Source of the DNA: a virus
IMG/VR virus record: IMGVR_UViG_3300042937_000590
Location: 1 to 40,497 of that record
Length of the DNA: 40,497 bases
Strand: one strand, 5' to 3'
The position numbers were made by a program, and so were the translations under genes. How positions within the stretch are numbered: the first letter of the stretch is position 1; each line of letters starts with the position of its first letter. The notes below the pieces were generated by a model that had not been told where the DNA came from, did not search any database, and saw only the letters and a list, made by a program, of their open reading frames with translations. Shown here one piece after another: positions 1 through 40,497 of this stretch.

Positions 1-1
1 C

Positions 2-319
2 TTCGACATTGTGGCGGGCGAGACGCGCACGCTCCCCATGTACGCCCGCGACCCTGACAACGCGGTACAGAGCCTGTCTGGCTTGACGGTACAGTGGCGC
101 GTTGGGCAGCCGCCGTGGGACCCGGCGCGCGAGACGCCGACGCTGACCAAGACCACCACCATAGTTTCAGCCGCTGCGGGATCGTTCACGGTCGCCCTGA
201 CCTATGACGACACGTACCAGCTTGAGGGCGATTTCCTGCACCAAGCCGTCACGTCATCCGGCCTCGTGGTGGTGACGGGCCGCCTTCACGTCCGACAGGG
301 CATACGGAGTGGAAGCTAA
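2..319 (+). CDS. Small virion-associated protein, allele A (5' truncated)
   Basis: Partial gene: the reading frame is open from base 2, and the first six codons seen in the second copy (39761-40096) are missing at the window edge. The visible 105 residues match that copy almost throughout. The fold looks beta-rich, with alternating hydrophobic and polar residues and Thr/Val-rich strands, and no catalytic motif is visible. Its place just before the gp4-like connector gene in both copies suggests a head-to-tail or virion structural role; this is an inference. Unlike copy B it does not overlap the next gene. The stop lies two bases before the tailspike ATG. Confidence 0.8.
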   Translation, partial: FDIVAGETRTLPMYARDPDNAVQSLSGLTVQWRVGQPPWDPARETPTLTKTTTIVSAAAGSFTVALTYDDTYQLEGDFLHQAVTSSGLVVVTGRLHVRQGIRSGS

Positions 320-320
320 A

Positions 321-2027
321 ATGACAATTACCGCTCCCGTTAACAGTGTCACTCCCGCGTTTATTGACGAGTTAAACGACAACTTCGCCGCACTTGACGC
401 CGCGCAGGTATTCAATCTTGCGGCTTTGAAGGCAACCGAATATGCGCCCGCCGTTGTAAGCGTTGGCTACAAGACGACGCCGGGTGATGGCTGGGGCGGG
501 ATGTTCGCCTACGATGCCTCGGACACCACGACGGCCGGTGATGACGCCTTGGTCGTGGTGGATGCGACGGGGCGGCGCTGGAAGCGGGTTTACAACGGAC
601 CCGTCAACGCGAAGTGGTTCGGCGCAAAGGGCGATGGGGTAACGAATGACGCATCCGCCATAAACGCCGCAATCCAATCCGCAGTGGCAAGCGGCAAAGA
701 CACCGTTATTCTCGATGCAGGCGCTGTGTACTATGTCGCGTCAACAATCGAGCTTTCCGGCGTGCATCTTGATGGCGGCAACCTCATACCGGGAAATCCA
801 ACTGAGGGGACGCGGATTTTGGGGGCGCCTGCTCTTACCCCCGTCGTTACGATTGGATCATTGCTTTCAAATCAAACCTCGTTTTTGCGTAACCTCACAG
901 TTACACGCTCGGGAACGTCGCCTGATTCCGCCTCCATAGGTATCAAGGTATTGGACGGATACAATATCAACTTTGAGAATGTTGAGTCCGATAATCACGG
1001 AGTATGTTGGTATTTCACCGGCCATCCGCCCGGCGGCCTGAGTATTCGTCTTGATAATTGTTACAGCGCCCGCGCGGTCGATGCGCACATTTGGAACGAC
1101 ACATTTCCGGAACTGTACTGGATGGGCGGCCGGATTGGGCAGAACGGCGCGGGCGATTATGCTGCCAATACCTATGTGCGTATGTCGGGGGGAGTTGGGG
1201 CAACTGCAGGCGGCCCGAACACCGTCAAATTCACAAATGTTCAATTTAATCAGGGGTCAAATGCGCCGAGCCATTTCTGGGAGTTTGTGGACCTTAATTC
1301 GCCATACGTTCCGGGCATAGACGCGACAGTATTCAATCTGACAGATTGCCATATTGAGGGAGTAAGTGGCTCAATATTCTATTCGGATGCGACATGGAAC
1401 ATAGTGGACCGGCTCACCATTAACGGCTGCGTGATCAATACCCCGACGGTGCCGATGTGGGCATTGAATGCCGCCACGCAGCCCGCTCGATGGTCTCTAT
1501 CGGGAAATAATTATTTCACGTCGACTTTTACACTCGCTCCAACCGACCCTTTTACGTCCGTCAGTATCGTAGGCGGATACCTGTCGGGAACTATGTCACT
1601 CACCGGGGTCAGTGGGTCTACTCTATCCATCGCCAACTTGGCGCACGGGGCGAATTTTACGCTTGCGGGCACTTGGTCGGGGTTCAACTCGTTTGGGGAA
1701 ACCTTTGCGGCGGGTGCGTTCATCAACAATGCTTCGGGCACAGTTCTTTACCAAGGCGCTCAGTATTCACAACGAATCCAGCCGCAATACTCTGCGACCC
1801 TAGATGGCGCTGGAAATGCTTTGATAGCGCACGGCCTGGGTGCTTCTGCTGTTGCGACAGCAGTGGTTGTATTTGGTTCCTTTAAAACCGGCGGCGGCGC
1901 TTGGAACCCACTCGTTACAAATTATATCGACGCCACAAACGTCAGTGTTTCAGGGGGAGCCGCTGGAATTGGCCGCCCTGCATGGGTGGAAATAATCGTC
2001 AATGCCGCAGCCCATACTGGTTGGTAG
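321..2027 (+). CDS. Tailspike, pectate-lyase-type beta-helix
   Basis: Protein of 568 residues. Start chosen at ATG 321, with GGAG about 12 bases upstream; an in-frame GTG at 309 is the alternative. Residues 1-85 are a short N-terminal region probably used for virion attachment. At about residue 98 the motif WFGAKGDGVTNDASAINAA marks the pectate-lyase-3 superfamily, typical of right-handed beta-helix tailspikes that bind or depolymerise host surface polysaccharide. The later part has many Asn/Gly-rich short strands, as expected for helix rungs. Base composition is visibly more AT-rich than the neighbours, and the gene is absent from allele B at the right end. Both points suggest recent gain as a host-range cassette. 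The catalytic residues cannot be assigned by eye. Confidence 0.8.
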   Translation: MTITAPVNSVTPAFIDELNDNFAALDAAQVFNLAALKATEYAPAVVSVGYKTTPGDGWGGMFAYDASDTTTAGDDALVVVDATGRRWKRVYNGPVNAKWFGAKGDGVTNDASAINAAIQSAVASGKDTVILDAGAVYYVASTIELSGVHLDGGNLIPGNPTEGTRILGAPALTPVVTIGSLLSNQTSFLRNLTVTRSGTSPDSASIGIKVLDGYNINFENVESDNHGVCWYFTGHPPGGLSIRLDNCYSARAVDAHIWNDTFPELYWMGGRIGQNGAGDYAANTYVRMSGGVGATAGGPNTVKFTNVQFNQGSNAPSHFWEFVDLNSPYVPGIDATVFNLTDCHIEGVSGSIFYSDATWNIVDRLTINGCVINTPTVPMWALNAATQPARWSLSGNNYFTSTFTLAPTDPFTSVSIVGGYLSGTMSLTGVSGSTLSIANLAHGANFTLAGTWSGFNSFGETFAAGAFINNASGTVLYQGAQYSQRIQPQYSATLDGAGNALIAHGLGASAVATAVVVFGSFKTGGGAWNPLVTNYIDATNVSVSGGAAGIGRPAWVEIIVNAAAHTGW

Positions 2028-2077
2028 TTTTATGAAGAAATCTTGTTCGGCTGGCTTGCCAAGATCGCGGGGCGTAA

Positions 2078-2533
2078 ATGTCTGACCTTCCTTATCTCTT
2101 TCAGTATGGCCCGGCTCCGACTGGCGAGTCTGGCGCAAAAACCGCGCGCACGATGGTCTTAGAGGCCATGCAGGATTTGGGAATCGTGGCCGACCAGGAG
2201 GCCATGAGCGCCGCCCAAGGCAATTACGGCTTTCGCAAGCTGAACGACATGCTGGCCGGTTTTGAGTCCGAAGGCATCCACTACGCGCACCGCAACCTGT
2301 CGTCTCTCGACAGCATTATCAATTTGCCAGACGGGCAGCTCCGCAACGTCGGCCTGATGTTGCAGCGCGAGCTTGCCGGCACCTACGGCGTATCCCTGAG
2401 CCCGGATGACCAGTTGGCAATCCAGCGCGCCATGACGGCCCTGCAAGCCTATTACTACGTGCCCATTACGTCGGCTCCCGAGCTTGCGCTGCGGCCTCGC
2501 CGGTTTGGTCGATTCAACTTTTCCGCCGGATGA
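2078..2533 (+). CDS. P22 gp4-like tail accessory factor, allele A
   Basis: Protein of 151 residues. From about residue 30 it matches the second copy (40093-40497) closely, while the first 30 residues differ completely. Pattern and position resemble the P22 gp4 tail accessory family (P22 gp4 is 166 aa), which binds below the portal and recruits gp10 during tail assembly: an N-terminal helical segment ending MQDLGIVADQEAM, then a helical body with LNDMLAGFESEGI. Its stop overlaps the gp10-like start (ATGATG at 2530). The ribosome-binding site is weak (GGGGCG), unlike the coupled start in allele B. Confidence 0.75.
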   Translation: MSDLPYLFQYGPAPTGESGAKTARTMVLEAMQDLGIVADQEAMSAAQGNYGFRKLNDMLAGFESEGIHYAHRNLSSLDSIINLPDGQLRNVGLMLQRELAGTYGVSLSPDDQLAIQRAMTALQAYYYVPITSAPELALRPRRFGRFNFSAG

Positions 2534-3954
2534 TGCGCGGCCCTCTCGCCCTTGGCTTTGCCCAGCAGCGCTCCCGCCCTGTCAACGCGGCTCGCGTCGT
2601 GAACCTGTACGCGGCGTCCACCGCAGAGGGAAGCCGGACCAAGGTCGTGCTGTACGGCACGCCCGGCCAGAAGGCATGGCGCACCATCGGCGGCGACACG
2701 ATCCGCGCGGGCCTAGAAGCTCAGAGCATAGCCTACATTCTCAGCGGCACGATCCTCTATCGCGTGGAATCGGACGGCACCACGACGGCCTGCAGCGGCG
2801 ATTTAATCCCGCCCACGGGCGAGGCGACGCTAATCAACAACGGCGGCCAAATTGGCTTGTTGGTGGTTCCTGACTTGTTCGTGATTGTGGGAACGACCGT
2901 CACCAAGGTCACGGCGGCGGGCTATCCCAGCGCGGGCCTGTCCAGCATCGCCTACATCGACGGCTATGCGGTCGGCACCGTCAACGACGACTCCGGGCAG
3001 TTCCAGATTTCCGGCTTGTTGGACTTCGCCTCGTGGGATGCGCTGGACCTTGCCAGTGCCGAGTCGAGCCCGGACGGCCTGCTCCGCGTGCTGGTCGATC
3101 ATCGCGAGGTGTGGCTGTTCGGCACGCAAACCGTCGAGGTGTGGGCCAATACCGGCGCGTCGCCTTTTCCCTTCGAGCGCGTGCCGGGCGCCTTGCTGGA
3201 GCGTGGATGCGCGGCCCGTCGCAGCCCCGCCAAGATGGACAACTCCGTATTCTGGCTGGGCGATGATCGGATCGTGTACCGCGCCGAAGGCTATCAGCCC
3301 GCGCGTATCTCGACACACGCCATCGAGGAAGTGCTTCGCGTCGGCACCGTGTCGGACGCCTACGGGATGACGTATTTCCAGGCTGGACATCACTTCTACG
3401 TCCTGACCCTGCCGAGCCTCAACCGGACCTTCGTTTTCGATCCTGCAGCCTCCGCAGCGGCTGGGGCGCCCATCTGGCACGAGAGGCAGAGCGGCACGTC
3501 TATCGAACCTGCCAAGTGGGACGTGCAGTGCATTTTCAGCGCCTTCGGCAAGACGCTGGTAGGCTTGCAGGCTGGCAAGGTCGCGGAACTAGACCTCGAT
3601 ACCTACACCGACTTGGGCGAGCCCATCCGGTCCGTGATTGTCGGCCTGCCATTCTATGCCGAGACGCTGCGGGCAATCATGGTGGACTTCGAGCTTGAGT
3701 GCGAGCTGGGCGTCGGCGCGATCTCTGGGCAGGGGGCCGACCCCGAGGTCATGATGCGCTACAGCGACGACGGCGGCTTCAGTTGGAGCCACGAACGGCG
3801 CGCGAGCCTTGGCCGGCAGGGTGTCCGCTATATTCGCGCCATGTGGGACCGGCTCGGCGCCTTCCGGCAGCGGACGGTTGAGATTTCCATATCAGACCCG
3901 GTCAAGCGTGCATTCTACGGGATGCGGACCAAGATCAAGCCGTTGCCACGATGA
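2530..3954 (+). CDS. P22 gp10-like packaged DNA stabilisation protein
   Basis: Protein of 474 residues, against 472 for P22 gp10. It is rich in beta strands, with a repeated pattern of hydrophobic strands and conserved W/F/G positions (VWLFGTQTVEVWANTG, VFWLGDDRIVYR) typical of the gp10 family, which forms the hexameric tail hub that plugs the portal after packaging. Order gp4-gp10 is as in P22. The start ATG overlaps the gp4-like stop, giving translational coupling. The end overlaps the next gene by ATGA. Family assignment is confident from length, order and pattern; individual contacts cannot be judged. Confidence 0.8.
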   Translation: MMRGPLALGFAQQRSRPVNAARVVNLYAASTAEGSRTKVVLYGTPGQKAWRTIGGDTIRAGLEAQSIAYILSGTILYRVESDGTTTACSGDLIPPTGEATLINNGGQIGLLVVPDLFVIVGTTVTKVTAAGYPSAGLSSIAYIDGYAVGTVNDDSGQFQISGLLDFASWDALDLASAESSPDGLLRVLVDHREVWLFGTQTVEVWANTGASPFPFERVPGALLERGCAARRSPAKMDNSVFWLGDDRIVYRAEGYQPARISTHAIEEVLRVGTVSDAYGMTYFQAGHHFYVLTLPSLNRTFVFDPAASAAAGAPIWHERQSGTSIEPAKWDVQCIFSAFGKTLVGLQAGKVAELDLDTYTDLGEPIRSVIVGLPFYAETLRAIMVDFELECELGVGAISGQGADPEVMMRYSDDGGFSWSHERRASLGRQGVRYIRAMWDRLGAFRQRTVEISISDPVKRAFYGMRTKIKPLPR

Positions 3955-4220
3955 CCGCGCCATTCAATTCCAAAACCCGCATCGTCAACCAGGATGGCAC
4001 GCCTAGCCAATGGCTGATTGCCTATCTGCAGTTGATCGGAACCGGCGTGGTGAAGCGCACGACTTACACTTACGCGGTAATCGCCACCATGACGCCGACG
4101 CTGGGCGACACGGTGGTTTGCACTGATTCGAGCGTGACGACCGTAGGCAACACGCTGGCGGGTGGCGGCGCGAACATCGTGCAGGCCATCGGCAACGGTA
4201 CTGACTGGAAGGTGATTTAG
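3951..4220 (+). CDS. Small tail-module protein
   Basis: Protein of 89 residues starting in an ATGA overlap with the gp10-like gene. It opens FNSKTRIVNQDGTPSQWLIAY, a short pattern I associate with small tail proteins of phages in this group; I do not recognise a named family. The second half is Thr/Val/Gly-rich and probably beta-structured. By position it could fill the role of the P22 gp26 needle, but it is much shorter and lacks the long coiled coil, so that is doubtful. The next gene starts directly after its TAG. Confidence 0.7.
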   Translation: MTAPFNSKTRIVNQDGTPSQWLIAYLQLIGTGVVKRTTYTYAVIATMTPTLGDTVVCTDSSVTTVGNTLAGGGANIVQAIGNGTDWKVI

Positions 4221-4664
4221 ATGATCCGCGACGCCGTACCAGACGACGCGCCCGAGTTGGTCGAGATGGGCCGCGCTTTCTTTGCCGAGGCAGGATGGGC
4301 CGACAAAGCCGAGTTCTGCCCTGTCAGCTTTGCGCTGACTTTGGAGCGGTTGGCCGAGGCCGGAATCCTGCTGGTTTTCGAGAAAGACGGGAAGCCGGTC
4401 GGCATGGCCGGGGCGCTTTACTCTCCCGCGTACTGGAATGAGAAAGTACTTATCGGGCAGGAGTTGTTCTGGTATTGTGAGCCACCGCACCGCAAAGGTG
4501 CGGGCGCCGAGTTGCTTAGGCACCTCGAATCCGCCGCCAAGGCGCGCAACGTACAATTCTTCGGCATGGTCGCGGAGCATGGGCTTCGCCACGAAGCACT
4601 CGCCCAAGTCTATAAGCGGGCGGGTTATTCGGTTGCCGAGCATACGTTCTGCAAGGCGCTATAA
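4221..4664 (+). CDS. GNAT-type N-acetyltransferase
   Basis: Protein of 147 residues with the GNAT layout: N-terminal IRDAVPDDAPELVEMG, a central beta segment, and an acetyl-CoA binding loop of the Q/RxxGxG/A type in HRKGAGAELLRHLE at about residues 91-104. The C-terminal YKRAGYSV region is also typical. GNAT enzymes transfer an acetyl group from acetyl-CoA to an amine; the substrate is unknown. It sits between tail and ejection genes with no gaps (start right after TAG, end right before the next ATG), so it is expressed with virion proteins. Similar small acetyltransferases occur at this place in other podoviruses. Confidence 0.8.
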   Translation: MIRDAVPDDAPELVEMGRAFFAEAGWADKAEFCPVSFALTLERLAEAGILLVFEKDGKPVGMAGALYSPAYWNEKVLIGQELFWYCEPPHRKGAGAELLRHLESAAKARNVQFFGMVAEHGLRHEALAQVYKRAGYSVAEHTFCKAL

Positions 4665-5327
4665 ATGGCGATTTTCTCCGCTTTATCGGGTGTTATTGCT
4701 CAGCAAGGCGCGCAGGCTGGCGGCAACATGGCTGCGAGCGCGGCCAACCGTGCCGCACAGATGCAGCAGGAAGAGGCGACGCGAGCCCGTGCGGCTCTGT
4801 CTCCCTGGGTTGCGGCGGGCGGCGGTGCCATCGGCAAGGTGACGAACTTGCTCGGCCTCGGCACTCTCAAGACCAACGGCGGAAACTATAACACGTATGG
4901 GTTGGACCCTGCAGGCGCGAAGGAAACGCAGCAGCAGGCGTTGGCCGACTTCGAGACTTCGCCCGGCTATCAGTTCCGCATGGATGAGGGCTCGAAGGCG
5001 CTGGACCGTTCGGCGGCCTCGCGTGGCCTTCTCCGCTCGGGTGCGCAACAGAAGGCCATTACCGCCTTCGGGCAGGGCATCGCCTCCGAGGAATACGGGA
5101 ACTACATGGACAACCTGCTCGCGGTTTCCGGACTTGGCGGGCAAGCGGCGTCCAGTGGTAACAACACGGCGGCGAACCTGACCGGCAACGCGGCGGACAA
5201 CATCTTCCGGGGTGGCGTGGCGCGCGGCTCCGCTTATTCGGCAGGCGCCAACGCGCTTGCAAGCGGTATCAGCAAGGGCGTCGAGAACGCGGCCGGCGTG
5301 ATCGGATACAAGGGGTGGTTTAAGTGA
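4665..5327 (+). CDS. gp7-like DNA ejection protein
   Basis: Protein of 220 residues (P22 gp7 is 229). It is rich in Ala, Gly, Gln and Asn, with an N-terminal helical segment (QQGAQAGGNMAASAANRAAQM) and a Gly/Ala-rich C-terminus predicted to be membrane-active. A central stretch with DFETSPGYQFRMDEGSKALDRSAASRG is typical of the gp7 or DNA-transfer-protein family. These proteins are packaged in the head and ejected into the envelope to carry DNA across. It is first of three co-oriented ejection genes, and its stop overlaps the next start (GTGA). Confidence 0.75.
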   Translation: MAIFSALSGVIAQQGAQAGGNMAASAANRAAQMQQEEATRARAALSPWVAAGGGAIGKVTNLLGLGTLKTNGGNYNTYGLDPAGAKETQQQALADFETSPGYQFRMDEGSKALDRSAASRGLLRSGAQQKAITAFGQGIASEEYGNYMDNLLAVSGLGGQAASSGNNTAANLTGNAADNIFRGGVARGSAYSAGANALASGISKGVENAAGVIGYKGWFK

Positions 5328-7303
5328 GCGGCGTCCTTTACCCGGACCTCGCCCGCTCGTTTGCGCTCGGCTCACAGCTTCGCGTTCAGGAAGAAGAACG
5401 CGGCATAGATAAGGAAGTAAACGAGCTAGTTCCGGCTGCGATGAAAGGCGACCAAGCCGCTATCGAGAACATCGCCAGAAAGCGCCCGAACGTCGCTATG
5501 GGCATTTCCGGGATGCTGGAGAAGATGGACGCGGGCCGCCGCGCCAAGGTCAAGGAAGCGTCGGAGTGGACGGCCAAGGCCGCTATGGGCGTGCTGAGCC
5601 TGCCGGAAGCCGAACGCCCGGCTGCGTATCAGGCTGCGTTGGCAGAGGGCCAACGTCTCGGCTACCAGATTGACATGCCGCCGCAGTACGACCGCGCGGT
5701 AGACGGTCGGCTGAGGCAGATACTCAACCAGACCCGCACGTTTGAGAACTATTGGAAGGACAAGCAGGAAGGCTTTGACCTCGTGCCTTCGGGCGGTGGT
5801 GGTGCGGCCCCGCCTTCGGCTGGTGGTGGTGGTGGCGTCAACCCGTACAACATCGGCAACGTTCGCCCGGTCGGCGGTGGCCCCAACAGCGGCTTTCAGC
5901 AGCCCGCCTCGCTAGACGACGGCATCCGCTTGGCGGTCAACAACGTCAAGGCGTACCCGGCCAAGTTCAACAACGGCCAGCCCATGACGCTGATGCAGAT
6001 CGGAGCGCGTTGGGCTCCCGTTGGTGACGGCGCAAACGATCCGGGGCAGTGGGCTCGCAACGTCGCCAGCATCGGCGGCCTTGATCCCAACCAGCCGCTC
6101 GACCTGAACGACCCCATGACGGCGGCCAAGTTCGCGCGTGGCGTTCACGGTGCCGAGCATGGCGCCAACAAGGTGCTTCCGCCCGAGCGATACGCGCAGG
6201 CGATCACGGGCGGCGCCGCGCCTCCCGGCATCGCCCAAGGCGACACCGCTCCCCCCGCCGATGCGTCCGGCACTCCCATTCCGACCTCTGACGGTGGCAC
6301 GGTCACACCCAGCACCTTGCGATTGCTTACGCCAAATCTCCCGCCCGGCGCGCATCTTGGCAGGGACAGGAAAACCGGCAAGTTGATCGTTCAGGAAGGC
6401 AACTTCAACGTCTACGACAGTAATAAAAACTGGATTGGAATGGTTCCCGTCCCGAAGGCGCAAGAGACGGAAACAGGCCCGTTTGGGAATTCAACGCAAG
6501 GGCGGGGCCTTAATATTCTTGTTGAAGAAGGCAGGCTAACGCGACAGCAGGCGGCGGAACTGGCGGCTGGCAAGACCGTCACCGACCCCGCAACCGGGCA
6601 GATCATCTTTATGACGCCTTCTGGCATTTTCGGGCAAAACCCTGGACAGGCGCCGCAGCCTCTTTCCAGCCCGCAAGGCGGCGCTCCGATGGCGCCCGCT
6701 GGCGGCCCGGCCGGCGTTCCCGCGCCTGCGGCTCCCGCCGTTACTGTCCCGGCGAATCCCGGTTCTATCCCGTTGACGGGCGTTAGGCCGACCGGCCAAC
6801 CGTCTGCAACCGAAATGGCGAAGCTGCGGTCGGCTCGCGTTGAAGCCGACAAGATCACGGCGGCGGCGAACGACTTTAAGACGGAATGGGCGAAGGCGAC
6901 TCCAGCGGAGCGCGCTCGCTCTCTGGCGGGCGCCAACACGCCGCTAAACGCCTCGTACAACAACTTCGCCTTGCTGGCGAAGGGCGACGCTTTGTTTCAG
7001 TTGGGCGTGCTGAATGGTCCCGATCTCGACATCATCCGCCGCACGATCCCGGACCCGTCGACGTGGAAGTCAATCATGACTTCGGAGAACGACGTTACGT
7101 CGTCCGTCGACAAGGTGCTGAACATTCTGAATAACGGCGTGTCATCGACCGAGCGGCAGCTTGGCATCACTCCGCCGCAGGGAGCGCCGCCCCCGGCCGC
7201 CACCACGCCGCCTGCCGCTCCGCAAGCGGGCGACATGGTCGATGGCTATGTGTTCCGGGGAGGCAACCCGGCCGACCCGAATAGCTGGAGCAAGGTCCAG
7301 TGA
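5324..7303 (+). CDS. gp20-like ejection protein with possible wall-degrading domain
   Basis: Protein of 659 residues starting at GTG 5324, overlapped with the preceding TGA. Residues 1-155 are helical and charged. A Gly/Pro linker (about 160-172) leads to a domain at about 173-290 (NPYNIGNVRP, TLMQIGARWAP, NDPGQWARNV). This resembles a domain found in virion proteins and suspected of peptidoglycan cleavage; the activity is inference. A Pro/Ala-rich linker (about 440-490) precedes a helical C-terminus. P22 gp20 is 471 residues, so this one is longer because of the inserted domain. It is likely ejected with its neighbours to breach the cell wall. Confidence 0.7.
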   Translation: MSGVLYPDLARSFALGSQLRVQEEERGIDKEVNELVPAAMKGDQAAIENIARKRPNVAMGISGMLEKMDAGRRAKVKEASEWTAKAAMGVLSLPEAERPAAYQAALAEGQRLGYQIDMPPQYDRAVDGRLRQILNQTRTFENYWKDKQEGFDLVPSGGGGAAPPSAGGGGGVNPYNIGNVRPVGGGPNSGFQQPASLDDGIRLAVNNVKAYPAKFNNGQPMTLMQIGARWAPVGDGANDPGQWARNVASIGGLDPNQPLDLNDPMTAAKFARGVHGAEHGANKVLPPERYAQAITGGAAPPGIAQGDTAPPADASGTPIPTSDGGTVTPSTLRLLTPNLPPGAHLGRDRKTGKLIVQEGNFNVYDSNKNWIGMVPVPKAQETETGPFGNSTQGRGLNILVEEGRLTRQQAAELAAGKTVTDPATGQIIFMTPSGIFGQNPGQAPQPLSSPQGGAPMAPAGGPAGVPAPAAPAVTVPANPGSIPLTGVRPTGQPSATEMAKLRSARVEADKITAAANDFKTEWAKATPAERARSLAGANTPLNASYNNFALLAKGDALFQLGVLNGPDLDIIRRTIPDPSTWKSIMTSENDVTSSVDKVLNILNNGVSSTERQLGITPPQGAPPPAATTPPAAPQAGDMVDGYVFRGGNPADPNSWSKVQ

Positions 7304-9777
7304 GCGGCCCGTGGGAGCGCTACGCCACGCCTTCGCCCGCTGCCGCCGGCCCGTGGACGAAGTACGCCGCTTCAGCTCCAACCGAGGGCGGCGTGCAGGA
7401 TTGGGAGCCGGAAGGCTACAGCGGCGGGCAGATGGCCGCGCGCAAGGTTGGATTGGCCGCTCAGGGCACAACTGACGCCCTTATCAGCAATGCTGCGGCC
7501 CCCTTGGATATTTCCGGGTGGTTGTCTCGTGCCACCGGGCTCGTTGGCCAAAATACGCCGCCCATCAGCGCGGCATTCAAGCAGGCAGCCGATGATGTGG
7601 CGTCTGTGCCGCTGCGTATCCGAGATGCCGTTTCACAGGGCTCCTTCGATCCTCTGTTCGCGACGCGCGATGCCTACGGCACGAGAATCGATCCCGTTAC
7701 GACCGGCGAGCGCACGGCCTACGGGGCCGGGCAGGGCGCGGGTAACGCGCTGGCAATGGTTGCGCCCGCTGGCGTGGTCGGCCGTGTGGCTGCTCCTGGC
7801 TCTGTTACTCAAGGTGTTGCCAGCACGCTTGCAACGCAGCCTGTAATGCAGACCGTTGCGGGTGGCGTCGCCGGCGCTGTCACGGGCGCCACTGACAACC
7901 CGTGGTATGGCTTGGGCGCTGGTGTTTTGGCAGGCGTTGGCCTTCCGTATGCGTCCAGTGTCACTAAGTCCCTTTTCCAGCCGTTCACATCTGGAGGCAG
8001 GGACGCGATTGTCGGGCGGACGCTGAACACACTGGCTGATGACCCGGTGCGGGCCTCGGAAAACATGCTCCGCTACAGGTCTCCGGTGCCAAACCGGGGG
8101 CCGAATGGGGAGCCGGGCTTCCAGCTATCAGCGGCGAAAGCTTCCGGCGACGACTCATTGATGGCGACTGAAAACGCATTGATGCGAGCCGGCACTGGCT
8201 TTGGACAGCAAGCAAACGCCAATAATGCGGCGCTGACGCGGGCGCTTGATAGCCTCAACGCAGGCGGCGATCCTCGCGCATTCGTCGCCGCTCTTGGCAG
8301 GCTGGACGCGAACGCCGCGATGCGGGCGCAAGCCGCGCTTGATGCGCTTCCGCCCAGCGTCGATCCGACAACGGCCGGGCGCGCGATCCAGAACGCTCTC
8401 CGGGGCCGCTTCGACACGCTGGTAACGGCCCGCAGCCAAGCGGCAGACCCGCTCTATGAAGCGGCGAGGGCCTCGACGCAGCCCGTACCGGCGCTGCCTT
8501 TGGCGTCTCTGGTCGATGATCTGGCGCGCGCCAACAAGGGCGAGCCACGCGCGGCAATGGAGCGGGTGAGGGCGCTGCTATTCGATGCAGACGGCCAACT
8601 CGACCGGACCGCAAGCGGCATGATGGCCTCGCGCTCAGCGATTGGCGACATGCTCGACAATCCCCAGATCGGCAACAATACGCGAAGGCTGTTGCTTGAA
8701 GTCCAGCGCCAGTTGGACACTGCACTCGCGGCAGTGCCGGAAGAGCAGCTAGCGCGCGGGGTATTTGCCGAGAGAAGCGTGCCGCTTAATCCGTTCGACG
8801 CCACGCGAGGCAACAAGACCGTTGCGGGTGCGATCGCGCAAGACCGCCGAAGCGGCACCTTCCTGCAGACCCCGGAGCAGGTGACGGGCAATTTCCTCCG
8901 GCCCGGAGACGCCGGAACCGCAGCGATCCGCGAACTACGCGGTACAGATACCCGCGTTCCGTTGAATGCGCTTGAAGGCGTGGTTGCAAGCCGGGTTCGG
9001 GAAGGCGCTTCCGTTGAGAACATTCGCCCGGCGGTCAACGCGCTTTCCCCGCGCCTAGGGCAGCAGGTCGATGACGTTCGCGCAACAGGCACGCTTGCGC
9101 AGGGCTTCCGCTCGTCGCCCGCCGGCCGCTTCCTGACAGGCGACCTTGATGCCGCCGTGAAGTCCACGCTCGGCGCTCCGGACAGCGCCAACCGCTTGCA
9201 GTCTTTGGCTATGTCTGTCGGAGACGATCCGCAGGCGGTGGCTGGTCTGCGTCGCGCCATTATCGACAACTTCCGCGCCAGCGCCCGGTCGAAGGTTGCA
9301 GAGGACACGATGGGCAATCCCAACCTCGTGGCGGCTGGTTCCGCCCGGTGGCTGGAATCCAATCGCGAGGCGCTTAGAGGCATCCTGACACCGGACCAGT
9401 TGGGCGGCTTGGAAGCCATCACTCGCGCTCTCAAGGATCAGGCGCGGACCGCGACCAAGGTCGCCGGGTCTGATACCGCGCGCAACCTCGCGACACAGAA
9501 CATTGTCGATAGTCTACTCATTAAGGGCGCGGGAGATTCGGCAATTATGGCGCCGCTCCGCAAGACGCTCAATCTTGTCTACAGCGGCAGCAACGAAAAG
9601 ATCGCAGACCGGCTTGCAGAGGTTATGCTTGACCCGCAGGTGGCGGCGGCTTTGATGCAGCGCCCGACCGTGCAGAACATCACGCGCGCCACCACGGCGC
9701 TGGACCGGGCTGCACTAGCTACCGCAGTCGGCTCCAACGTCGAATCCCGCCCCACAAATCCGCTGCAAGCACGATGA
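7300..9777 (+). CDS. gp16-like large ejection protein
   Basis: Protein of 825 residues starting at GTG 7300 in a GTGA overlap. The N-terminus has two PW-Y-type repeats (GPWERYATP, GPWTKYAAS), followed by a hydrophobic Ala/Gly-rich stretch at about residues 145-215 that could insert in a membrane, then a long helical region with many Arg/Ala/Leu. Position as the third and largest ejection gene matches P22 gp16 (609 aa), which helps DNA cross the inner membrane. Sequence similarity to gp16 itself is not obvious to me, so the call rests on order and composition. Confidence 0.7.
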   Translation: MSGPWERYATPSPAAAGPWTKYAASAPTEGGVQDWEPEGYSGGQMAARKVGLAAQGTTDALISNAAAPLDISGWLSRATGLVGQNTPPISAAFKQAADDVASVPLRIRDAVSQGSFDPLFATRDAYGTRIDPVTTGERTAYGAGQGAGNALAMVAPAGVVGRVAAPGSVTQGVASTLATQPVMQTVAGGVAGAVTGATDNPWYGLGAGVLAGVGLPYASSVTKSLFQPFTSGGRDAIVGRTLNTLADDPVRASENMLRYRSPVPNRGPNGEPGFQLSAAKASGDDSLMATENALMRAGTGFGQQANANNAALTRALDSLNAGGDPRAFVAALGRLDANAAMRAQAALDALPPSVDPTTAGRAIQNALRGRFDTLVTARSQAADPLYEAARASTQPVPALPLASLVDDLARANKGEPRAAMERVRALLFDADGQLDRTASGMMASRSAIGDMLDNPQIGNNTRRLLLEVQRQLDTALAAVPEEQLARGVFAERSVPLNPFDATRGNKTVAGAIAQDRRSGTFLQTPEQVTGNFLRPGDAGTAAIRELRGTDTRVPLNALEGVVASRVREGASVENIRPAVNALSPRLGQQVDDVRATGTLAQGFRSSPAGRFLTGDLDAAVKSTLGAPDSANRLQSLAMSVGDDPQAVAGLRRAIIDNFRASARSKVAEDTMGNPNLVAAGSARWLESNREALRGILTPDQLGGLEAITRALKDQARTATKVAGSDTARNLATQNIVDSLLIKGAGDSAIMAPLRKTLNLVYSGSNEKIADRLAEVMLDPQVAAALMQRPTVQNITRATTALDRAALATAVGSNVESRPTNPLQAR

Positions 9778-9940
9778 CGCGCGTCCACACCCACGCGGCC
9801 CCGACGCCGATGACTAGCACGCAGAGCAGCCACGATTGCCCGGTCGGCAATGGGTCTGTCGCGGCTTGGTATCGATCGAAGGCAAAGGCCGCGCCGACCG
9901 ACACGGCGAGCTGTGAAAGCTCCATCCAACCAATTCGCAT
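9719..9940 (-). CDS. Possible antisense two-TM membrane protein
   Basis: Minus-strand reading frame of 73 residues filling the unusually large 180-base gap between the ejection and tail-fibre genes. It has two hydrophobic segments (about 8-22 and 38-58) separated by a short polar loop and ends in a basic tail (GGIRRWSRLR). No good Shine-Dalgarno is visible before ATG 9940 or the internal ATG 9925. If real, it would be an independently transcribed moron such as a superinfection-exclusion membrane protein; that role is speculation. It overlaps the 3' end of the gp16-like gene on the other strand. Confidence 0.4.
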   Translation of the reverse strand: MRIGWMELSQLAVSVGAAFAFDRYQAATDPLPTGQSWLLCVLVIGVGAAWVWTRVIVLAADLWGGIRRWSRLR

Positions 9941-9956
9941 GGCGGGAGCCTAGCAG

Positions 9957-11117
9957 ATGTCCGCACTCTTCTCACCCCCGCGCTATAGCCCCATGAGCGG
10001 CAACGGCACGTCGTATCCTGCGGCGAAGCTCTACTTCTACGAGACGGGCACCACGACGCCGAAGGACACCTACAACGACGCGGACCTCGACCCGGCGCAC
10101 GTCAACGCCAACCCCGTTGTCGCGGATGCCAACGGCCTTTTTGGCGTGATTTACCTTGGGACCGGCGACTACAAGGTGATTCTGAAGGACGCCAGCGATA
10201 ACGTGCTATGGACGGTGGACCCGCAGAGCGGCCTTGGAGCGGCGGACACGCTGACTACGCGCGGCGATCTGCTCACGCGCGACGCCTCTGGTTACTCGCG
10301 TCTAGCCATCGGCACGACGGGCTACTATCTCGCGAGCAACGGCACGGACCCCTACTGGGCATCGCCCATTATTCCGCGCCTTGCCATCCAGGGCCTGACC
10401 TACGCGAACAACGGCACCGACGCGACCAACGACATAGACATTGCGGTCGGCGGCGCTATGGACGGCACCAGCGCCCGAATGATGGTGCTGGGCTCCGCGC
10501 TGACCAAGCGGCTTGATGCCAATTGGGCAGTCGGCACAAATCAGGGCGGGCTTGATACCGGATCAGCCTCAGACACAGATTACTTCATCTGGCTTATCAA
10601 CCGCTCTGATACCGACGTGACGGACGTGCTGTATTCCACGTCTGCCACGGCTCCGACCATGCCGGCGAACTACAATTACAAGCGGCTGATTGGCTGGTTC
10701 AAGCGGGTATCCGGCGCGATTGTCGCGTTCAAGACCTACGAGACAGAAGGCGGCGGCCTTAACCTCATGTGGACCGCGCCGACGCTGGACATTAACGACA
10801 CGCTCAGTACGTCGCGCCGAACCGATGCCGTCAAGGTGCCGCTCGCCTTCTCGACGCTGGCAACGATCCGTGTGTCGCTGGTGGACGCCGCAGACAATAC
10901 CCTCGCGCTGGTGTGTTGCCCCGATGAGACGGACGCGGCGCCGTCCGCAACAGCAGCACCGCTTGCCAACCTGAACAGCCATTCCGGCGCAGCTTCGACC
11001 GAGCAAAAGGAGTTGCGCATCCGCACATCGGCCACCGGCACGATTGCCGCGCGGGCAACCGCTGCGCTCGATACCTACGCCGTCTCCACGGTCGGCTTTG
11101 AGTGGTCGCGGCGATGA
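9957..11117 (+). CDS. Tail fibre protein
   Basis: Protein of 386 residues. The N-terminal 100 residues (FSPPRYSPMSGNGTSYPAAKLYFYETGT, shown here in parts: YPAAKLYFYETGTTTPKDTY, then GLFGVIYLGTGDYKVILKDA) are the virion-binding domain found at the start of many phage tail fibres. The rest is beta-rich with Ala/Thr repeats. It probably anchors the receptor-binding apparatus to the tail and starts the adhesin block 9957-15646. Its stop overlaps the next gene (ATGA at 11114). Confidence 0.75.
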   Translation: MSALFSPPRYSPMSGNGTSYPAAKLYFYETGTTTPKDTYNDADLDPAHVNANPVVADANGLFGVIYLGTGDYKVILKDASDNVLWTVDPQSGLGAADTLTTRGDLLTRDASGYSRLAIGTTGYYLASNGTDPYWASPIIPRLAIQGLTYANNGTDATNDIDIAVGGAMDGTSARMMVLGSALTKRLDANWAVGTNQGGLDTGSASDTDYFIWLINRSDTDVTDVLYSTSATAPTMPANYNYKRLIGWFKRVSGAIVAFKTYETEGGGLNLMWTAPTLDINDTLSTSRRTDAVKVPLAFSTLATIRVSLVDAADNTLALVCCPDETDAAPSATAAPLANLNSHSGAASTEQKELRIRTSATGTIAARATAALDTYAVSTVGFEWSRR

Positions 11118-11461
11118 GTGAGGCAACCTTCATCAACTTTACGGCCTTTCAGCCCTTCGAAGGCGGGAACGGCAGGCGCTTGACCGTTGGGGCGACCACC
11201 GCCCGCGTCCAGATCCCCGGAACGCAGGCGGTCACGTCTCCCGACCGGCTCCGCATTCTGATTTCAAACAACAACAGCTTCCCGGTTTCGATCCTCATGG
11301 GGCAGGACAGCGTGGAGGCGACGACGGACTGCCAGGAGGTTCTGCCGGGAACTCAGACGCTTTTCACCCCGCCAGTCGTCGCCCCGGATGGCGTATGGGT
11401 CGCGGCGATCAGCGACGCCGGGGATGGGTACATCCAGATCACCGCCGGATACGGAACATAG
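11114..11461 (+). CDS. Small tail or adhesin-module protein
   Basis: Protein of 115 residues. Start set at ATG 11114 because it overlaps the tail-fibre stop; an in-frame GTG at 11102 is less likely. Beta-rich composition with motifs RILISNNNSFPVSILMGQDSVEA and VWVAAISDAGDGYIQITAGYGT, suggesting a small all-beta structural domain. I do not recognise a named family. Located between the fibre and the first copy of the adhesin cassette. Confidence 0.7.
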   Translation: MSEATFINFTAFQPFEGGNGRRLTVGATTARVQIPGTQAVTSPDRLRILISNNNSFPVSILMGQDSVEATTDCQEVLPGTQTLFTPPVVAPDGVWVAAISDAGDGYIQITAGYGT

Positions 11462-11470
11462 GAGAAGATC

Positions 11471-11776
11471 ATGGCGAACGAGTTTGATAGCGAGCGTTTG
11501 ACATATGCCGCGATTGCGGCGGCACAGACGGCGGCAGCGGCTTTCTCTGGCGTGGGCGCGTACCTCTCGCACGTCGTGTTGCAGCCTGCCGCGCTCACGG
11601 CAGCGACGACAATCATTCTTGACGGAACGACGGTGATTTACACCTATACCGGCGGCACGCTGTCAGACCTTCGGCCTATCGTTGTGCCGCTTGGCTCTCG
11701 CAGCCGGAACGGCTCTTGGAACATCACCACAGGCGCCAACATGGCGGCACTGGCGTTCGGCAAGGCCACCATTTGA
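11471..11776 (+). CDS. Adhesin cassette, first gene, copy 1
   Basis: Protein of 101 residues with a strong Shine-Dalgarno (AGGAG). Its last 75 residues are clearly related to the C-terminal half of the 149-residue protein at 38254-38703: both share YLSHVVLQP / YLSHIILQP, TVIYTYTGGTLSDLRPI / TVIYTFTTGTLADLRPI and a final TTGA-MAA segment. Such short beta domains occur in phage virion proteins, but the function is unknown. The stop overlaps the next gene by TGATG, exactly as in copy 2. Confidence 0.75.
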   Translation: MANEFDSERLTYAAIAAAQTAAAAFSGVGAYLSHVVLQPAALTAATTIILDGTTVIYTYTGGTLSDLRPIVVPLGSRSRNGSWNITTGANMAALAFGKATI

Positions 11777-12543
11777 TGCTGTTCCGGGAATTCCTGATGG
11801 TTGCGGCGAATGCACGTCTAGGGCGGACGCTGCCCGGTGGCTGGACGCCTGCCTCAATCTCCAGCGCCACGCCGCGCGGCTTTATCGACTTTGAAGACAA
11901 TACCAAGATCACCACGGCCACAGGCGTTTCGCAGATTGTGGATTCAATAAGCGCGTCTGCCTTCGTGCAAGCGACGGGCACGGCGCAGCCTTTGCTTATC
12001 ACCAGCGCCACCACGGGCCGACAGGTCGCGAGCTTCGACGGCACGGACGACGAGTTGACGTTTGCCGGCATCCCGACCAACTGGCCGGTTGGCACGACGG
12101 CCGGCGGCATCTTCCTGGTGTGCAATCAGCTCGACACGGCGGCGAATAACCGGGTGGGGATCAGCTACGGTGGCAGTTCAACCAACTCGAACCGCAGCAT
12201 CTTTAAAATCTCTTCGCCGTCAGCCGTCCGCTGCCATGCGGGGACGGGCGTGTCGTCTGCCCCAGCAACCACGACGGCGGTCGTTTTTAACGGTCGTCAT
12301 TGTGTTTTGTTCGATGTTGGCACAGCAGAGATTCGCGCTAACATAGACGGTGTTTATGGCAGTACATCCGTCACTGCGCCGAATACATCATCCACGCGAG
12401 CGCGCATCGGTGCCAGTACGGGCACGTTGGCGGCTTCGTTCTTCCAAGGCGAAATCAGCGCGGTCGTTGTGTGGCAAGGCACTCTGAGCGCGCTGGAGAC
12501 GCAATATCTCTACCTTTGGGGCGGCAGCCGGTTGGGGTTATAA
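11776..12543 (+). CDS. Adhesin cassette, second gene, copy 1 (LamG-like lectin fold)
   Basis: Protein of 255 residues. Start set at ATG 11776, in a TGATG overlap with the previous stop. A concanavalin/LamG-like layout is suggested by SFDGTDDELTFAG, GGIFLVCNQLD, then repeated strands ending FFQGEISAVVVWQGTLSALE. This fold binds glycans in many adhesins. The protein parallels 38703-39539 in layout and in its genetic partner. It is likely part of the adsorption apparatus; the ligand is unknown. Confidence 0.7.
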   Translation: MLFREFLMVAANARLGRTLPGGWTPASISSATPRGFIDFEDNTKITTATGVSQIVDSISASAFVQATGTAQPLLITSATTGRQVASFDGTDDELTFAGIPTNWPVGTTAGGIFLVCNQLDTAANNRVGISYGGSSTNSNRSIFKISSPSAVRCHAGTGVSSAPATTTAVVFNGRHCVLFDVGTAEIRANIDGVYGSTSVTAPNTSSTRARIGASTGTLAASFFQGEISAVVVWQGTLSALETQYLYLWGGSRLGL

Positions 12544-12544
12544 A

Positions 12545-15500
12545 GTGATTCGCGCATTTACTCGTTCCACTGGCGTCGCGCCGGATGCTCCTAATTCGAT
12601 TCTAAACGGCATGACGGCTGCGAACATCCGCGAGATTTACGACAACTTCGACACGATCTATTGGCCTGAGCAGATCACGCTTGTCGGCAATCAGAACATC
12701 GACCTCAGTGAGCTTCGGAGCAAGACAAGCATCTCGCTAGTCTCAGGCAAGCCGCTTATCATCAGCGACGCATCTCGGATACTGACCGTAGGCGGCCAAC
12801 CGTCCGGACAGCGAGGCGACTTTGACAGCCTCACACACGCGCCGCGTTTTGAAGGAGAGTTTTGGCTATACGGCAGCGGAACCGCCACACACGGAACGCG
12901 CGGCGTCTTTGTGAACGCCGAAACGTATCGCCTGCACTTTGATTGGCTGTGGACGCAGAACCTTGGCGGCGGCATCCAGGGCACGCTTGGCGAAATCAAG
13001 ACTCTGACAATCGACCACTTCTTTGCGTGGCAGTTCATCGCCTTTGGCGCGGAGTTTTATTCCTCGGACCACATCAAAGAAATTAGCGAAATCTTCATAA
13101 ACGGGAACGTCGAAGGCAACACCAAAGAGGCGCTGTCTGACGGCATCTTCTTCTCGTATGGGCCGAGCGTCGGCTCGGCTGGCAAGATTGGATCAGTCGT
13201 CCGCAATGGCGTGTGCTACCGGCAGAAGTCGGTGCAGAAGATTTGGGCGGTGCGGGACATCGTATCGCGGTCTTGGGCCGTGGAGAGCGGCTCCGGCGTG
13301 GCAACGTACGTCACAGAGGATTATCACAGCGTCGTTCCAGGTGATCCAGTGTTGACCGGCGGATGCGACAACACCGCCTACAATAATCTGACGACCACGC
13401 CGGACATCGCCCTGGCCGGCACAGACGAGAAGACCATCAAAATCGCAATGGCGGTGGACCCCGGTGCGTACACCGTGCCGGGCTACTTCACCTACAGCAA
13501 CCGAACCGTGCCGGCCGGGTTCAATGACTACGAACGTCCGCGTAAGATCACGTTCTATGATGTTTCCGGCCGTGCCCAGTTGGGCAAAGTGTTCCACAAC
13601 GAGGCGGGTGGGTATGTCGGCTGGTATCGCTGCGTTGCGGACGATGCTGGTATATCCGACCCATACAACCTGTACCCGGTCGCGACGTGGTTGGCCGGCG
13701 TGCTAACCGTATCGACGTACACCGACAGCACCATGACGACGCCGGCAGATCACGAGTTGACGGCGGGGGAACTGTTCAACCTGCGCGCCTTCAACCCCGC
13801 ATCATACAACGTGTCCCTTGAGTGCGACACGGTGGTTGACAGCAACACCTTCACCGCGCTCATGACCGACGATCCCGGTGCGATTGTCAAGGTTGGCGCC
13901 TACTACAAGCCGACGGCGTCGTCCCAAGAATCGGACGGCTGGTACATCGGCGAGCGCGCCGGTGCGTACGCTATTGTCGACTGTGAGGGCCACGAGAATT
14001 ACCGCTCTAACGTCTACGACAACCGCATGACTAACGAGCGGTCGCGCATCACCGGCAACCGTTTCTACAACGCATCATACGGCGCACCCAACCCGCCAAA
14101 CCCCGTGGCCGACATCTACATGCGCCCCGGTCGAGCGAACATCACCATCACCGACAACATTCTGGGCACCGGAGATACCTGGCGCTTCGGCTCCAAGAGC
14201 TTCGTGTTCTCGGGTGTTCCGCTCGACGGCGAGTATGTGTCCATCAGGGTCAATGCGGCGACGGAGCCGACATACTTCATATTCACGACGGAAAGCGACC
14301 CTGACGCCTCGCAGCCTTCAGTGTTGATTGCTACAGGCGGCACCGCCAACGAGAACAGGGCGGCCACCATCGCCAATCTCTTGGCCGCGATTCATGGCCG
14401 GGACGACGACAATTGCCGCGCCATCCAGTGCAGCGCGCGCGATGCAAACTTGAGCACGGTTGGTCCTATCGACCGGCTTCTCATGGTCCGCACATTTGCC
14501 GGCAAAATCAGCGATGAGTTCATACTTGAGGACGGGTCTACCGTCATATCGCTGTCTCCGGGCGGCACGTCTTTGTCGGGCGGCACTGGCGTAGGAACTG
14601 CGTCCTACGGGATTATGAATGTCCGCGATGGCGACCGTGGAAACGTGGTGGAAAACAATTCCATTTCCAGCCATGCGCTAGGCGATAACAATATGGACCC
14701 GGTGGCGACTGCGCCAACGATCCGGTCGAACCTGCTGGACAATGGAGACTTCTCGCTTGACCAGCAGAACGAGGGCGCATCGGTCACGATCACCAGCCCG
14801 TCCACAAATGTTCGCGTTGTTGACCGTTGGGTGGCGACGCGCGGCACGGCAAACGTCACGGCCCAGCGTGTTGCTGGAACGGTGCAGACCTATGGCCTAA
14901 AGGTCACGGGCGCGGCGACGAATAGTTCCGTGGTGATCCGCCAGAGCATCGAGGCCAAGCGCGCGGCGGCGTTTGAAGGCAAGGTCTACACCTTCTCCGC
15001 TTGGGTCTACGGAACCGGCGTGACGCGCTGTTTCCTGCGGGTGGCAACGGCGGACGTTGCGGACAATTTCAGCGCCGTGACCAGCATCAAGAACAAGCAA
15101 TTTATCATTGGGACGACGGCGACCCGCCTGTCCTTTAGCTTCGTCGGAACCGCCGCCATTGTGAACGGGCTAGAACTTTCGTTCCGGTTTACGTCAGGAA
15201 TTGTCGCGGCGCAGAACGTGACCATTGAAGGCGCGAAGCTGGAAGAAAGCGGCGTCGTTACAGACTTCGTGCCGGACCTGCCGGAAGATACGTTGTTTTC
15301 CTGCCAGCAATACTACCGAAAGACCTTCCCGGCGGGCACGGCTCCCGCGCAAAACGCGGGCGTCACGGGCGCAGTCAATGGCGTGCAGTCTCTTGCGGGC
15401 GCGGTGGCTCAGCAGTTCCAGGTGGTCGATTTCAGCCCACCCATGCGCGCCGCGCCGACCGTGGTTCTGTTCAACCCCAGCGCCACGAACGCGCAGATCC

Positions 15501-15646
15501 GCAATACGGCGGCGGCTGCGGACTGGTCCGCGTCGGCGTCTGTGGCCGACGTTAACGGCATCACGATCAGCGGCACTGGGCCGGGCGGGGGAGCAGCCGG
15601 AGAGGCGTCCGCCGTCCACTACGCCGCCGACGCGGACTTCTTATGA
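12545..15646 (+). CDS. Large tail fibre or tailspike protein
   Basis: Protein of 1033 residues from a GTG start directly after the previous TAA; an in-frame ATG at codon 23 is the alternative. Residues 1-60 contain an IREIYDNFDTIYWPE segment. The middle has Asn/Gly-rich rungs with ENYRSNVYDNRMTNERSRITGNRFYN, suggesting beta-helix repeats. A C-terminal jelly-roll, carbohydrate-binding-like module starts near residue 720 (NLLDNGDFSLDQQNEG) and ends around 870. The tail carries FSCQQYYRKTF, a signature seen near the C-terminus of many tail fibres. It is the main candidate receptor-binding protein in the part of the genome shared by both alleles. Confidence 0.75.
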   Translation: MIRAFTRSTGVAPDAPNSILNGMTAANIREIYDNFDTIYWPEQITLVGNQNIDLSELRSKTSISLVSGKPLIISDASRILTVGGQPSGQRGDFDSLTHAPRFEGEFWLYGSGTATHGTRGVFVNAETYRLHFDWLWTQNLGGGIQGTLGEIKTLTIDHFFAWQFIAFGAEFYSSDHIKEISEIFINGNVEGNTKEALSDGIFFSYGPSVGSAGKIGSVVRNGVCYRQKSVQKIWAVRDIVSRSWAVESGSGVATYVTEDYHSVVPGDPVLTGGCDNTAYNNLTTTPDIALAGTDEKTIKIAMAVDPGAYTVPGYFTYSNRTVPAGFNDYERPRKITFYDVSGRAQLGKVFHNEAGGYVGWYRCVADDAGISDPYNLYPVATWLAGVLTVSTYTDSTMTTPADHELTAGELFNLRAFNPASYNVSLECDTVVDSNTFTALMTDDPGAIVKVGAYYKPTASSQESDGWYIGERAGAYAIVDCEGHENYRSNVYDNRMTNERSRITGNRFYNASYGAPNPPNPVADIYMRPGRANITITDNILGTGDTWRFGSKSFVFSGVPLDGEYVSIRVNAATEPTYFIFTTESDPDASQPSVLIATGGTANENRAATIANLLAAIHGRDDDNCRAIQCSARDANLSTVGPIDRLLMVRTFAGKISDEFILEDGSTVISLSPGGTSLSGGTGVGTASYGIMNVRDGDRGNVVENNSISSHALGDNNMDPVATAPTIRSNLLDNGDFSLDQQNEGASVTITSPSTNVRVVDRWVATRGTANVTAQRVAGTVQTYGLKVTGAATNSSVVIRQSIEAKRAAAFEGKVYTFSAWVYGTGVTRCFLRVATADVADNFSAVTSIKNKQFIIGTTATRLSFSFVGTAAIVNGLELSFRFTSGIVAAQNVTIEGAKLEESGVVTDFVPDLPEDTLFSCQQYYRKTFPAGTAPAQNAGVTGAVNGVQSLAGAVAQQFQVVDFSPPMRAAPTVVLFNPSATNAQIRNTAAAADWSASASVADVNGITISGTGPGGGAAGEASAVHYAADADFL

Positions 15647-15728
15647 TGAGTTAAAGCAGCGGCCCCGAGGTAACGCGCGAACGAAACCCCGGAGCCTGAC
15701 CACCCCCGACCTAAAAGGAAGGCCGGCG

Positions 15729-16100
15729 ATGACCGACAAGAACCTAGAAGCAGCGGGCAGAGAGTCAAAGCCGCGCTTCATCTTTGACCCAACTATAAAT
15801 TTGGGTCACGTCTTAACGGCCGCGTCTTTTCTGATTGTCGGCACGGCGGGTTATGTCGCCTTGGATGGTCGCGTCGGCGCGTTGGAGCGGTCACACCGCG
15901 AAGAGCAGTCTCTTCGCTACACCGCAGACCAGCAGGTGGAAACCCGGCTCATGCGCGAGGTGACGCTTCAGCGAACGCATATGGATCAAATACAGGTCCG
16001 CACCTCCGAAGATATCCGCGAAATAAAAACCATTGTGCGTGAAGGCTTCCGCGATTTGGACACAAAACTGCAGACCAAGGCCGACCGGCCGGGGAAATAA
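15729..16100 (+). CDS. Lysis-module one-TM coiled-coil protein, holin candidate
   Basis: Protein of 123 residues. ATG 15729 has an AAGGAAGG ribosome-binding site. One hydrophobic segment at about residues 24-45 is followed by a long charged, probably coiled-coil tail. Its place just upstream of the endolysin makes it a holin or lysis-accessory candidate, but a single TM with a large soluble domain is not diagnostic. The gap 15647-15728 holds no gene. Confidence 0.65.
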   Translation: MTDKNLEAAGRESKPRFIFDPTINLGHVLTAASFLIVGTAGYVALDGRVGALERSHREEQSLRYTADQQVETRLMREVTLQRTHMDQIQVRTSEDIREIKTIVREGFRDLDTKLQTKADRPGK

Positions 16101-16101
16101 C

Positions 16102-16293
16102 ATGAACCACCACCCGCGCATCATCAGTGAGCAGGGGCAGCCCCTACGCCTCAAGGTGTGGGACGGCGAGCGTGATCTGTCCTTCAAGGTGAGCATGGGC
16201 GAACTGCGCAACCTCGTCGCGGACGGCATGGATATTCTCATGCGGGAAATGCGCGAGCGGGAGCGCCGGGAAAACGAAAGGTACACCCTATGA
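16102..16293 (+). CDS. Small conserved-looking protein of lysis module
   Basis: Protein of 63 residues starting two bases after the previous stop. It has a beta-like first half (PLRLKVWDGERDLSFKVSMG) and a highly charged helical second half ending RERERRENERYTL. Its stop overlaps the endolysin start (ATGA). I do not recognise a family. The coupling to the endolysin suggests co-translation. Confidence 0.65.
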   Translation: MNHHPRIISEQGQPLRLKVWDGERDLSFKVSMGELRNLVADGMDILMREMRERERRENERYTL

Positions 16294-17075
16294 GAGTGAA
16301 CCAAGCGGGGCGCGGCCTCATTGCCGAGTTTGAGGGGCAACGGCTGACCGCCTATCGCTGTCCAGCGGGCGTGTGGACCATCGGCATCGGCTCTACCCAA
16401 CCGCCGGTCACTCCGGGCATGCAGATCACAGTCGATCAAATGTGGGAGCGGTTTGACCACGACATCGCGATATTCGAGACGGGCGTGCTGGCGGCATTGG
16501 CCGGGGCGCCGACGACACAGAACCAGTTTAACGCGATGGTCTCTCTGGCCTACAATATCGGCCTTGGCGGCTTCCGCACGTCCTCTGTGTTGAGGGCGCA
16601 CAAGGCGGGCAACACGTCCGCCGCTGCCAATGCCTTCGGTCTATGGAACAAGGCGACCGTTGACGGCAAGCTGGTGGAAATGCCAGGCCTGACTCGCCGC
16701 AGGGCCGCTGAAACGGCTCTCTACCTCACGCCGGACGCCGTGGGCCATGTCGAGCGCGCGTGGGCCATGCCGCAGGCGGTCGCCAAGCCGGCCGGCGCGA
16801 GCTCGTCCAAGGCGGTGCTTACGAATGTCGGTGTCGGCGCTGGCGCGGCCACCCTGGCGATCTCCAACCTGCAGCCCGCCATTGAGGCAGTTAACAGCGC
16901 CGTAGAGGCCGCCAAATCTGCCCAAGGTACGTGGGCAAGCCTTCGGGACCTACTATCGCCCCTGTCCAACGGACACGTCTATACGGCCCTGATAGCGGCC
17001 GGAATAACGCTTGCGGCAGTCTACCTGATCCGGCGGGTATTTCGGCGCGTGAAGTCGGGGGAGATCACGCCATGA
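16290..17075 (+). CDS. GH24 (T4/P21-type) endolysin with C-terminal membrane segment
   Basis: Protein of 261 residues. The GH24 muramidase signature is complete: E15, C24 and T30 fit the E-8aa-D/C-5aa-T catalytic spacing, and TIGIGST follows. It cleaves the glycan strand of peptidoglycan. The lysozyme domain covers about residues 1-160. Unlike standard phage lysozymes (about 145-180 aa) it continues into an Ala/Ser-rich linker and a hydrophobic segment at about 230-247 followed by RRVFRRVK, so it should be C-terminally anchored in the inner membrane. That anchoring could replace or modify the holin step. No N-terminal signal-anchor is visible. Confidence 0.85.
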   Translation: MRVNQAGRGLIAEFEGQRLTAYRCPAGVWTIGIGSTQPPVTPGMQITVDQMWERFDHDIAIFETGVLAALAGAPTTQNQFNAMVSLAYNIGLGGFRTSSVLRAHKAGNTSAAANAFGLWNKATVDGKLVEMPGLTRRRAAETALYLTPDAVGHVERAWAMPQAVAKPAGASSSKAVLTNVGVGAGAATLAISNLQPAIEAVNSAVEAAKSAQGTWASLRDLLSPLSNGHVYTALIAAGITLAAVYLIRRVFRRVKSGEITP

Positions 17076-17176
17076 GGGAAAATGCTGCGGCGGGAAACGT
17101 AGTAGGTACCCTAGCTGGCCTCCGGAGCCGTGTTTGCCATCCTTTCGGACCGCCGCAGCCCGGAAAATATAGCTAA
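17072..17176 (+). CDS. Possible 34-residue peptide coupled to endolysin
   Basis: ATG 17072 lies in an ATGA overlap with the endolysin stop and opens a 34-codon frame ending at TAG 17174-17176. The peptide has no membrane segment or known motif. The same stretch can fold into a stem of 10 perfect base pairs (17084-17093 with 17150-17159), so it may be non-coding. Listed because coupling of this type marks most real genes here. Confidence 0.25.
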   Translation: MRENAAAGNVVGTLAGLRSRVCHPFGPPQPGKYS

Positions 17177-17179
17177 GTC

Positions 17180-17416
17180 ATGCCGACTTTTCTAGCGGGG
17201 ATATGGGCCAAGGTCGCCTTTGGTGCGGCCTTTGTCGGCCTTCTGTTGCTGGCCGTGTTCCGGCTCATCGGTATAGGCCGCAAAGCCGAGCAAGCCGATC
17301 AAGCGAGACGCAATATCGAAGCGAGGAGGGATGCCGATGAAGCCGAGCGTATGGTTGAGCGTGCTGGCGATGGTGAGCTTGACGAGTTGCGCAAGCGGTG
17401 GACCCGCAGCCGGTAA
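17180..17416 (+). CDS. Rz-like inner-membrane spanin
   Basis: Protein of 78 residues with an N-terminal TM helix (about 10-30) and a charged coiled-coil tail (EQADQARRNIEARRDADEA). This is the layout of the inner-membrane spanin subunit, which joins an outer-membrane lipoprotein partner to fuse the two membranes at lysis. It is shorter than lambda Rz (153 aa) but similar to spanins of other podoviruses. The partner gene starts inside it in the +1 frame at 17331. Confidence 0.75.
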   Translation: MPTFLAGIWAKVAFGAAFVGLLLLAVFRLIGIGRKAEQADQARRNIEARRDADEAERMVERAGDGELDELRKRWTRSR

Positions 17417-17534
17417 TTACTGCGATATTGCAAAGCCCATTTACTTTGCGCCCGATGACCGGATGAGCCGCGACACCGAGCGCGCGATCATCCGGCACAA
17501 CGAAGTCGGAAGTGCAATTTGTGGGTGGAAGTAA
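17331..17534 (+). CDS. Rz1-like outer-membrane spanin lipoprotein
   Basis: Protein of 67 residues with a lipoprotein signal peptide: MKPSVWLSVLAMVSLTSC, lipobox L17-T-S-C20. After lipidation at Cys20 the mature protein is under 50 residues. It overlaps the Rz-like gene by 86 bases in a different frame, the embedded or overlapping Rz/Rz1 arrangement known from many phages. Start may be ATG 17331 or the second ATG at 17337. It is the last gene of the rightward late operon. Confidence 0.8.
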   Translation: MPMKPSVWLSVLAMVSLTSCASGGPAAGNYCDIAKPIYFAPDDRMSRDTERAIIRHNEVGSAICGWK

Positions 17535-17536
17535 AG

Positions 17537-17564
17537 GGGGCGGCCAACCGTCGCCGGCCGCCCC
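17537..17564. terminator. GC-rich hairpin between converging operons
   Basis: GGGGCGGCC (17537-17545) pairs with GGCCGCCCC (17556-17564), 9 perfect pairs and a 10-base loop. It starts just after the spanin stop and lies between the rightward late operon and the leftward integrase gene. No T-run follows, so efficiency as an intrinsic terminator is uncertain. Confidence 0.55.
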
Positions 17565-17630
17565 GGAACGCCCCTACTGCCGGAACGGGTCCGGGGCCAG
17601 GTCGCGTCTCTATTATGAACCAGTGCATTA

Positions 17631-17647
17631 TTTGCACAAGTTGCAAA
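17631..17647. other. Candidate attP core (integrase core-type inverted repeat)
   Basis: TTTGCA-CAAGT-TGCAAA, 6-bp arms around a 5-base spacer, in the AT-richer 125-base gap directly downstream of the integrase stop. Tyrosine integrases cut at such inverted core sites flanking a 5-8-bp overlap, and attP commonly lies next to int. The position supports the idea; the sequence is short and no host attB is available. The rest of 17565-17690 shows no gene I can support. Confidence 0.3.
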
Positions 17648-17690
17648 CGAAAGTTTCAATCAATGCTGTCTGCTCCTGTAGAGGTGGGGG

Positions 17691-18674
17691 TTATAGCCGG
17701 GCCGCAATCTGCTCGGCAGTCTCGCGGTAGTACGTCCCGACCAGAATACGCACGTCTTTGTGCCCGCTGATCTTGGCTAGCGTCATCACGTCAACTTTGC
17801 GGGCTAGGCGTGTCAGGGCCTCCGCGCGGCTGTCGTGAAAGTGCAGATCCTCGATCATCAGCCGGTCGCGCGCCTTCCGGAAGAGGCTATCCAACACGGC
17901 GCTGGAGATTGTAAAGCACGCCTCCCGGTCGGCTACTGGCCGCAAGAGCCGGACGGCATGGTGCGTCAGAGGCACGTCGCGCGGCTTGCCGGTGATGTGC
18001 TGGGTCTTGTGCTGGACGGACGCCACCCGGCGTCGCAGGTCCAGATTCGGACTGCCCAGTCCAAGTATCTCGCCCGCACGCATGCCGGATCGGATGCCTA
18101 CCAAGAAGGCCAGCGCGACTTCCTGCGACTTCGTTTGCGGTGCCTTCCCCGCACGGTAGTCGAGGATGCGGCACAAGGCGCGGACCTCTGCCGGGCTTAC
18201 GCGGCGCGTGCGCGGCGCCGGGTTCCGGGGGATGCGCAAGCCCTGCAACGGGTTCTGCTCCATCCATCGCCATTCTTCGCGCGCCACGCGGAAGGCATGC
18301 CGCAGCCAATTCAGGTTGCGCAGGACCGTCGCGTCGCTGACGGTCTTGAGCCTTGCATCGCGCCACGCGGCGAAGTCCGGCGCGTCCAGATCGGATAGCT
18401 TCTTGCCAACCAGATTGGGGAAATCCCGCAGGAACGCCTTGGCTTGGCTGATCTCGTGCGCGCTTCCTCGTTTAGCGGGCATGACCGTCTCGACGTAGTG
18501 CTCGATCAACTGGCGCAGCGTGCGCGTTTCGGCGGCTGGCCGCTCTAGCTCCTGTTCCTTGGCTACTGCCCACGCGGTTGCCTCGCGCTGCGTCCTGAAC
18601 ACCTTGGATGCGCGGCGCCCGTTTACGTAGACCTGTGCGCGGTATCCGCGCCCGTACCTCCCGACCGATGCCAT
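17691..18674 (-). CDS. int: Phage tyrosine integrase
   Basis: Protein of 327 residues. ATG 18674 is chosen because it has GGGGGAG upstream and gives the standard N-terminus (MASVGRYGRGYRAQVYVNG), an arm-binding domain; the frame stays open further upstream but that part looks non-coding. The SAM-like core-binding domain is at about 50-150 and the catalytic domain at 157-327. Catalytic residues seen: R199 (in GMRAGE), H280-D-S-R283, H305 (GHKD) and Y315 or Y316 as nucleophile. It performs site-specific integration and excision of the phage genome. It is last in the leftward operon, downstream of the excisionase-like gene. The intergenic iterons at 18747-18834 are likely binding sites for one of the two proteins. 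Confidence 0.92.
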   Translation of the reverse strand: MASVGRYGRGYRAQVYVNGRRASKVFRTQREATAWAVAKEQELERPAAETRTLRQLIEHYVETVMPAKRGSAHEISQAKAFLRDFPNLVGKKLSDLDAPDFAAWRDARLKTVSDATVLRNLNWLRHAFRVAREEWRWMEQNPLQGLRIPRNPAPRTRRVSPAEVRALCRILDYRAGKAPQTKSQEVALAFLVGIRSGMRAGEILGLGSPNLDLRRRVASVQHKTQHITGKPRDVPLTHHAVRLLRPVADREACFTISSAVLDSLFRKARDRLMIEDLHFHDSRAEALTRLARKVDVMTLAKISGHKDVRILVGTYYRETAEQIAARL

Positions 18675-18746
18675 GCCCGCTCCCCCTGATGCGTAGTGGC
18701 GTGGGGGAATAATGGGGAGACGGCGGCGCGATTGTCTAGTTTGTGG

Positions 18747-18834
18747 GATATTGCCGGATACTGTCCGTTGCTGCAAAAGACCTGCAAAGCCGCTGTTTAT
18801 CTGGCAATATCCGGCGCCCAGATATTGCTGGATA
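18747..18834. repeat. Three 14-bp iterons between int and xis-like gene
   Basis: GATATTGCCGGATA at 18747-18760, GATATTGCCAGATA on the minus strand at 18798-18811, and GATATTGCTGGATA at 18821-18834, consensus GATATTGCYRGATA. They lie in the 229-base gap 18675-18903, which has no gene I can support. Such repeats next to int suggest arm-type integrase sites or excisionase/regulator sites. Alternatively they could regulate int transcription. Confidence 0.75.
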
Positions 18835-18903
18835 ATGCCGGTGGTGCCCCCGGCCGGACGCAAAAGCCCAGCGCCTAAAGCGTTCTGTGCCTGTCGTGCG
18901 TAA

Positions 18904-19122
18904 TTATTGGGGAGCGCGCAACGCATCCACGGTCTCAATTGCGATCAACCCACAGGCATTGAGCCGCAGTTTCCCGGACATGATGTAGTTCCGCACGGTC
19001 TTGGGGTGGACGTGAAGCATCTGCGCTGCCTGCTTCTGTGTGACTTGCGTAGGGCGCGGATGCGACTCGGCGTAGAGCCGCACCGCCTGCACGGCAACAC
19101 GCAAGGTCTGGTCGTCACTCAT
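18904..19122 (-). CDS. Excisionase-like helix-turn-helix protein
   Basis: Protein of 72 residues, ATG 19122 with AAGGAG upstream. Residues about 30-65 (QAAQMLHVHPKTVRNYIMSGKLRLNACGLIAIETVDAL) form the MerR/excisionase-type winged helix-turn-helix: QAAQMLHVHPKTVRNYI, then GKLRLNACG as the wing. Size, domain and position just upstream of int fit an excisionase that directs integrase toward excision. The N-terminal 31 residues are duplicated in the next upstream gene (25 of 31 identical). It could instead be a small transcriptional regulator. Confidence 0.7.
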   Translation of the reverse strand: MSDDQTLRVAVQAVRLYAESHPRPTQVTQKQAAQMLHVHPKTVRNYIMSGKLRLNACGLIAIETVDALRAPQ

Positions 19123-19588
19123 CGCCTTTCTCCTTGTCTGTTTTCTCGTCATGGGAGAGGGAACGGATGGCGGCGGCGATGTTCTCGCAAGCAACCTCGG
19201 CGCAGGCGTATGCCTCTCGGCCGCTCCATGCTTTTGCCTCAACATCCGCCACCTTCGCCGCCTCCTCCAGGATGGATTGACGGGAGGGAGAGCGGCGGTT
19301 CCATGCGGCGATGGCCGCGCTTGTGCGTTCCTTCAACGGACCGTCGCAGTTACAACGTGAGCAGGAGACAAACTGGTATCGAGACACCATCTGCGCGTGA
19401 ATGGCCGGAACGCCGTTGCAAAACGGGCACGGCAGTAACTCTCTCTCGCTCATGTCATCTTGCTCCTTCATCTCGCCTCCTTGACCATCGGCAACCTGGG
19501 CCTGCGTGACCTGCGTCGGCCTTGGATGTGTCTCGGCGTAGAGCTGCACCGCGCGAGCGGCGATGCGTAGGGTCTGGTCGTCGCTCAT
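19115..19588 (-). CDS. Lar-like zinc protein fused to an excisionase N-terminus
   Basis: The full frame is 157 residues from ATG 19588 (ATGA overlap with the previous stop, good SD). Residues 1-31 copy the N-terminus of the excisionase-like protein. The segment VADGQGGE is encoded by what looks like an old ribosome-binding region (AAGGAGG). From about residue 46 a restriction-alleviation Lar-type domain follows: LLPCPFCNG, then SCSRCNCDGP and AIAAWNRR. Internal ATGs at 19471 and 19453 each have an SD, so a shorter 112-118-residue Lar-like protein may also be made. Lar proteins relieve host type I restriction in Rac prophage; here only the zinc-ribbon pattern supports that role. Confidence 0.7.
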   Translation of the reverse strand: MSDDQTLRIAARAVQLYAETHPRPTQVTQAQVADGQGGEMKEQDDMSERELLPCPFCNGVPAIHAQMVSRYQFVSCSRCNCDGPLKERTSAAIAAWNRRSPSRQSILEEAAKVADVEAKAWSGREAYACAEVACENIAAAIRSLSHDEKTDKEKGDE

Positions 19589-19980
19589 CTCTCCGTCTCC
19601 TTCGCTGCGAGCACGGCGTCTACGTCTCGGCGGCCTTGCGCGCTGAGATACCCTCGCGCCACTTCCAGCGCCTCCCGCCTCACGTCCTCCCCTTTCGTCG
19701 CGTTTACGCTATTGGCCCAATCGGCCCACGCCATGAGCGCCGCCGAAAGGGCTCGCGCCTCGCGCACGTCGCTCAAACTGAACTCCAGTTCGTACAGGTG
19801 CCGATTTTCCCTAGACCCTTGCCTCATCACCACGACCATTGATCCATCGGCAAATCCGGGATGCGGCCCGACTTCAATCATCGTCTCGTTCTCGGTGTAG
19901 GCAAGATCAACACGCGCACCCGCGACTGTTCTATCGGGGTCGCGGAAAAGCGCATCTATGATGCGGCCGATGGATGTCAT
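19585..19980 (-). CDS. Hypothetical early protein
   Basis: Protein of 131 residues, ATG 19980 with AAGGAGA upstream and an ATGA overlap with the preceding 59-residue gene. Beta-rich first half (ARVDLAYTENETMIEVG, SMVVVMRQGS) and a helical second half (DVREARALSAALMAWADWA). No family recognised. It belongs to the tightly coupled leftward early operon. Confidence 0.65.
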   Translation of the reverse strand: MTSIGRIIDALFRDPDRTVAGARVDLAYTENETMIEVGPHPGFADGSMVVVMRQGSRENRHLYELEFSLSDVREARALSAALMAWADWANSVNATKGEDVRREALEVARGYLSAQGRRDVDAVLAAKETER

Positions 19981-20156
19981 CGTGGATTCTCCTTATGAAA
20001 TTTCTCGATAGCCTGCGCGATTCGTTCCCACGAATCTGGGTCTGTGACTGCGAGGCGGTTGTGCGCCGTGCTGTTTTTGTTCCACCAAGCGTCGTATTCC
20101 TTGCGGTTCTGCCAAGGGCCTACGGGCCACGCTATCGCTCTATTCGTCGTGTCCAT
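19977..20156 (-). CDS. Hypothetical 59-residue early protein
   Basis: Short frame of 59 codons from ATG 20156 to a TGA that overlaps the next start (ATGA). The sequence is Trp/Asn-rich and looks protein-like: AWPVGPWQNRKEYDAWWNKN, then a helical DSWERIAQAIEKFHKENPR tail. It starts inside the end of the HNH gene upstream. No family recognised. Coupling on both sides and the ordered composition support it as a gene. Confidence 0.6.
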   Translation of the reverse strand: MDTTNRAIAWPVGPWQNRKEYDAWWNKNSTAHNRLAVTDPDSWERIAQAIEKFHKENPR

Positions 20157-20491
20157 GCGTTGTATCCGGGTGGGGGCTTCCTAAAACCGCCGGGTTTTTT
20201 GATGCCGAGATGCTTGGCTTCCCGCCGCACCGCGCGGGCTATGTCGCCAACGTCCTTCGCCGTCTTGCCGCTGCGGTGGCAGCACTCTTTGCCCAGCAGC
20301 TTGCCTTCCTCGATCGTAAGCGGCTCGCGCCTGTAGACCAGCAGACCCTCGGGAATCGTGTGGTCGATCTCGTAGGGCTTCCGGCCCAGCACCAGCCCGC
20401 ATCCTTCGCACGCGATCTGTCCGCTGGCGTTCATCGCCCGGTGGACGATCTCGGCCTTCTGGCGCTTGGAAAACTCACGCCGGGCGGTCAT
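20132..20491 (-). CDS. HNH-type nuclease (Cys-Cys zinc form)
   Basis: Protein of 119 residues. C28-x2-C31 and C70-C71 look like zinc ligands of a treble-clef HNH fold. D43-H44 in EIDHTIPEG is the catalytic region and HRSGKTAKD (72-80) the closing motif. Small HNH proteins of this type occur in early operons of many temperate phages. They may act in recombination, DNA processing or packaging; the target is unknown. Overlaps its upstream neighbour by ATGA at 20488. Confidence 0.75.
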   Translation of the reverse strand: MTARREFSKRQKAEIVHRAMNASGQIACEGCGLVLGRKPYEIDHTIPEGLLVYRREPLTIEEGKLLGKECCHRSGKTAKDVGDIARAVRREAKHLGIKKPGGFRKPPPGYNAWTRRIER

Positions 20492-20970
20492 CGGATATGG
20501 CCCCAGCGTTCGCCGCGAACAATCTTGCTGATTTGCTGGAAGGATACCCCATACCGCTCAGCAAGTACGCTCTGCTTCTGGCTAGACGAGCGGATCGCGC
20601 GCACATCCATTTCTGTTAAAATAGCCATGTTATGTTTTTGGCCGCGCTGGTCCCGGCCGCGCCCCTTGCGATCCCTGTCGGCCATGTTGTCGGCTGGCGT
20701 GCCGGCCCACAGATGAGCGGGATTCACGCAGGCTGGAACATCACAGGAATGGCAGATGACCTTGCCTTCGGGAATCTGGTGGGAGTTGGCAATTTCCCAA
20801 GCAACACGATGAGCCAGCAACCGCCTTCCCCAGAAAACGCGCCCGTAGCCGCTTCTGTCGATCTCCCCCGTCCATAGCCAGCAGCTATCCGGCTGCTGCC
20901 TCCTCTGGGTAAAGAAGGCCATGCGGTATTCGAGTGACTTCCCTCTCAGCACCCAGGCGCTGCGCTTCAT
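20488..20970 (-). CDS. HNH_3/NUMOD-type homing endonuclease-like protein
   Basis: Protein of 160 residues, start at ATG 20970 in an ATGA overlap with the ninB-like stop. It carries the typical HNH_3 series: CWLWTGEIDRSGYGR, AHRVAWE, ICHSCDVPACVNPAHLWAGT, NMADRDRKGR (metal and catalytic His/Asn). A C-terminal helix-turn-helix follows at about 120-155 (AERYGVSFQQISKIVRGERW). Such genes are mobile and are often inserted between phage genes. Here it is cleanly coupled with its neighbours, so it may be domesticated. Confidence 0.82.
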   Translation of the reverse strand: MKRSAWVLRGKSLEYRMAFFTQRRQQPDSCWLWTGEIDRSGYGRVFWGRRLLAHRVAWEIANSHQIPEGKVICHSCDVPACVNPAHLWAGTPADNMADRDRKGRGRDQRGQKHNMAILTEMDVRAIRSSSQKQSVLAERYGVSFQQISKIVRGERWGHIR

Positions 20971-21374
20971 GGCTTGTCCTTGTGATCTAGGGAAATGTTG
21001 TTCTGGGCGCACCAAGCGGAGACGTAGTCGATGAGGCTGGACAGCTCAGCTTTGCTCATTCGTGTTGTTGATCGTCTAAGCGCGACGAACTCATTTTCGA
21101 GCCCCGGCACGATCTCGCCGGGCCTGTTGGTCGCTTTGGAGTGGGCGGACACCATGAGCGTGCGCCAGTCGTCTATTGACCATGTGCGCCCACCCCACTT
21201 GTAGCGAGCCTTGACGATGGCCTGTAGGAGCCGATGCAGGGCCGCGTTCTGCTCTACTGAGCGGGTAGAGGGGCGGATCGTCACGACATGGCCCAAGGGC
21301 GCGCGCATCACCTCGGATTGCGCCCGCTGGTAGTCGTAGCGTTCCCGCAGTTGAATGATGCGCGCTTCGGTCAT
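20967..21374 (-). CDS. ninB: NinB-like recombination protein
   Basis: Protein of 135 residues (lambda NinB/Orf is 146). The family signature RPSTRSVEQNAALHRLLQAI is present at about residues 34-53, followed by WSIDDWRTLMVSA and a C-terminal LSSLIDYVSAWCAQNNISL. Lambda Orf (NinB) is a recombination mediator that helps load annealing proteins onto SSB-coated single-strand DNA. It sits next to the ssDNA-annealing-like gene at 21371, with which it overlaps by ATGA, supporting a shared recombination module. Confidence 0.82.
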   Translation of the reverse strand: MTEARIIQLRERYDYQRAQSEVMRAPLGHVVTIRPSTRSVEQNAALHRLLQAIVKARYKWGGRTWSIDDWRTLMVSAHSKATNRPGEIVPGLENEFVALRRSTTRMSKAELSSLIDYVSAWCAQNNISLDHKDKP

Positions 21375-22165
21375 GCGGCACGGTCGCGAAGAGAGAGCCG
21401 GGCATTGTCGAGCGCGTCCTGCACCCGCTGGTGCTGGTCGGGGTAGTTCTCCTCAAGCCGGATCATGTAAGCGGCGTTCTTCTTGTCCTCCGTCCAGCCG
21501 TTCAGATCGTCGCCGGTCTGCGCAAAGTTGAGTGCCTGGATCGCCACATCGGCCCACTTCTTCGCATTGGCGGCGCCGTTCTTTTCCTTTTCGACCTGAT
21601 ATGTCGAGCGCGTCTCGGTCGTCAGGCCGTCCTTGCGGGCCTCGTCCGCGAACTCGTCCGGCGACCGCATGCTGCCAGCGGGCTTCTTGAAGCTCGCGGG
21701 ATCATGGTCGTATGCCGCCTGCATTTCCTCCGCTGGCGTGGTCCCAAGATCGCGGTCGATGAGGATCACGACGTGAGCGAAGGCCGACCGGCACGCCCGC
21801 GATATTGCCCGCGTCTGCGCCATCGCCCGGCGCGCGAACATGGGCCGCTTCTGCCACATCGCCTCGTCGTCGCCCAAAAAACCTTCCGCCGTGGCGATGA
21901 CGTTACCGTCCGTCATGCGCCTGATCTCGCCAATGGCACGGATGCCGCCTTCGACCATCTCCACGTCGCGGGAGGATGCGACGCACCCATGCGCGACCGC
22001 GATTGCCTGCCAGCCTTCCACGCCGACGTACCGCTTGCCTTGTATCTTGGTCGCGGTGGCTTTGACGATTTCGCCGCAGATCGTCGCGGCGTCTGTTGAG
22101 GCGCGGTACGATTCGACGCCGCTGTGCGCGTCGACGGAAGTGGGGACGAGGTCGGTGACGCTCAT
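21371..22165 (-). CDS. Putative phage recombination (ssDNA-annealing-type) protein
   Basis: Protein of 264 residues. The central part has GWQAIAVAHGCVASSRDVEM, then AMWQKRPMFARRAMAQTRAISRACR with a repeated Arg pattern that recalls annealing proteins of temperate phages, and TPAEEM close by. A charged C-terminal helical tail follows. A role in single-strand annealing or recombination with the NinB-like neighbour is inferred; I cannot assign it to a defined family (RecT, Erf, Sak) by eye. Confidence 0.6.
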   Translation of the reverse strand: MSVTDLVPTSVDAHSGVESYRASTDAATICGEIVKATATKIQGKRYVGVEGWQAIAVAHGCVASSRDVEMVEGGIRAIGEIRRMTDGNVIATAEGFLGDDEAMWQKRPMFARRAMAQTRAISRACRSAFAHVVILIDRDLGTTPAEEMQAAYDHDPASFKKPAGSMRSPDEFADEARKDGLTTETRSTYQVEKEKNGAANAKKWADVAIQALNFAQTGDDLNGWTEDKKNAAYMIRLEENYPDQHQRVQDALDNARLSLRDRAA

Positions 22166-22338
22166 GTAAAGTCTCCTTGGTCTTTGGTGGGTGTTTGGCC
22201 GTCAATCAGTGCGGCGGTTTCCTGCAGCCACGCGGGCCACTGGCGCTCTCTCAGGATGTATTCGAGGGTGGCGTATGCCTCTGCCTCGCTATAGAGGGCC
22301 TGATTCGCCGCGGCCCGGAGCTTCTCTGCCAAGGTCAT
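22162..22338 (-). CDS. Hypothetical 58-residue early protein
   Basis: Short frame of 58 codons from ATG 22338, with a perfect AAGGAGG 8 bases upstream, to a TGA overlapping the next start. Helical: MTLAEKLRAAANQALYSEAE, then a Trp-containing region ERQWPAWLQETAALIDGQ. No family recognised. The ribosome-binding site and coupling make it convincing. Confidence 0.7.
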   Translation of the reverse strand: MTLAEKLRAAANQALYSEAEAYATLEYILRERQWPAWLQETAALIDGQTPTKDQGDFT

Positions 22339-22351
22339 CGTTGATCCTCCT

Positions 22352-22459
22352 TCAATTCCACAGGCGAGCGCGTATCCAGCGGCACACCTGCCGCCACCAC
22401 GACCGGCGAGGCAGACACGGAATCACCGTGCCGCTGATGATGAGCAGGTCCTCGCGCAT
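22352..22459 (-). CDS. Possible 35-residue Trp/Arg-rich peptide
   Basis: ATG 22459 overlaps the previous stop (TGATG), and the frame ends at 22352 where its TGA runs into the AAGGAGG of the next gene. The peptide (REDLLIISGTVIPCLPRRSW, then WRQVCRWIRARLWN) is Trp- and Arg-rich with an amphipathic C-terminus. It may be a real small protein or simply a translational bridge. Confidence 0.4.
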   Translation of the reverse strand: MREDLLIISGTVIPCLPRRSWWRQVCRWIRARLWN

Positions 22460-22923
22460 CACAGTCCCGCCTCCTTGCGCGCGGCCTGATAGTTCCGCAC
22501 GGCGTTGATGAACCCGCGCCACAGGTCGCGGCGCTTCTGCATCCAGGCGGCCCGCGTCTCGCGCTTCCAGTCCGTCCACGGCACGAAGAAGAACGGCGTC
22601 CGCTTCTCGCTCTCGTGGGCCTGAAGGTGAGACAGCCAGAGCAGGGCATCGCCTGCGTCCCGCTCGTGGGGAAACGAACCCACCTCGTCACAGTTCGGGA
22701 AATCCCAGCGATCCACCGTCACGCCAAGCTCGGCTTCGACGCGGAGATAGTCGCGCTCCCGGTGGCGAACCTCTGCCGTGCAGACGGCGGTTGCCCACTG
22801 TCGGAAGTTACCGCCTTCGATGGCGTGCGACGGGAGCGGGCGGCGCATGTGCGCCACCTTCTGGGCGAAGGACAAGTCCGACCACAAAACCGGCCGTGTC
22901 TGCGTGTAGATGAGGGCGTCCAT
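22459..22923 (-). CDS. Hypothetical early protein
   Basis: Protein of 154 residues, rich in Trp, Arg and His (LPSHAIEGGNFRQWATAV, FFFVPWTDWKRETRAAWMQK). No catalytic motif or membrane segment seen. It is in the middle of the leftward early operon, between a 65-residue gene and a possible coupled peptide. No function assigned. Confidence 0.65.
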   Translation of the reverse strand: MDALIYTQTRPVLWSDLSFAQKVAHMRRPLPSHAIEGGNFRQWATAVCTAEVRHRERDYLRVEAELGVTVDRWDFPNCDEVGSFPHERDAGDALLWLSHLQAHESEKRTPFFFVPWTDWKRETRAAWMQKRRDLWRGFINAVRNYQAARKEAGL

Positions 22924-22924
22924 G

Positions 22925-23122
22925 TCAGACCTTCACTTTCGGATAGATGCCGAGCAGCGAGGCGGCGCGGCGGCAGTCGCCGAGCGTGACCGTGACGTGC
23001 CGGGGCTGCTCGTCGTCAAGATCACTGTCACCGATGGGATCGGCGGCCTTGGCGTAGGATTCGGCGAACACCGCAAGCGCGGCCTCGATCCTCTGTTCGC
23101 GGGTCATCTTGTGCTTGCTCAT
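22925..23122 (-). CDS. Hypothetical small early protein
   Basis: Protein of 65 residues; ATG 23122 lies in a TGATG overlap with the previous stop. Helical N-terminus (KMTREQRIEAALAVFAESYA), acidic centre, then a C-terminal segment LGDCRRAASLLGIYPKVKV. No known family. Confidence 0.65.
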   Translation of the reverse strand: MSKHKMTREQRIEAALAVFAESYAKAADPIGDSDLDDEQPRHVTVTLGDCRRAASLLGIYPKVKV

Positions 23123-23379
23123 CACGCGGCCTCGTCCATCAAGCCAAGGTCGGCGGCCTCGACGGCGCGCGGCTCGGCGAAGTCGGCGGCGCGGATGACG
23201 GAGTCAGCGATGGCGCGCGCTTCGTCCGGTGTGACGAGCATGGTGAACTCGGCACCGCCGATCACGCCGTTGCTGATTTTGACCGACACGAACCGGCAAT
23301 CGCCGGTGAAGCCGGTGGCGCAGAACTTCATGCCGATGCTGGCAATGTCTGCGGGGAAGTCTTGGTTGATGGTTGCCAT
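23122..23379 (-). CDS. Hypothetical early protein
   Basis: Protein of 85 residues. ATG 23379 is chosen because AGGAGG lies just upstream, although the frame is open further out. Beta-rich first part (GMKFCATGFTGDCRFVSVKI) and a helical part with TPDEARAIADSVIRAADFAE. No family recognised. Second gene of the leftward operon. Confidence 0.7.
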   Translation of the reverse strand: MATINQDFPADIASIGMKFCATGFTGDCRFVSVKISNGVIGGAEFTMLVTPDEARAIADSVIRAADFAEPRAVEAADLGLMDEAA

Positions 23380-23401
23380 GCTGTCCTCCTCCGGGCTTGG
23401 G

Positions 23402-23731
23402 TTAGGCGATGCGCTCGGCGAGCGCGTAGGCAAGGACATCGACGTCCTGAGCCTCGAGCCCGGCGCGCACATCGGCCGGGCTCGCCATGACCTTGGAGAC
23501 GCACTGGACGGCATATAGCGCTTCGTTCTTCTGACGCTCGATGGCGCCGTGCTTGTGATCCGGGTGATAGAAGATTTCCGGCTTCAAGCCGTCCTTGGGC
23601 AGGCGGCCGAGGTGGCCTGCCTTGACTGCGGCCATTAGCTCGCGGCGAACCTGAAGCGGGATGCGGGCATTGATCACTCGCGTCGCCTGCGCACGGATCA
23701 AGTCGACGTTCGGTCCGATGATGTAGTGCAT
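23402..23731 (-). CDS. First gene of leftward early operon, hypothetical
   Basis: Protein of 109 residues; ATG 23731 follows AGGAGG. The sequence MHYIIGPNVDLIRAQATRVI is followed by a helical, basic body and KPEIFYHPDHKHGAIERQKNEAL, resembling no family I know. It lies first after the promoter and operator region, so it should be among the earliest genes expressed and repressed in the lysogen. By position it compares with lambda N, but there is no Arg-rich N-terminal box to support that. Confidence 0.65.
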   Translation of the reverse strand: MHYIIGPNVDLIRAQATRVINARIPLQVRRELMAAVKAGHLGRLPKDGLKPEIFYHPDHKHGAIERQKNEALYAVQCVSKVMASPADVRAGLEAQDVDVLAYALAERIA

Positions 23732-23762
23732 TCTGTCCTCCTCCGGGTGTCCGGTGAGGAGG

Positions 23763-23791
23763 AATATGAAGACAAATTGTCTTCTTCGCAA
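23763..23791 (-). promoter_or_regulatory. Leftward early promoter candidate
   Basis: Reading the minus strand: TTGCGA (23786-23791) as -35, a 17-base spacer, CATATT (23763-23768) as -10; 4 of 6 matches each to the sigma-70 consensus. The palindromic operator 23768-23784 fills the spacer, so repressor binding would exclude RNA polymerase. Confidence 0.5.
23768..23784. promoter_or_regulatory. Repressor operator, perfect 17-bp palindrome (left)
   Basis: GAAGACAAATTGTCTTC is an exact palindrome around a central A/T and is repeated without change at 24288-24304 on the other side of the repressor gene. This is the expected form of a dimeric XRE-type repressor site. Confidence 0.8.
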
Positions 23792-23799
23792 GCAAATAA

Positions 23800-23816
23800 A
23801 AAGACAATTCGTCTTC
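23800..23816. promoter_or_regulatory. Second left operator (imperfect)
   Basis: AAAGACAATTCGTCTTC matches the 17-bp operator except for two arm positions and the centre. It lies 32 bp centre to centre from the first site, three helical turns, so two repressor dimers could bind the same face. Confidence 0.65.
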
Positions 23817-23880
23817 GCGAGAACATTTCGCGCCTGCGATGCGATGTCTTTGGGGAAACAGATACAAAATGTAGTGCCGC

Positions 23881-23919
23881 GCGGCCGGTTTTAGGCCGGG
23901 CCGCTCACGTTGTCGTGAG
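23881..23919 (-). terminator. Hairpins after repressor gene
   Basis: CTCACG-TTGT-CGTGAG (23904-23919) is a 6-bp perfect stem, and GCGGCC (23881-23886) with GGCCGC (23899-23904) forms a second nearby stem. They follow the repressor stop on the minus strand and could end its transcript. There is no T-tract. The rest of 23817-23927 has no gene I can support. Confidence 0.4.
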
Positions 23920-23927
23920 GCGGCGGC

Positions 23928-24206
23928 TTATCCCACAACGCGAAGTGTGGACGTCTTAGTCTTCGTGCGGGAGCCGGTCACAACATACTCAATAGAGGTA
24001 TGGGTGACGGATGCAAGCTGTTCGAGCTTGTGAAGGGGGAACTTTGATCGGTCTTCGTACTTTGCGTAATTGGCTTTTGACAGGCCCAGCGCCTTCGCCA
24101 TTTTGGCCTGGCTCCAGCCGAGGTCTGTGCGGAACGCCTTTAGGCGGATTCTGAACGCCTCGTAGAACGCGCGCTCTGATTCAGCGGCCGGATCGGTCGT
24201 GTCCAT
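23928..24206 (-). CDS. XRE-family repressor (CI-like, short)
   Basis: Protein of 92 residues; ATG 24206 preferred, with CGGAGA upstream, over a GTG at 24245. Helix-turn-helix of the XRE family at about residues 27-72: LGWSQAKMAKALGLSKANYAKYEDRSKFP, here in parts WSQAKMAKALGLSKANYAKY. It has no C-terminal cleavable peptidase domain as in lambda CI (236 aa), so induction would not use LexA-type self-cleavage. It is flanked on both sides by identical palindromes that sit in the divergent early promoters, which makes it the lysogeny repressor candidate. Confidence 0.78.
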   Translation of the reverse strand: MDTTDPAAESERAFYEAFRIRLKAFRTDLGWSQAKMAKALGLSKANYAKYEDRSKFPLHKLEQLASVTHTSIEYVVTGSRTKTKTSTLRVVG

Positions 24207-24249
24207 GGACCGATTGTCTCCGATTAACGCAATAGTTTCCGGCACTTAG

Positions 24250-24257
24250 TTGTCTTC
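24250..24257. promoter_or_regulatory. Operator half-site
   Basis: TTGTCTTC matches one arm of the 17-bp operator; the other arm is not conserved. It lies upstream of the repressor gene and could take part in autoregulation. Confidence 0.3.
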
Positions 24258-24280
24258 GGCGCCGGGCTGCATTTTTCCGC

Positions 24281-24309
24281 TTGAAAAGAAGACAAATTGT
24301 CTTCATTCT
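24281..24309 (+). promoter_or_regulatory. Rightward early promoter candidate
   Basis: TTGAAA (24281-24286), 17-base spacer, CATTCT (24304-24309). The -10 match is poor (3 of 6). The operator palindrome fills the spacer exactly as at the left promoter. The Cro-like ATG is only 8 bases beyond the -10, with no clear Shine-Dalgarno, so its mRNA may be nearly leaderless. Confidence 0.5.
24288..24304. promoter_or_regulatory. Repressor operator, perfect 17-bp palindrome (right)
   Basis: Exact copy of 23768-23784 (GAAGACAAATTGTCTTC), 520 bp away on the far side of the repressor gene and directly upstream of the Cro-like gene. Confidence 0.8.
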
Positions 24310-24316
24310 CACGGAC

Positions 24317-24520
24317 ATGGCAAAGCCCATTACCGACAAGAAGATCATCAACGACCTTGGTTTCGAGGCGTTGGCCGCGCTCGGGTACTCTGAGCACAAA
24401 ATCAAAAAGTGGATGCAGCGCGGCATTCCATGGAAAGAGCGCGCGAAGATTTTCGACGCCGCCAAGGCGCGCAAAGTCACGGTGCCCGCCGACTTCCTGT
24501 CCGAACGGCGTGCAGCATGA
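24317..24520 (+). CDS. Cro-like regulator
   Basis: Protein of 67 residues from ATG 24317. A small helical DNA-binding protein with DLGFEALAALGYSEHKIKKW, then RGIPWKERAKIFDAAKARK and VPADFL, a pattern common to Cro-like proteins beside phage repressors. First gene of the rightward early operon, 12 bases after the operator. It would antagonise the repressor by binding the same operators; this is inferred from position. Its stop overlaps the next small gene (ATGA). Confidence 0.65.
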   Translation: MAKPITDKKIINDLGFEALAALGYSEHKIKKWMQRGIPWKERAKIFDAAKARKVTVPADFLSERRAA

Positions 24521-24597
24521 CCCACCTCCCCGAGATCGCCGTCGTGTTCGCCTTCGCGTTTCTCATGTGGGCCTTGTTTTCGGTGGTGATGAAATGA
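24517..24597 (+). CDS. 26-residue single-TM small protein
   Basis: Frame of 26 codons with ATGA overlaps at both ends (24517 and 24594). The peptide is nearly all one membrane helix: THLPEIAVVFAFAFLMWALF then SVVMK. Small one-TM early proteins of phages often act on host membrane complexes or on superinfection. The target here is unknown. Confidence 0.6.
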   Translation: MTHLPEIAVVFAFAFLMWALFSVVMK

Positions 24598-25160
24598 GCG
24601 AGGGCCTGACGCATTTCGAGTGGCTTCAGGCCGAGAAGGCGCGGGTCCGGGCGCTCCTGTCCAAGCAGGCAAGCCCGGCGGCGCTGGCGCGGTTGCCCAA
24701 GCCGTTTGTGCCGACGATTGAGAAGTTGCCGCCGGTCGTGCTGGCGACGCGGGCGCACGCCACGAACTACAACAGGCAGGACGGCTCGCGCCGATCCGCT
24801 CAGGCCCGAGGCGCCGGTAAGGACTTCAAGCCGCGCGCTCCGGTCCCTGCCGAGCATCTGCGCGATTTGGTCGATACCGTCGCCCGCCGGTTTCGGTTGA
24901 GCGGGAAGCAAGTTTCGACCGTCACCCGCGACCGGGAAGTGATCGCCGCCCGCCATGTCGTCGTGGTCACAGTCCTTGAGATAACCGGCGCGACGCAGAC
25001 CAACCTTGCATCCGCGATGGGCGTTTCCCTCGACGTGGTGAAAAGCAGCCGCGCCTACGGCCAGTCGGTCATCAACAACTACTTCGGATACGCCGAGAAG
25101 TACGGCGCCGCGAAGGCCGACATTTACGCTCAGTGGCCGGAATACCGGAGGGCCGAATAA
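24594..25160 (+). CDS. DnaA domain IV-like DNA-binding protein
   Basis: Protein of 188 residues from ATG 24594 (ATGA overlap). Residues about 92-165 resemble the C-terminal DNA-binding domain of DnaA: LRDLVDTVARRFRLSGKQV, TRDREVIAARHVVVVTVLEI, TNLASAMGVSLDVVKSSRAY, in the same order as the DnaA helices. The AAA+ part is absent, and the DHSTV signature for DnaA-box reading is not conserved (SLDVV). It could bind DNA at the phage or host origin, or act as an early regulator. The first 85 residues are basic and probably unstructured. Confidence 0.55.
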   Translation: MSEGLTHFEWLQAEKARVRALLSKQASPAALARLPKPFVPTIEKLPPVVLATRAHATNYNRQDGSRRSAQARGAGKDFKPRAPVPAEHLRDLVDTVARRFRLSGKQVSTVTRDREVIAARHVVVVTVLEITGATQTNLASAMGVSLDVVKSSRAYGQSVINNYFGYAEKYGAAKADIYAQWPEYRRAE

Positions 25161-25375
25161 TGCCCAAGCGCGGCTGGCGTCATCCCAACGGCTACGGCAT
25201 GGCCGAGGCTCAGGCCGAGCTTGAGGAAGGCATTCACCCCGGCGTTGTTGCCTCGCGCCTTGGCGATACGGAGGAAAATGTCCGCGAGATTGCCGCTCAG
25301 CAGGGCTGGGCCATCTCGTGGAGCGGGCAGACTGCCCAGCAGATTCTCGACGCTCACGAACGAATCTACACATGA
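25160..25375 (+). CDS. Hypothetical early protein
   Basis: Protein of 71 residues; ATG 25160 overlaps the TAA of the previous gene. The centre (GVVASRLGDTEENVREIAAQQGW) has a helix-turn-helix-like look. The N-terminus is Arg/Gly/His-rich. No family recognised. Confidence 0.6.
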   Translation: MPKRGWRHPNGYGMAEAQAELEEGIHPGVVASRLGDTEENVREIAAQQGWAISWSGQTAQQILDAHERIYT

Positions 25376-25380
25376 GCGGC

Positions 25381-25647
25381 TCACTTTCCCCCGCTGGCCT
25401 GCATAGCTTTCCGAACAGGTCCAGCACTGGCCGCGCGTTGAATTGGGTCACGCGCGGCCAGTCCCTTTGCAACCCCGACCGCGCTGGCTCCTCCCGTCAG
25501 CACCTCCTTGACGGTCGGCAACCTAGAGGCGGCGTCTTGGGGCGTCGCCTCCCCTTTCCTCTGCGCAGCGAGCTTGCCGGCGACCCTGCGCAGGACTTCA
25601 CCAAGTCGTTCGGTTCGGTAGCTCCTTCGATCTTCGGCGTTCGTCAT
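25381..25647 (-). CDS. Possible antisense protein in rightward operon
   Basis: Minus-strand frame of 88 codons filling the only sizeable gap (25376-25669) of the rightward early operon. The sequence (TNAEDRRSYRTERLGEVLRR, later EVLTGGASAVGVAKGLAA) looks protein-like, but there is no clear Shine-Dalgarno before ATG 25647. Its 3' part contains the strong inverted repeat 25426-25462. It may be a real moron or chance. Confidence 0.35.
   Translation of the reverse strand: MTNAEDRRSYRTERLGEVLRRVAGKLAAQRKGEATPQDAASRLPTVKEVLTGGASAVGVAKGLAARDPIQRAASAGPVRKAMQASGGK
25426..25462. terminator. Strong 12-bp inverted repeat in early operon gap
   Basis: ACTGGCCGCGCG (25426-25437) pairs perfectly with CGCGCGGCCAGT (25451-25462), loop 13 bases. 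Located 50 bases after the stop of 25160-25375 and 200 bases before the next plus-strand gene. It could be a terminator or attenuator dividing the rightward early operon, or a protein-binding palindrome. No T-run on either strand. Confidence 0.5.
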
Positions 25648-25669
25648 GAACGTCAACGTAGGAGCGAAA

Positions 25670-26071
25670 ATGTCCGGTTTCCCGAACAAGCCTTCCAAGC
25701 ATCAGGAGATGTCTGCCGTGAGCGCGACCGTTAGAGCGCGTGACATGCTTTGCGACCTGTCCGGCCCGCGTGGGTGGAACGACACGCGCGAGTCATGGCT
25801 GGCACGCGGCGCACGAAAGGCGGGCCTGTCTGCCCGTCGCGCCCGTGCGCTGTTTTACGCCGAACCCATCCGCCTCAGCGCGGACGAATATCTAGCAATC
25901 GAGAAAGCATATGAAATTGCTCGCGACTCTCTGGCGACGATATCAGCACTGGCGCGCGATGCGGATGCTAAGGCGGGTTGTGCGCCTGAAGGACGAGGCC
26001 GAGCAGCTATACGCGACGGCGAACCGGCTGTTGAGACGGAATGTCCGTTCCCCGCTTCCCCTGTTCGATAG
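25670..26071 (+). CDS. Hypothetical early protein, HTH-like
   Basis: Protein of 133 residues; ATG 25670 chosen for its AGGAG. N-terminal half resembles a small DNA-binding protein: ARDMLCDLSGPRGWNDTRES, WLARGARKAGLSARRARALF, EPIRLSADEYLAIEKAYEIA. The last 35 residues lose this look, and the gene at 25911 runs through the same DNA in another frame. The true C-terminus may be affected by a frameshift, or the overlap is real. Confidence 0.65.
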   Translation: MSGFPNKPSKHQEMSAVSATVRARDMLCDLSGPRGWNDTRESWLARGARKAGLSARRARALFYAEPIRLSADEYLAIEKAYEIARDSLATISALARDADAKAGCAPEGRGRAAIRDGEPAVETECPFPASPVR

Positions 26072-26087
26072 GGAGCCGCGCTCATGA
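25911..26087 (+). CDS. 58-residue basic helical protein, overlapping frame
   Basis: Frame of 58 codons from ATG 25911 to TGA at 26085-26087, which overlaps the next start (ATGA). Strongly basic and helical: KLLATLWRRYQHWRAMRMLR, then RVVRLKDEAEQLYATANRLL. It overlaps the 3' 160 bases of the previous gene, an unusual amount for this genome. The coupling and coherent helix pattern favour it as real. Confidence 0.5.
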   Translation: MKLLATLWRRYQHWRAMRMLRRVVRLKDEAEQLYATANRLLRRNVRSPLPLFDREPRS

Positions 26088-26287
26088 ACCGCCCCGCCGA
26101 CATTCTTCGCGCTGAGGCGGTTCGCCTCTTGGAAGCCGAGAAGGCCGCTCCAGGCACACCCGCCGGCAAGCGCTGGTTCACGCGCAAGCAACTGTTCGAG
26201 CGTGCCGAGCATCTTGGCTTCGACGCCAGAACGGAAGCCAGCGCCCGCGTGGACGAGGCTTTGACACAAGCGGGGACGACGCCATGA
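26084..26287 (+). CDS. Hypothetical early protein
   Basis: Protein of 67 residues with ATGA overlaps at both ends. Helical: RPADILRAEAVRLLEAEKAA, then GKRWFTRKQLFERAEHLGFD. No family recognised. It may have a small winged-helix-like segment. Confidence 0.6.
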   Translation: MNRPADILRAEAVRLLEAEKAAPGTPAGKRWFTRKQLFERAEHLGFDARTEASARVDEALTQAGTTP

Positions 26288-26814
26288 CCATCGGACACAA
26301 CACAGGCGATAACCGCCTGAAGTCATTAGCCGACCGCATCGAACGCCTGATGGACGAGCGCGACGGCATCCAGTCGGATATTCGCGACATCTACACGGAA
26401 GCCAAGAGCGCCGGCTATGTCCCGAAGGTCCTCCGGAAGGCCATCACGCGCAAGCGCATGGACCCGGACAAGCGGAGCGAAGAGGACATGATACTAGACT
26501 TGTACGAGGACGCGCTGAGCCCTTCCATGCGCCGCGCGGTTGCGATGGCGAAGTCTGGCGCGACCTCGCGCGAGATTGAGACGGAAACCGGGATCGACCA
26601 TGCCACGGTCGCGCGGTCCGTCTCACTAAATAAAAAATCTGAGACAGAGATTGCGGCCCCGCAGGGTTTGTCCTTGCCCACGGCACCGCAGGCAGTTGGC
26701 GTTGCCGCGCCAACTACCGCGCCAGCCTCGCGAAATGGCGGGGTAGAGGTTGGCAATTATTCCGACGACGACATGCCAGACCAGCCCGCATTCCTGCGGA
26801 GGGGTGCAGCATGA
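26284..26814 (+). CDS. GapR-family (DUF2312) protein with C-terminal HTH extension
   Basis: Protein of 176 residues. Residues 9-77 match the GapR/DUF2312 pattern of alphaproteobacteria: NRLKSLADRIERLMDERDGI, QSDIRDIYTEAKSAGYVPKV, LRKAITRKRMDPDKRSEED. Caulobacter GapR (about 90 aa) binds overtwisted DNA ahead of forks and stimulates topoisomerases. Here the domain is followed by a helix-turn-helix-like segment at about 86-113 (VAMAKSGATSREIETETGID, HATVARS) and a low-complexity tail. The phage protein might help its own replication or interfere with the host GapR; both are inference. Placed in the replication operon. Confidence 0.82.
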   Translation: MTIGHNTGDNRLKSLADRIERLMDERDGIQSDIRDIYTEAKSAGYVPKVLRKAITRKRMDPDKRSEEDMILDLYEDALSPSMRRAVAMAKSGATSREIETETGIDHATVARSVSLNKKSETEIAAPQGLSLPTAPQAVGVAAPTTAPASRNGGVEVGNYSDDDMPDQPAFLRRGAA

Positions 26815-26954
26815 CCATCCGCGAAGCCGAGGCAGAGGTGCGGAAGATGCGTAGATGGAAGCGCAAGGCGGGACCCGGCTTCCGCCAGAAGGCAGACGCC
26901 GCCCTGAGAGAGGCGGTCAAGGCTGCCCTCATTGCCGCCGCGAAGGGGCGATAG
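26811..26954 (+). CDS. 47-residue basic protein
   Basis: Frame of 47 codons from ATG 26811 (ATGA overlap with the GapR-like stop) to TAG 26952-26954; the next ATG follows at once. Very basic and helical: REAEAEVRKMRRWKRKAGPG, FRQKADAALREAVKAALIAA. Could bind nucleic acid. No family recognised. Confidence 0.6.
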   Translation: MTIREAEAEVRKMRRWKRKAGPGFRQKADAALREAVKAALIAAAKGR

Positions 26955-27365
26955 ATGGCGCGCAAGCGACCCGAGCAGGCTTTGCAGATCGCCCTGGCGA
27001 AGTACCTGAAGCACGCCCTTCGCGCGCCGACGTACTGGACCAGCGTTGACGCGGGCGCAGGGAAGATGACGGCGGCATCGGCCGGGCTCCGCAAGGCGCG
27101 CGGCGTCAAGGCGGGTTTCCCCGACGTGCTGGTCATGCACCCGCTGGGCCTCAACACGCTTGTCGTCGGCATCGAGTTGAAGGCGAAGAAGGGCCGACTG
27201 TCGGATGCACAGGCCGCGACCTGCGAGGCCCTGTGGGCGGCAAACGCGCGGTACGTCGAGTGCCGTTCGCTGGAGGAAGTGCAGCGGTGCCTGGAGCGCG
27301 CTGGCGTCCCCCTGCACGGCTATGTCGCTGGCACGCGACCATCAGAGCAGGAGAGGGCGGCGTAG
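26955..27365 (+). CDS. VRR-NUC domain nuclease
   Basis: Protein of 136 residues. PD-(D/E)xK core of the VRR-NUC type: G54-F-P-D57 (KAGFPDVLVMH), then I73-E74-L-K76 (VVGIELKAKKGRLSDAQ). Residues D57, E74 and K76 are the expected metal-binding and catalytic set. Single-domain VRR-NUC proteins of phages act as structure-specific nucleases, probably resolving branched DNA during replication or before packaging. Position among replication genes agrees. Confidence 0.85.
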   Translation: MARKRPEQALQIALAKYLKHALRAPTYWTSVDAGAGKMTAASAGLRKARGVKAGFPDVLVMHPLGLNTLVVGIELKAKKGRLSDAQAATCEALWAANARYVECRSLEEVQRCLERAGVPLHGYVAGTRPSEQERAA

Positions 27366-27367
27366 CC

Positions 27368-27508
27368 ATGACCCGAACACCTGAAGAACGGCGCAGGGTC
27401 TATGGCGGGCGAATAGGAAGGCATCCTCGCCACGCTTGGGATAAGCGGCAAACCGCAATCTTTGCGCTGGTATCCCCCTCCCATCCGGTTGCAGAGAATA
27501 GTCGATGA
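27368..27508 (+). CDS. 46-residue small early protein
   Basis: Frame of 46 codons from ATG 27368, two bases after the previous stop, to a TGA overlapping the next start (ATGA). Arg- and His-rich N-terminus (TRTPEERRRVYGGRIGRHPR). No family recognised. Confidence 0.45.
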   Translation: MTRTPEERRRVYGGRIGRHPRHAWDKRQTAIFALVSPSHPVAENSR

Positions 27509-27921
27509 GAATCACGAACGGACAACTCGCCGCCGTGTACGGCCTCCGATTGATCGGCGTCCCGCTGACGGACTGCTGCAAGATCGCTGGGACGCCGTAC
27601 AAGAGGACCATCGAGTACCTGCCGCTGGAGTGGCGCGATAAGGTCCGTCCGCGCCCCACATGGACCTACGAGCGCCTGTGCGCCATGCGCCGCGACTACA
27701 TCAATCCGCACCTGCAGACGTGGCAGGTTGCCATCCGGCACCACACCACGCGCGACACTGTCCGGAAGCTTGCCCAGCGCGAAGGCTGGCCGCCCAAGAA
27801 GATCGGCCGGCCGAAGGGCAGGGGTAAGCGGAAGATCGTCGCCAAGCTCATCAACCGGGGGATGAGCCGGGAGCAGGCGCTCTACACGACCTTGGAAGCT
27901 GCACTGGAGGCCAGAGTATGA
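27505..27921 (+). CDS. Hypothetical basic DNA-binding-like protein
   Basis: Protein of 138 residues, ATGA overlap at both ends. Two possible helix-turn-helix regions: near the N-terminus (GQLAAVYGLRLIGVPLTDCC) and at about 80-95 (TTRDTVRKLAQREGWPPKKI). A Lys/Arg/Gly-rich stretch follows. Probably a regulator or replication accessory protein; no family recognised. Confidence 0.6.
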   Translation: MRITNGQLAAVYGLRLIGVPLTDCCKIAGTPYKRTIEYLPLEWRDKVRPRPTWTYERLCAMRRDYINPHLQTWQVAIRHHTTRDTVRKLAQREGWPPKKIGRPKGRGKRKIVAKLINRGMSREQALYTTLEAALEARV

Positions 27922-28640
27922 GTGTCCGCGCTCTTTCTTGGTCCTTCGCCTTGCCGCTGCAGGACATGGCCGCCAAGGGCGTCCTGCACGCGCTGGCGGA
28001 CCATGCGGACGAGGATTTGAAGTGCTGGCCGTCGCTGGCCCGCATCGCCCTGTTCGTAGGGTGTAGCGAGAACACCGCGCGCCGTGCCCTGCAAAGGGTC
28101 GAAGCGATGGGGATCATCAGCCGGGAAACGCGGCCAGGTCAAAGCGACATGTACCGGCTCAATGCAGACTTTGACCCCTCCCAAATTGACACCCCTACCA
28201 AATCGGCACCCCTCCCAACGAAGACGCCACCCCTCCCACGGTGGGACCCCACCCCTCCCAAATTGGTAGGGGACCCCTCCCACGGTGGGACCCGAACCGT
28301 CAATGAACCATCAAAGAACCGTCAACTAACCGTCAGGGGCGACGCCAATGCAAAACCACACCGACTCCCAGCGGACTGGCAGCCCTCGCAGGATTGCCGA
28401 GAGTTTGCCTCCGATCTCGGACTTGATGCGGACGCAACCGCCGAGGCATTCATCGACTATTGGACCGGAAAAGGCGCGGGCACAAAGCGAACAGACTGGG
28501 CTCGCACTTGGAGAGTCTGGTGCCGCCGAGAGACCGCTCGGCCGATGGGTAAAGGATCAGTTGGGCGGCTTCAATCTACCCGAGGCAACGATGCGTTCTA
28601 TCAGCAGCTCGCTGACATCGCACGTCGCGCCGACGACTAG
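27918..28640 (+). CDS. Replication initiator-like protein (lambda O type layout)
   Basis: Protein of 240 residues. Winged helix-turn-helix at about 15-80 (MAAKGVLHALADHADEDLKC, SLARIALFVGCSENTARRAL, QRVEAMGIISRE), as in phage replication initiators. A Pro/Thr-rich linker at 86-140 is encoded by the iteron block 28174-28337. The C-terminal domain (WQPSQDCREFASDLGLDADA, FIDYWTGKG, WARTWRVWCRR) resembles the end of phage replisome organisers. Having origin repeats within the initiator gene is the lambda O arrangement. It would bind the iterons and recruit the helicase loader. The stop lies inside the next gene's start region. Confidence 0.78.
   Translation: MSVRALSWSFALPLQDMAAKGVLHALADHADEDLKCWPSLARIALFVGCSENTARRALQRVEAMGIISRETRPGQSDMYRLNADFDPSQIDTPTKSAPLPTKTPPLPRWDPTPPKLVGDPSHGGTRTVNEPSKNRQLTVRGDANAKPHRLPADWQPSQDCREFASDLGLDADATAEAFIDYWTGKGAGTKRTDWARTWRVWCRRETARPMGKGSVGRLQSTRGNDAFYQQLADIARRADD
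28174..28337 (+). repeat. Candidate replication origin: two sets of iterons inside the initiator gene
   Basis: Set 1: six direct copies of ACCCCTCCCA (one is ACCCCTACCA), starting at 28174, 28191, 28208, 28229, 28251 and 28273, spaced 17, 17, 21, 22 and 22 bp. Between them lie two copies of the palindrome TCCCACGGTGGGA (28234-28246, 28278-28290) and one inverted iteron TTGGTAGGGG (28263-28272). Set 2: four 11-bp direct repeats of RAACCRTCAA type starting at 28294, 28305, 28316 and 28327 in an AT-richer stretch. The order iterons, then AT-rich repeats is typical of lambdoid origins. Confidence 0.75.
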
Positions 28641-29055
28641 CAGCGTTTGGGGCGGTGATGGGCAATTCACCGGCACAAAGCTGGGTCCGTTCGGACTGCG
28701 CAAGGGGTGGAAGCGCGCCGACCTGCTGCAGGATCTGGCGCTATTGCGTGGCATGTGCCGGGGCGGCAAGCGGGCTGAAATTGCCCACGAAGTCGCCAAG
28801 CTGATGGTGCGCACGAAGTCACGCGCTCACGGCGACGGCGAGGCCCGCTTGATGGCTGAAACCATGGTGCAGGACTTGAGCGCCTATCCCATCGATGTTG
28901 TCCGGTTTGCCTGCGAATACTGGGTGGACGGCGGCGCTGATGCGAAGTTCACGCCCTCGTGGCCGGAACTCAAGGAAATTTGTGAGAAGCGCATGGATGG
29001 CCGTCGCAGGCTCGTCCGCTGCCTGGAGCATCACCTTGCGGAGCAGCCGCAATGA
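28591..29055 (+). CDS. Putative replication accessory protein (helicase-loader position)
   Basis: Protein of 154 residues. ATG 28591 (GAGG upstream) gives a 50-base overlap with the initiator gene. The body has GWKRADLLQDLALLRGMCRG, AEIAHEVAKLMVRTKSRAHG and a C-terminal helical part (SWPELKEICEKRMDGRRRLV). By position after the initiator it parallels lambda P, the helicase loader, but there is no motif that proves this. No Walker A is present. Confidence 0.6.
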   Translation: MRSISSSLTSHVAPTTSSVWGGDGQFTGTKLGPFGLRKGWKRADLLQDLALLRGMCRGGKRAEIAHEVAKLMVRTKSRAHGDGEARLMAETMVQDLSAYPIDVVRFACEYWVDGGADAKFTPSWPELKEICEKRMDGRRRLVRCLEHHLAEQPQ

Positions 29056-29083
29056 CCACCCGCAAAGCCTTTATGGGGAACGC

Positions 29084-29212
29084 ATGATGACTGAGGAAGA
29101 AGCCAAAACAAAATGGTGCCCGGCAGCGAAGATACCGCTCGGCTCATTGTGCATCGCTCTCCGTGCCCGCGTCGCCCTCTCACAGACAGAGGCAGAGGAG
29201 GGCAAGGCATGA
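29084..29212 (+). CDS. 42-residue small protein
   Basis: Frame of 42 codons from ATG 29084 (an ATG also at 29087), ending in an ATGA overlap with the next gene. Sequence TEEEAKTKWCPAAKIPLGSL then CIALRARVALSQTEAEEGKA. It may be a small metal or nucleic-acid binder (two Cys). No family recognised. Confidence 0.5.
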   Translation: MMTEEEAKTKWCPAAKIPLGSLCIALRARVALSQTEAEEGKA

Positions 29213-29394
29213 GCGCCAGACCCGCAGGCTGGTATTGGGTCAAACGCCTATCCGATGAGGACTGGCAGCCCGCTCAATGGGCGCCGATGAGGGAATATCC
29301 CGGCGAGTGGCGCTGGGAATTCTTTTTCTACAGAGGCGAAATCCACCGTGGACGCGTCCATCGCGTCGGAAAGCGCATCCATGCTCCAGCTTAA
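29209..29394 (+). CDS. Trp-rich 61-residue protein
   Basis: Protein of 61 residues from ATG 29209 in an ATGA overlap. Compact, beta-like and Trp-rich (AGWYWVKRLSDEDWQPAQWA, EWRWEFFFYRGE). Small proteins of this look are frequent near the end of phage early operons. No function assigned. Confidence 0.65.
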   Translation: MSARPAGWYWVKRLSDEDWQPAQWAPMREYPGEWRWEFFFYRGEIHRGRVHRVGKRIHAPA

Positions 29395-29605
29395 CCCGCC
29401 AATCCCTGTGACCGTGAACAGTGAAGAACTTCCGCCCGGCGTTAGAGACGAGTCCCGGCGCGGCTGGTGCTACGCCTGGAAGGAGTGCGGCATTGACGGC
29501 CACCGTATGTGGGTCGTCGTCATGGACGCAACAGGCGAGGTGATCGACGTGCCGCAGCCGGAAATCCTTGTCGATCCTAATTGGAGCTACGGGAGGCGCA
29601 CATGA
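29381..29605 (+). CDS. Small conserved phage protein of the LNPPIPV type
   Basis: Protein of 74 residues. ATG 29381 is chosen because it gives the MLQLNPPIPVTV start that I associate with a recurrent family of small phage and prophage proteins; an ATG at 29348 is in frame. The centre (HRMWVVVMDATGEVIDVPQP) also fits that family. Its function is unknown. It ends in an ATGA overlap. Confidence 0.68.
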   Translation: MLQLNPPIPVTVNSEELPPGVRDESRRGWCYAWKECGIDGHRMWVVVMDATGEVIDVPQPEILVDPNWSYGRRT

Positions 29606-29919
29606 ACGGCAGACCTTGGACCGCAGACGACACCGCCACGCTCCGCCGTATGGCTGGAGCCGGATATTCAGACGGCGAGATTGCCAACCATCTAGGCTTC
29701 GCCCGCGAGACGGTCACGCGCCGCCGGCTGTGCCTTGGCTACACCGCAGGCCTAAAGATTGGGAGAAGGCGCCGGTTTATTCGATTGGCGCGCGCCGTGA
29801 GTAGCCCAATCACATATGGGGCAGGGCTCTATTCTGGCTATGACGGGTATGAGATCGTCCCGAACGAATGGGAGCAAGCGGCTGAACGCTCTCGCATCCT
29901 TGCACTCTTGCCAGTTTAG
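29602..29919 (+). CDS. GcrA/Myb-like HTH regulator, last gene of early operon
   Basis: Protein of 105 residues; ATG 29602 with GGGAGG. N-terminal WTADDTATLRRMAGAGYSDG, then EIANHLGFARETVTRRRLCL is a helix-turn-helix of the GcrA/SANT-like type found in small regulators of alphaproteobacteria. Position as the last early gene, right before the late promoter region, is where lambdoid phages carry their late activator, so a late-gene regulator is a reasonable inference. Its 3' end is part of the inverted repeats 29899-29943. Confidence 0.65.
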   Translation: MNGRPWTADDTATLRRMAGAGYSDGEIANHLGFARETVTRRRLCLGYTAGLKIGRRRRFIRLARAVSSPITYGAGLYSGYDGYEIVPNEWEQAAERSRILALLPV

Positions 29920-29943
29920 TCTTGCCGCAAGAGTGCAAGACTA
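29899..29943 (+). terminator. Two overlapping, mutually exclusive hairpins at the end of the early operon
   Basis: Hairpin 1: CTTGCACTCTTGC (29899-29911) with GCAAGAGTGCAAG (29927-29939), 13 perfect pairs, 15-base loop. Hairpin 2: TAGTCTTGC (29917-29925) with GCAAGACTA (29935-29943), 9 perfect pairs, 9-base loop, followed by GTTTACG. They share 29935-29939, so only one can form at once. This is the layout of a terminator/antiterminator pair; ribosomes finishing the upstream gene (stop at 29917-29919) would open hairpin 1. Confidence 0.65.
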
Positions 29944-29951
29944 GTTTACGC

Positions 29952-29981
29952 TTGACTTTCTAAATCACAACTCAATAACTG
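29952..29981 (+). promoter_or_regulatory. Weak late-promoter candidate
   Basis: TTGACT (29952-29957) is a good -35; 18 bases later TAACTG is a poor -10. It lies in the 130-base gap before the terminase genes, where a late promoter is expected. A poor -10 would agree with dependence on a phage activator. Confidence 0.3.
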
Positions 29982-30032
29982 GTTAGGCTGACCGCTCCAC
30001 AACCGAGCATCAGCACATGGCTTCGGCCGTCC

Positions 30033-30052
30033 AGAATAGCAAAGAATAGCAA
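30033..30052 (+). repeat. Tandem 10-bp repeat abutting the small terminase start
   Basis: AGAATAGCAA occurs twice in tandem; the last base is the A of the terminase ATG. No Shine-Dalgarno is visible in this place. It could be a regulatory or terminase-binding (pac) element; there is no direct support beyond location. Confidence 0.45.
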
Positions 30053-30336
30053 TGGCTCGCGGCTCAAAGCCCGGCGAGCGACGCGGCGGCCGGAAAAAGG
30101 GCTCGCTGAACAAGGCAACCGCCGACATCAAGGCGCTTGCCCAGACCTACACGTCTGAAGCTATGGAACGGCTGGCCGTTGTCATGCGGACCAGTGACAG
30201 CGACGCGGCGCGTGTGGCTGCCATCAAGGAGATATTCGAGCGCGGACACGGCAAGGCGCCCCAGCCGCAGACGGGCGAAGGGGGCACAGGACCGATTGCC
30301 CACATTCACCGCGTCGAGTTGGTGGACCTGCGATGA
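30052..30336 (+). CDS. Terminase small subunit-like protein
   Basis: Protein of 94 residues. The N-terminus GSKPGERRGGRKKGSLNKAT is a basic DNA-binding start of the type seen in small terminase-like proteins of many alphaproteobacterial phages. A helical part (TSEAMERLAVVMRTSDSDAA) follows. It overlaps the large subunit (ATGA at 30333), which supports its role in recognising phage DNA and starting packaging. It is shorter than P22 gp3 (162 aa). Confidence 0.75.
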   Translation: MARGSKPGERRGGRKKGSLNKATADIKALAQTYTSEAMERLAVVMRTSDSDAARVAAIKEIFERGHGKAPQPQTGEGGTGPIAHIHRVELVDLR

Positions 30337-31652
30337 CCGCCGTCCAGATCGCGCTCCCCCCAAAACTGAAAAGCATATTCATCGGCCGGGCCGACGTGCG
30401 AGGCGCCTATGGTGGGCGAGGCTCTGGAAAGACCCGTTCCTTTGCCAAAATGACGGCGGTTAAAGGCTTCATGTTTGGCGCGGCTGGGCAGGCCGGATTC
30501 ATTTTGTGCGGCCGTCAGTATATGAACTCGCTAGCGGATTCCTCCCTTGAGGAGATCAAGCGAGCAATTGAGGAAGAGCCCTTTCTGGCCGCCTATTACG
30601 ACATAGGGGAGAAATACATAAAAAGCCGCGACGGCAAGATTGAATATGCCTTCGCCGGCCTGGATCGCAACATTGAGAGCGTTAAATCCAAGGGCCGCAT
30701 TCTCCTGTGCTGGGTTGACGAAGCCGAGCCAGTCACGGCGGAAGCTTGGAGCACGCTTATCCCGACTTTGCGTGAGGAAGGCGAGGACTGGAATGCCGAG
30801 CTCTGGGTGACGTGGAACCCAAAGCGCAAGAGCGCGGCGGTTGAAAGCCGGTTCCGTCACGCCAACGATAACCTAATCCGCGTGGTTGAGTTGAACTGGC
30901 GCGATAATCCCAAGTTTCCGGCCATGCTGGAACGCGCTCGGCAACGCGACCTGCAGGAGAGGCCCGACCAGTATTCCCACATTTGGGAGGGCGATTACGT
31001 CTCAGTCATCGAGGGCGCCTACTACGCAAAGAGCCTGACAGCGGCGCGGGCTCAAGGCCGGATCGGCAACGTCGCTCCCGACCCGTTGATGACGCTTCGC
31101 ATGTTCTGCGACATCGGCGGCACTGGCGCGCGGGCAGACGCCTTTACGATCTGGGTTGCGCAGTTCGTAGGCCGGGAAATTCGCTGGCTGGACTACTACG
31201 AGGCCGTAGGGCAGCCGCTGGCCGCGCATCTGGAATGGGCGCGAGGCAAGGGCTACACGCCCCAGCGCGCGCAATTCTGGCTGCCTCACGACGGCGACAC
31301 GAACGACAAGGTTTACGACGTGTCATACGCCTCCGCGCTGCGTGAGGCGGGTTACACGGTCACGGTCGTTCCCAACCAGGGCAAAGGCGCGGCGGCGGCC
31401 CGTATTGAGGCTGCCCGGCGTCTCTTCCCGTCCATGTGGTTTAACGCGCCGACAACGCAGCCCGGCTTGGATGCGCTCGGCTGGTATCACGAAAAGCGGG
31501 ACGAGAAGCGCCAGATCGGCCTCGGCCCCAACCACGATTGGGCTTCACACGGCGCCGACGCCTTCGGGCTTGGCTGCGTCGTGTACGAAGAGCCCGAGGT
31601 CAAGGCTAAGGCAAAACTGCCCCGCGTTACGGGCGGTTGGATGGCCGCTTAG
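30333..31652 (+). CDS. terL: Terminase large subunit
   Basis: Protein of 439 residues. ATPase domain: Walker A GGRGSGKT at 27-34, Walker B LLCWVDE at 124-130 with catalytic E130, coupling motif TWNP at 160-163. Nuclease domain (RNase H fold): D260 in FCDIGGTGARADAF, and a late DWASHGADAF segment. It pumps DNA into the procapsid and cuts the concatemer. The layout matches the Terminase_3/PBSX-type large subunits. Coupled to the small subunit by ATGA. Confidence 0.93.
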   Translation: MTAVQIALPPKLKSIFIGRADVRGAYGGRGSGKTRSFAKMTAVKGFMFGAAGQAGFILCGRQYMNSLADSSLEEIKRAIEEEPFLAAYYDIGEKYIKSRDGKIEYAFAGLDRNIESVKSKGRILLCWVDEAEPVTAEAWSTLIPTLREEGEDWNAELWVTWNPKRKSAAVESRFRHANDNLIRVVELNWRDNPKFPAMLERARQRDLQERPDQYSHIWEGDYVSVIEGAYYAKSLTAARAQGRIGNVAPDPLMTLRMFCDIGGTGARADAFTIWVAQFVGREIRWLDYYEAVGQPLAAHLEWARGKGYTPQRAQFWLPHDGDTNDKVYDVSYASALREAGYTVTVVPNQGKGAAAARIEAARRLFPSMWFNAPTTQPGLDALGWYHEKRDEKRQIGLGPNHDWASHGADAFGLGCVVYEEPEVKAKAKLPRVTGGWMAA

Positions 31653-31653
31653 C

Positions 31654-31725
31654 ATGAGCAACATTATGTCCGACGCTCGCGGGAGCGGGTTTCCAAAAAT
31701 TGCGCGAGGCTGCTCCAATGGCTGA
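31654..31725 (+). CDS. Possible 23-residue leader peptide before portal
   Basis: Short frame (SNIMSDARGSGFPKIARGCS) starting two bases after the terminase stop and ending inside the portal start region, overlapping its ATG 31718. Probably a translational bridge between terL and portal if translated at all. Confidence 0.25.
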   Translation: MSNIMSDARGSGFPKIARGCSNG

Positions 31726-33838
31726 CACGACACCGACACGCGGCGGCCCCTCGTCGCAAGGCGACACAAAGGCGGACCTGCTGTCTCGCGCCCTTGCCCA
31801 TGCCGACGAGGCGTGGAAACAGGAGTTTGATAACGTCAGCTCGGGCAGGGACTGCCAGCGGTTCTATATCGGCGGCGAGGCGCAATGGGATTCGCAGGCC
31901 CTGAGCGACCGCAAGAGCGCCAACAGGCCAGCGTTGACCATGAACCGCTGCCCTGGGTTTGTGCGGCAGTTGACCGGCGAGGTGCGGCAGAACCCGCCCA
32001 GCGTGAAGGTTCTACCCGCCAAGGACGGCGCGACGGTGGAGGCTGCGGAAATCTTCAACGGCCTGATCCGGCACATTGAGCAGCAGTCGGTCGCCCGAGC
32101 TGCGTACACGAAGGCGGCGGAAAACGCGGCACAGGCCGGCATCGGCGGCTGGCGCATCGTCACGCAATACAGCGGAGACGACAGCTTTGACCAGGACATC
32201 AGGATCAAGCGGATCAATGACCCGTTCCAGATTCTGATCGACCCGCTCGCGCAAGAGCCGGACAAGTCGGACATGAGGTACGGCTTCGTGTTTGAGGACA
32301 TGGTGAAGGAGCAGTACCAGAAGCTTTATCCCGACGTGCCGTGCGAGAGCCTGCCGACCAACGTGGCGGACCAGTCGTTTAGCTGGCGCACGCTCGATAC
32401 GGTCAAGATCGCGGAGTATTGGTATCGCGAGCCGGTCAAGAAGATGCTGCGCCTCCACGAGGACGGCGCCGTCTCCTACGACGATGACGACACGCCGCCC
32501 GAATCGCCGGTAACGCAGCAGCGCGAGGTGGTGGTCCAGCAGGTCAAGTCCTGCCTGATGAGCGGCGGCGGCATCTTGCAGGGGCCGACCGATTGGGCCG
32601 GGCGGTACATTCCCATCTGCGTCGTGACCGGCGAAGAGATTTGGGCCGATGGCCGCGCGACCCGCAAGGGCATGATCCACGACATGAGGGACCCGCAGCG
32701 CGTCTACAACTACACGCGGACGGCGGCGGTTGAGGCCGTGGCGATGCAGCCTAAGGCGCCGTACATCATGACGGCCAATCAGGCCAGCGGGTACGAGAAC
32801 CAGTGGGCGCAGGCTGGCATCCGCAACGACGCCGCTTTGTTCTACAAGGGCGACCCGCTTGCCAATGGCGCGCCCAAGCGGTCGGAACCGCCCATCGCAT
32901 CGCAGGGCCTCGACGTGCAGTCGCAGCTTGCCGTGTCCGACCTAGAAGGCGTGGCTGGCATCTACAAGGCCGGGCTGGGCGCTCCCTCGAATGAAACCAG
33001 CGGCCGGGCGATCCTTGCGCGCCAGCAGGAAGGCGATACCGGCACTTACCTGTACATCGATAACCTTTCAATCGCCGTGCAATATTGCGGCAAAATCTTG
33101 GTCGATCTGATCCCCAAGATTTACGACTCGACCCGCATCGTCCGCACGCTGGGCGAGGACGGCTCGACAAAGATGGTCGAGATCAACAAGCCCGACATGG
33201 ACGAGAGCGGCATGGAGATCGTTCTAAACGACCTCAGCGCGGGCGAGTACGACGTGACCGTCGCCACCGGCCCGAGCTACGCCACGAAGCGCCAGGAGGC
33301 CACGGCCTTCATGACAGAGCTTGTCCGCTCGTTCCCGATGATCGCGGACATTGGCGGCGACATCATCGTGGAGAATATGGACTTGCCGGGCGCCGACAAG
33401 CTGGCTGGTCGCCTCCGCGAGGCAATGGGCATCGACAAGGACGGCCAGAAGATTGAGGCCGAGCAGAAGCCGGACCCCGTCGAGGCGGCAAAGGCCATGA
33501 AGGACGCGGCGGCGACGGACAAGATCATCGCGGAGACGGAACAGATTCGGCTCGAAACCGGCCAGATGATGCTCTCGATGCAGGGGATGCTTGGGCAGCT
33601 TCAGCAGATCATGCCGCAATTGCAGATGCTCACGCAGCAGGGCGAGCCTGGAGAGCAACCGCCGATGCCGCCTGAAGGTGGGGCGCCCCCGATGGAAGGC
33701 GGTCCGGAAATGGGCGGAATGCCGACAGAAATGGGCGGGATGCCGCCGTCCGACCTGCCGCCGGTTGTGGAGATCGACGACGACACGGCCGGGCTTCCCC
33801 CGGTGATCGAGATTGGCGACGCCGTTGCGCCCGCTTAA
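31718..33838 (+). CDS. P22-like portal protein
   Basis: Protein of 706 residues (P22 gp1 is 725). Start set at ATG 31718. Typical features: N-terminal helical region with GEAQWDSQALSDRKSANRPA, then LTMNRCPGFVRQLTGEVRQN; a central ETSGRAILARQQEGDTGTYL segment; and a Met/Gln/Pro-rich C-terminal tail (GMPTEMGGMPPSDLPP) that may form the barrel or its extension. The dodecameric portal is the vertex for packaging, gp4 binding and ejection. Confidence 0.92.
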   Translation: MADTTPTRGGPSSQGDTKADLLSRALAHADEAWKQEFDNVSSGRDCQRFYIGGEAQWDSQALSDRKSANRPALTMNRCPGFVRQLTGEVRQNPPSVKVLPAKDGATVEAAEIFNGLIRHIEQQSVARAAYTKAAENAAQAGIGGWRIVTQYSGDDSFDQDIRIKRINDPFQILIDPLAQEPDKSDMRYGFVFEDMVKEQYQKLYPDVPCESLPTNVADQSFSWRTLDTVKIAEYWYREPVKKMLRLHEDGAVSYDDDDTPPESPVTQQREVVVQQVKSCLMSGGGILQGPTDWAGRYIPICVVTGEEIWADGRATRKGMIHDMRDPQRVYNYTRTAAVEAVAMQPKAPYIMTANQASGYENQWAQAGIRNDAALFYKGDPLANGAPKRSEPPIASQGLDVQSQLAVSDLEGVAGIYKAGLGAPSNETSGRAILARQQEGDTGTYLYIDNLSIAVQYCGKILVDLIPKIYDSTRIVRTLGEDGSTKMVEINKPDMDESGMEIVLNDLSAGEYDVTVATGPSYATKRQEATAFMTELVRSFPMIADIGGDIIVENMDLPGADKLAGRLREAMGIDKDGQKIEAEQKPDPVEAAKAMKDAAATDKIIAETEQIRLETGQMMLSMQGMLGQLQQIMPQLQMLTQQGEPGEQPPMPPEGGAPPMEGGPEMGGMPTEMGGMPPSDLPPVVEIDDDTAGLPPVIEIGDAVAPA

Positions 33839-33853
33839 CTACGAGGTGGATTC

Positions 33854-34714
33854 GTGAGCGATATTGACTTAGCCGCTATAGTGGCGGAAGATGCAAAGAC
33901 TTCGGGCGCCGTTCCTGCACAGGAAGCGCCTGCTCCGGTCGAGGATACGGCGGAAGCGACCACCGCCCCGGCTGATGAAGCCGCGGAAGAGCAGCCAACA
34001 GAGGCCGAGGGCGAAGCGCCCCAGCCGAGGAAACCGGGCGGCGGCTTCCAGAAGAGAATTTCCGAGCTAACCCGCGAAAAGCATGAGGCGAAGCGCGAAG
34101 CAGAGCAACTGCGCGAGATGCTGTCCAAGGCCCTAGGCCAGACCCAGCAGCCCGCGCCGGCAGCCGAGCAGGGCGACGAGCCCCGTTCAGAGCAGTTTAC
34201 CAGATACGAGGATTTCGTCGCGGCAAAGGCCGAATGGAAAGCGGAGCAGCGGATTCAATCCACGCTCGGCAACCTCCAGAAGCAGGCCAGTGTCGCGGAT
34301 CAGGAGAGGGCCAGGATCGAGGCCGTCAAGGTCTTTGAGCGCGAAGCAAAGGCTCAAGGCAAGGCGATTCAGGGGTTTGACGACGCGCTGGACATGGTGC
34401 GCTCCGATGATTTCCCGATGACTCCGGCGGTTGCGGACTACCTTCTCAATGCCGACCACAAGGCGGCGCTGGTCAAGTATCTGGCGGACAATGAGAACGA
34501 GGCTTTCAGGCTTTCACGCCTAGGTGCGGTCGCGGTTGGCAGAGAACTGGCAAAGGTTGAGATGCGTTTCGCGTCGAAGCCCAAGCCGAAAACTTCATCG
34601 GCCCCGCCGCCGCCGGCAACAGTGTCCGGAGGCGCGGCAGCACCGCAATCGATCGAGCGCATGGGTCATAACGACGTGCTTAAGTGGGTACGTGAGTTGG
34701 ACCAGAGGCGCTAG
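33854..34714 (+). CDS. Scaffolding protein
   Basis: Protein of 286 residues (P22 gp8 is 303) from GTG 33854 with a GAGGTGG ribosome-binding site. Very acidic Ala/Glu/Pro-rich N-terminus (APVEDTAEATTAPADEAAEE), then a long helical, charged centre (KRISELTREKHEAKREAEQL) and a C-terminal HNDVLKWVRELDQRR. This is the profile of a phage scaffold that directs coat assembly and leaves the head on packaging. Position between portal and coat matches P22. Confidence 0.82.
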   Translation: MSDIDLAAIVAEDAKTSGAVPAQEAPAPVEDTAEATTAPADEAAEEQPTEAEGEAPQPRKPGGGFQKRISELTREKHEAKREAEQLREMLSKALGQTQQPAPAAEQGDEPRSEQFTRYEDFVAAKAEWKAEQRIQSTLGNLQKQASVADQERARIEAVKVFEREAKAQGKAIQGFDDALDMVRSDDFPMTPAVADYLLNADHKAALVKYLADNENEAFRLSRLGAVAVGRELAKVEMRFASKPKPKTSSAPPPPATVSGGAAAPQSIERMGHNDVLKWVRELDQRR

Positions 34715-34740
34715 ACGGAAGCGTTGGCGAGAGTTCGAGG

Positions 34741-34761
34741 GGCCTAACCCAAGGTTAGGTC
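34741..34761 (+). promoter_or_regulatory. Hairpin covering the coat gene ribosome-binding region
   Basis: CCTAACC (34743-34749), loop CAA, GGTTAGG (34753-34759): 7 perfect pairs, extended to 9 with a G-T and a G-C pair (34741-34761). It ends 3 bases before the coat ATG at 34765 and contains the only purine-rich stretch near the start, so it may control coat translation or stabilise a processed 5' end. Confidence 0.55.
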
Positions 34762-34764
34762 ATC

Positions 34765-35976
34765 ATGGCAAATACGATCATCACCCCGAGCATTATTGCG
34801 AAAGTGGGGCTGGCTCAGTTGGAAAACAATCTCGTGATGGGCAAGAAGGTCTATCGCGACTACTCCCGCGAATTTGTGAAGGTCGGCGACTCGATCAGCG
34901 TCCGCCGTCCGGTCAAGTTCACGGCTCAGGATGGCGCCGTTGCCATCAACCAGGACGTGACCGAGGGCAAGTTCACGCTCTCGATGGACAAGCGCAAGCA
35001 TGTCTCGTGGTCTTTCTCGACGCAGGATCTGACCCTGTCCATTGAGGAGTACAACGAGCGGTACATCAAGCCGGCCGCCATCGCGCTCGCCAATCAGATC
35101 GATTACGACCTGACGGGCCTCTACAATCGCGTGTGGAATTGGGTCGGCACGCCGGCCTCTCCGGTTGACTCGTTCGCGGACTTCGCCAAGGCGCCCCGTC
35201 GCCTCGATGAAGGCGCGGTGCCGCAGGACATGCGCTATGCTGTCCTGTCTCCGGCCGACTCCTGGGGCCTCATCGGCTCGCAAACTGGCCTGTTTATGCA
35301 GGACGTTGCACGCGGCGCCTATCGCCGTGGCGATCTGGGCGAGATCGGCGGCGTCATGACGGCGATGGACCAGAATATCCGCACGCATACGAACGGCGCG
35401 GCGGCTGGCGGCGGCCTCATCAACGGCGCGAACCAGAACGTGACCTATGCCGCGAGCAAGGACACGAACACGCAGACGCTCATCACCGATGACTGGACGG
35501 CTTCGACGACCTTCAAGGCCGGCGACGTGTTCACCATCGCTGACGTGTATGCGGTCAACCCGGTATCAAAGCAGAGCACGGGCGTCCTGCAGCAGTTCGT
35601 CATTCAGAACGACATCACCGCGACCGGCACGGATTGCACGCTGACGATTGCTCCGGCGATCATCACCAGCGGCCCGTACCAGACCGTCGATAGCGTCCCG
35701 GCCGACGGCGCCGCGATCACGATGGTGGGCACCGGCTCCGCGCAGTACGCGCAGAATCTGGTGTTCCACAAGAACGCCTTCGCCCTCGTGATGGCCGATC
35801 TCGAAATGCCTGATGGCGCCGTGTTCAAAGCCAGGGAATCCCAGAACGGCTTTAGCATGCGCGTCATCAAGTACTACGACGGCGAAATGGACGAGGACAA
35901 GATCAGGCTTGATGTGCTGTACGGCGTCAAGGCGATCTACCCCGACCTCGCCACCCGCCTCTCGGGCACGACCTGA
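34765..35976 (+). CDS. P22-type major coat protein
   Basis: Protein of 403 residues (P22 gp5 is 430). N-terminus ANTIITPSIIAKVGLAQLEN and VYRDYSREFVKVGDSISVRR are typical of the P22 coat family (HK97 fold). The middle region (about 220-310), with many Thr/Val strands, corresponds to the I-domain that P22 coat carries. A C-terminal FSMRVIKYYDGEMDEDKIRL, DVLYGVKAIYP follows. Builds the icosahedral shell. Confidence 0.93.
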   Translation: MANTIITPSIIAKVGLAQLENNLVMGKKVYRDYSREFVKVGDSISVRRPVKFTAQDGAVAINQDVTEGKFTLSMDKRKHVSWSFSTQDLTLSIEEYNERYIKPAAIALANQIDYDLTGLYNRVWNWVGTPASPVDSFADFAKAPRRLDEGAVPQDMRYAVLSPADSWGLIGSQTGLFMQDVARGAYRRGDLGEIGGVMTAMDQNIRTHTNGAAAGGGLINGANQNVTYAASKDTNTQTLITDDWTASTTFKAGDVFTIADVYAVNPVSKQSTGVLQQFVIQNDITATGTDCTLTIAPAIITSGPYQTVDSVPADGAAITMVGTGSAQYAQNLVFHKNAFALVMADLEMPDGAVFKARESQNGFSMRVIKYYDGEMDEDKIRLDVLYGVKAIYPDLATRLSGTT

Positions 35977-36000
35977 ACCTAGAGCCATAGGAGAATCATC

Positions 36001-36222
36001 ATGGCAGTTCGTGAAATCACCGACGCTCGTACCGATGGCACGACGTTCGGCCAGTCCACTTCGGACAAGATCAGCTTCTACGGCGTGACGACGGTTGTTC
36101 AGCCGTCGTCCACGACGCAGGCGGCTGTGACCACTGGCGCCACGACCACGCAGGTCGGCGCGCTGGCGAACGAGCTTCGTTCCGCGCTCGTTTCGCTGGG
36201 GCTCCTCAAGGGCTCGGCCTAA
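36001..36222 (+). CDS. Small structural protein next to coat gene
   Basis: Protein of 73 residues with a strong SD (AGGAGA). Sequence EITDARTDGTTFGQSTSDKI, then Thr/Val repeats and ALANELRSALVSLGLLKG. Small proteins of this look commonly follow coat genes and may decorate the capsid. No direct evidence of function. Confidence 0.7.
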   Translation: MAVREITDARTDGTTFGQSTSDKISFYGVTTVVQPSSTTQAAVTTGATTTQVGALANELRSALVSLGLLKGSA

Positions 36223-36223
36223 C

Positions 36224-36898
36224 ATGCGCGTAAAGCCGGCACGGAGCGTGCGTATCGCCGTGCCGGCTTATGACGCCTTCACCGATGAAAGCCAGCGGTC
36301 CGTTGCCGCTGGCATTCTCGCGCTTGACGCCAAGGGCATCAAAGTCGAGGCCGTCGATGTGCTTCGCGGCTGCTGTTATGTGGACCTCGCGCGCAACATT
36401 TTGACGGGCAATTTCCTCCGGGGAACGGCCACGGACTTCATCTTCATCGACGCCGACGTTGGCTTCGATCCCGAGAGCCTTGTGCGCTTGTGCGAGGCCA
36501 CACGGCCCGTTGTGGCGGGTATCTATCCCAAGAAGGTGATCCCGCCTGAATGGCCTGTGATGGTCGCCCATGAGCAGATTTGGGCCGATAGCGACGGGCT
36601 AATAGAGTGCGGCGTCGTGCCGACCGGCTTCCTCCGGATCAACCGCGCGGTTTTCGAGGCGCTCACGGTGCCCGAGTTCACCAGCCCTGATGGGCAGGTC
36701 GGCGCGTACTTCCAGACGGCGGTGCGTGGGAATGTGTTCTGGGGTGAGGACGTGGAGTTTTGCCGTCTTGTCCGTGAAGCGGGCATTCCCATCATGGCCT
36801 TCGCGGAAATGGACTTCCGGCACGTCGCCAGCGATGGCCGCGTCTATAGTGGCAATTGGGGCTCCTTTATGCGCTCGCAGTTGAAGGAGGCCGCGTGA
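36224..36898 (+). CDS. Glycosyltransferase 1 (GT-A type)
   Basis: Protein of 224 residues. A Rossmann-like start (RIAVPAYDAFTDES), then DFIFIDADVGFDPESLVRLC with a D-x-D (DAD) motif for metal and nucleotide-sugar binding, and later GEDVEFCRLVREAGIPIMAF, the typical acceptor-side ED region. It transfers a sugar from a nucleotide donor. Being inside the head operon, likely targets are virion proteins or host surface glycans; this is inference. Overlaps the next gene (GTGA). Confidence 0.8.
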   Translation: MRVKPARSVRIAVPAYDAFTDESQRSVAAGILALDAKGIKVEAVDVLRGCCYVDLARNILTGNFLRGTATDFIFIDADVGFDPESLVRLCEATRPVVAGIYPKKVIPPEWPVMVAHEQIWADSDGLIECGVVPTGFLRINRAVFEALTVPEFTSPDGQVGAYFQTAVRGNVFWGEDVEFCRLVREAGIPIMAFAEMDFRHVASDGRVYSGNWGSFMRSQLKEAA

Positions 36899-37722
36899 AG
36901 ATCGGCCTCATCATCGGCACGCGAGGCAACCCACGCCGTGCGGCGGCGGTGGTTGAGACAGCGCGCGCCTTGGCGAGCAACAATCACGACGTGTCCGTCA
37001 CCGTGTCATGCGACGCCGACGACGCGGCCACGGTCCAGTATTTCCGGGGCTATCCAGGGACTCGCATTATTGCCGGCCCGCGACCCGCTGGCGTGGCAGA
37101 GGTGTGGAACCGCTGTATTCCGGTTGTGGACGCCGATTTGGTCATTGCCCTAGCCGACGACGGTTTCATTGCTACGCCACTTTGGGACGAGTGCCTCGCC
37201 ATGCTGGCGACCGAAGGCCGGTTCCCGCGCGAGCTTCTGGCCTTTGCGCTCCACGATACCGCCAACCCCGGACAGCCCACGGTGCTGGGCGGCTCGCGGG
37301 AATGGATCGACCTCATCGGCGGCAAGATGATCGATGACCGTTTCCCGTTCTGGTTTGCGGATACGGCATACGCTGAGACGTGGTCTTTCGTGACGGGCGA
37401 GTATCTGCCCATTCTGCCGATCACCATTGCCAGCAAGCCGGGCCGGTTCAACCCGCGCCTCCGCGACATGGGCTTCTGGTGGGACTTCTACGTCGCGACG
37501 CGCGGTGAGCGTGTCCTTCGTGCCGAGCAAATCCGGCGCGACCTTGGGATCACCCTTCCTCCGGGCCGCCTCCGCGCCATCCTCGACGGATGGGAAGCGC
37601 GCGACAGGCTTGGTCGCCCTGGAGCCATCGAAATTGCAAAGGCTTTGCCAGAGCGTGAGCCGGACGCCGTGTACCTAAGCGCGTACAGGGCCGCTCGCCA
37701 TTACATGAGGATCGCCGCATGA
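36895..37722 (+). CDS. Glycosyltransferase 2 (GT2-like)
   Basis: Protein of 275 residues from GTG 36895 (GTGA overlap with glycosyltransferase 1). N-terminal KIGLIIGTRGNPRRAAAVVE and a central VVDADLVIALADDGFIATPL give the GT2 pattern with a D-x-D-like DADLVIALADD. A second possible catalytic Asp is in FNPRLRDMGFWWDFY. The pair of coupled transferases suggests sequential sugar additions to one acceptor. Substrate unknown. Confidence 0.75.
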   Translation: MKIGLIIGTRGNPRRAAAVVETARALASNNHDVSVTVSCDADDAATVQYFRGYPGTRIIAGPRPAGVAEVWNRCIPVVDADLVIALADDGFIATPLWDECLAMLATEGRFPRELLAFALHDTANPGQPTVLGGSREWIDLIGGKMIDDRFPFWFADTAYAETWSFVTGEYLPILPITIASKPGRFNPRLRDMGFWWDFYVATRGERVLRAEQIRRDLGITLPPGRLRAILDGWEARDRLGRPGAIEIAKALPEREPDAVYLSAYRAARHYMRIAA

Positions 37723-38075
37723 CAGTTAGCAACGCCATGACAGAGGCGGGCATCGCCACGTATGAGCGGATCAACCGGGCGCGCATGAGCCCGCAGGCGA
37801 TTGTCGCCGCGATATACAACGCGATGGACACGGTGCGGCGCCGGGAGGCCATCAAGGCGCCTGGACCGGCGGCAGCATATGTCCATCAGGCTTGGCCGTC
37901 CTATCGCTACGGGCCGAACGGCGAGAGCCGGGTATTCCTGTGCGCCGATGATGTGCCGGAAGGCTGGAGCGACACGCCGGACTTTGTGACCGTCGCGCGG
38001 GAAATGGGCGCTGAGACGATGGCAGACCTTGCCGAGAAGCGTCGCCCCGGAAGGCCGCGCAAGGAGGCCGCATGA
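37719..38075 (+). CDS. Hypothetical protein of head module
   Basis: Protein of 118 residues, ATGA overlaps at both ends. Helical N-terminus (ATYERINRARMSPQAIVAAI), a central SYRYGPNGESRVFLCADDVPE and a basic C-terminal RRPGRPRKEAA. The VFLCADDVPEGW segment recurs in proteins of related phages, but I know no function. Confidence 0.65.
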   Translation: MTVSNAMTEAGIATYERINRARMSPQAIVAAIYNAMDTVRRREAIKAPGPAAAYVHQAWPSYRYGPNGESRVFLCADDVPEGWSDTPDFVTVAREMGAETMADLAEKRRPGRPRKEAA

Positions 38076-38254
38076 CGACAGACACAATGCGGGACCGGCA
38101 GGAGGCCGAGGAGCGCCTTCACGCCATCAAAGAGGCGATGGACACGCTGCTAGCGCCGACGCGGCCTCTCTACACGCCGACCGCTGTAGAGCTTCTGGTG
38201 GCCCTCAATCAGCGCGGGCTGAAGATTGTCAGATCACACGGAGAAAATATCTAA
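38072..38254 (+). CDS. Hypothetical small protein of head module
   Basis: Protein of 60 residues, coupled to both neighbours (ATGA, TAATG). Mostly helical: MRDRQEAEERLHAIKEAMDT, then a short C-terminal region. No family recognised. Confidence 0.62.
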   Translation: MTTDTMRDRQEAEERLHAIKEAMDTLLAPTRPLYTPTAVELLVALNQRGLKIVRSHGENI

Positions 38255-38703
38255 TGCCCAATCCCGTTGAAATTGTCGGAACGTATCGAGCAACGGCACC
38301 GACCAACGCCGAAGGCCCCGCCCAGATTCTGACCGATGCGGCGGGCCGAATTGTCATCACATCCAGCACAGGCACAGGGGCGAAGGCACCTAGCGCCAGC
38401 CTGTCTGTTGTCCCGGCTGGTTTTCAATACGAGACGGTAGCAGCCGGGCAGACGGCGCAAGTTCTAGGCGCGACCGGCGCGGCGGCCGATTATCTCAGCC
38501 ACATCATCCTTCAACCAGCAGCGACGGTTGCGGGTACAACCACGGTCCTCGATAACGCGACGGTCATTTACACCTTCACGACGGGCACGCTCGCGGACCT
38601 GCGCCCCATCATCGTGCCGATTGGCTGCTTCAGCGTTTCCGGGGCGTCGAAGGTCACAACCGGCGCAAGCATGGCTGCGGTTGGCGTGGGGAGCTTCACC
38701 TGA
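38254..38703 (+). CDS. Adhesin cassette, first gene, copy 2
   Basis: Protein of 149 residues; ATG 38254 overlaps the previous TAA. N-terminal 70 residues (EIVGTYRATAPTNAEGPAQI) are extra compared with copy 1, while the C-terminal half is clearly homologous to 11471-11776 (see there). The stop overlaps the next gene (TGATG), exactly as in copy 1. Probably a virion surface protein. Confidence 0.75.
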   Translation: MPNPVEIVGTYRATAPTNAEGPAQILTDAAGRIVITSSTGTGAKAPSASLSVVPAGFQYETVAAGQTAQVLGATGAAADYLSHIILQPAATVAGTTTVLDNATVIYTFTTGTLADLRPIIVPIGCFSVSGASKVTTGASMAAVGVGSFT

Positions 38704-39539
38704 TGCGCTTTGGGGACATCCTGATGACGTCGGCGACCGCGTCTAGTGCGGGCAACTCTCTGGATGACGACGTTCTTCTGTGGCGTGATGCTGTCGTCAC
38801 GAACGGGGGCACCGTCAGCGCGGGGAGACTTGCGATTGTCAGCGTGTTTGTTTCGGCTGAGAAGGCGTCTGGCGCATGGGCGCTAACGGATGATTATTGG
38901 GGCCTCTGGGCTGAGAGCGCAATTCAGGCGCTTACGTCGCTAAAACAACTTCGCCTTGCCGTGGCGACCAATTCGCCGACCTTCACGGTGGATCGTGGAT
39001 ATTTATTCAATGGAACTACAAATTACCTAGACACGGGCTTTGTCCCGGCAACTCATGCCGTGGCGATGGCCGCAACGTCGATACACGCGGAGATTTACGA
39101 ACGCACGAACGTCAACGGCAGTTCCAATGTTTCGTCGTTCGGGACAACCTCCACAAGTAATCGGTCGATTCGTGTAAACCCTCGCGGGACCAATAGCGCC
39201 TATTTGGGCGCGGGCAGCACGAACGGGACGTTTACGCTGCCTTCAGCGAACAGCCAAGGTTTGACACAGACCGGGCGAGACGGCGCGGCTGTGACGGATG
39301 TTTACGGCGCAAGGAATGGAGTCAACATGACCCGCGCTGTTAACCCGTCCGCTCTCGGTGCCTCGCTTTCAATTTATTCTTTCTATACCGGTGCGTATAA
39401 CAATTCGGGCGCGGCGACGGGTTTCCGTGCTGCGGCTGCTGGCTTTGCTGCCTGCGGTGCCGCGCTCAGTCAGGCGCAGCGTCTTGCGCGCTATAACGCA
39501 GTGCAGGCGTGGGCGACCTCTGTAGGGGCGCAGGTATGA
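38703..39539 (+). CDS. Adhesin cassette, second gene, copy 2 (LamG-like)
   Basis: Protein of 278 residues from ATG 38703. The layout resembles concanavalin/LamG domains: YLFNGTTNYLDTGFVPATHA, STSNRSIRVNPRGTNS, then SFYTGAYNNSGAATGF and a short helical end with LSQAQRLARYNAVQAWA. Weakly related to 11776-12543. Presence in the head operon suggests a capsid or connector fibre rather than a tail tip. Confidence 0.65.
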   Translation: MRFGDILMTSATASSAGNSLDDDVLLWRDAVVTNGGTVSAGRLAIVSVFVSAEKASGAWALTDDYWGLWAESAIQALTSLKQLRLAVATNSPTFTVDRGYLFNGTTNYLDTGFVPATHAVAMAATSIHAEIYERTNVNGSSNVSSFGTTSTSNRSIRVNPRGTNSAYLGAGSTNGTFTLPSANSQGLTQTGRDGAAVTDVYGARNGVNMTRAVNPSALGASLSIYSFYTGAYNNSGAATGFRAAAAGFAACGAALSQAQRLARYNAVQAWATSVGAQV

Positions 39540-39757
39540 GCCGCCTGATCATCCTCACCGCCGCAGAGGCCGACGCCGTGCGCGGCATGTCCACGCCCAC
39601 GGCGGCCATCGAGCCGGTCGCGCTCACGGACGGGCGCTACATGCTGGGCGACGAAGTGCTGACCGATCCGGCGCACGCCAAGCACCTGTCGAAGCTGTCC
39701 GGTCTGGCGAGAGCCGACGTGAAAGACATCGCGGCGTTACTGCTAGAGGACCAATAA
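39536..39757 (+). CDS. Hypothetical small protein before connector genes
   Basis: Protein of 73 residues, ATG 39536 in an ATGA overlap. Sequence SRLIILTAAEADAVRGMSTP, then TDGRYMLGDEVLTDPAHAKH. Similar short proteins occur before gp4-type genes in related phages. Function unknown. Confidence 0.65.
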   Translation: MSRLIILTAAEADAVRGMSTPTAAIEPVALTDGRYMLGDEVLTDPAHAKHLSKLSGLARADVKDIAALLLEDQ

Positions 39758-39760
39758 GGC

Positions 39761-40096
39761 ATGCCTAACGTCCAGAACTTCGACATTGTGGCGGGCGAGA
39801 CGCGCACGCTCCCCATGTACGCCCGCGACCCTGACAACGCGGTACAGAGCCTGTCTGGCTTGACGGTACAGTGGCGCGTTGGTCAACCGCCGTGGGATCC
39901 GGCGCGCGAGACGCCGACGCTGACCAAGACCACCACCATCGTTTCAGCCGCAGCGGGCTCGTTCTCCGTCGCCCTGACCTATGACGACACATACCAGCTA
40001 GAGGGCGACTTCCTGCACCAGGCGGTCACGTCATCCGGCCTCGTGGTGGTGACGGGCCGCCTTCACGTCCGACAGGGCATCAGGAGCGGATCATGA
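39761..40096 (+). CDS. Small virion-associated protein, allele B (complete)
   Basis: Protein of 111 residues, full version of the gene truncated at the left window edge. Start ATG 39761, three bases after the previous stop. The two copies differ at few residues despite many third-position changes in the DNA, so both are under purifying selection. It overlaps the gp4-like gene directly (ATGA at 40093), whereas in allele A the tailspike lies between. Confidence 0.82.
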   Translation: MPNVQNFDIVAGETRTLPMYARDPDNAVQSLSGLTVQWRVGQPPWDPARETPTLTKTTTIVSAAAGSFSVALTYDDTYQLEGDFLHQAVTSSGLVVVTGRLHVRQGIRSGS

Positions 40097-40497
40097 GCAG
40101 CCGAACCGCACGCGACGTGATTACCTACGCCATGCAGGACTTGGGCATCGTGGCCGACCAGGAGGCCATGACCGACACGCAGGGCAATTACGGCCTGCGG
40201 AAACTGAACGACCTTCTGGCGGGCTTTGAGAGCGAGGGCATCCGCTACGCTCACACCGATCTCGCCTCGCTCGATACCGTCGTGAACGTGCCGGACGGGC
40301 AGTTGCGCAATGTCGGCCTGATGCTGCAGCGCGAGCTTGCCGGGACCTACGGCGTATCCCTGAGCCCGGATGACCAGTTGGCGATCCAGCGCGCCATGAC
40401 GGCCCTGCAAGCCTATTACTACGTGCCCATTACGTCGGCTCCCGAGCTTGCGCTGCGGCCTCGCCGGTTTGGTCGATTCAACTTTTCCGCCGGATGA
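39779..40497. repeat. Allele B of the connector block, diverged direct repeat of 1-2533
   Basis: This copy carries the same two genes as the left edge but joined directly by an ATGA overlap, with no tailspike between them. Its last base is the A of the gp4-like stop codon; in the left copy the next gene (gp10-like, 2530) starts inside that same ATGATG. A natural continuation of 40497 is therefore base 2534, which would close a circle of about 38 kb. Confidence 0.8.
40093..40497 (+). CDS. P22 gp4-like tail accessory factor, allele B
   Basis: Protein of 134 residues, ending exactly at the window edge. From MQDLGIVADQEAM on it matches allele A (2078-2533); the N-terminus (SSRTARDVITYA) is shorter and more like typical gp4 proteins (P22 gp4 begins with a short helix). 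The final 114 bases are identical to allele A, so the next gene in a circular genome should be the gp10-like gene at 2530. Confidence 0.78.
   Translation: MSSRTARDVITYAMQDLGIVADQEAMTDTQGNYGLRKLNDLLAGFESEGIRYAHTDLASLDTVVNVPDGQLRNVGLMLQRELAGTYGVSLSPDDQLAIQRAMTALQAYYYVPITSAPELALRPRRFGRFNFSAG

Follow-up and report, generated by a model that had tools for sequence, protein, structure and literature searches.

The window, a whole IMG/VR virus record of 40,497 bases, carries the same two genes of a putative connector cluster at both of its ends. A short gene is followed by a gene for a gp4-like head-tail adaptor, and in the left copy (A), unlike the right copy (B), a tailspike gene separates the two. 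The body shared by both arrangements opens with a gp10-like gene.

1..319, + strand: short gene, A copy, truncated at its 5' end; 1-105 the same as in B, 16 A/B differences in 106-313
321..2027, + strand: pectate-lyase-like tailspike, 568 aa, in the A form only; matches to PF12708 and to PHROG tail fibre/spike entries
2078..2533, + strand: gp4-like head-tail adaptor, A copy, 151 aa; phrog_637, E 5e-4
2530..3954, + strand: gp10-like packaged-DNA stabilisation/head closure protein Hc3; phrog_578, E 1e-103, and PF11134
38203..39757, + strand: cargo before the short gene; adhesin-like ORFs 38203-38703 and 38703-39539, small ORF 39536-39757
39761..40096, + strand: short gene, B copy, complete, 111 aa; phrog_1084, unknown function; overlaps the gp4-like start (ATGA)
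40093..40497, + strand: gp4-like adaptor, B copy, 134 aa, preceded by no tailspike

A BLASTN comparison of the window with itself aligned 1-313 with 39778-40090 at 94.9% identity (E 4e-140) and 2165-2533 with 40129-40497 at 88.3% identity (E 1e-133), both without gaps and both far above chance level. This bears out the first-pass annotation, which had described the same two genes at both ends with about 95% identity in the first, identical outer 105 and 114 bases (1-105 and the final 114 in our comparison) and a tailspike confined to the left copy; in the right copy the short gene directly overlaps the gp4-like gene. The right copy does end at 40497, as it had proposed, but begins at 39778 and not 39779. 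The A copy of the short gene has no start codon because the record begins inside the gene. The A copy of the gp4-like gene encodes a 17-residue N-terminal extension and has a divergent front half, and its last 114 bp are the same as in B. A weak profile match (phrog_637), together with the position of the gene, weakly suggests a gp4-type adaptor. The terminus of copy B at 40497 corresponds to 2533, the stop codon of the gp4-like gene, which overlaps the gp10-like start (2530/2533). Comparison of the termini of the whole record found no exact overlap that joins them.

The tailspike scored 34 bits against PF12708 in a profile search (cut-off 27) and had many PHROG tail fibre/spike matches. Its GC content is 54.6%, compared with 62.2% for the window, and its GC3 is 0.58, compared with 0.82-0.84 in the gp10, capsid and portal genes. 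The top match among solved structures, tail fibre protein 5w5p, covers a short N-terminal stretch only, and a single-sequence AlphaFold model, with many short strands, was poor (pLDDT 42). By its family the protein may add or change receptor recognition and so set host range. Other receptor-binding candidates, at 9957-11117 and 12545-15646, are kept in the A and B forms alike. Of the earlier proposal of a polymorphic host-range gene in a connector module, presence or absence of the tailspike at this locus thus stands, whereas the host-range part is inferred and is shared with candidates found in both forms.

Elsewhere the window has a P22-like gene set (terminase, portal, scaffold, coat, gp4, gp10 and ejection genes). 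The assembly and tail module is in the conserved order, with strong matches to phrog_283, phrog_156, phrog_578/PF11134 and phrog_598 and a weak one for the gp4-like gene. The coat protein is 37% identical to a P22-type coat protein, and an integrase (PF00589) is encoded. The window derives from a P22-like, probably temperate podovirus. No DNA-level match to the connector genes was found among named phages, and searches of bacterial and archaeal genomes with a gp10 alignment and the coat protein recovered no prophage or host relative. An acetyltransferase gene (phrog_1249) lies at 4221-4664 between the gp10-like and ejection genes, and repeats of ~100 bp at 19036-19135 and 19502-19602, 77% identical, lie over adjacent small minus-strand ORFs.

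Relatives were drawn from IMG/VR by searches with the coat, short, gp4-like and tailspike proteins, some 35 of them by the coat protein. The continuation of copy B into the gp10-like gene at 2534, predicted by the first-pass annotation, is present in two contigs, L042 and L060. L042 matches window 39421-39777 without a mismatch in 357 bases, runs on through B, and then differs from 2534-7184 at 3 of 4,651 positions. L060 has the same continuation, to 2651; L060 and L004, which are one contig, follow the window at ~100% from 24765 on, past the greater part of B, and continue in the gp10-like gene. These natural B haplotypes depart from the window at 2553, 2571 and 2592, and at no further position to 7184. 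The join from the gp4-like gene of the tailspike form to the body is present in L049 and L050, both of which begin within the tailspike (at 1653 and 1911); L049/G005 corresponds to window 1653-21715 at 99.99-100% and L050 to 1911-12193 at 100%. Different contigs thus place a nearly identical body beside a variable gene, the mark of a gene presence-absence island. A search for the 5' part of the tailspike, the A-specific sequence of the short gene and the junction between them found the tailspike 5' half and this junction in no contig besides the window. The A-type stretch 98-124 occurs also in L042, L041 and L013, without the tailspike there.

Circularity is indicated by relative G003 (3300044647_001317, ~95% identity, 38,983 bp), in which the gp10-like gene is split over the contig ends with an exact overlap of 127 bp, so that the contig closes as a circle of ~38.86 kb. 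In another relative, an overlap of 126 bp lies near the termini, at a different place in the genome. The circular map of G003 is consistent with a circularly permuted, terminally redundant genome that arises from headful packaging. For the window, circles of 39,777 bp (1-39777, A form) and 37,964 bp (2534-40497, B form) are predicted. The earlier suggestion of a circular genome of about 38 kb with an optional tailspike is supported by G003 and by both joins in other contigs.

A site-by-site comparison places A and B at one position. After its identity with 39421-39777, L042 carries the A base at all eight differing sites in 106-190, then the B base at 8 of 8 sites in 214-310 and at 43 of 43 sites of the gp4-like gene in 2176-2419. 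At 2425-2592 it has variants in common with L060 that are in neither copy of the window, and it is identical to the window afterwards. Since A-type sequence directly follows unique upstream sequence in L042, A and B share the same position. That they are recombining haplotypes of a single locus is well supported by these comparisons, with the proviso that L042, on which this is based, is itself an assembly and a possible chimera. The proposal of two alleles therefore holds in that A and B are alternatives at one site (L042, L060, L049 and L050), but the haplotypes number at least three and are recombinant. The polymorphic block extends to ~2592, within the gp10-like gene, and divergence is limited to ~106-2592. 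In contrast to the B haplotypes of L042 and L060, copy B of the window is A-type from 40389 onward; to explain this and the identical 105- and 114-bp ends, one more haplotype or an artefact of assembly is needed. A single k-mer overlap was rejected as the source of the identical ends, as 105 and 114 bases are not one length.

We consider it highly likely, with a probability of roughly 90%, that the record consists of A, the shared body (2534-39777) and B, where a single connector locus of a circular genome occurs in a mixed population as the alternative haplotypes A and B. At the level of assembled sequence, both alleles are found in independent contigs, together with a circular relative, a single locus and mosaic haplotypes. 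The record would then be a single walk round a circularly permuted genome, assembled out of a mixed population. The A form would be a circle of ~39.8 kb in which the tailspike separates the short gene from the gp4-like adaptor, and the B form a circle of ~38.0 kb that lacks the tailspike. A donor lineage outside the sampled set may have given a cassette of the 3' part of the short gene, the tailspike and the gp4 front half, which could have entered by homologous recombination via the conserved flanking genes, and the haplotypes would still be recombining. The assembler presumably reached the resulting bubble from both sides and halted, leaving both alleles at the ends.

A true partial duplication would instead place B and then A in tandem (body-B-A-body), with two pairs of short and gp4-like genes and the tailspike between. 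One record does hold both copies, and the join of 39777 to the tailspike form is in no contig, so that the left junction of this form is seen indirectly only. However, all sampled relatives, the circular G003 included, are single-copy for the connector, B is joined directly to the body in L042 and L060, and A alleles lie right behind unique upstream sequence in L042. The start of the record inside the short gene is, moreover, what a graph break predicts, and none of the contigs recovered contains a B-to-A junction, with both copies in one molecule. The earlier judgement that a tandem duplication is less likely agrees with the single connector copy in relatives, the B-to-body joins and the allele order of L042, and we regard a duplication as very unlikely.

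The two copies might also stem from separate phage strains or species, with and without the tailspike, that were falsely joined, without any polymorphism within a population. This would fit the 5-12% difference between A and B in the shared genes and the fact that the A gp4 front half is far removed from B as well as from every near relative. It is at odds with the mixture of A and B alleles in L042 and with divergence only within ~106-2592. The body at 2593-7184 is identical to the window in L042, a B contig, and the A contigs L049 and L050 match at 100%; identical bodies beside both alleles largely refute a false join, which we consider very improbable.

Within the favoured reading of alternative haplotypes, it is the A block (~106-2592) that stands out, and its low-GC tailspike and divergent gp4 front half make it look foreign. 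Of the 24 relatives that have both the short and the gp4-like gene, 23 have a gap of -1 or +2 between them, and the remaining one has a gap of 175 bp. As the gp4 protein tree was mostly unresolved, segment identities were used instead: in the gp4 front half, near relatives are 80-85% identical to A compared with 91-100% to B. The simplest account would be a cassette imported through conserved flanks. The 17-residue extension of the A gp4-like protein occurs only in tailspike contigs. It is conceivable, though doubtful, that the tailspike and the extended, divergent gp4 front half form a matched cassette in which the extension docks an extra tailspike onto a complete tail machine, giving virions with or without a second receptor-binding system.

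As an accessory gene, the tailspike occupies one of several insertion points; the connector cluster has at least three and is a cargo hot spot. Among relatives, 0-1.7 kb is inserted ahead of the short gene, and the window cargo at 38203-39757 is missing from its nearest relatives, for example L062. Among relatives the gp4-gp10 gap is empty, 89 bp long or filled with gene cargo, which in L066 and L059 encodes proline-rich small proteins.

Several contigs have further features in the gp4-gp10 gap. L055 encodes an HNH_3 endonuclease (10402-10881; PF13392, 61.8 bits). Cargo proteins of L041 (2444-3622), L039 (1215-2123) and L054 (8883-10385) share an N-terminal domain of ~104 residues, present in four contigs in all, and have different middles; those of L041 and L039 have a common C-terminal tail, and that of L041 has an ART-PolyVal domain (PF18760, 33.1 bits). 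The proteins of L041, L039 and L054 possibly represent an ejected-cargo scaffold with exchanged middle parts. The 89-bp insertion, found in six contigs (L062 at ~10734-10824; L061, L045, L010, L063 and L064), contains the inverted repeat GCAGACTTTT ... AAAAGTCTGC. In the window itself, ORFs 38203-38703 and 11471-11776 are paralogous (54% over 91 residues), and each is followed by an adhesin-like ORF, 38703-39539 and 11716-12543 respectively, the latter with a weak Laminin_G_3 match under the cut-off. These pairs suggest that a receptor-binding-type module was copied into the connector cluster.

The odd ends of this record thus point to a mixed population and not to a duplication. Linear virus records may hold two alleles at their ends, which inflates their length and hides their circularity. 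The locus is also a further case of putative host-recognition cargo that entered a P22-like connector gene cluster, and the exchange appears to have included adaptor sequence as well as the tailspike.

In metaviromic islands, host-recognition genes vary among nearly identical co-occurring phages and short-read assembly fails there (Mizuno et al. 2014, PMC3909814). The same kind of variation, with assembly breakage at the boundaries, was reported for niche-defining genomic islands of environmental phages (Warwick-Dugdale et al. 2019, PMC6487183). The variable genes in such islands encode tail fibre, lectin-like and carbohydrate-binding proteins (PMC3909814, PMC6487183). In the window, a candidate host-recognition gene varies on a nearly identical body. 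Unlike in those reports, which are marine, its tailspike lies inside a P22-like connector cluster and both alleles stand at the ends of one record. In P22 and epsilon34 (PMC2629481, PMC3741392), the tail consists of gp4, gp10, tailspike and needle, and the parts that vary include tailspikes and moron genes. The coat, gp4-like, gp10-like and ejection genes of the window are ordered as in the P22 late operon, with low sequence identity to P22-type proteins (coat 37%). The tailspike gene of P22 and epsilon34, however, is distant from genes 4 and 10 and beside a moron, whereas that of the window is optional and lies between the short and gp4-like genes. Syntenic scaffold/coat/adaptor/gp10/ejection clusters are present in phage DSL-LC05 (OR003940.1) and in Rhodoferax phage P26218 (NC_029061.1), whose gp10 proteins are 38-39% identical to that of the window. 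As a loose parallel, DSL-LC05 also has a tailspike in its head gene cluster, but located before the scaffold gene; in P26218 no tailspike is annotated within the stretch examined. The case of the window is an ordinary metaviromic island of a P22-like podovirus, with variation of a familiar kind.

Follow-up and report, generated by a model that had tools for sequence, protein, structure and literature searches.

A putative lambda-like replication origin inside an HTH_36 initiator gene, and a layout that recurs across the HTH_36 initiator family

Results and discussion

The DNA that encodes the linker of a replication initiator in a virus record of 40.5 kb (hereafter the window, meaning the whole stretch of DNA that was analyzed) very probably doubles as a phage replication origin, in which iterons would be bound by the winged helix of the initiator, an adjacent ladder of 11-bp repeats would be opened, and a DnaT-like domain would aid loading of DnaB. 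The best reading of our sequence comparisons is a lambda-like in-gene origin that is read by a non-lambda initiator family, in which the layout appears to be shared and the specificity code to be readable in part.

The initiator gene and its repeats

The initiator exceeds the curated HTH_36 cut-off (25 bits), which places it among HTH_36-type phage initiators (PF13730; PHROG 1032/391/270). Most of its length matches PHROG families named replication initiation, with phrog_1032 covering residues 1–210 (E 3e-26), and it carries an in-gene iteron array, which we propose here as a feature of membership (representative L003, p = 0.005). The score of its C-terminal DnaT-like domain is barely above the cut-off (Table 1). 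A profile search for PF04492 (Phage_rep_O) found no match in the window initiator, with lambda O itself scoring 123 bits; the window initiator is outside the lambda O protein family. The AlphaFold2 model (mean pLDDT 62.7), for which seven sequences were aligned, is weak for the whole protein and usable in its two domains only. It contains a winged helix, a helix at residues 51–64 that is the predicted recognition helix, a linker at residues 91–146 with pLDDT <50, and a helical C-terminal domain. Fold searches with the initiator domain pointed to MarR/ArsR-like winged helices. Foldseek comparison of the model with the PDB gave zero matches at E ≤1e-3, and searching solved structures by sequence gave a best match of only E 0.08.

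Table 1 Features of the initiator gene and its repeat array, in window coordinates.
Feature	Position	Strand	Basis
Initiator gene, 240 aa (HTH_36 + linker + DnaT-like domain)	27918..28640	+	ORF and domain profiles
HTH_36 (PF13730) winged-helix domain, residues 18–67	27969..28118	+	E 5.8e-13, 48.9 bits vs cut-off 25
Predicted recognition helix, residues 51–64, with N52-T53-A54-R55 signature	28068..28109	+	AlphaFold2 model, alignment columns
Iteron 1 ACCCCTCCCA	28174..28183	+	pattern search
Iteron 2 ACCCCTACCA	28191..28200	+	pattern search
Iteron 3 ACCCCTCCCA	28208..28217	+	pattern search
Iteron 4 ACCCCTCCCA	28229..28238	+	pattern search
Palindrome TCCCACGGTGGGA, overlaps iteron 4	28234..28246	.	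read from sequence
Iteron 5 ACCCCTCCCA	28251..28260	+	pattern search
Inverted iteron TGGTAGGGGA, within iteron 5 unit	28264..28273	-	sequence and inverted-repeat search
Iteron 6 ACCCCTCCCA	28273..28282	+	pattern search
Palindrome TCCCACGGTGGGA, overlaps iteron 6	28278..28290	.	read from sequence
GAACC ladder, four 11-bp units; proposed unwinding element	28294..28337	+	sequence, repeat search
DnaT-like domain (PF17948), residues 149–208; proposed helicase-loading part	28362..28541	+	E 1.5e-6, 28.3 bits vs cut-off 25

A preliminary description of this DNA had reported an initiator gene with six ACCCCT(C/A)CCA iterons, two palindromes, an inverted iteron and four 11-bp repeats. The PF13730 and PF17948 matches and the PHROG annotation bear out the initiator, and each repeat lies where it had been placed. 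Iterons and ladder together occupy DNA coding for the initiator linker, which is disordered and Pro-rich. The claim that the repeats encode only a Pro/Thr linker is correct under the iterons, to which the Pro/Thr-rich peptide is confined, but not under the 11-bp units, which encode RTVNEPSKNRQLTVR. The iterons follow the consensus ACCCCT(C/A)CCA at start-to-start spacings of 17, 17, 21, 22 and 22 bp, and ACCCCTCCCA, sought on both strands with at most one mismatch, recurs elsewhere in the window only at 16443 and 27474. Both TCCCACGGTGGGA palindromes are perfect. The ladder units (GAACCGTCAAT, GAACCATCAAA, GAACCGTCAAC and TAACCGTCAGG) are of the GAACCRTCA type, begin 21 nt downstream of the iteron 6 start, and have a G+C content, counted by eye, of 21/44.

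Several observations concern the surroundings of the array. A protein with a GapR-like DNA-binding domain (PF10073, E 1e-23; 26284–26814) and a VRR-NUC nuclease (PF08774; 26955–27365) that is Holliday-junction-resolvase-like in PHROGs are encoded upstream of the initiator. The ORF directly downstream (28645–29055) matched no confident family and no helicase-loader family in domain and PHROG searches; by position it is a candidate helicase loader; alternatively, the initiator may fill that role itself through its DnaT-like domain. The C-terminal tail of the initiator, RGNDAFYQQLADIA (28580–28637), is nearly constant in L008 and L009–L012, whose other parts are strongly divergent, and is kept even beside a different N-terminal domain. 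This tail may serve to bind a partner, perhaps the helicase. GC skew across the window has no clear switch, and AT skew changes sign near 24–26 kb, close to replication and regulation genes, probably reflecting gene direction.

A layout shared among HTH_36 initiator genes

We searched viral contigs, host genomes and named phages for HTH_36 genes by similarity at the protein or profile level, and added genes from a DNA pattern scan. The 383 ORFs yielded 147 non-redundant genes in 51 HTH clusters, using a redundancy filter of 50% shared 4-mers and dropping helix-gapped rows and genes with <130 residues from the HTH onward. All but 13 (134/147) came from sources other than the pattern scan, and these 13 are the pattern-derived genes that survived the HMM and redundancy filters. 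Among the 30 pattern-scan loci, L020, L029, L030, L033, L037 and L039–L041 are likely false positives (TPT-type repeat proteins or other coding contexts) and were left unused. Kinship was controlled by weighting with 50%-identity HTH clusters, which is not a tree or a full phylogenetic correction.

Repeats were scored by comparing the best 9-mer in the 110 codons after the HTH with synonymous permutations (p ≤0.05), a test that takes genes with at least 50 codons after the HTH. Arrays were detected in 90 of the 134 HTH_36 genes, 34 of these 134 being relatives found with the HTH of the pattern-derived L017 and L018, versus 2 of 143 control ORFs from the same loci. Every source group displays the effect, with rates of 17/36 in host genomes reached via family models alone, 25/31, 14/17 and 20/26 in three viral sets, 8/15 in named phages, and 3/6 and 3/3 in two small sets. 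We call the repeat test conservative because even the proven case of lambda O does not pass (p = 0.32), and 90/134 is likely a lower bound; some of the 44 genes that fail may truly be without arrays, true absence and a divergent array being inseparable by this test.

Spacings within the arrays peak at 17 bp (15% vs 3% in the null) and 22 bp (25% vs 4%). On average, spacings of 16–19 bp come before those of 21–25 bp in all 54 genes having both (54/54), an order that recurs in 12/12 HTH clusters (sign test p = 0.0005) and of which the window is an instance. The long (22-bp) units are more palindromic than shuffled sequence in 27 of 32 clusters, and the short (17-bp) units on average are not. Comparison across these genes thus shows an arrangement that appears family-wide among HTH_36 initiators.

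The repeated sequence itself varies. CCCCTnCCA was considered as a site for the whole family and rejected, with no cluster of it in any of the 32 loci of the first protein-based set; de novo repeat detection showed lineage-specific iterons instead of a universal one. Locus L052, from 1501, departs from the usual 17/22 spacing, as its best repeat (CCAAATCGG) recurs in steps of 9–11 bp, approximately one helical turn.

The GAACC ladder

A ladder was defined as at least three [ATG]AACC steps of 9–13 bp. Ladders were found in 50 of the 134 HTH_36 genes, versus 5.2 expected from synonymous permutation and 0/143 in controls, and where iterons and ladder are both present the distance from the start of the last iteron to the ladder is 19–34 nt in 33/36 genes. 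The cluster-weighted consensus is GAACCRTCAAn, in which AACC was fixed by the search and the rest was free, with steps mostly of 11–12 bp. Two or three codon frames are used in 50/55 ladders. Their GC content is 46% vs 61.5% for the genes, and lower than that of the gene in 54/55, so that a low-GC tract lies directly downstream of the iterons, as in origins of the lambda type. By eye, the ladder is present in Pseudomonas, Arthrobacter and Bifidobacterium phages and takes a looser GAACCAGTCA form in enterobacterial and Vibrio phages; none was seen in the fetched DNA of a Parageobacillus phage or of lambda. Across 299 host genomes, the strict ladder pattern had a single match, of three units, inside the HTH_36 initiator of L052, and a reversed control pattern also had one match, making the L052 ladder evidence of location only.

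Because genes that differ in their iterons have the ladder sequence in common, an iteron-reading helix is unlikely to maintain it. Its presence in 20 HTH clusters is what would be expected of a site for a shared partner, and the iterons could then be initiator sites with the ladder acting as a binding site for a host or phage protein (e.g., an accessory protein) rather than as an unwinding element. We consider this possible, though somewhat doubtful, given the fixed distance of the ladder from the last iteron (33/36) and its low GC content (54/55), a place and make-up that match the AT-rich tract of lambdoid origins in the passages of PMC7466680 that describe it.

Covariation between helix and iterons

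Alignment column 54 corresponds to R55 of the window initiator and lies inside helix 51–64. Repeated CACCC/GGGTG occurs in 85% of units with Q at this column vs 14% of those without (46 cluster-weighted units). The maximum-statistic permutation p-value for this association is 0.0005 across all tested 5-mers, with pattern-derived genes left out. The named phages, in which this rule had initially been spotted by eye, are part of the tested set. At least three CACCC copies accompany R at column 51 with Q at column 54 in 35/37 genes, and K at column 51 without Q in 1/33. With R at column 51 and no Q the figure is 19/38; the correspondence is thus not one-to-one. The residues R, L, K and M at the helix column were associated with no significant 5-mer, and I with one (p = 0.03).

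A second rule links the helix signature [KN][TQ]xR, which reads N-T-A-R in the window, to CCCCTnCC iterons. They occur in 8/8 units with the signature vs 2/45 without it (n = 53, a unit being an HTH cluster by helix class); the Fisher value of 5e-8 is exploratory, the rule having been formed on the same data, which include genes chosen by that DNA motif. The iteron type of the window is thus found in 10/53 units, 8 of which share its helix signature. The code also has failures: L022 and L034 have CCCCTnCC iterons without [KN][TQ]xR, and L080 has such a helix with fewer than three sites. The L013 row was aligned to the more distant HTH of a long ORF, the HTH beside its iterons being SEATARTAV, and was counted as aligned, i.e., without rule and without motif. 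R alone at the helix column, a simpler predictor, did not reach significance when all 5-mers were considered in the protein-derived genes; only the [KN][TQ]xR rule separated the genes.

The relatives L027 and L409 (75% identical) may be one example of concerted change in helix and iterons, since by eye every iteron changes from ACCCCTACCAAA in L027 to ACCCCTAGCAAA in L409 as the helix changes from NEKTVRQ to SEKIVRR. In both, the iteron units are 24 bp long, nearly all in one codon frame, and all altered together between the two relatives, which suggests gene-conversion-like homogenisation.

Helix–iteron covariation indicates that the HTH probably reads the iterons, and it indicates only that; together with the MarR/ArsR-like winged helix found in fold searches, it would also suit repeats that are operators, through which the HTH protein represses or times the replication operon from within its own gene, with the origin elsewhere. 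We regard such a role as unlikely. The array is mid-gene, ~250 bp downstream of the start, the PHROG neighbors are annotated as replication initiation, and an origin is the better fit to some six sites that stand in order at helical spacing and to a ladder of lower GC content that keeps its distance from them.

Selection on the DNA of the repeats

When synonymous codons were re-drawn for the same peptide, at most 2 exact iterons arose in 5000 trials, and when the linker’s own codons were permuted the maximum was 5 in 5000 trials, vs 6 observed. The six iterons of the window occupy codon frames 1, 0, 2, 2, 0 and 1, i.e., all three frames, and therefore the peptide is not the repeated thing. Relative to L003, L004 and L006, codons in which the amino acid is kept are unchanged at 106/109 positions in the iteron part vs 135/198 in the HTH part. 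Relatives that keep the linker peptide and lose the DNA repeats had been named in the preliminary description as one case against an origin. We looked for them and found the opposite: L008, whose protein is 50% identical to that of the window, has a different linker peptide, yet ACCCCTCCC-type repeats and GAACCGTC units at the same place. Comparison thus shows the window repeats to be selected as DNA. Tandem putative initiator sites in the initiator gene, selected as DNA, are a mark of lambda-type in-gene origins that the window shares.

L006 and L007 retain the N-terminal domain and the full set of six iterons beside a changed C-terminal part, and L009–L012, which share only the C-terminal part and have another N-terminal part, have no iteron array. 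In this comparison the iterons follow the HTH rather than the C-terminal domain.

That a Pro/Thr-rich, low-complexity linker spread by codon slippage and left DNA without function is highly improbable, for although the repeats are tandem-like, lie within a disordered linker and keep to a single frame in some relatives (5/90), the window copies use three frames, the 90 arrays use three frames in 59 cases and two in 26 (85/90 in two or three), synonymous sites are frozen, and L008 has the same repeats under a different peptide.

Comparison with known systems

In-gene origins are best known from lambda. The O proteins of lambda and Stx phages are dimers that bind in-gene iterons, as established by footprinting, and depend for unwinding on a neighboring AT-rich tract, according to passages of PMC7466680; the AT-rich tract lies downstream of the iterons, as in the window. 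The preliminary description had likened the window to lambda O/ori with different repeats, and the likeness holds, in that the four annotated iterons of lambda (spacing 20, 24 and 23) are also inside O. Lambda O differs in being a PF04492 protein with no HTH_36 match and a different iteron sequence; lambda also has a separate helicase loader, protein P, and its fetched DNA shows, by eye, no GAACC ladder. By analogy, the window initiator looks to work like lambda O although it is outside that family. The earlier suggestion of an independent initiator–iteron pair is not quite right, since the pair belongs, as a single specificity class, to an arrangement that spans the HTH_36 initiator family. 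Overall the earlier reading largely holds and is partly supported, origin activity being something that we infer.

Closer in protein family is the O-like gp56 of Pseudomonas phage MD8, which has an HTH_36 domain and in-gene iterons (spacing 17, 17, 17, 21, 17) followed by GAACC units. It differs from the window in its iteron (CACCCCCGCA), its helix (SKRAVQQAI), and a P-like helicase loader annotated downstream. Repeats within this gene were already noted by its authors in the relevant passage of PMC8508860. The Paracoccus plasmids pAES7, pMARC3 and pMOS2 likewise have HTH_36 initiators with iteron-like repeats, but only two direct repeats per predicted oriV in the passages of PMC3832669 that describe them, which do not place the repeats within the gene. 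Francisella phage KIRK has a putative lambda-like origin inside its replication gene Fhv_0043, which, unlike the window initiator, is listed with a Phg_2220_C domain (both from passages of PMC7924643). Already known are in-gene origins (lambda), repeats in the MD8 gene, the KIRK proposal, and HTH_36 plasmid initiators with iterons. For HTH_36 initiators, a literature search with most subscription journals outside it found no family-wide layout, ladder or helix–iteron code. The shared spacing order, the GAACC ladder and the helix–iteron code thus appear to be new here.

To our knowledge, the origin read by TrfA of plasmid RK2 is not an in-gene phage origin. It does offer a precedent and model for the ladder, as its iterons lie beside a repeated element: PMC4081077 describes iterons adjacent to repeated 13-mers in the DUE, which the initiator binds as single strand in a sequence-specific manner. 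TrfA is unlike the window initiator in being a plasmid initiator with two winged-helix domains (PMC4081077).

Proposed mechanism and implications

We infer binding, unwinding and helicase loading at the window origin as follows. The N-terminal winged helix would bind the ACCCCT(C/A)CCA iterons. On the palindromic 22-bp units it would most likely do so as dimers, and its hold on the upstream 17-bp units would be looser and weaker. The resulting nucleoprotein complex would open the lower-GC 11-bp GAACCRTCA ladder, one 21–22-bp step downstream, and the C-terminal DnaT-like domain would help bring in the host DnaB helicase. We propose dimer binding, opening and DnaB loading because of the analogy with the lambda and Stx O proteins.

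More broadly, we lean slightly toward the view that HTH_36 phages from widely different hosts share one in-gene origin format with helix-readable iterons and a common unwinding ladder. In such a format, iterons of ~17 bp would be followed by palindromic iterons of ~22 bp and then by a GAACCRTCAAn ladder kept where the iterons differ. The code would pair R and Q at columns 51 and 54 with CACCC, and [KN][TQ]xR with CCCCTnCC. The ladder would act as one signal for unwinding throughout, recognized by something that all HTH_36 initiators share. The 11-bp ladder raises the question of what reads it and whether it sets the site of DNA opening.

In-gene origins have so far been described phage by phage, with lambda as the model, and HTH_36 would be a second, wide initiator family with this solution. 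If this is true, one could read from sequence where many uncharacterised phages have their origin and to which replication-compatibility group they belong, and the exchange of replication modules would be predictable for many temperate phages.
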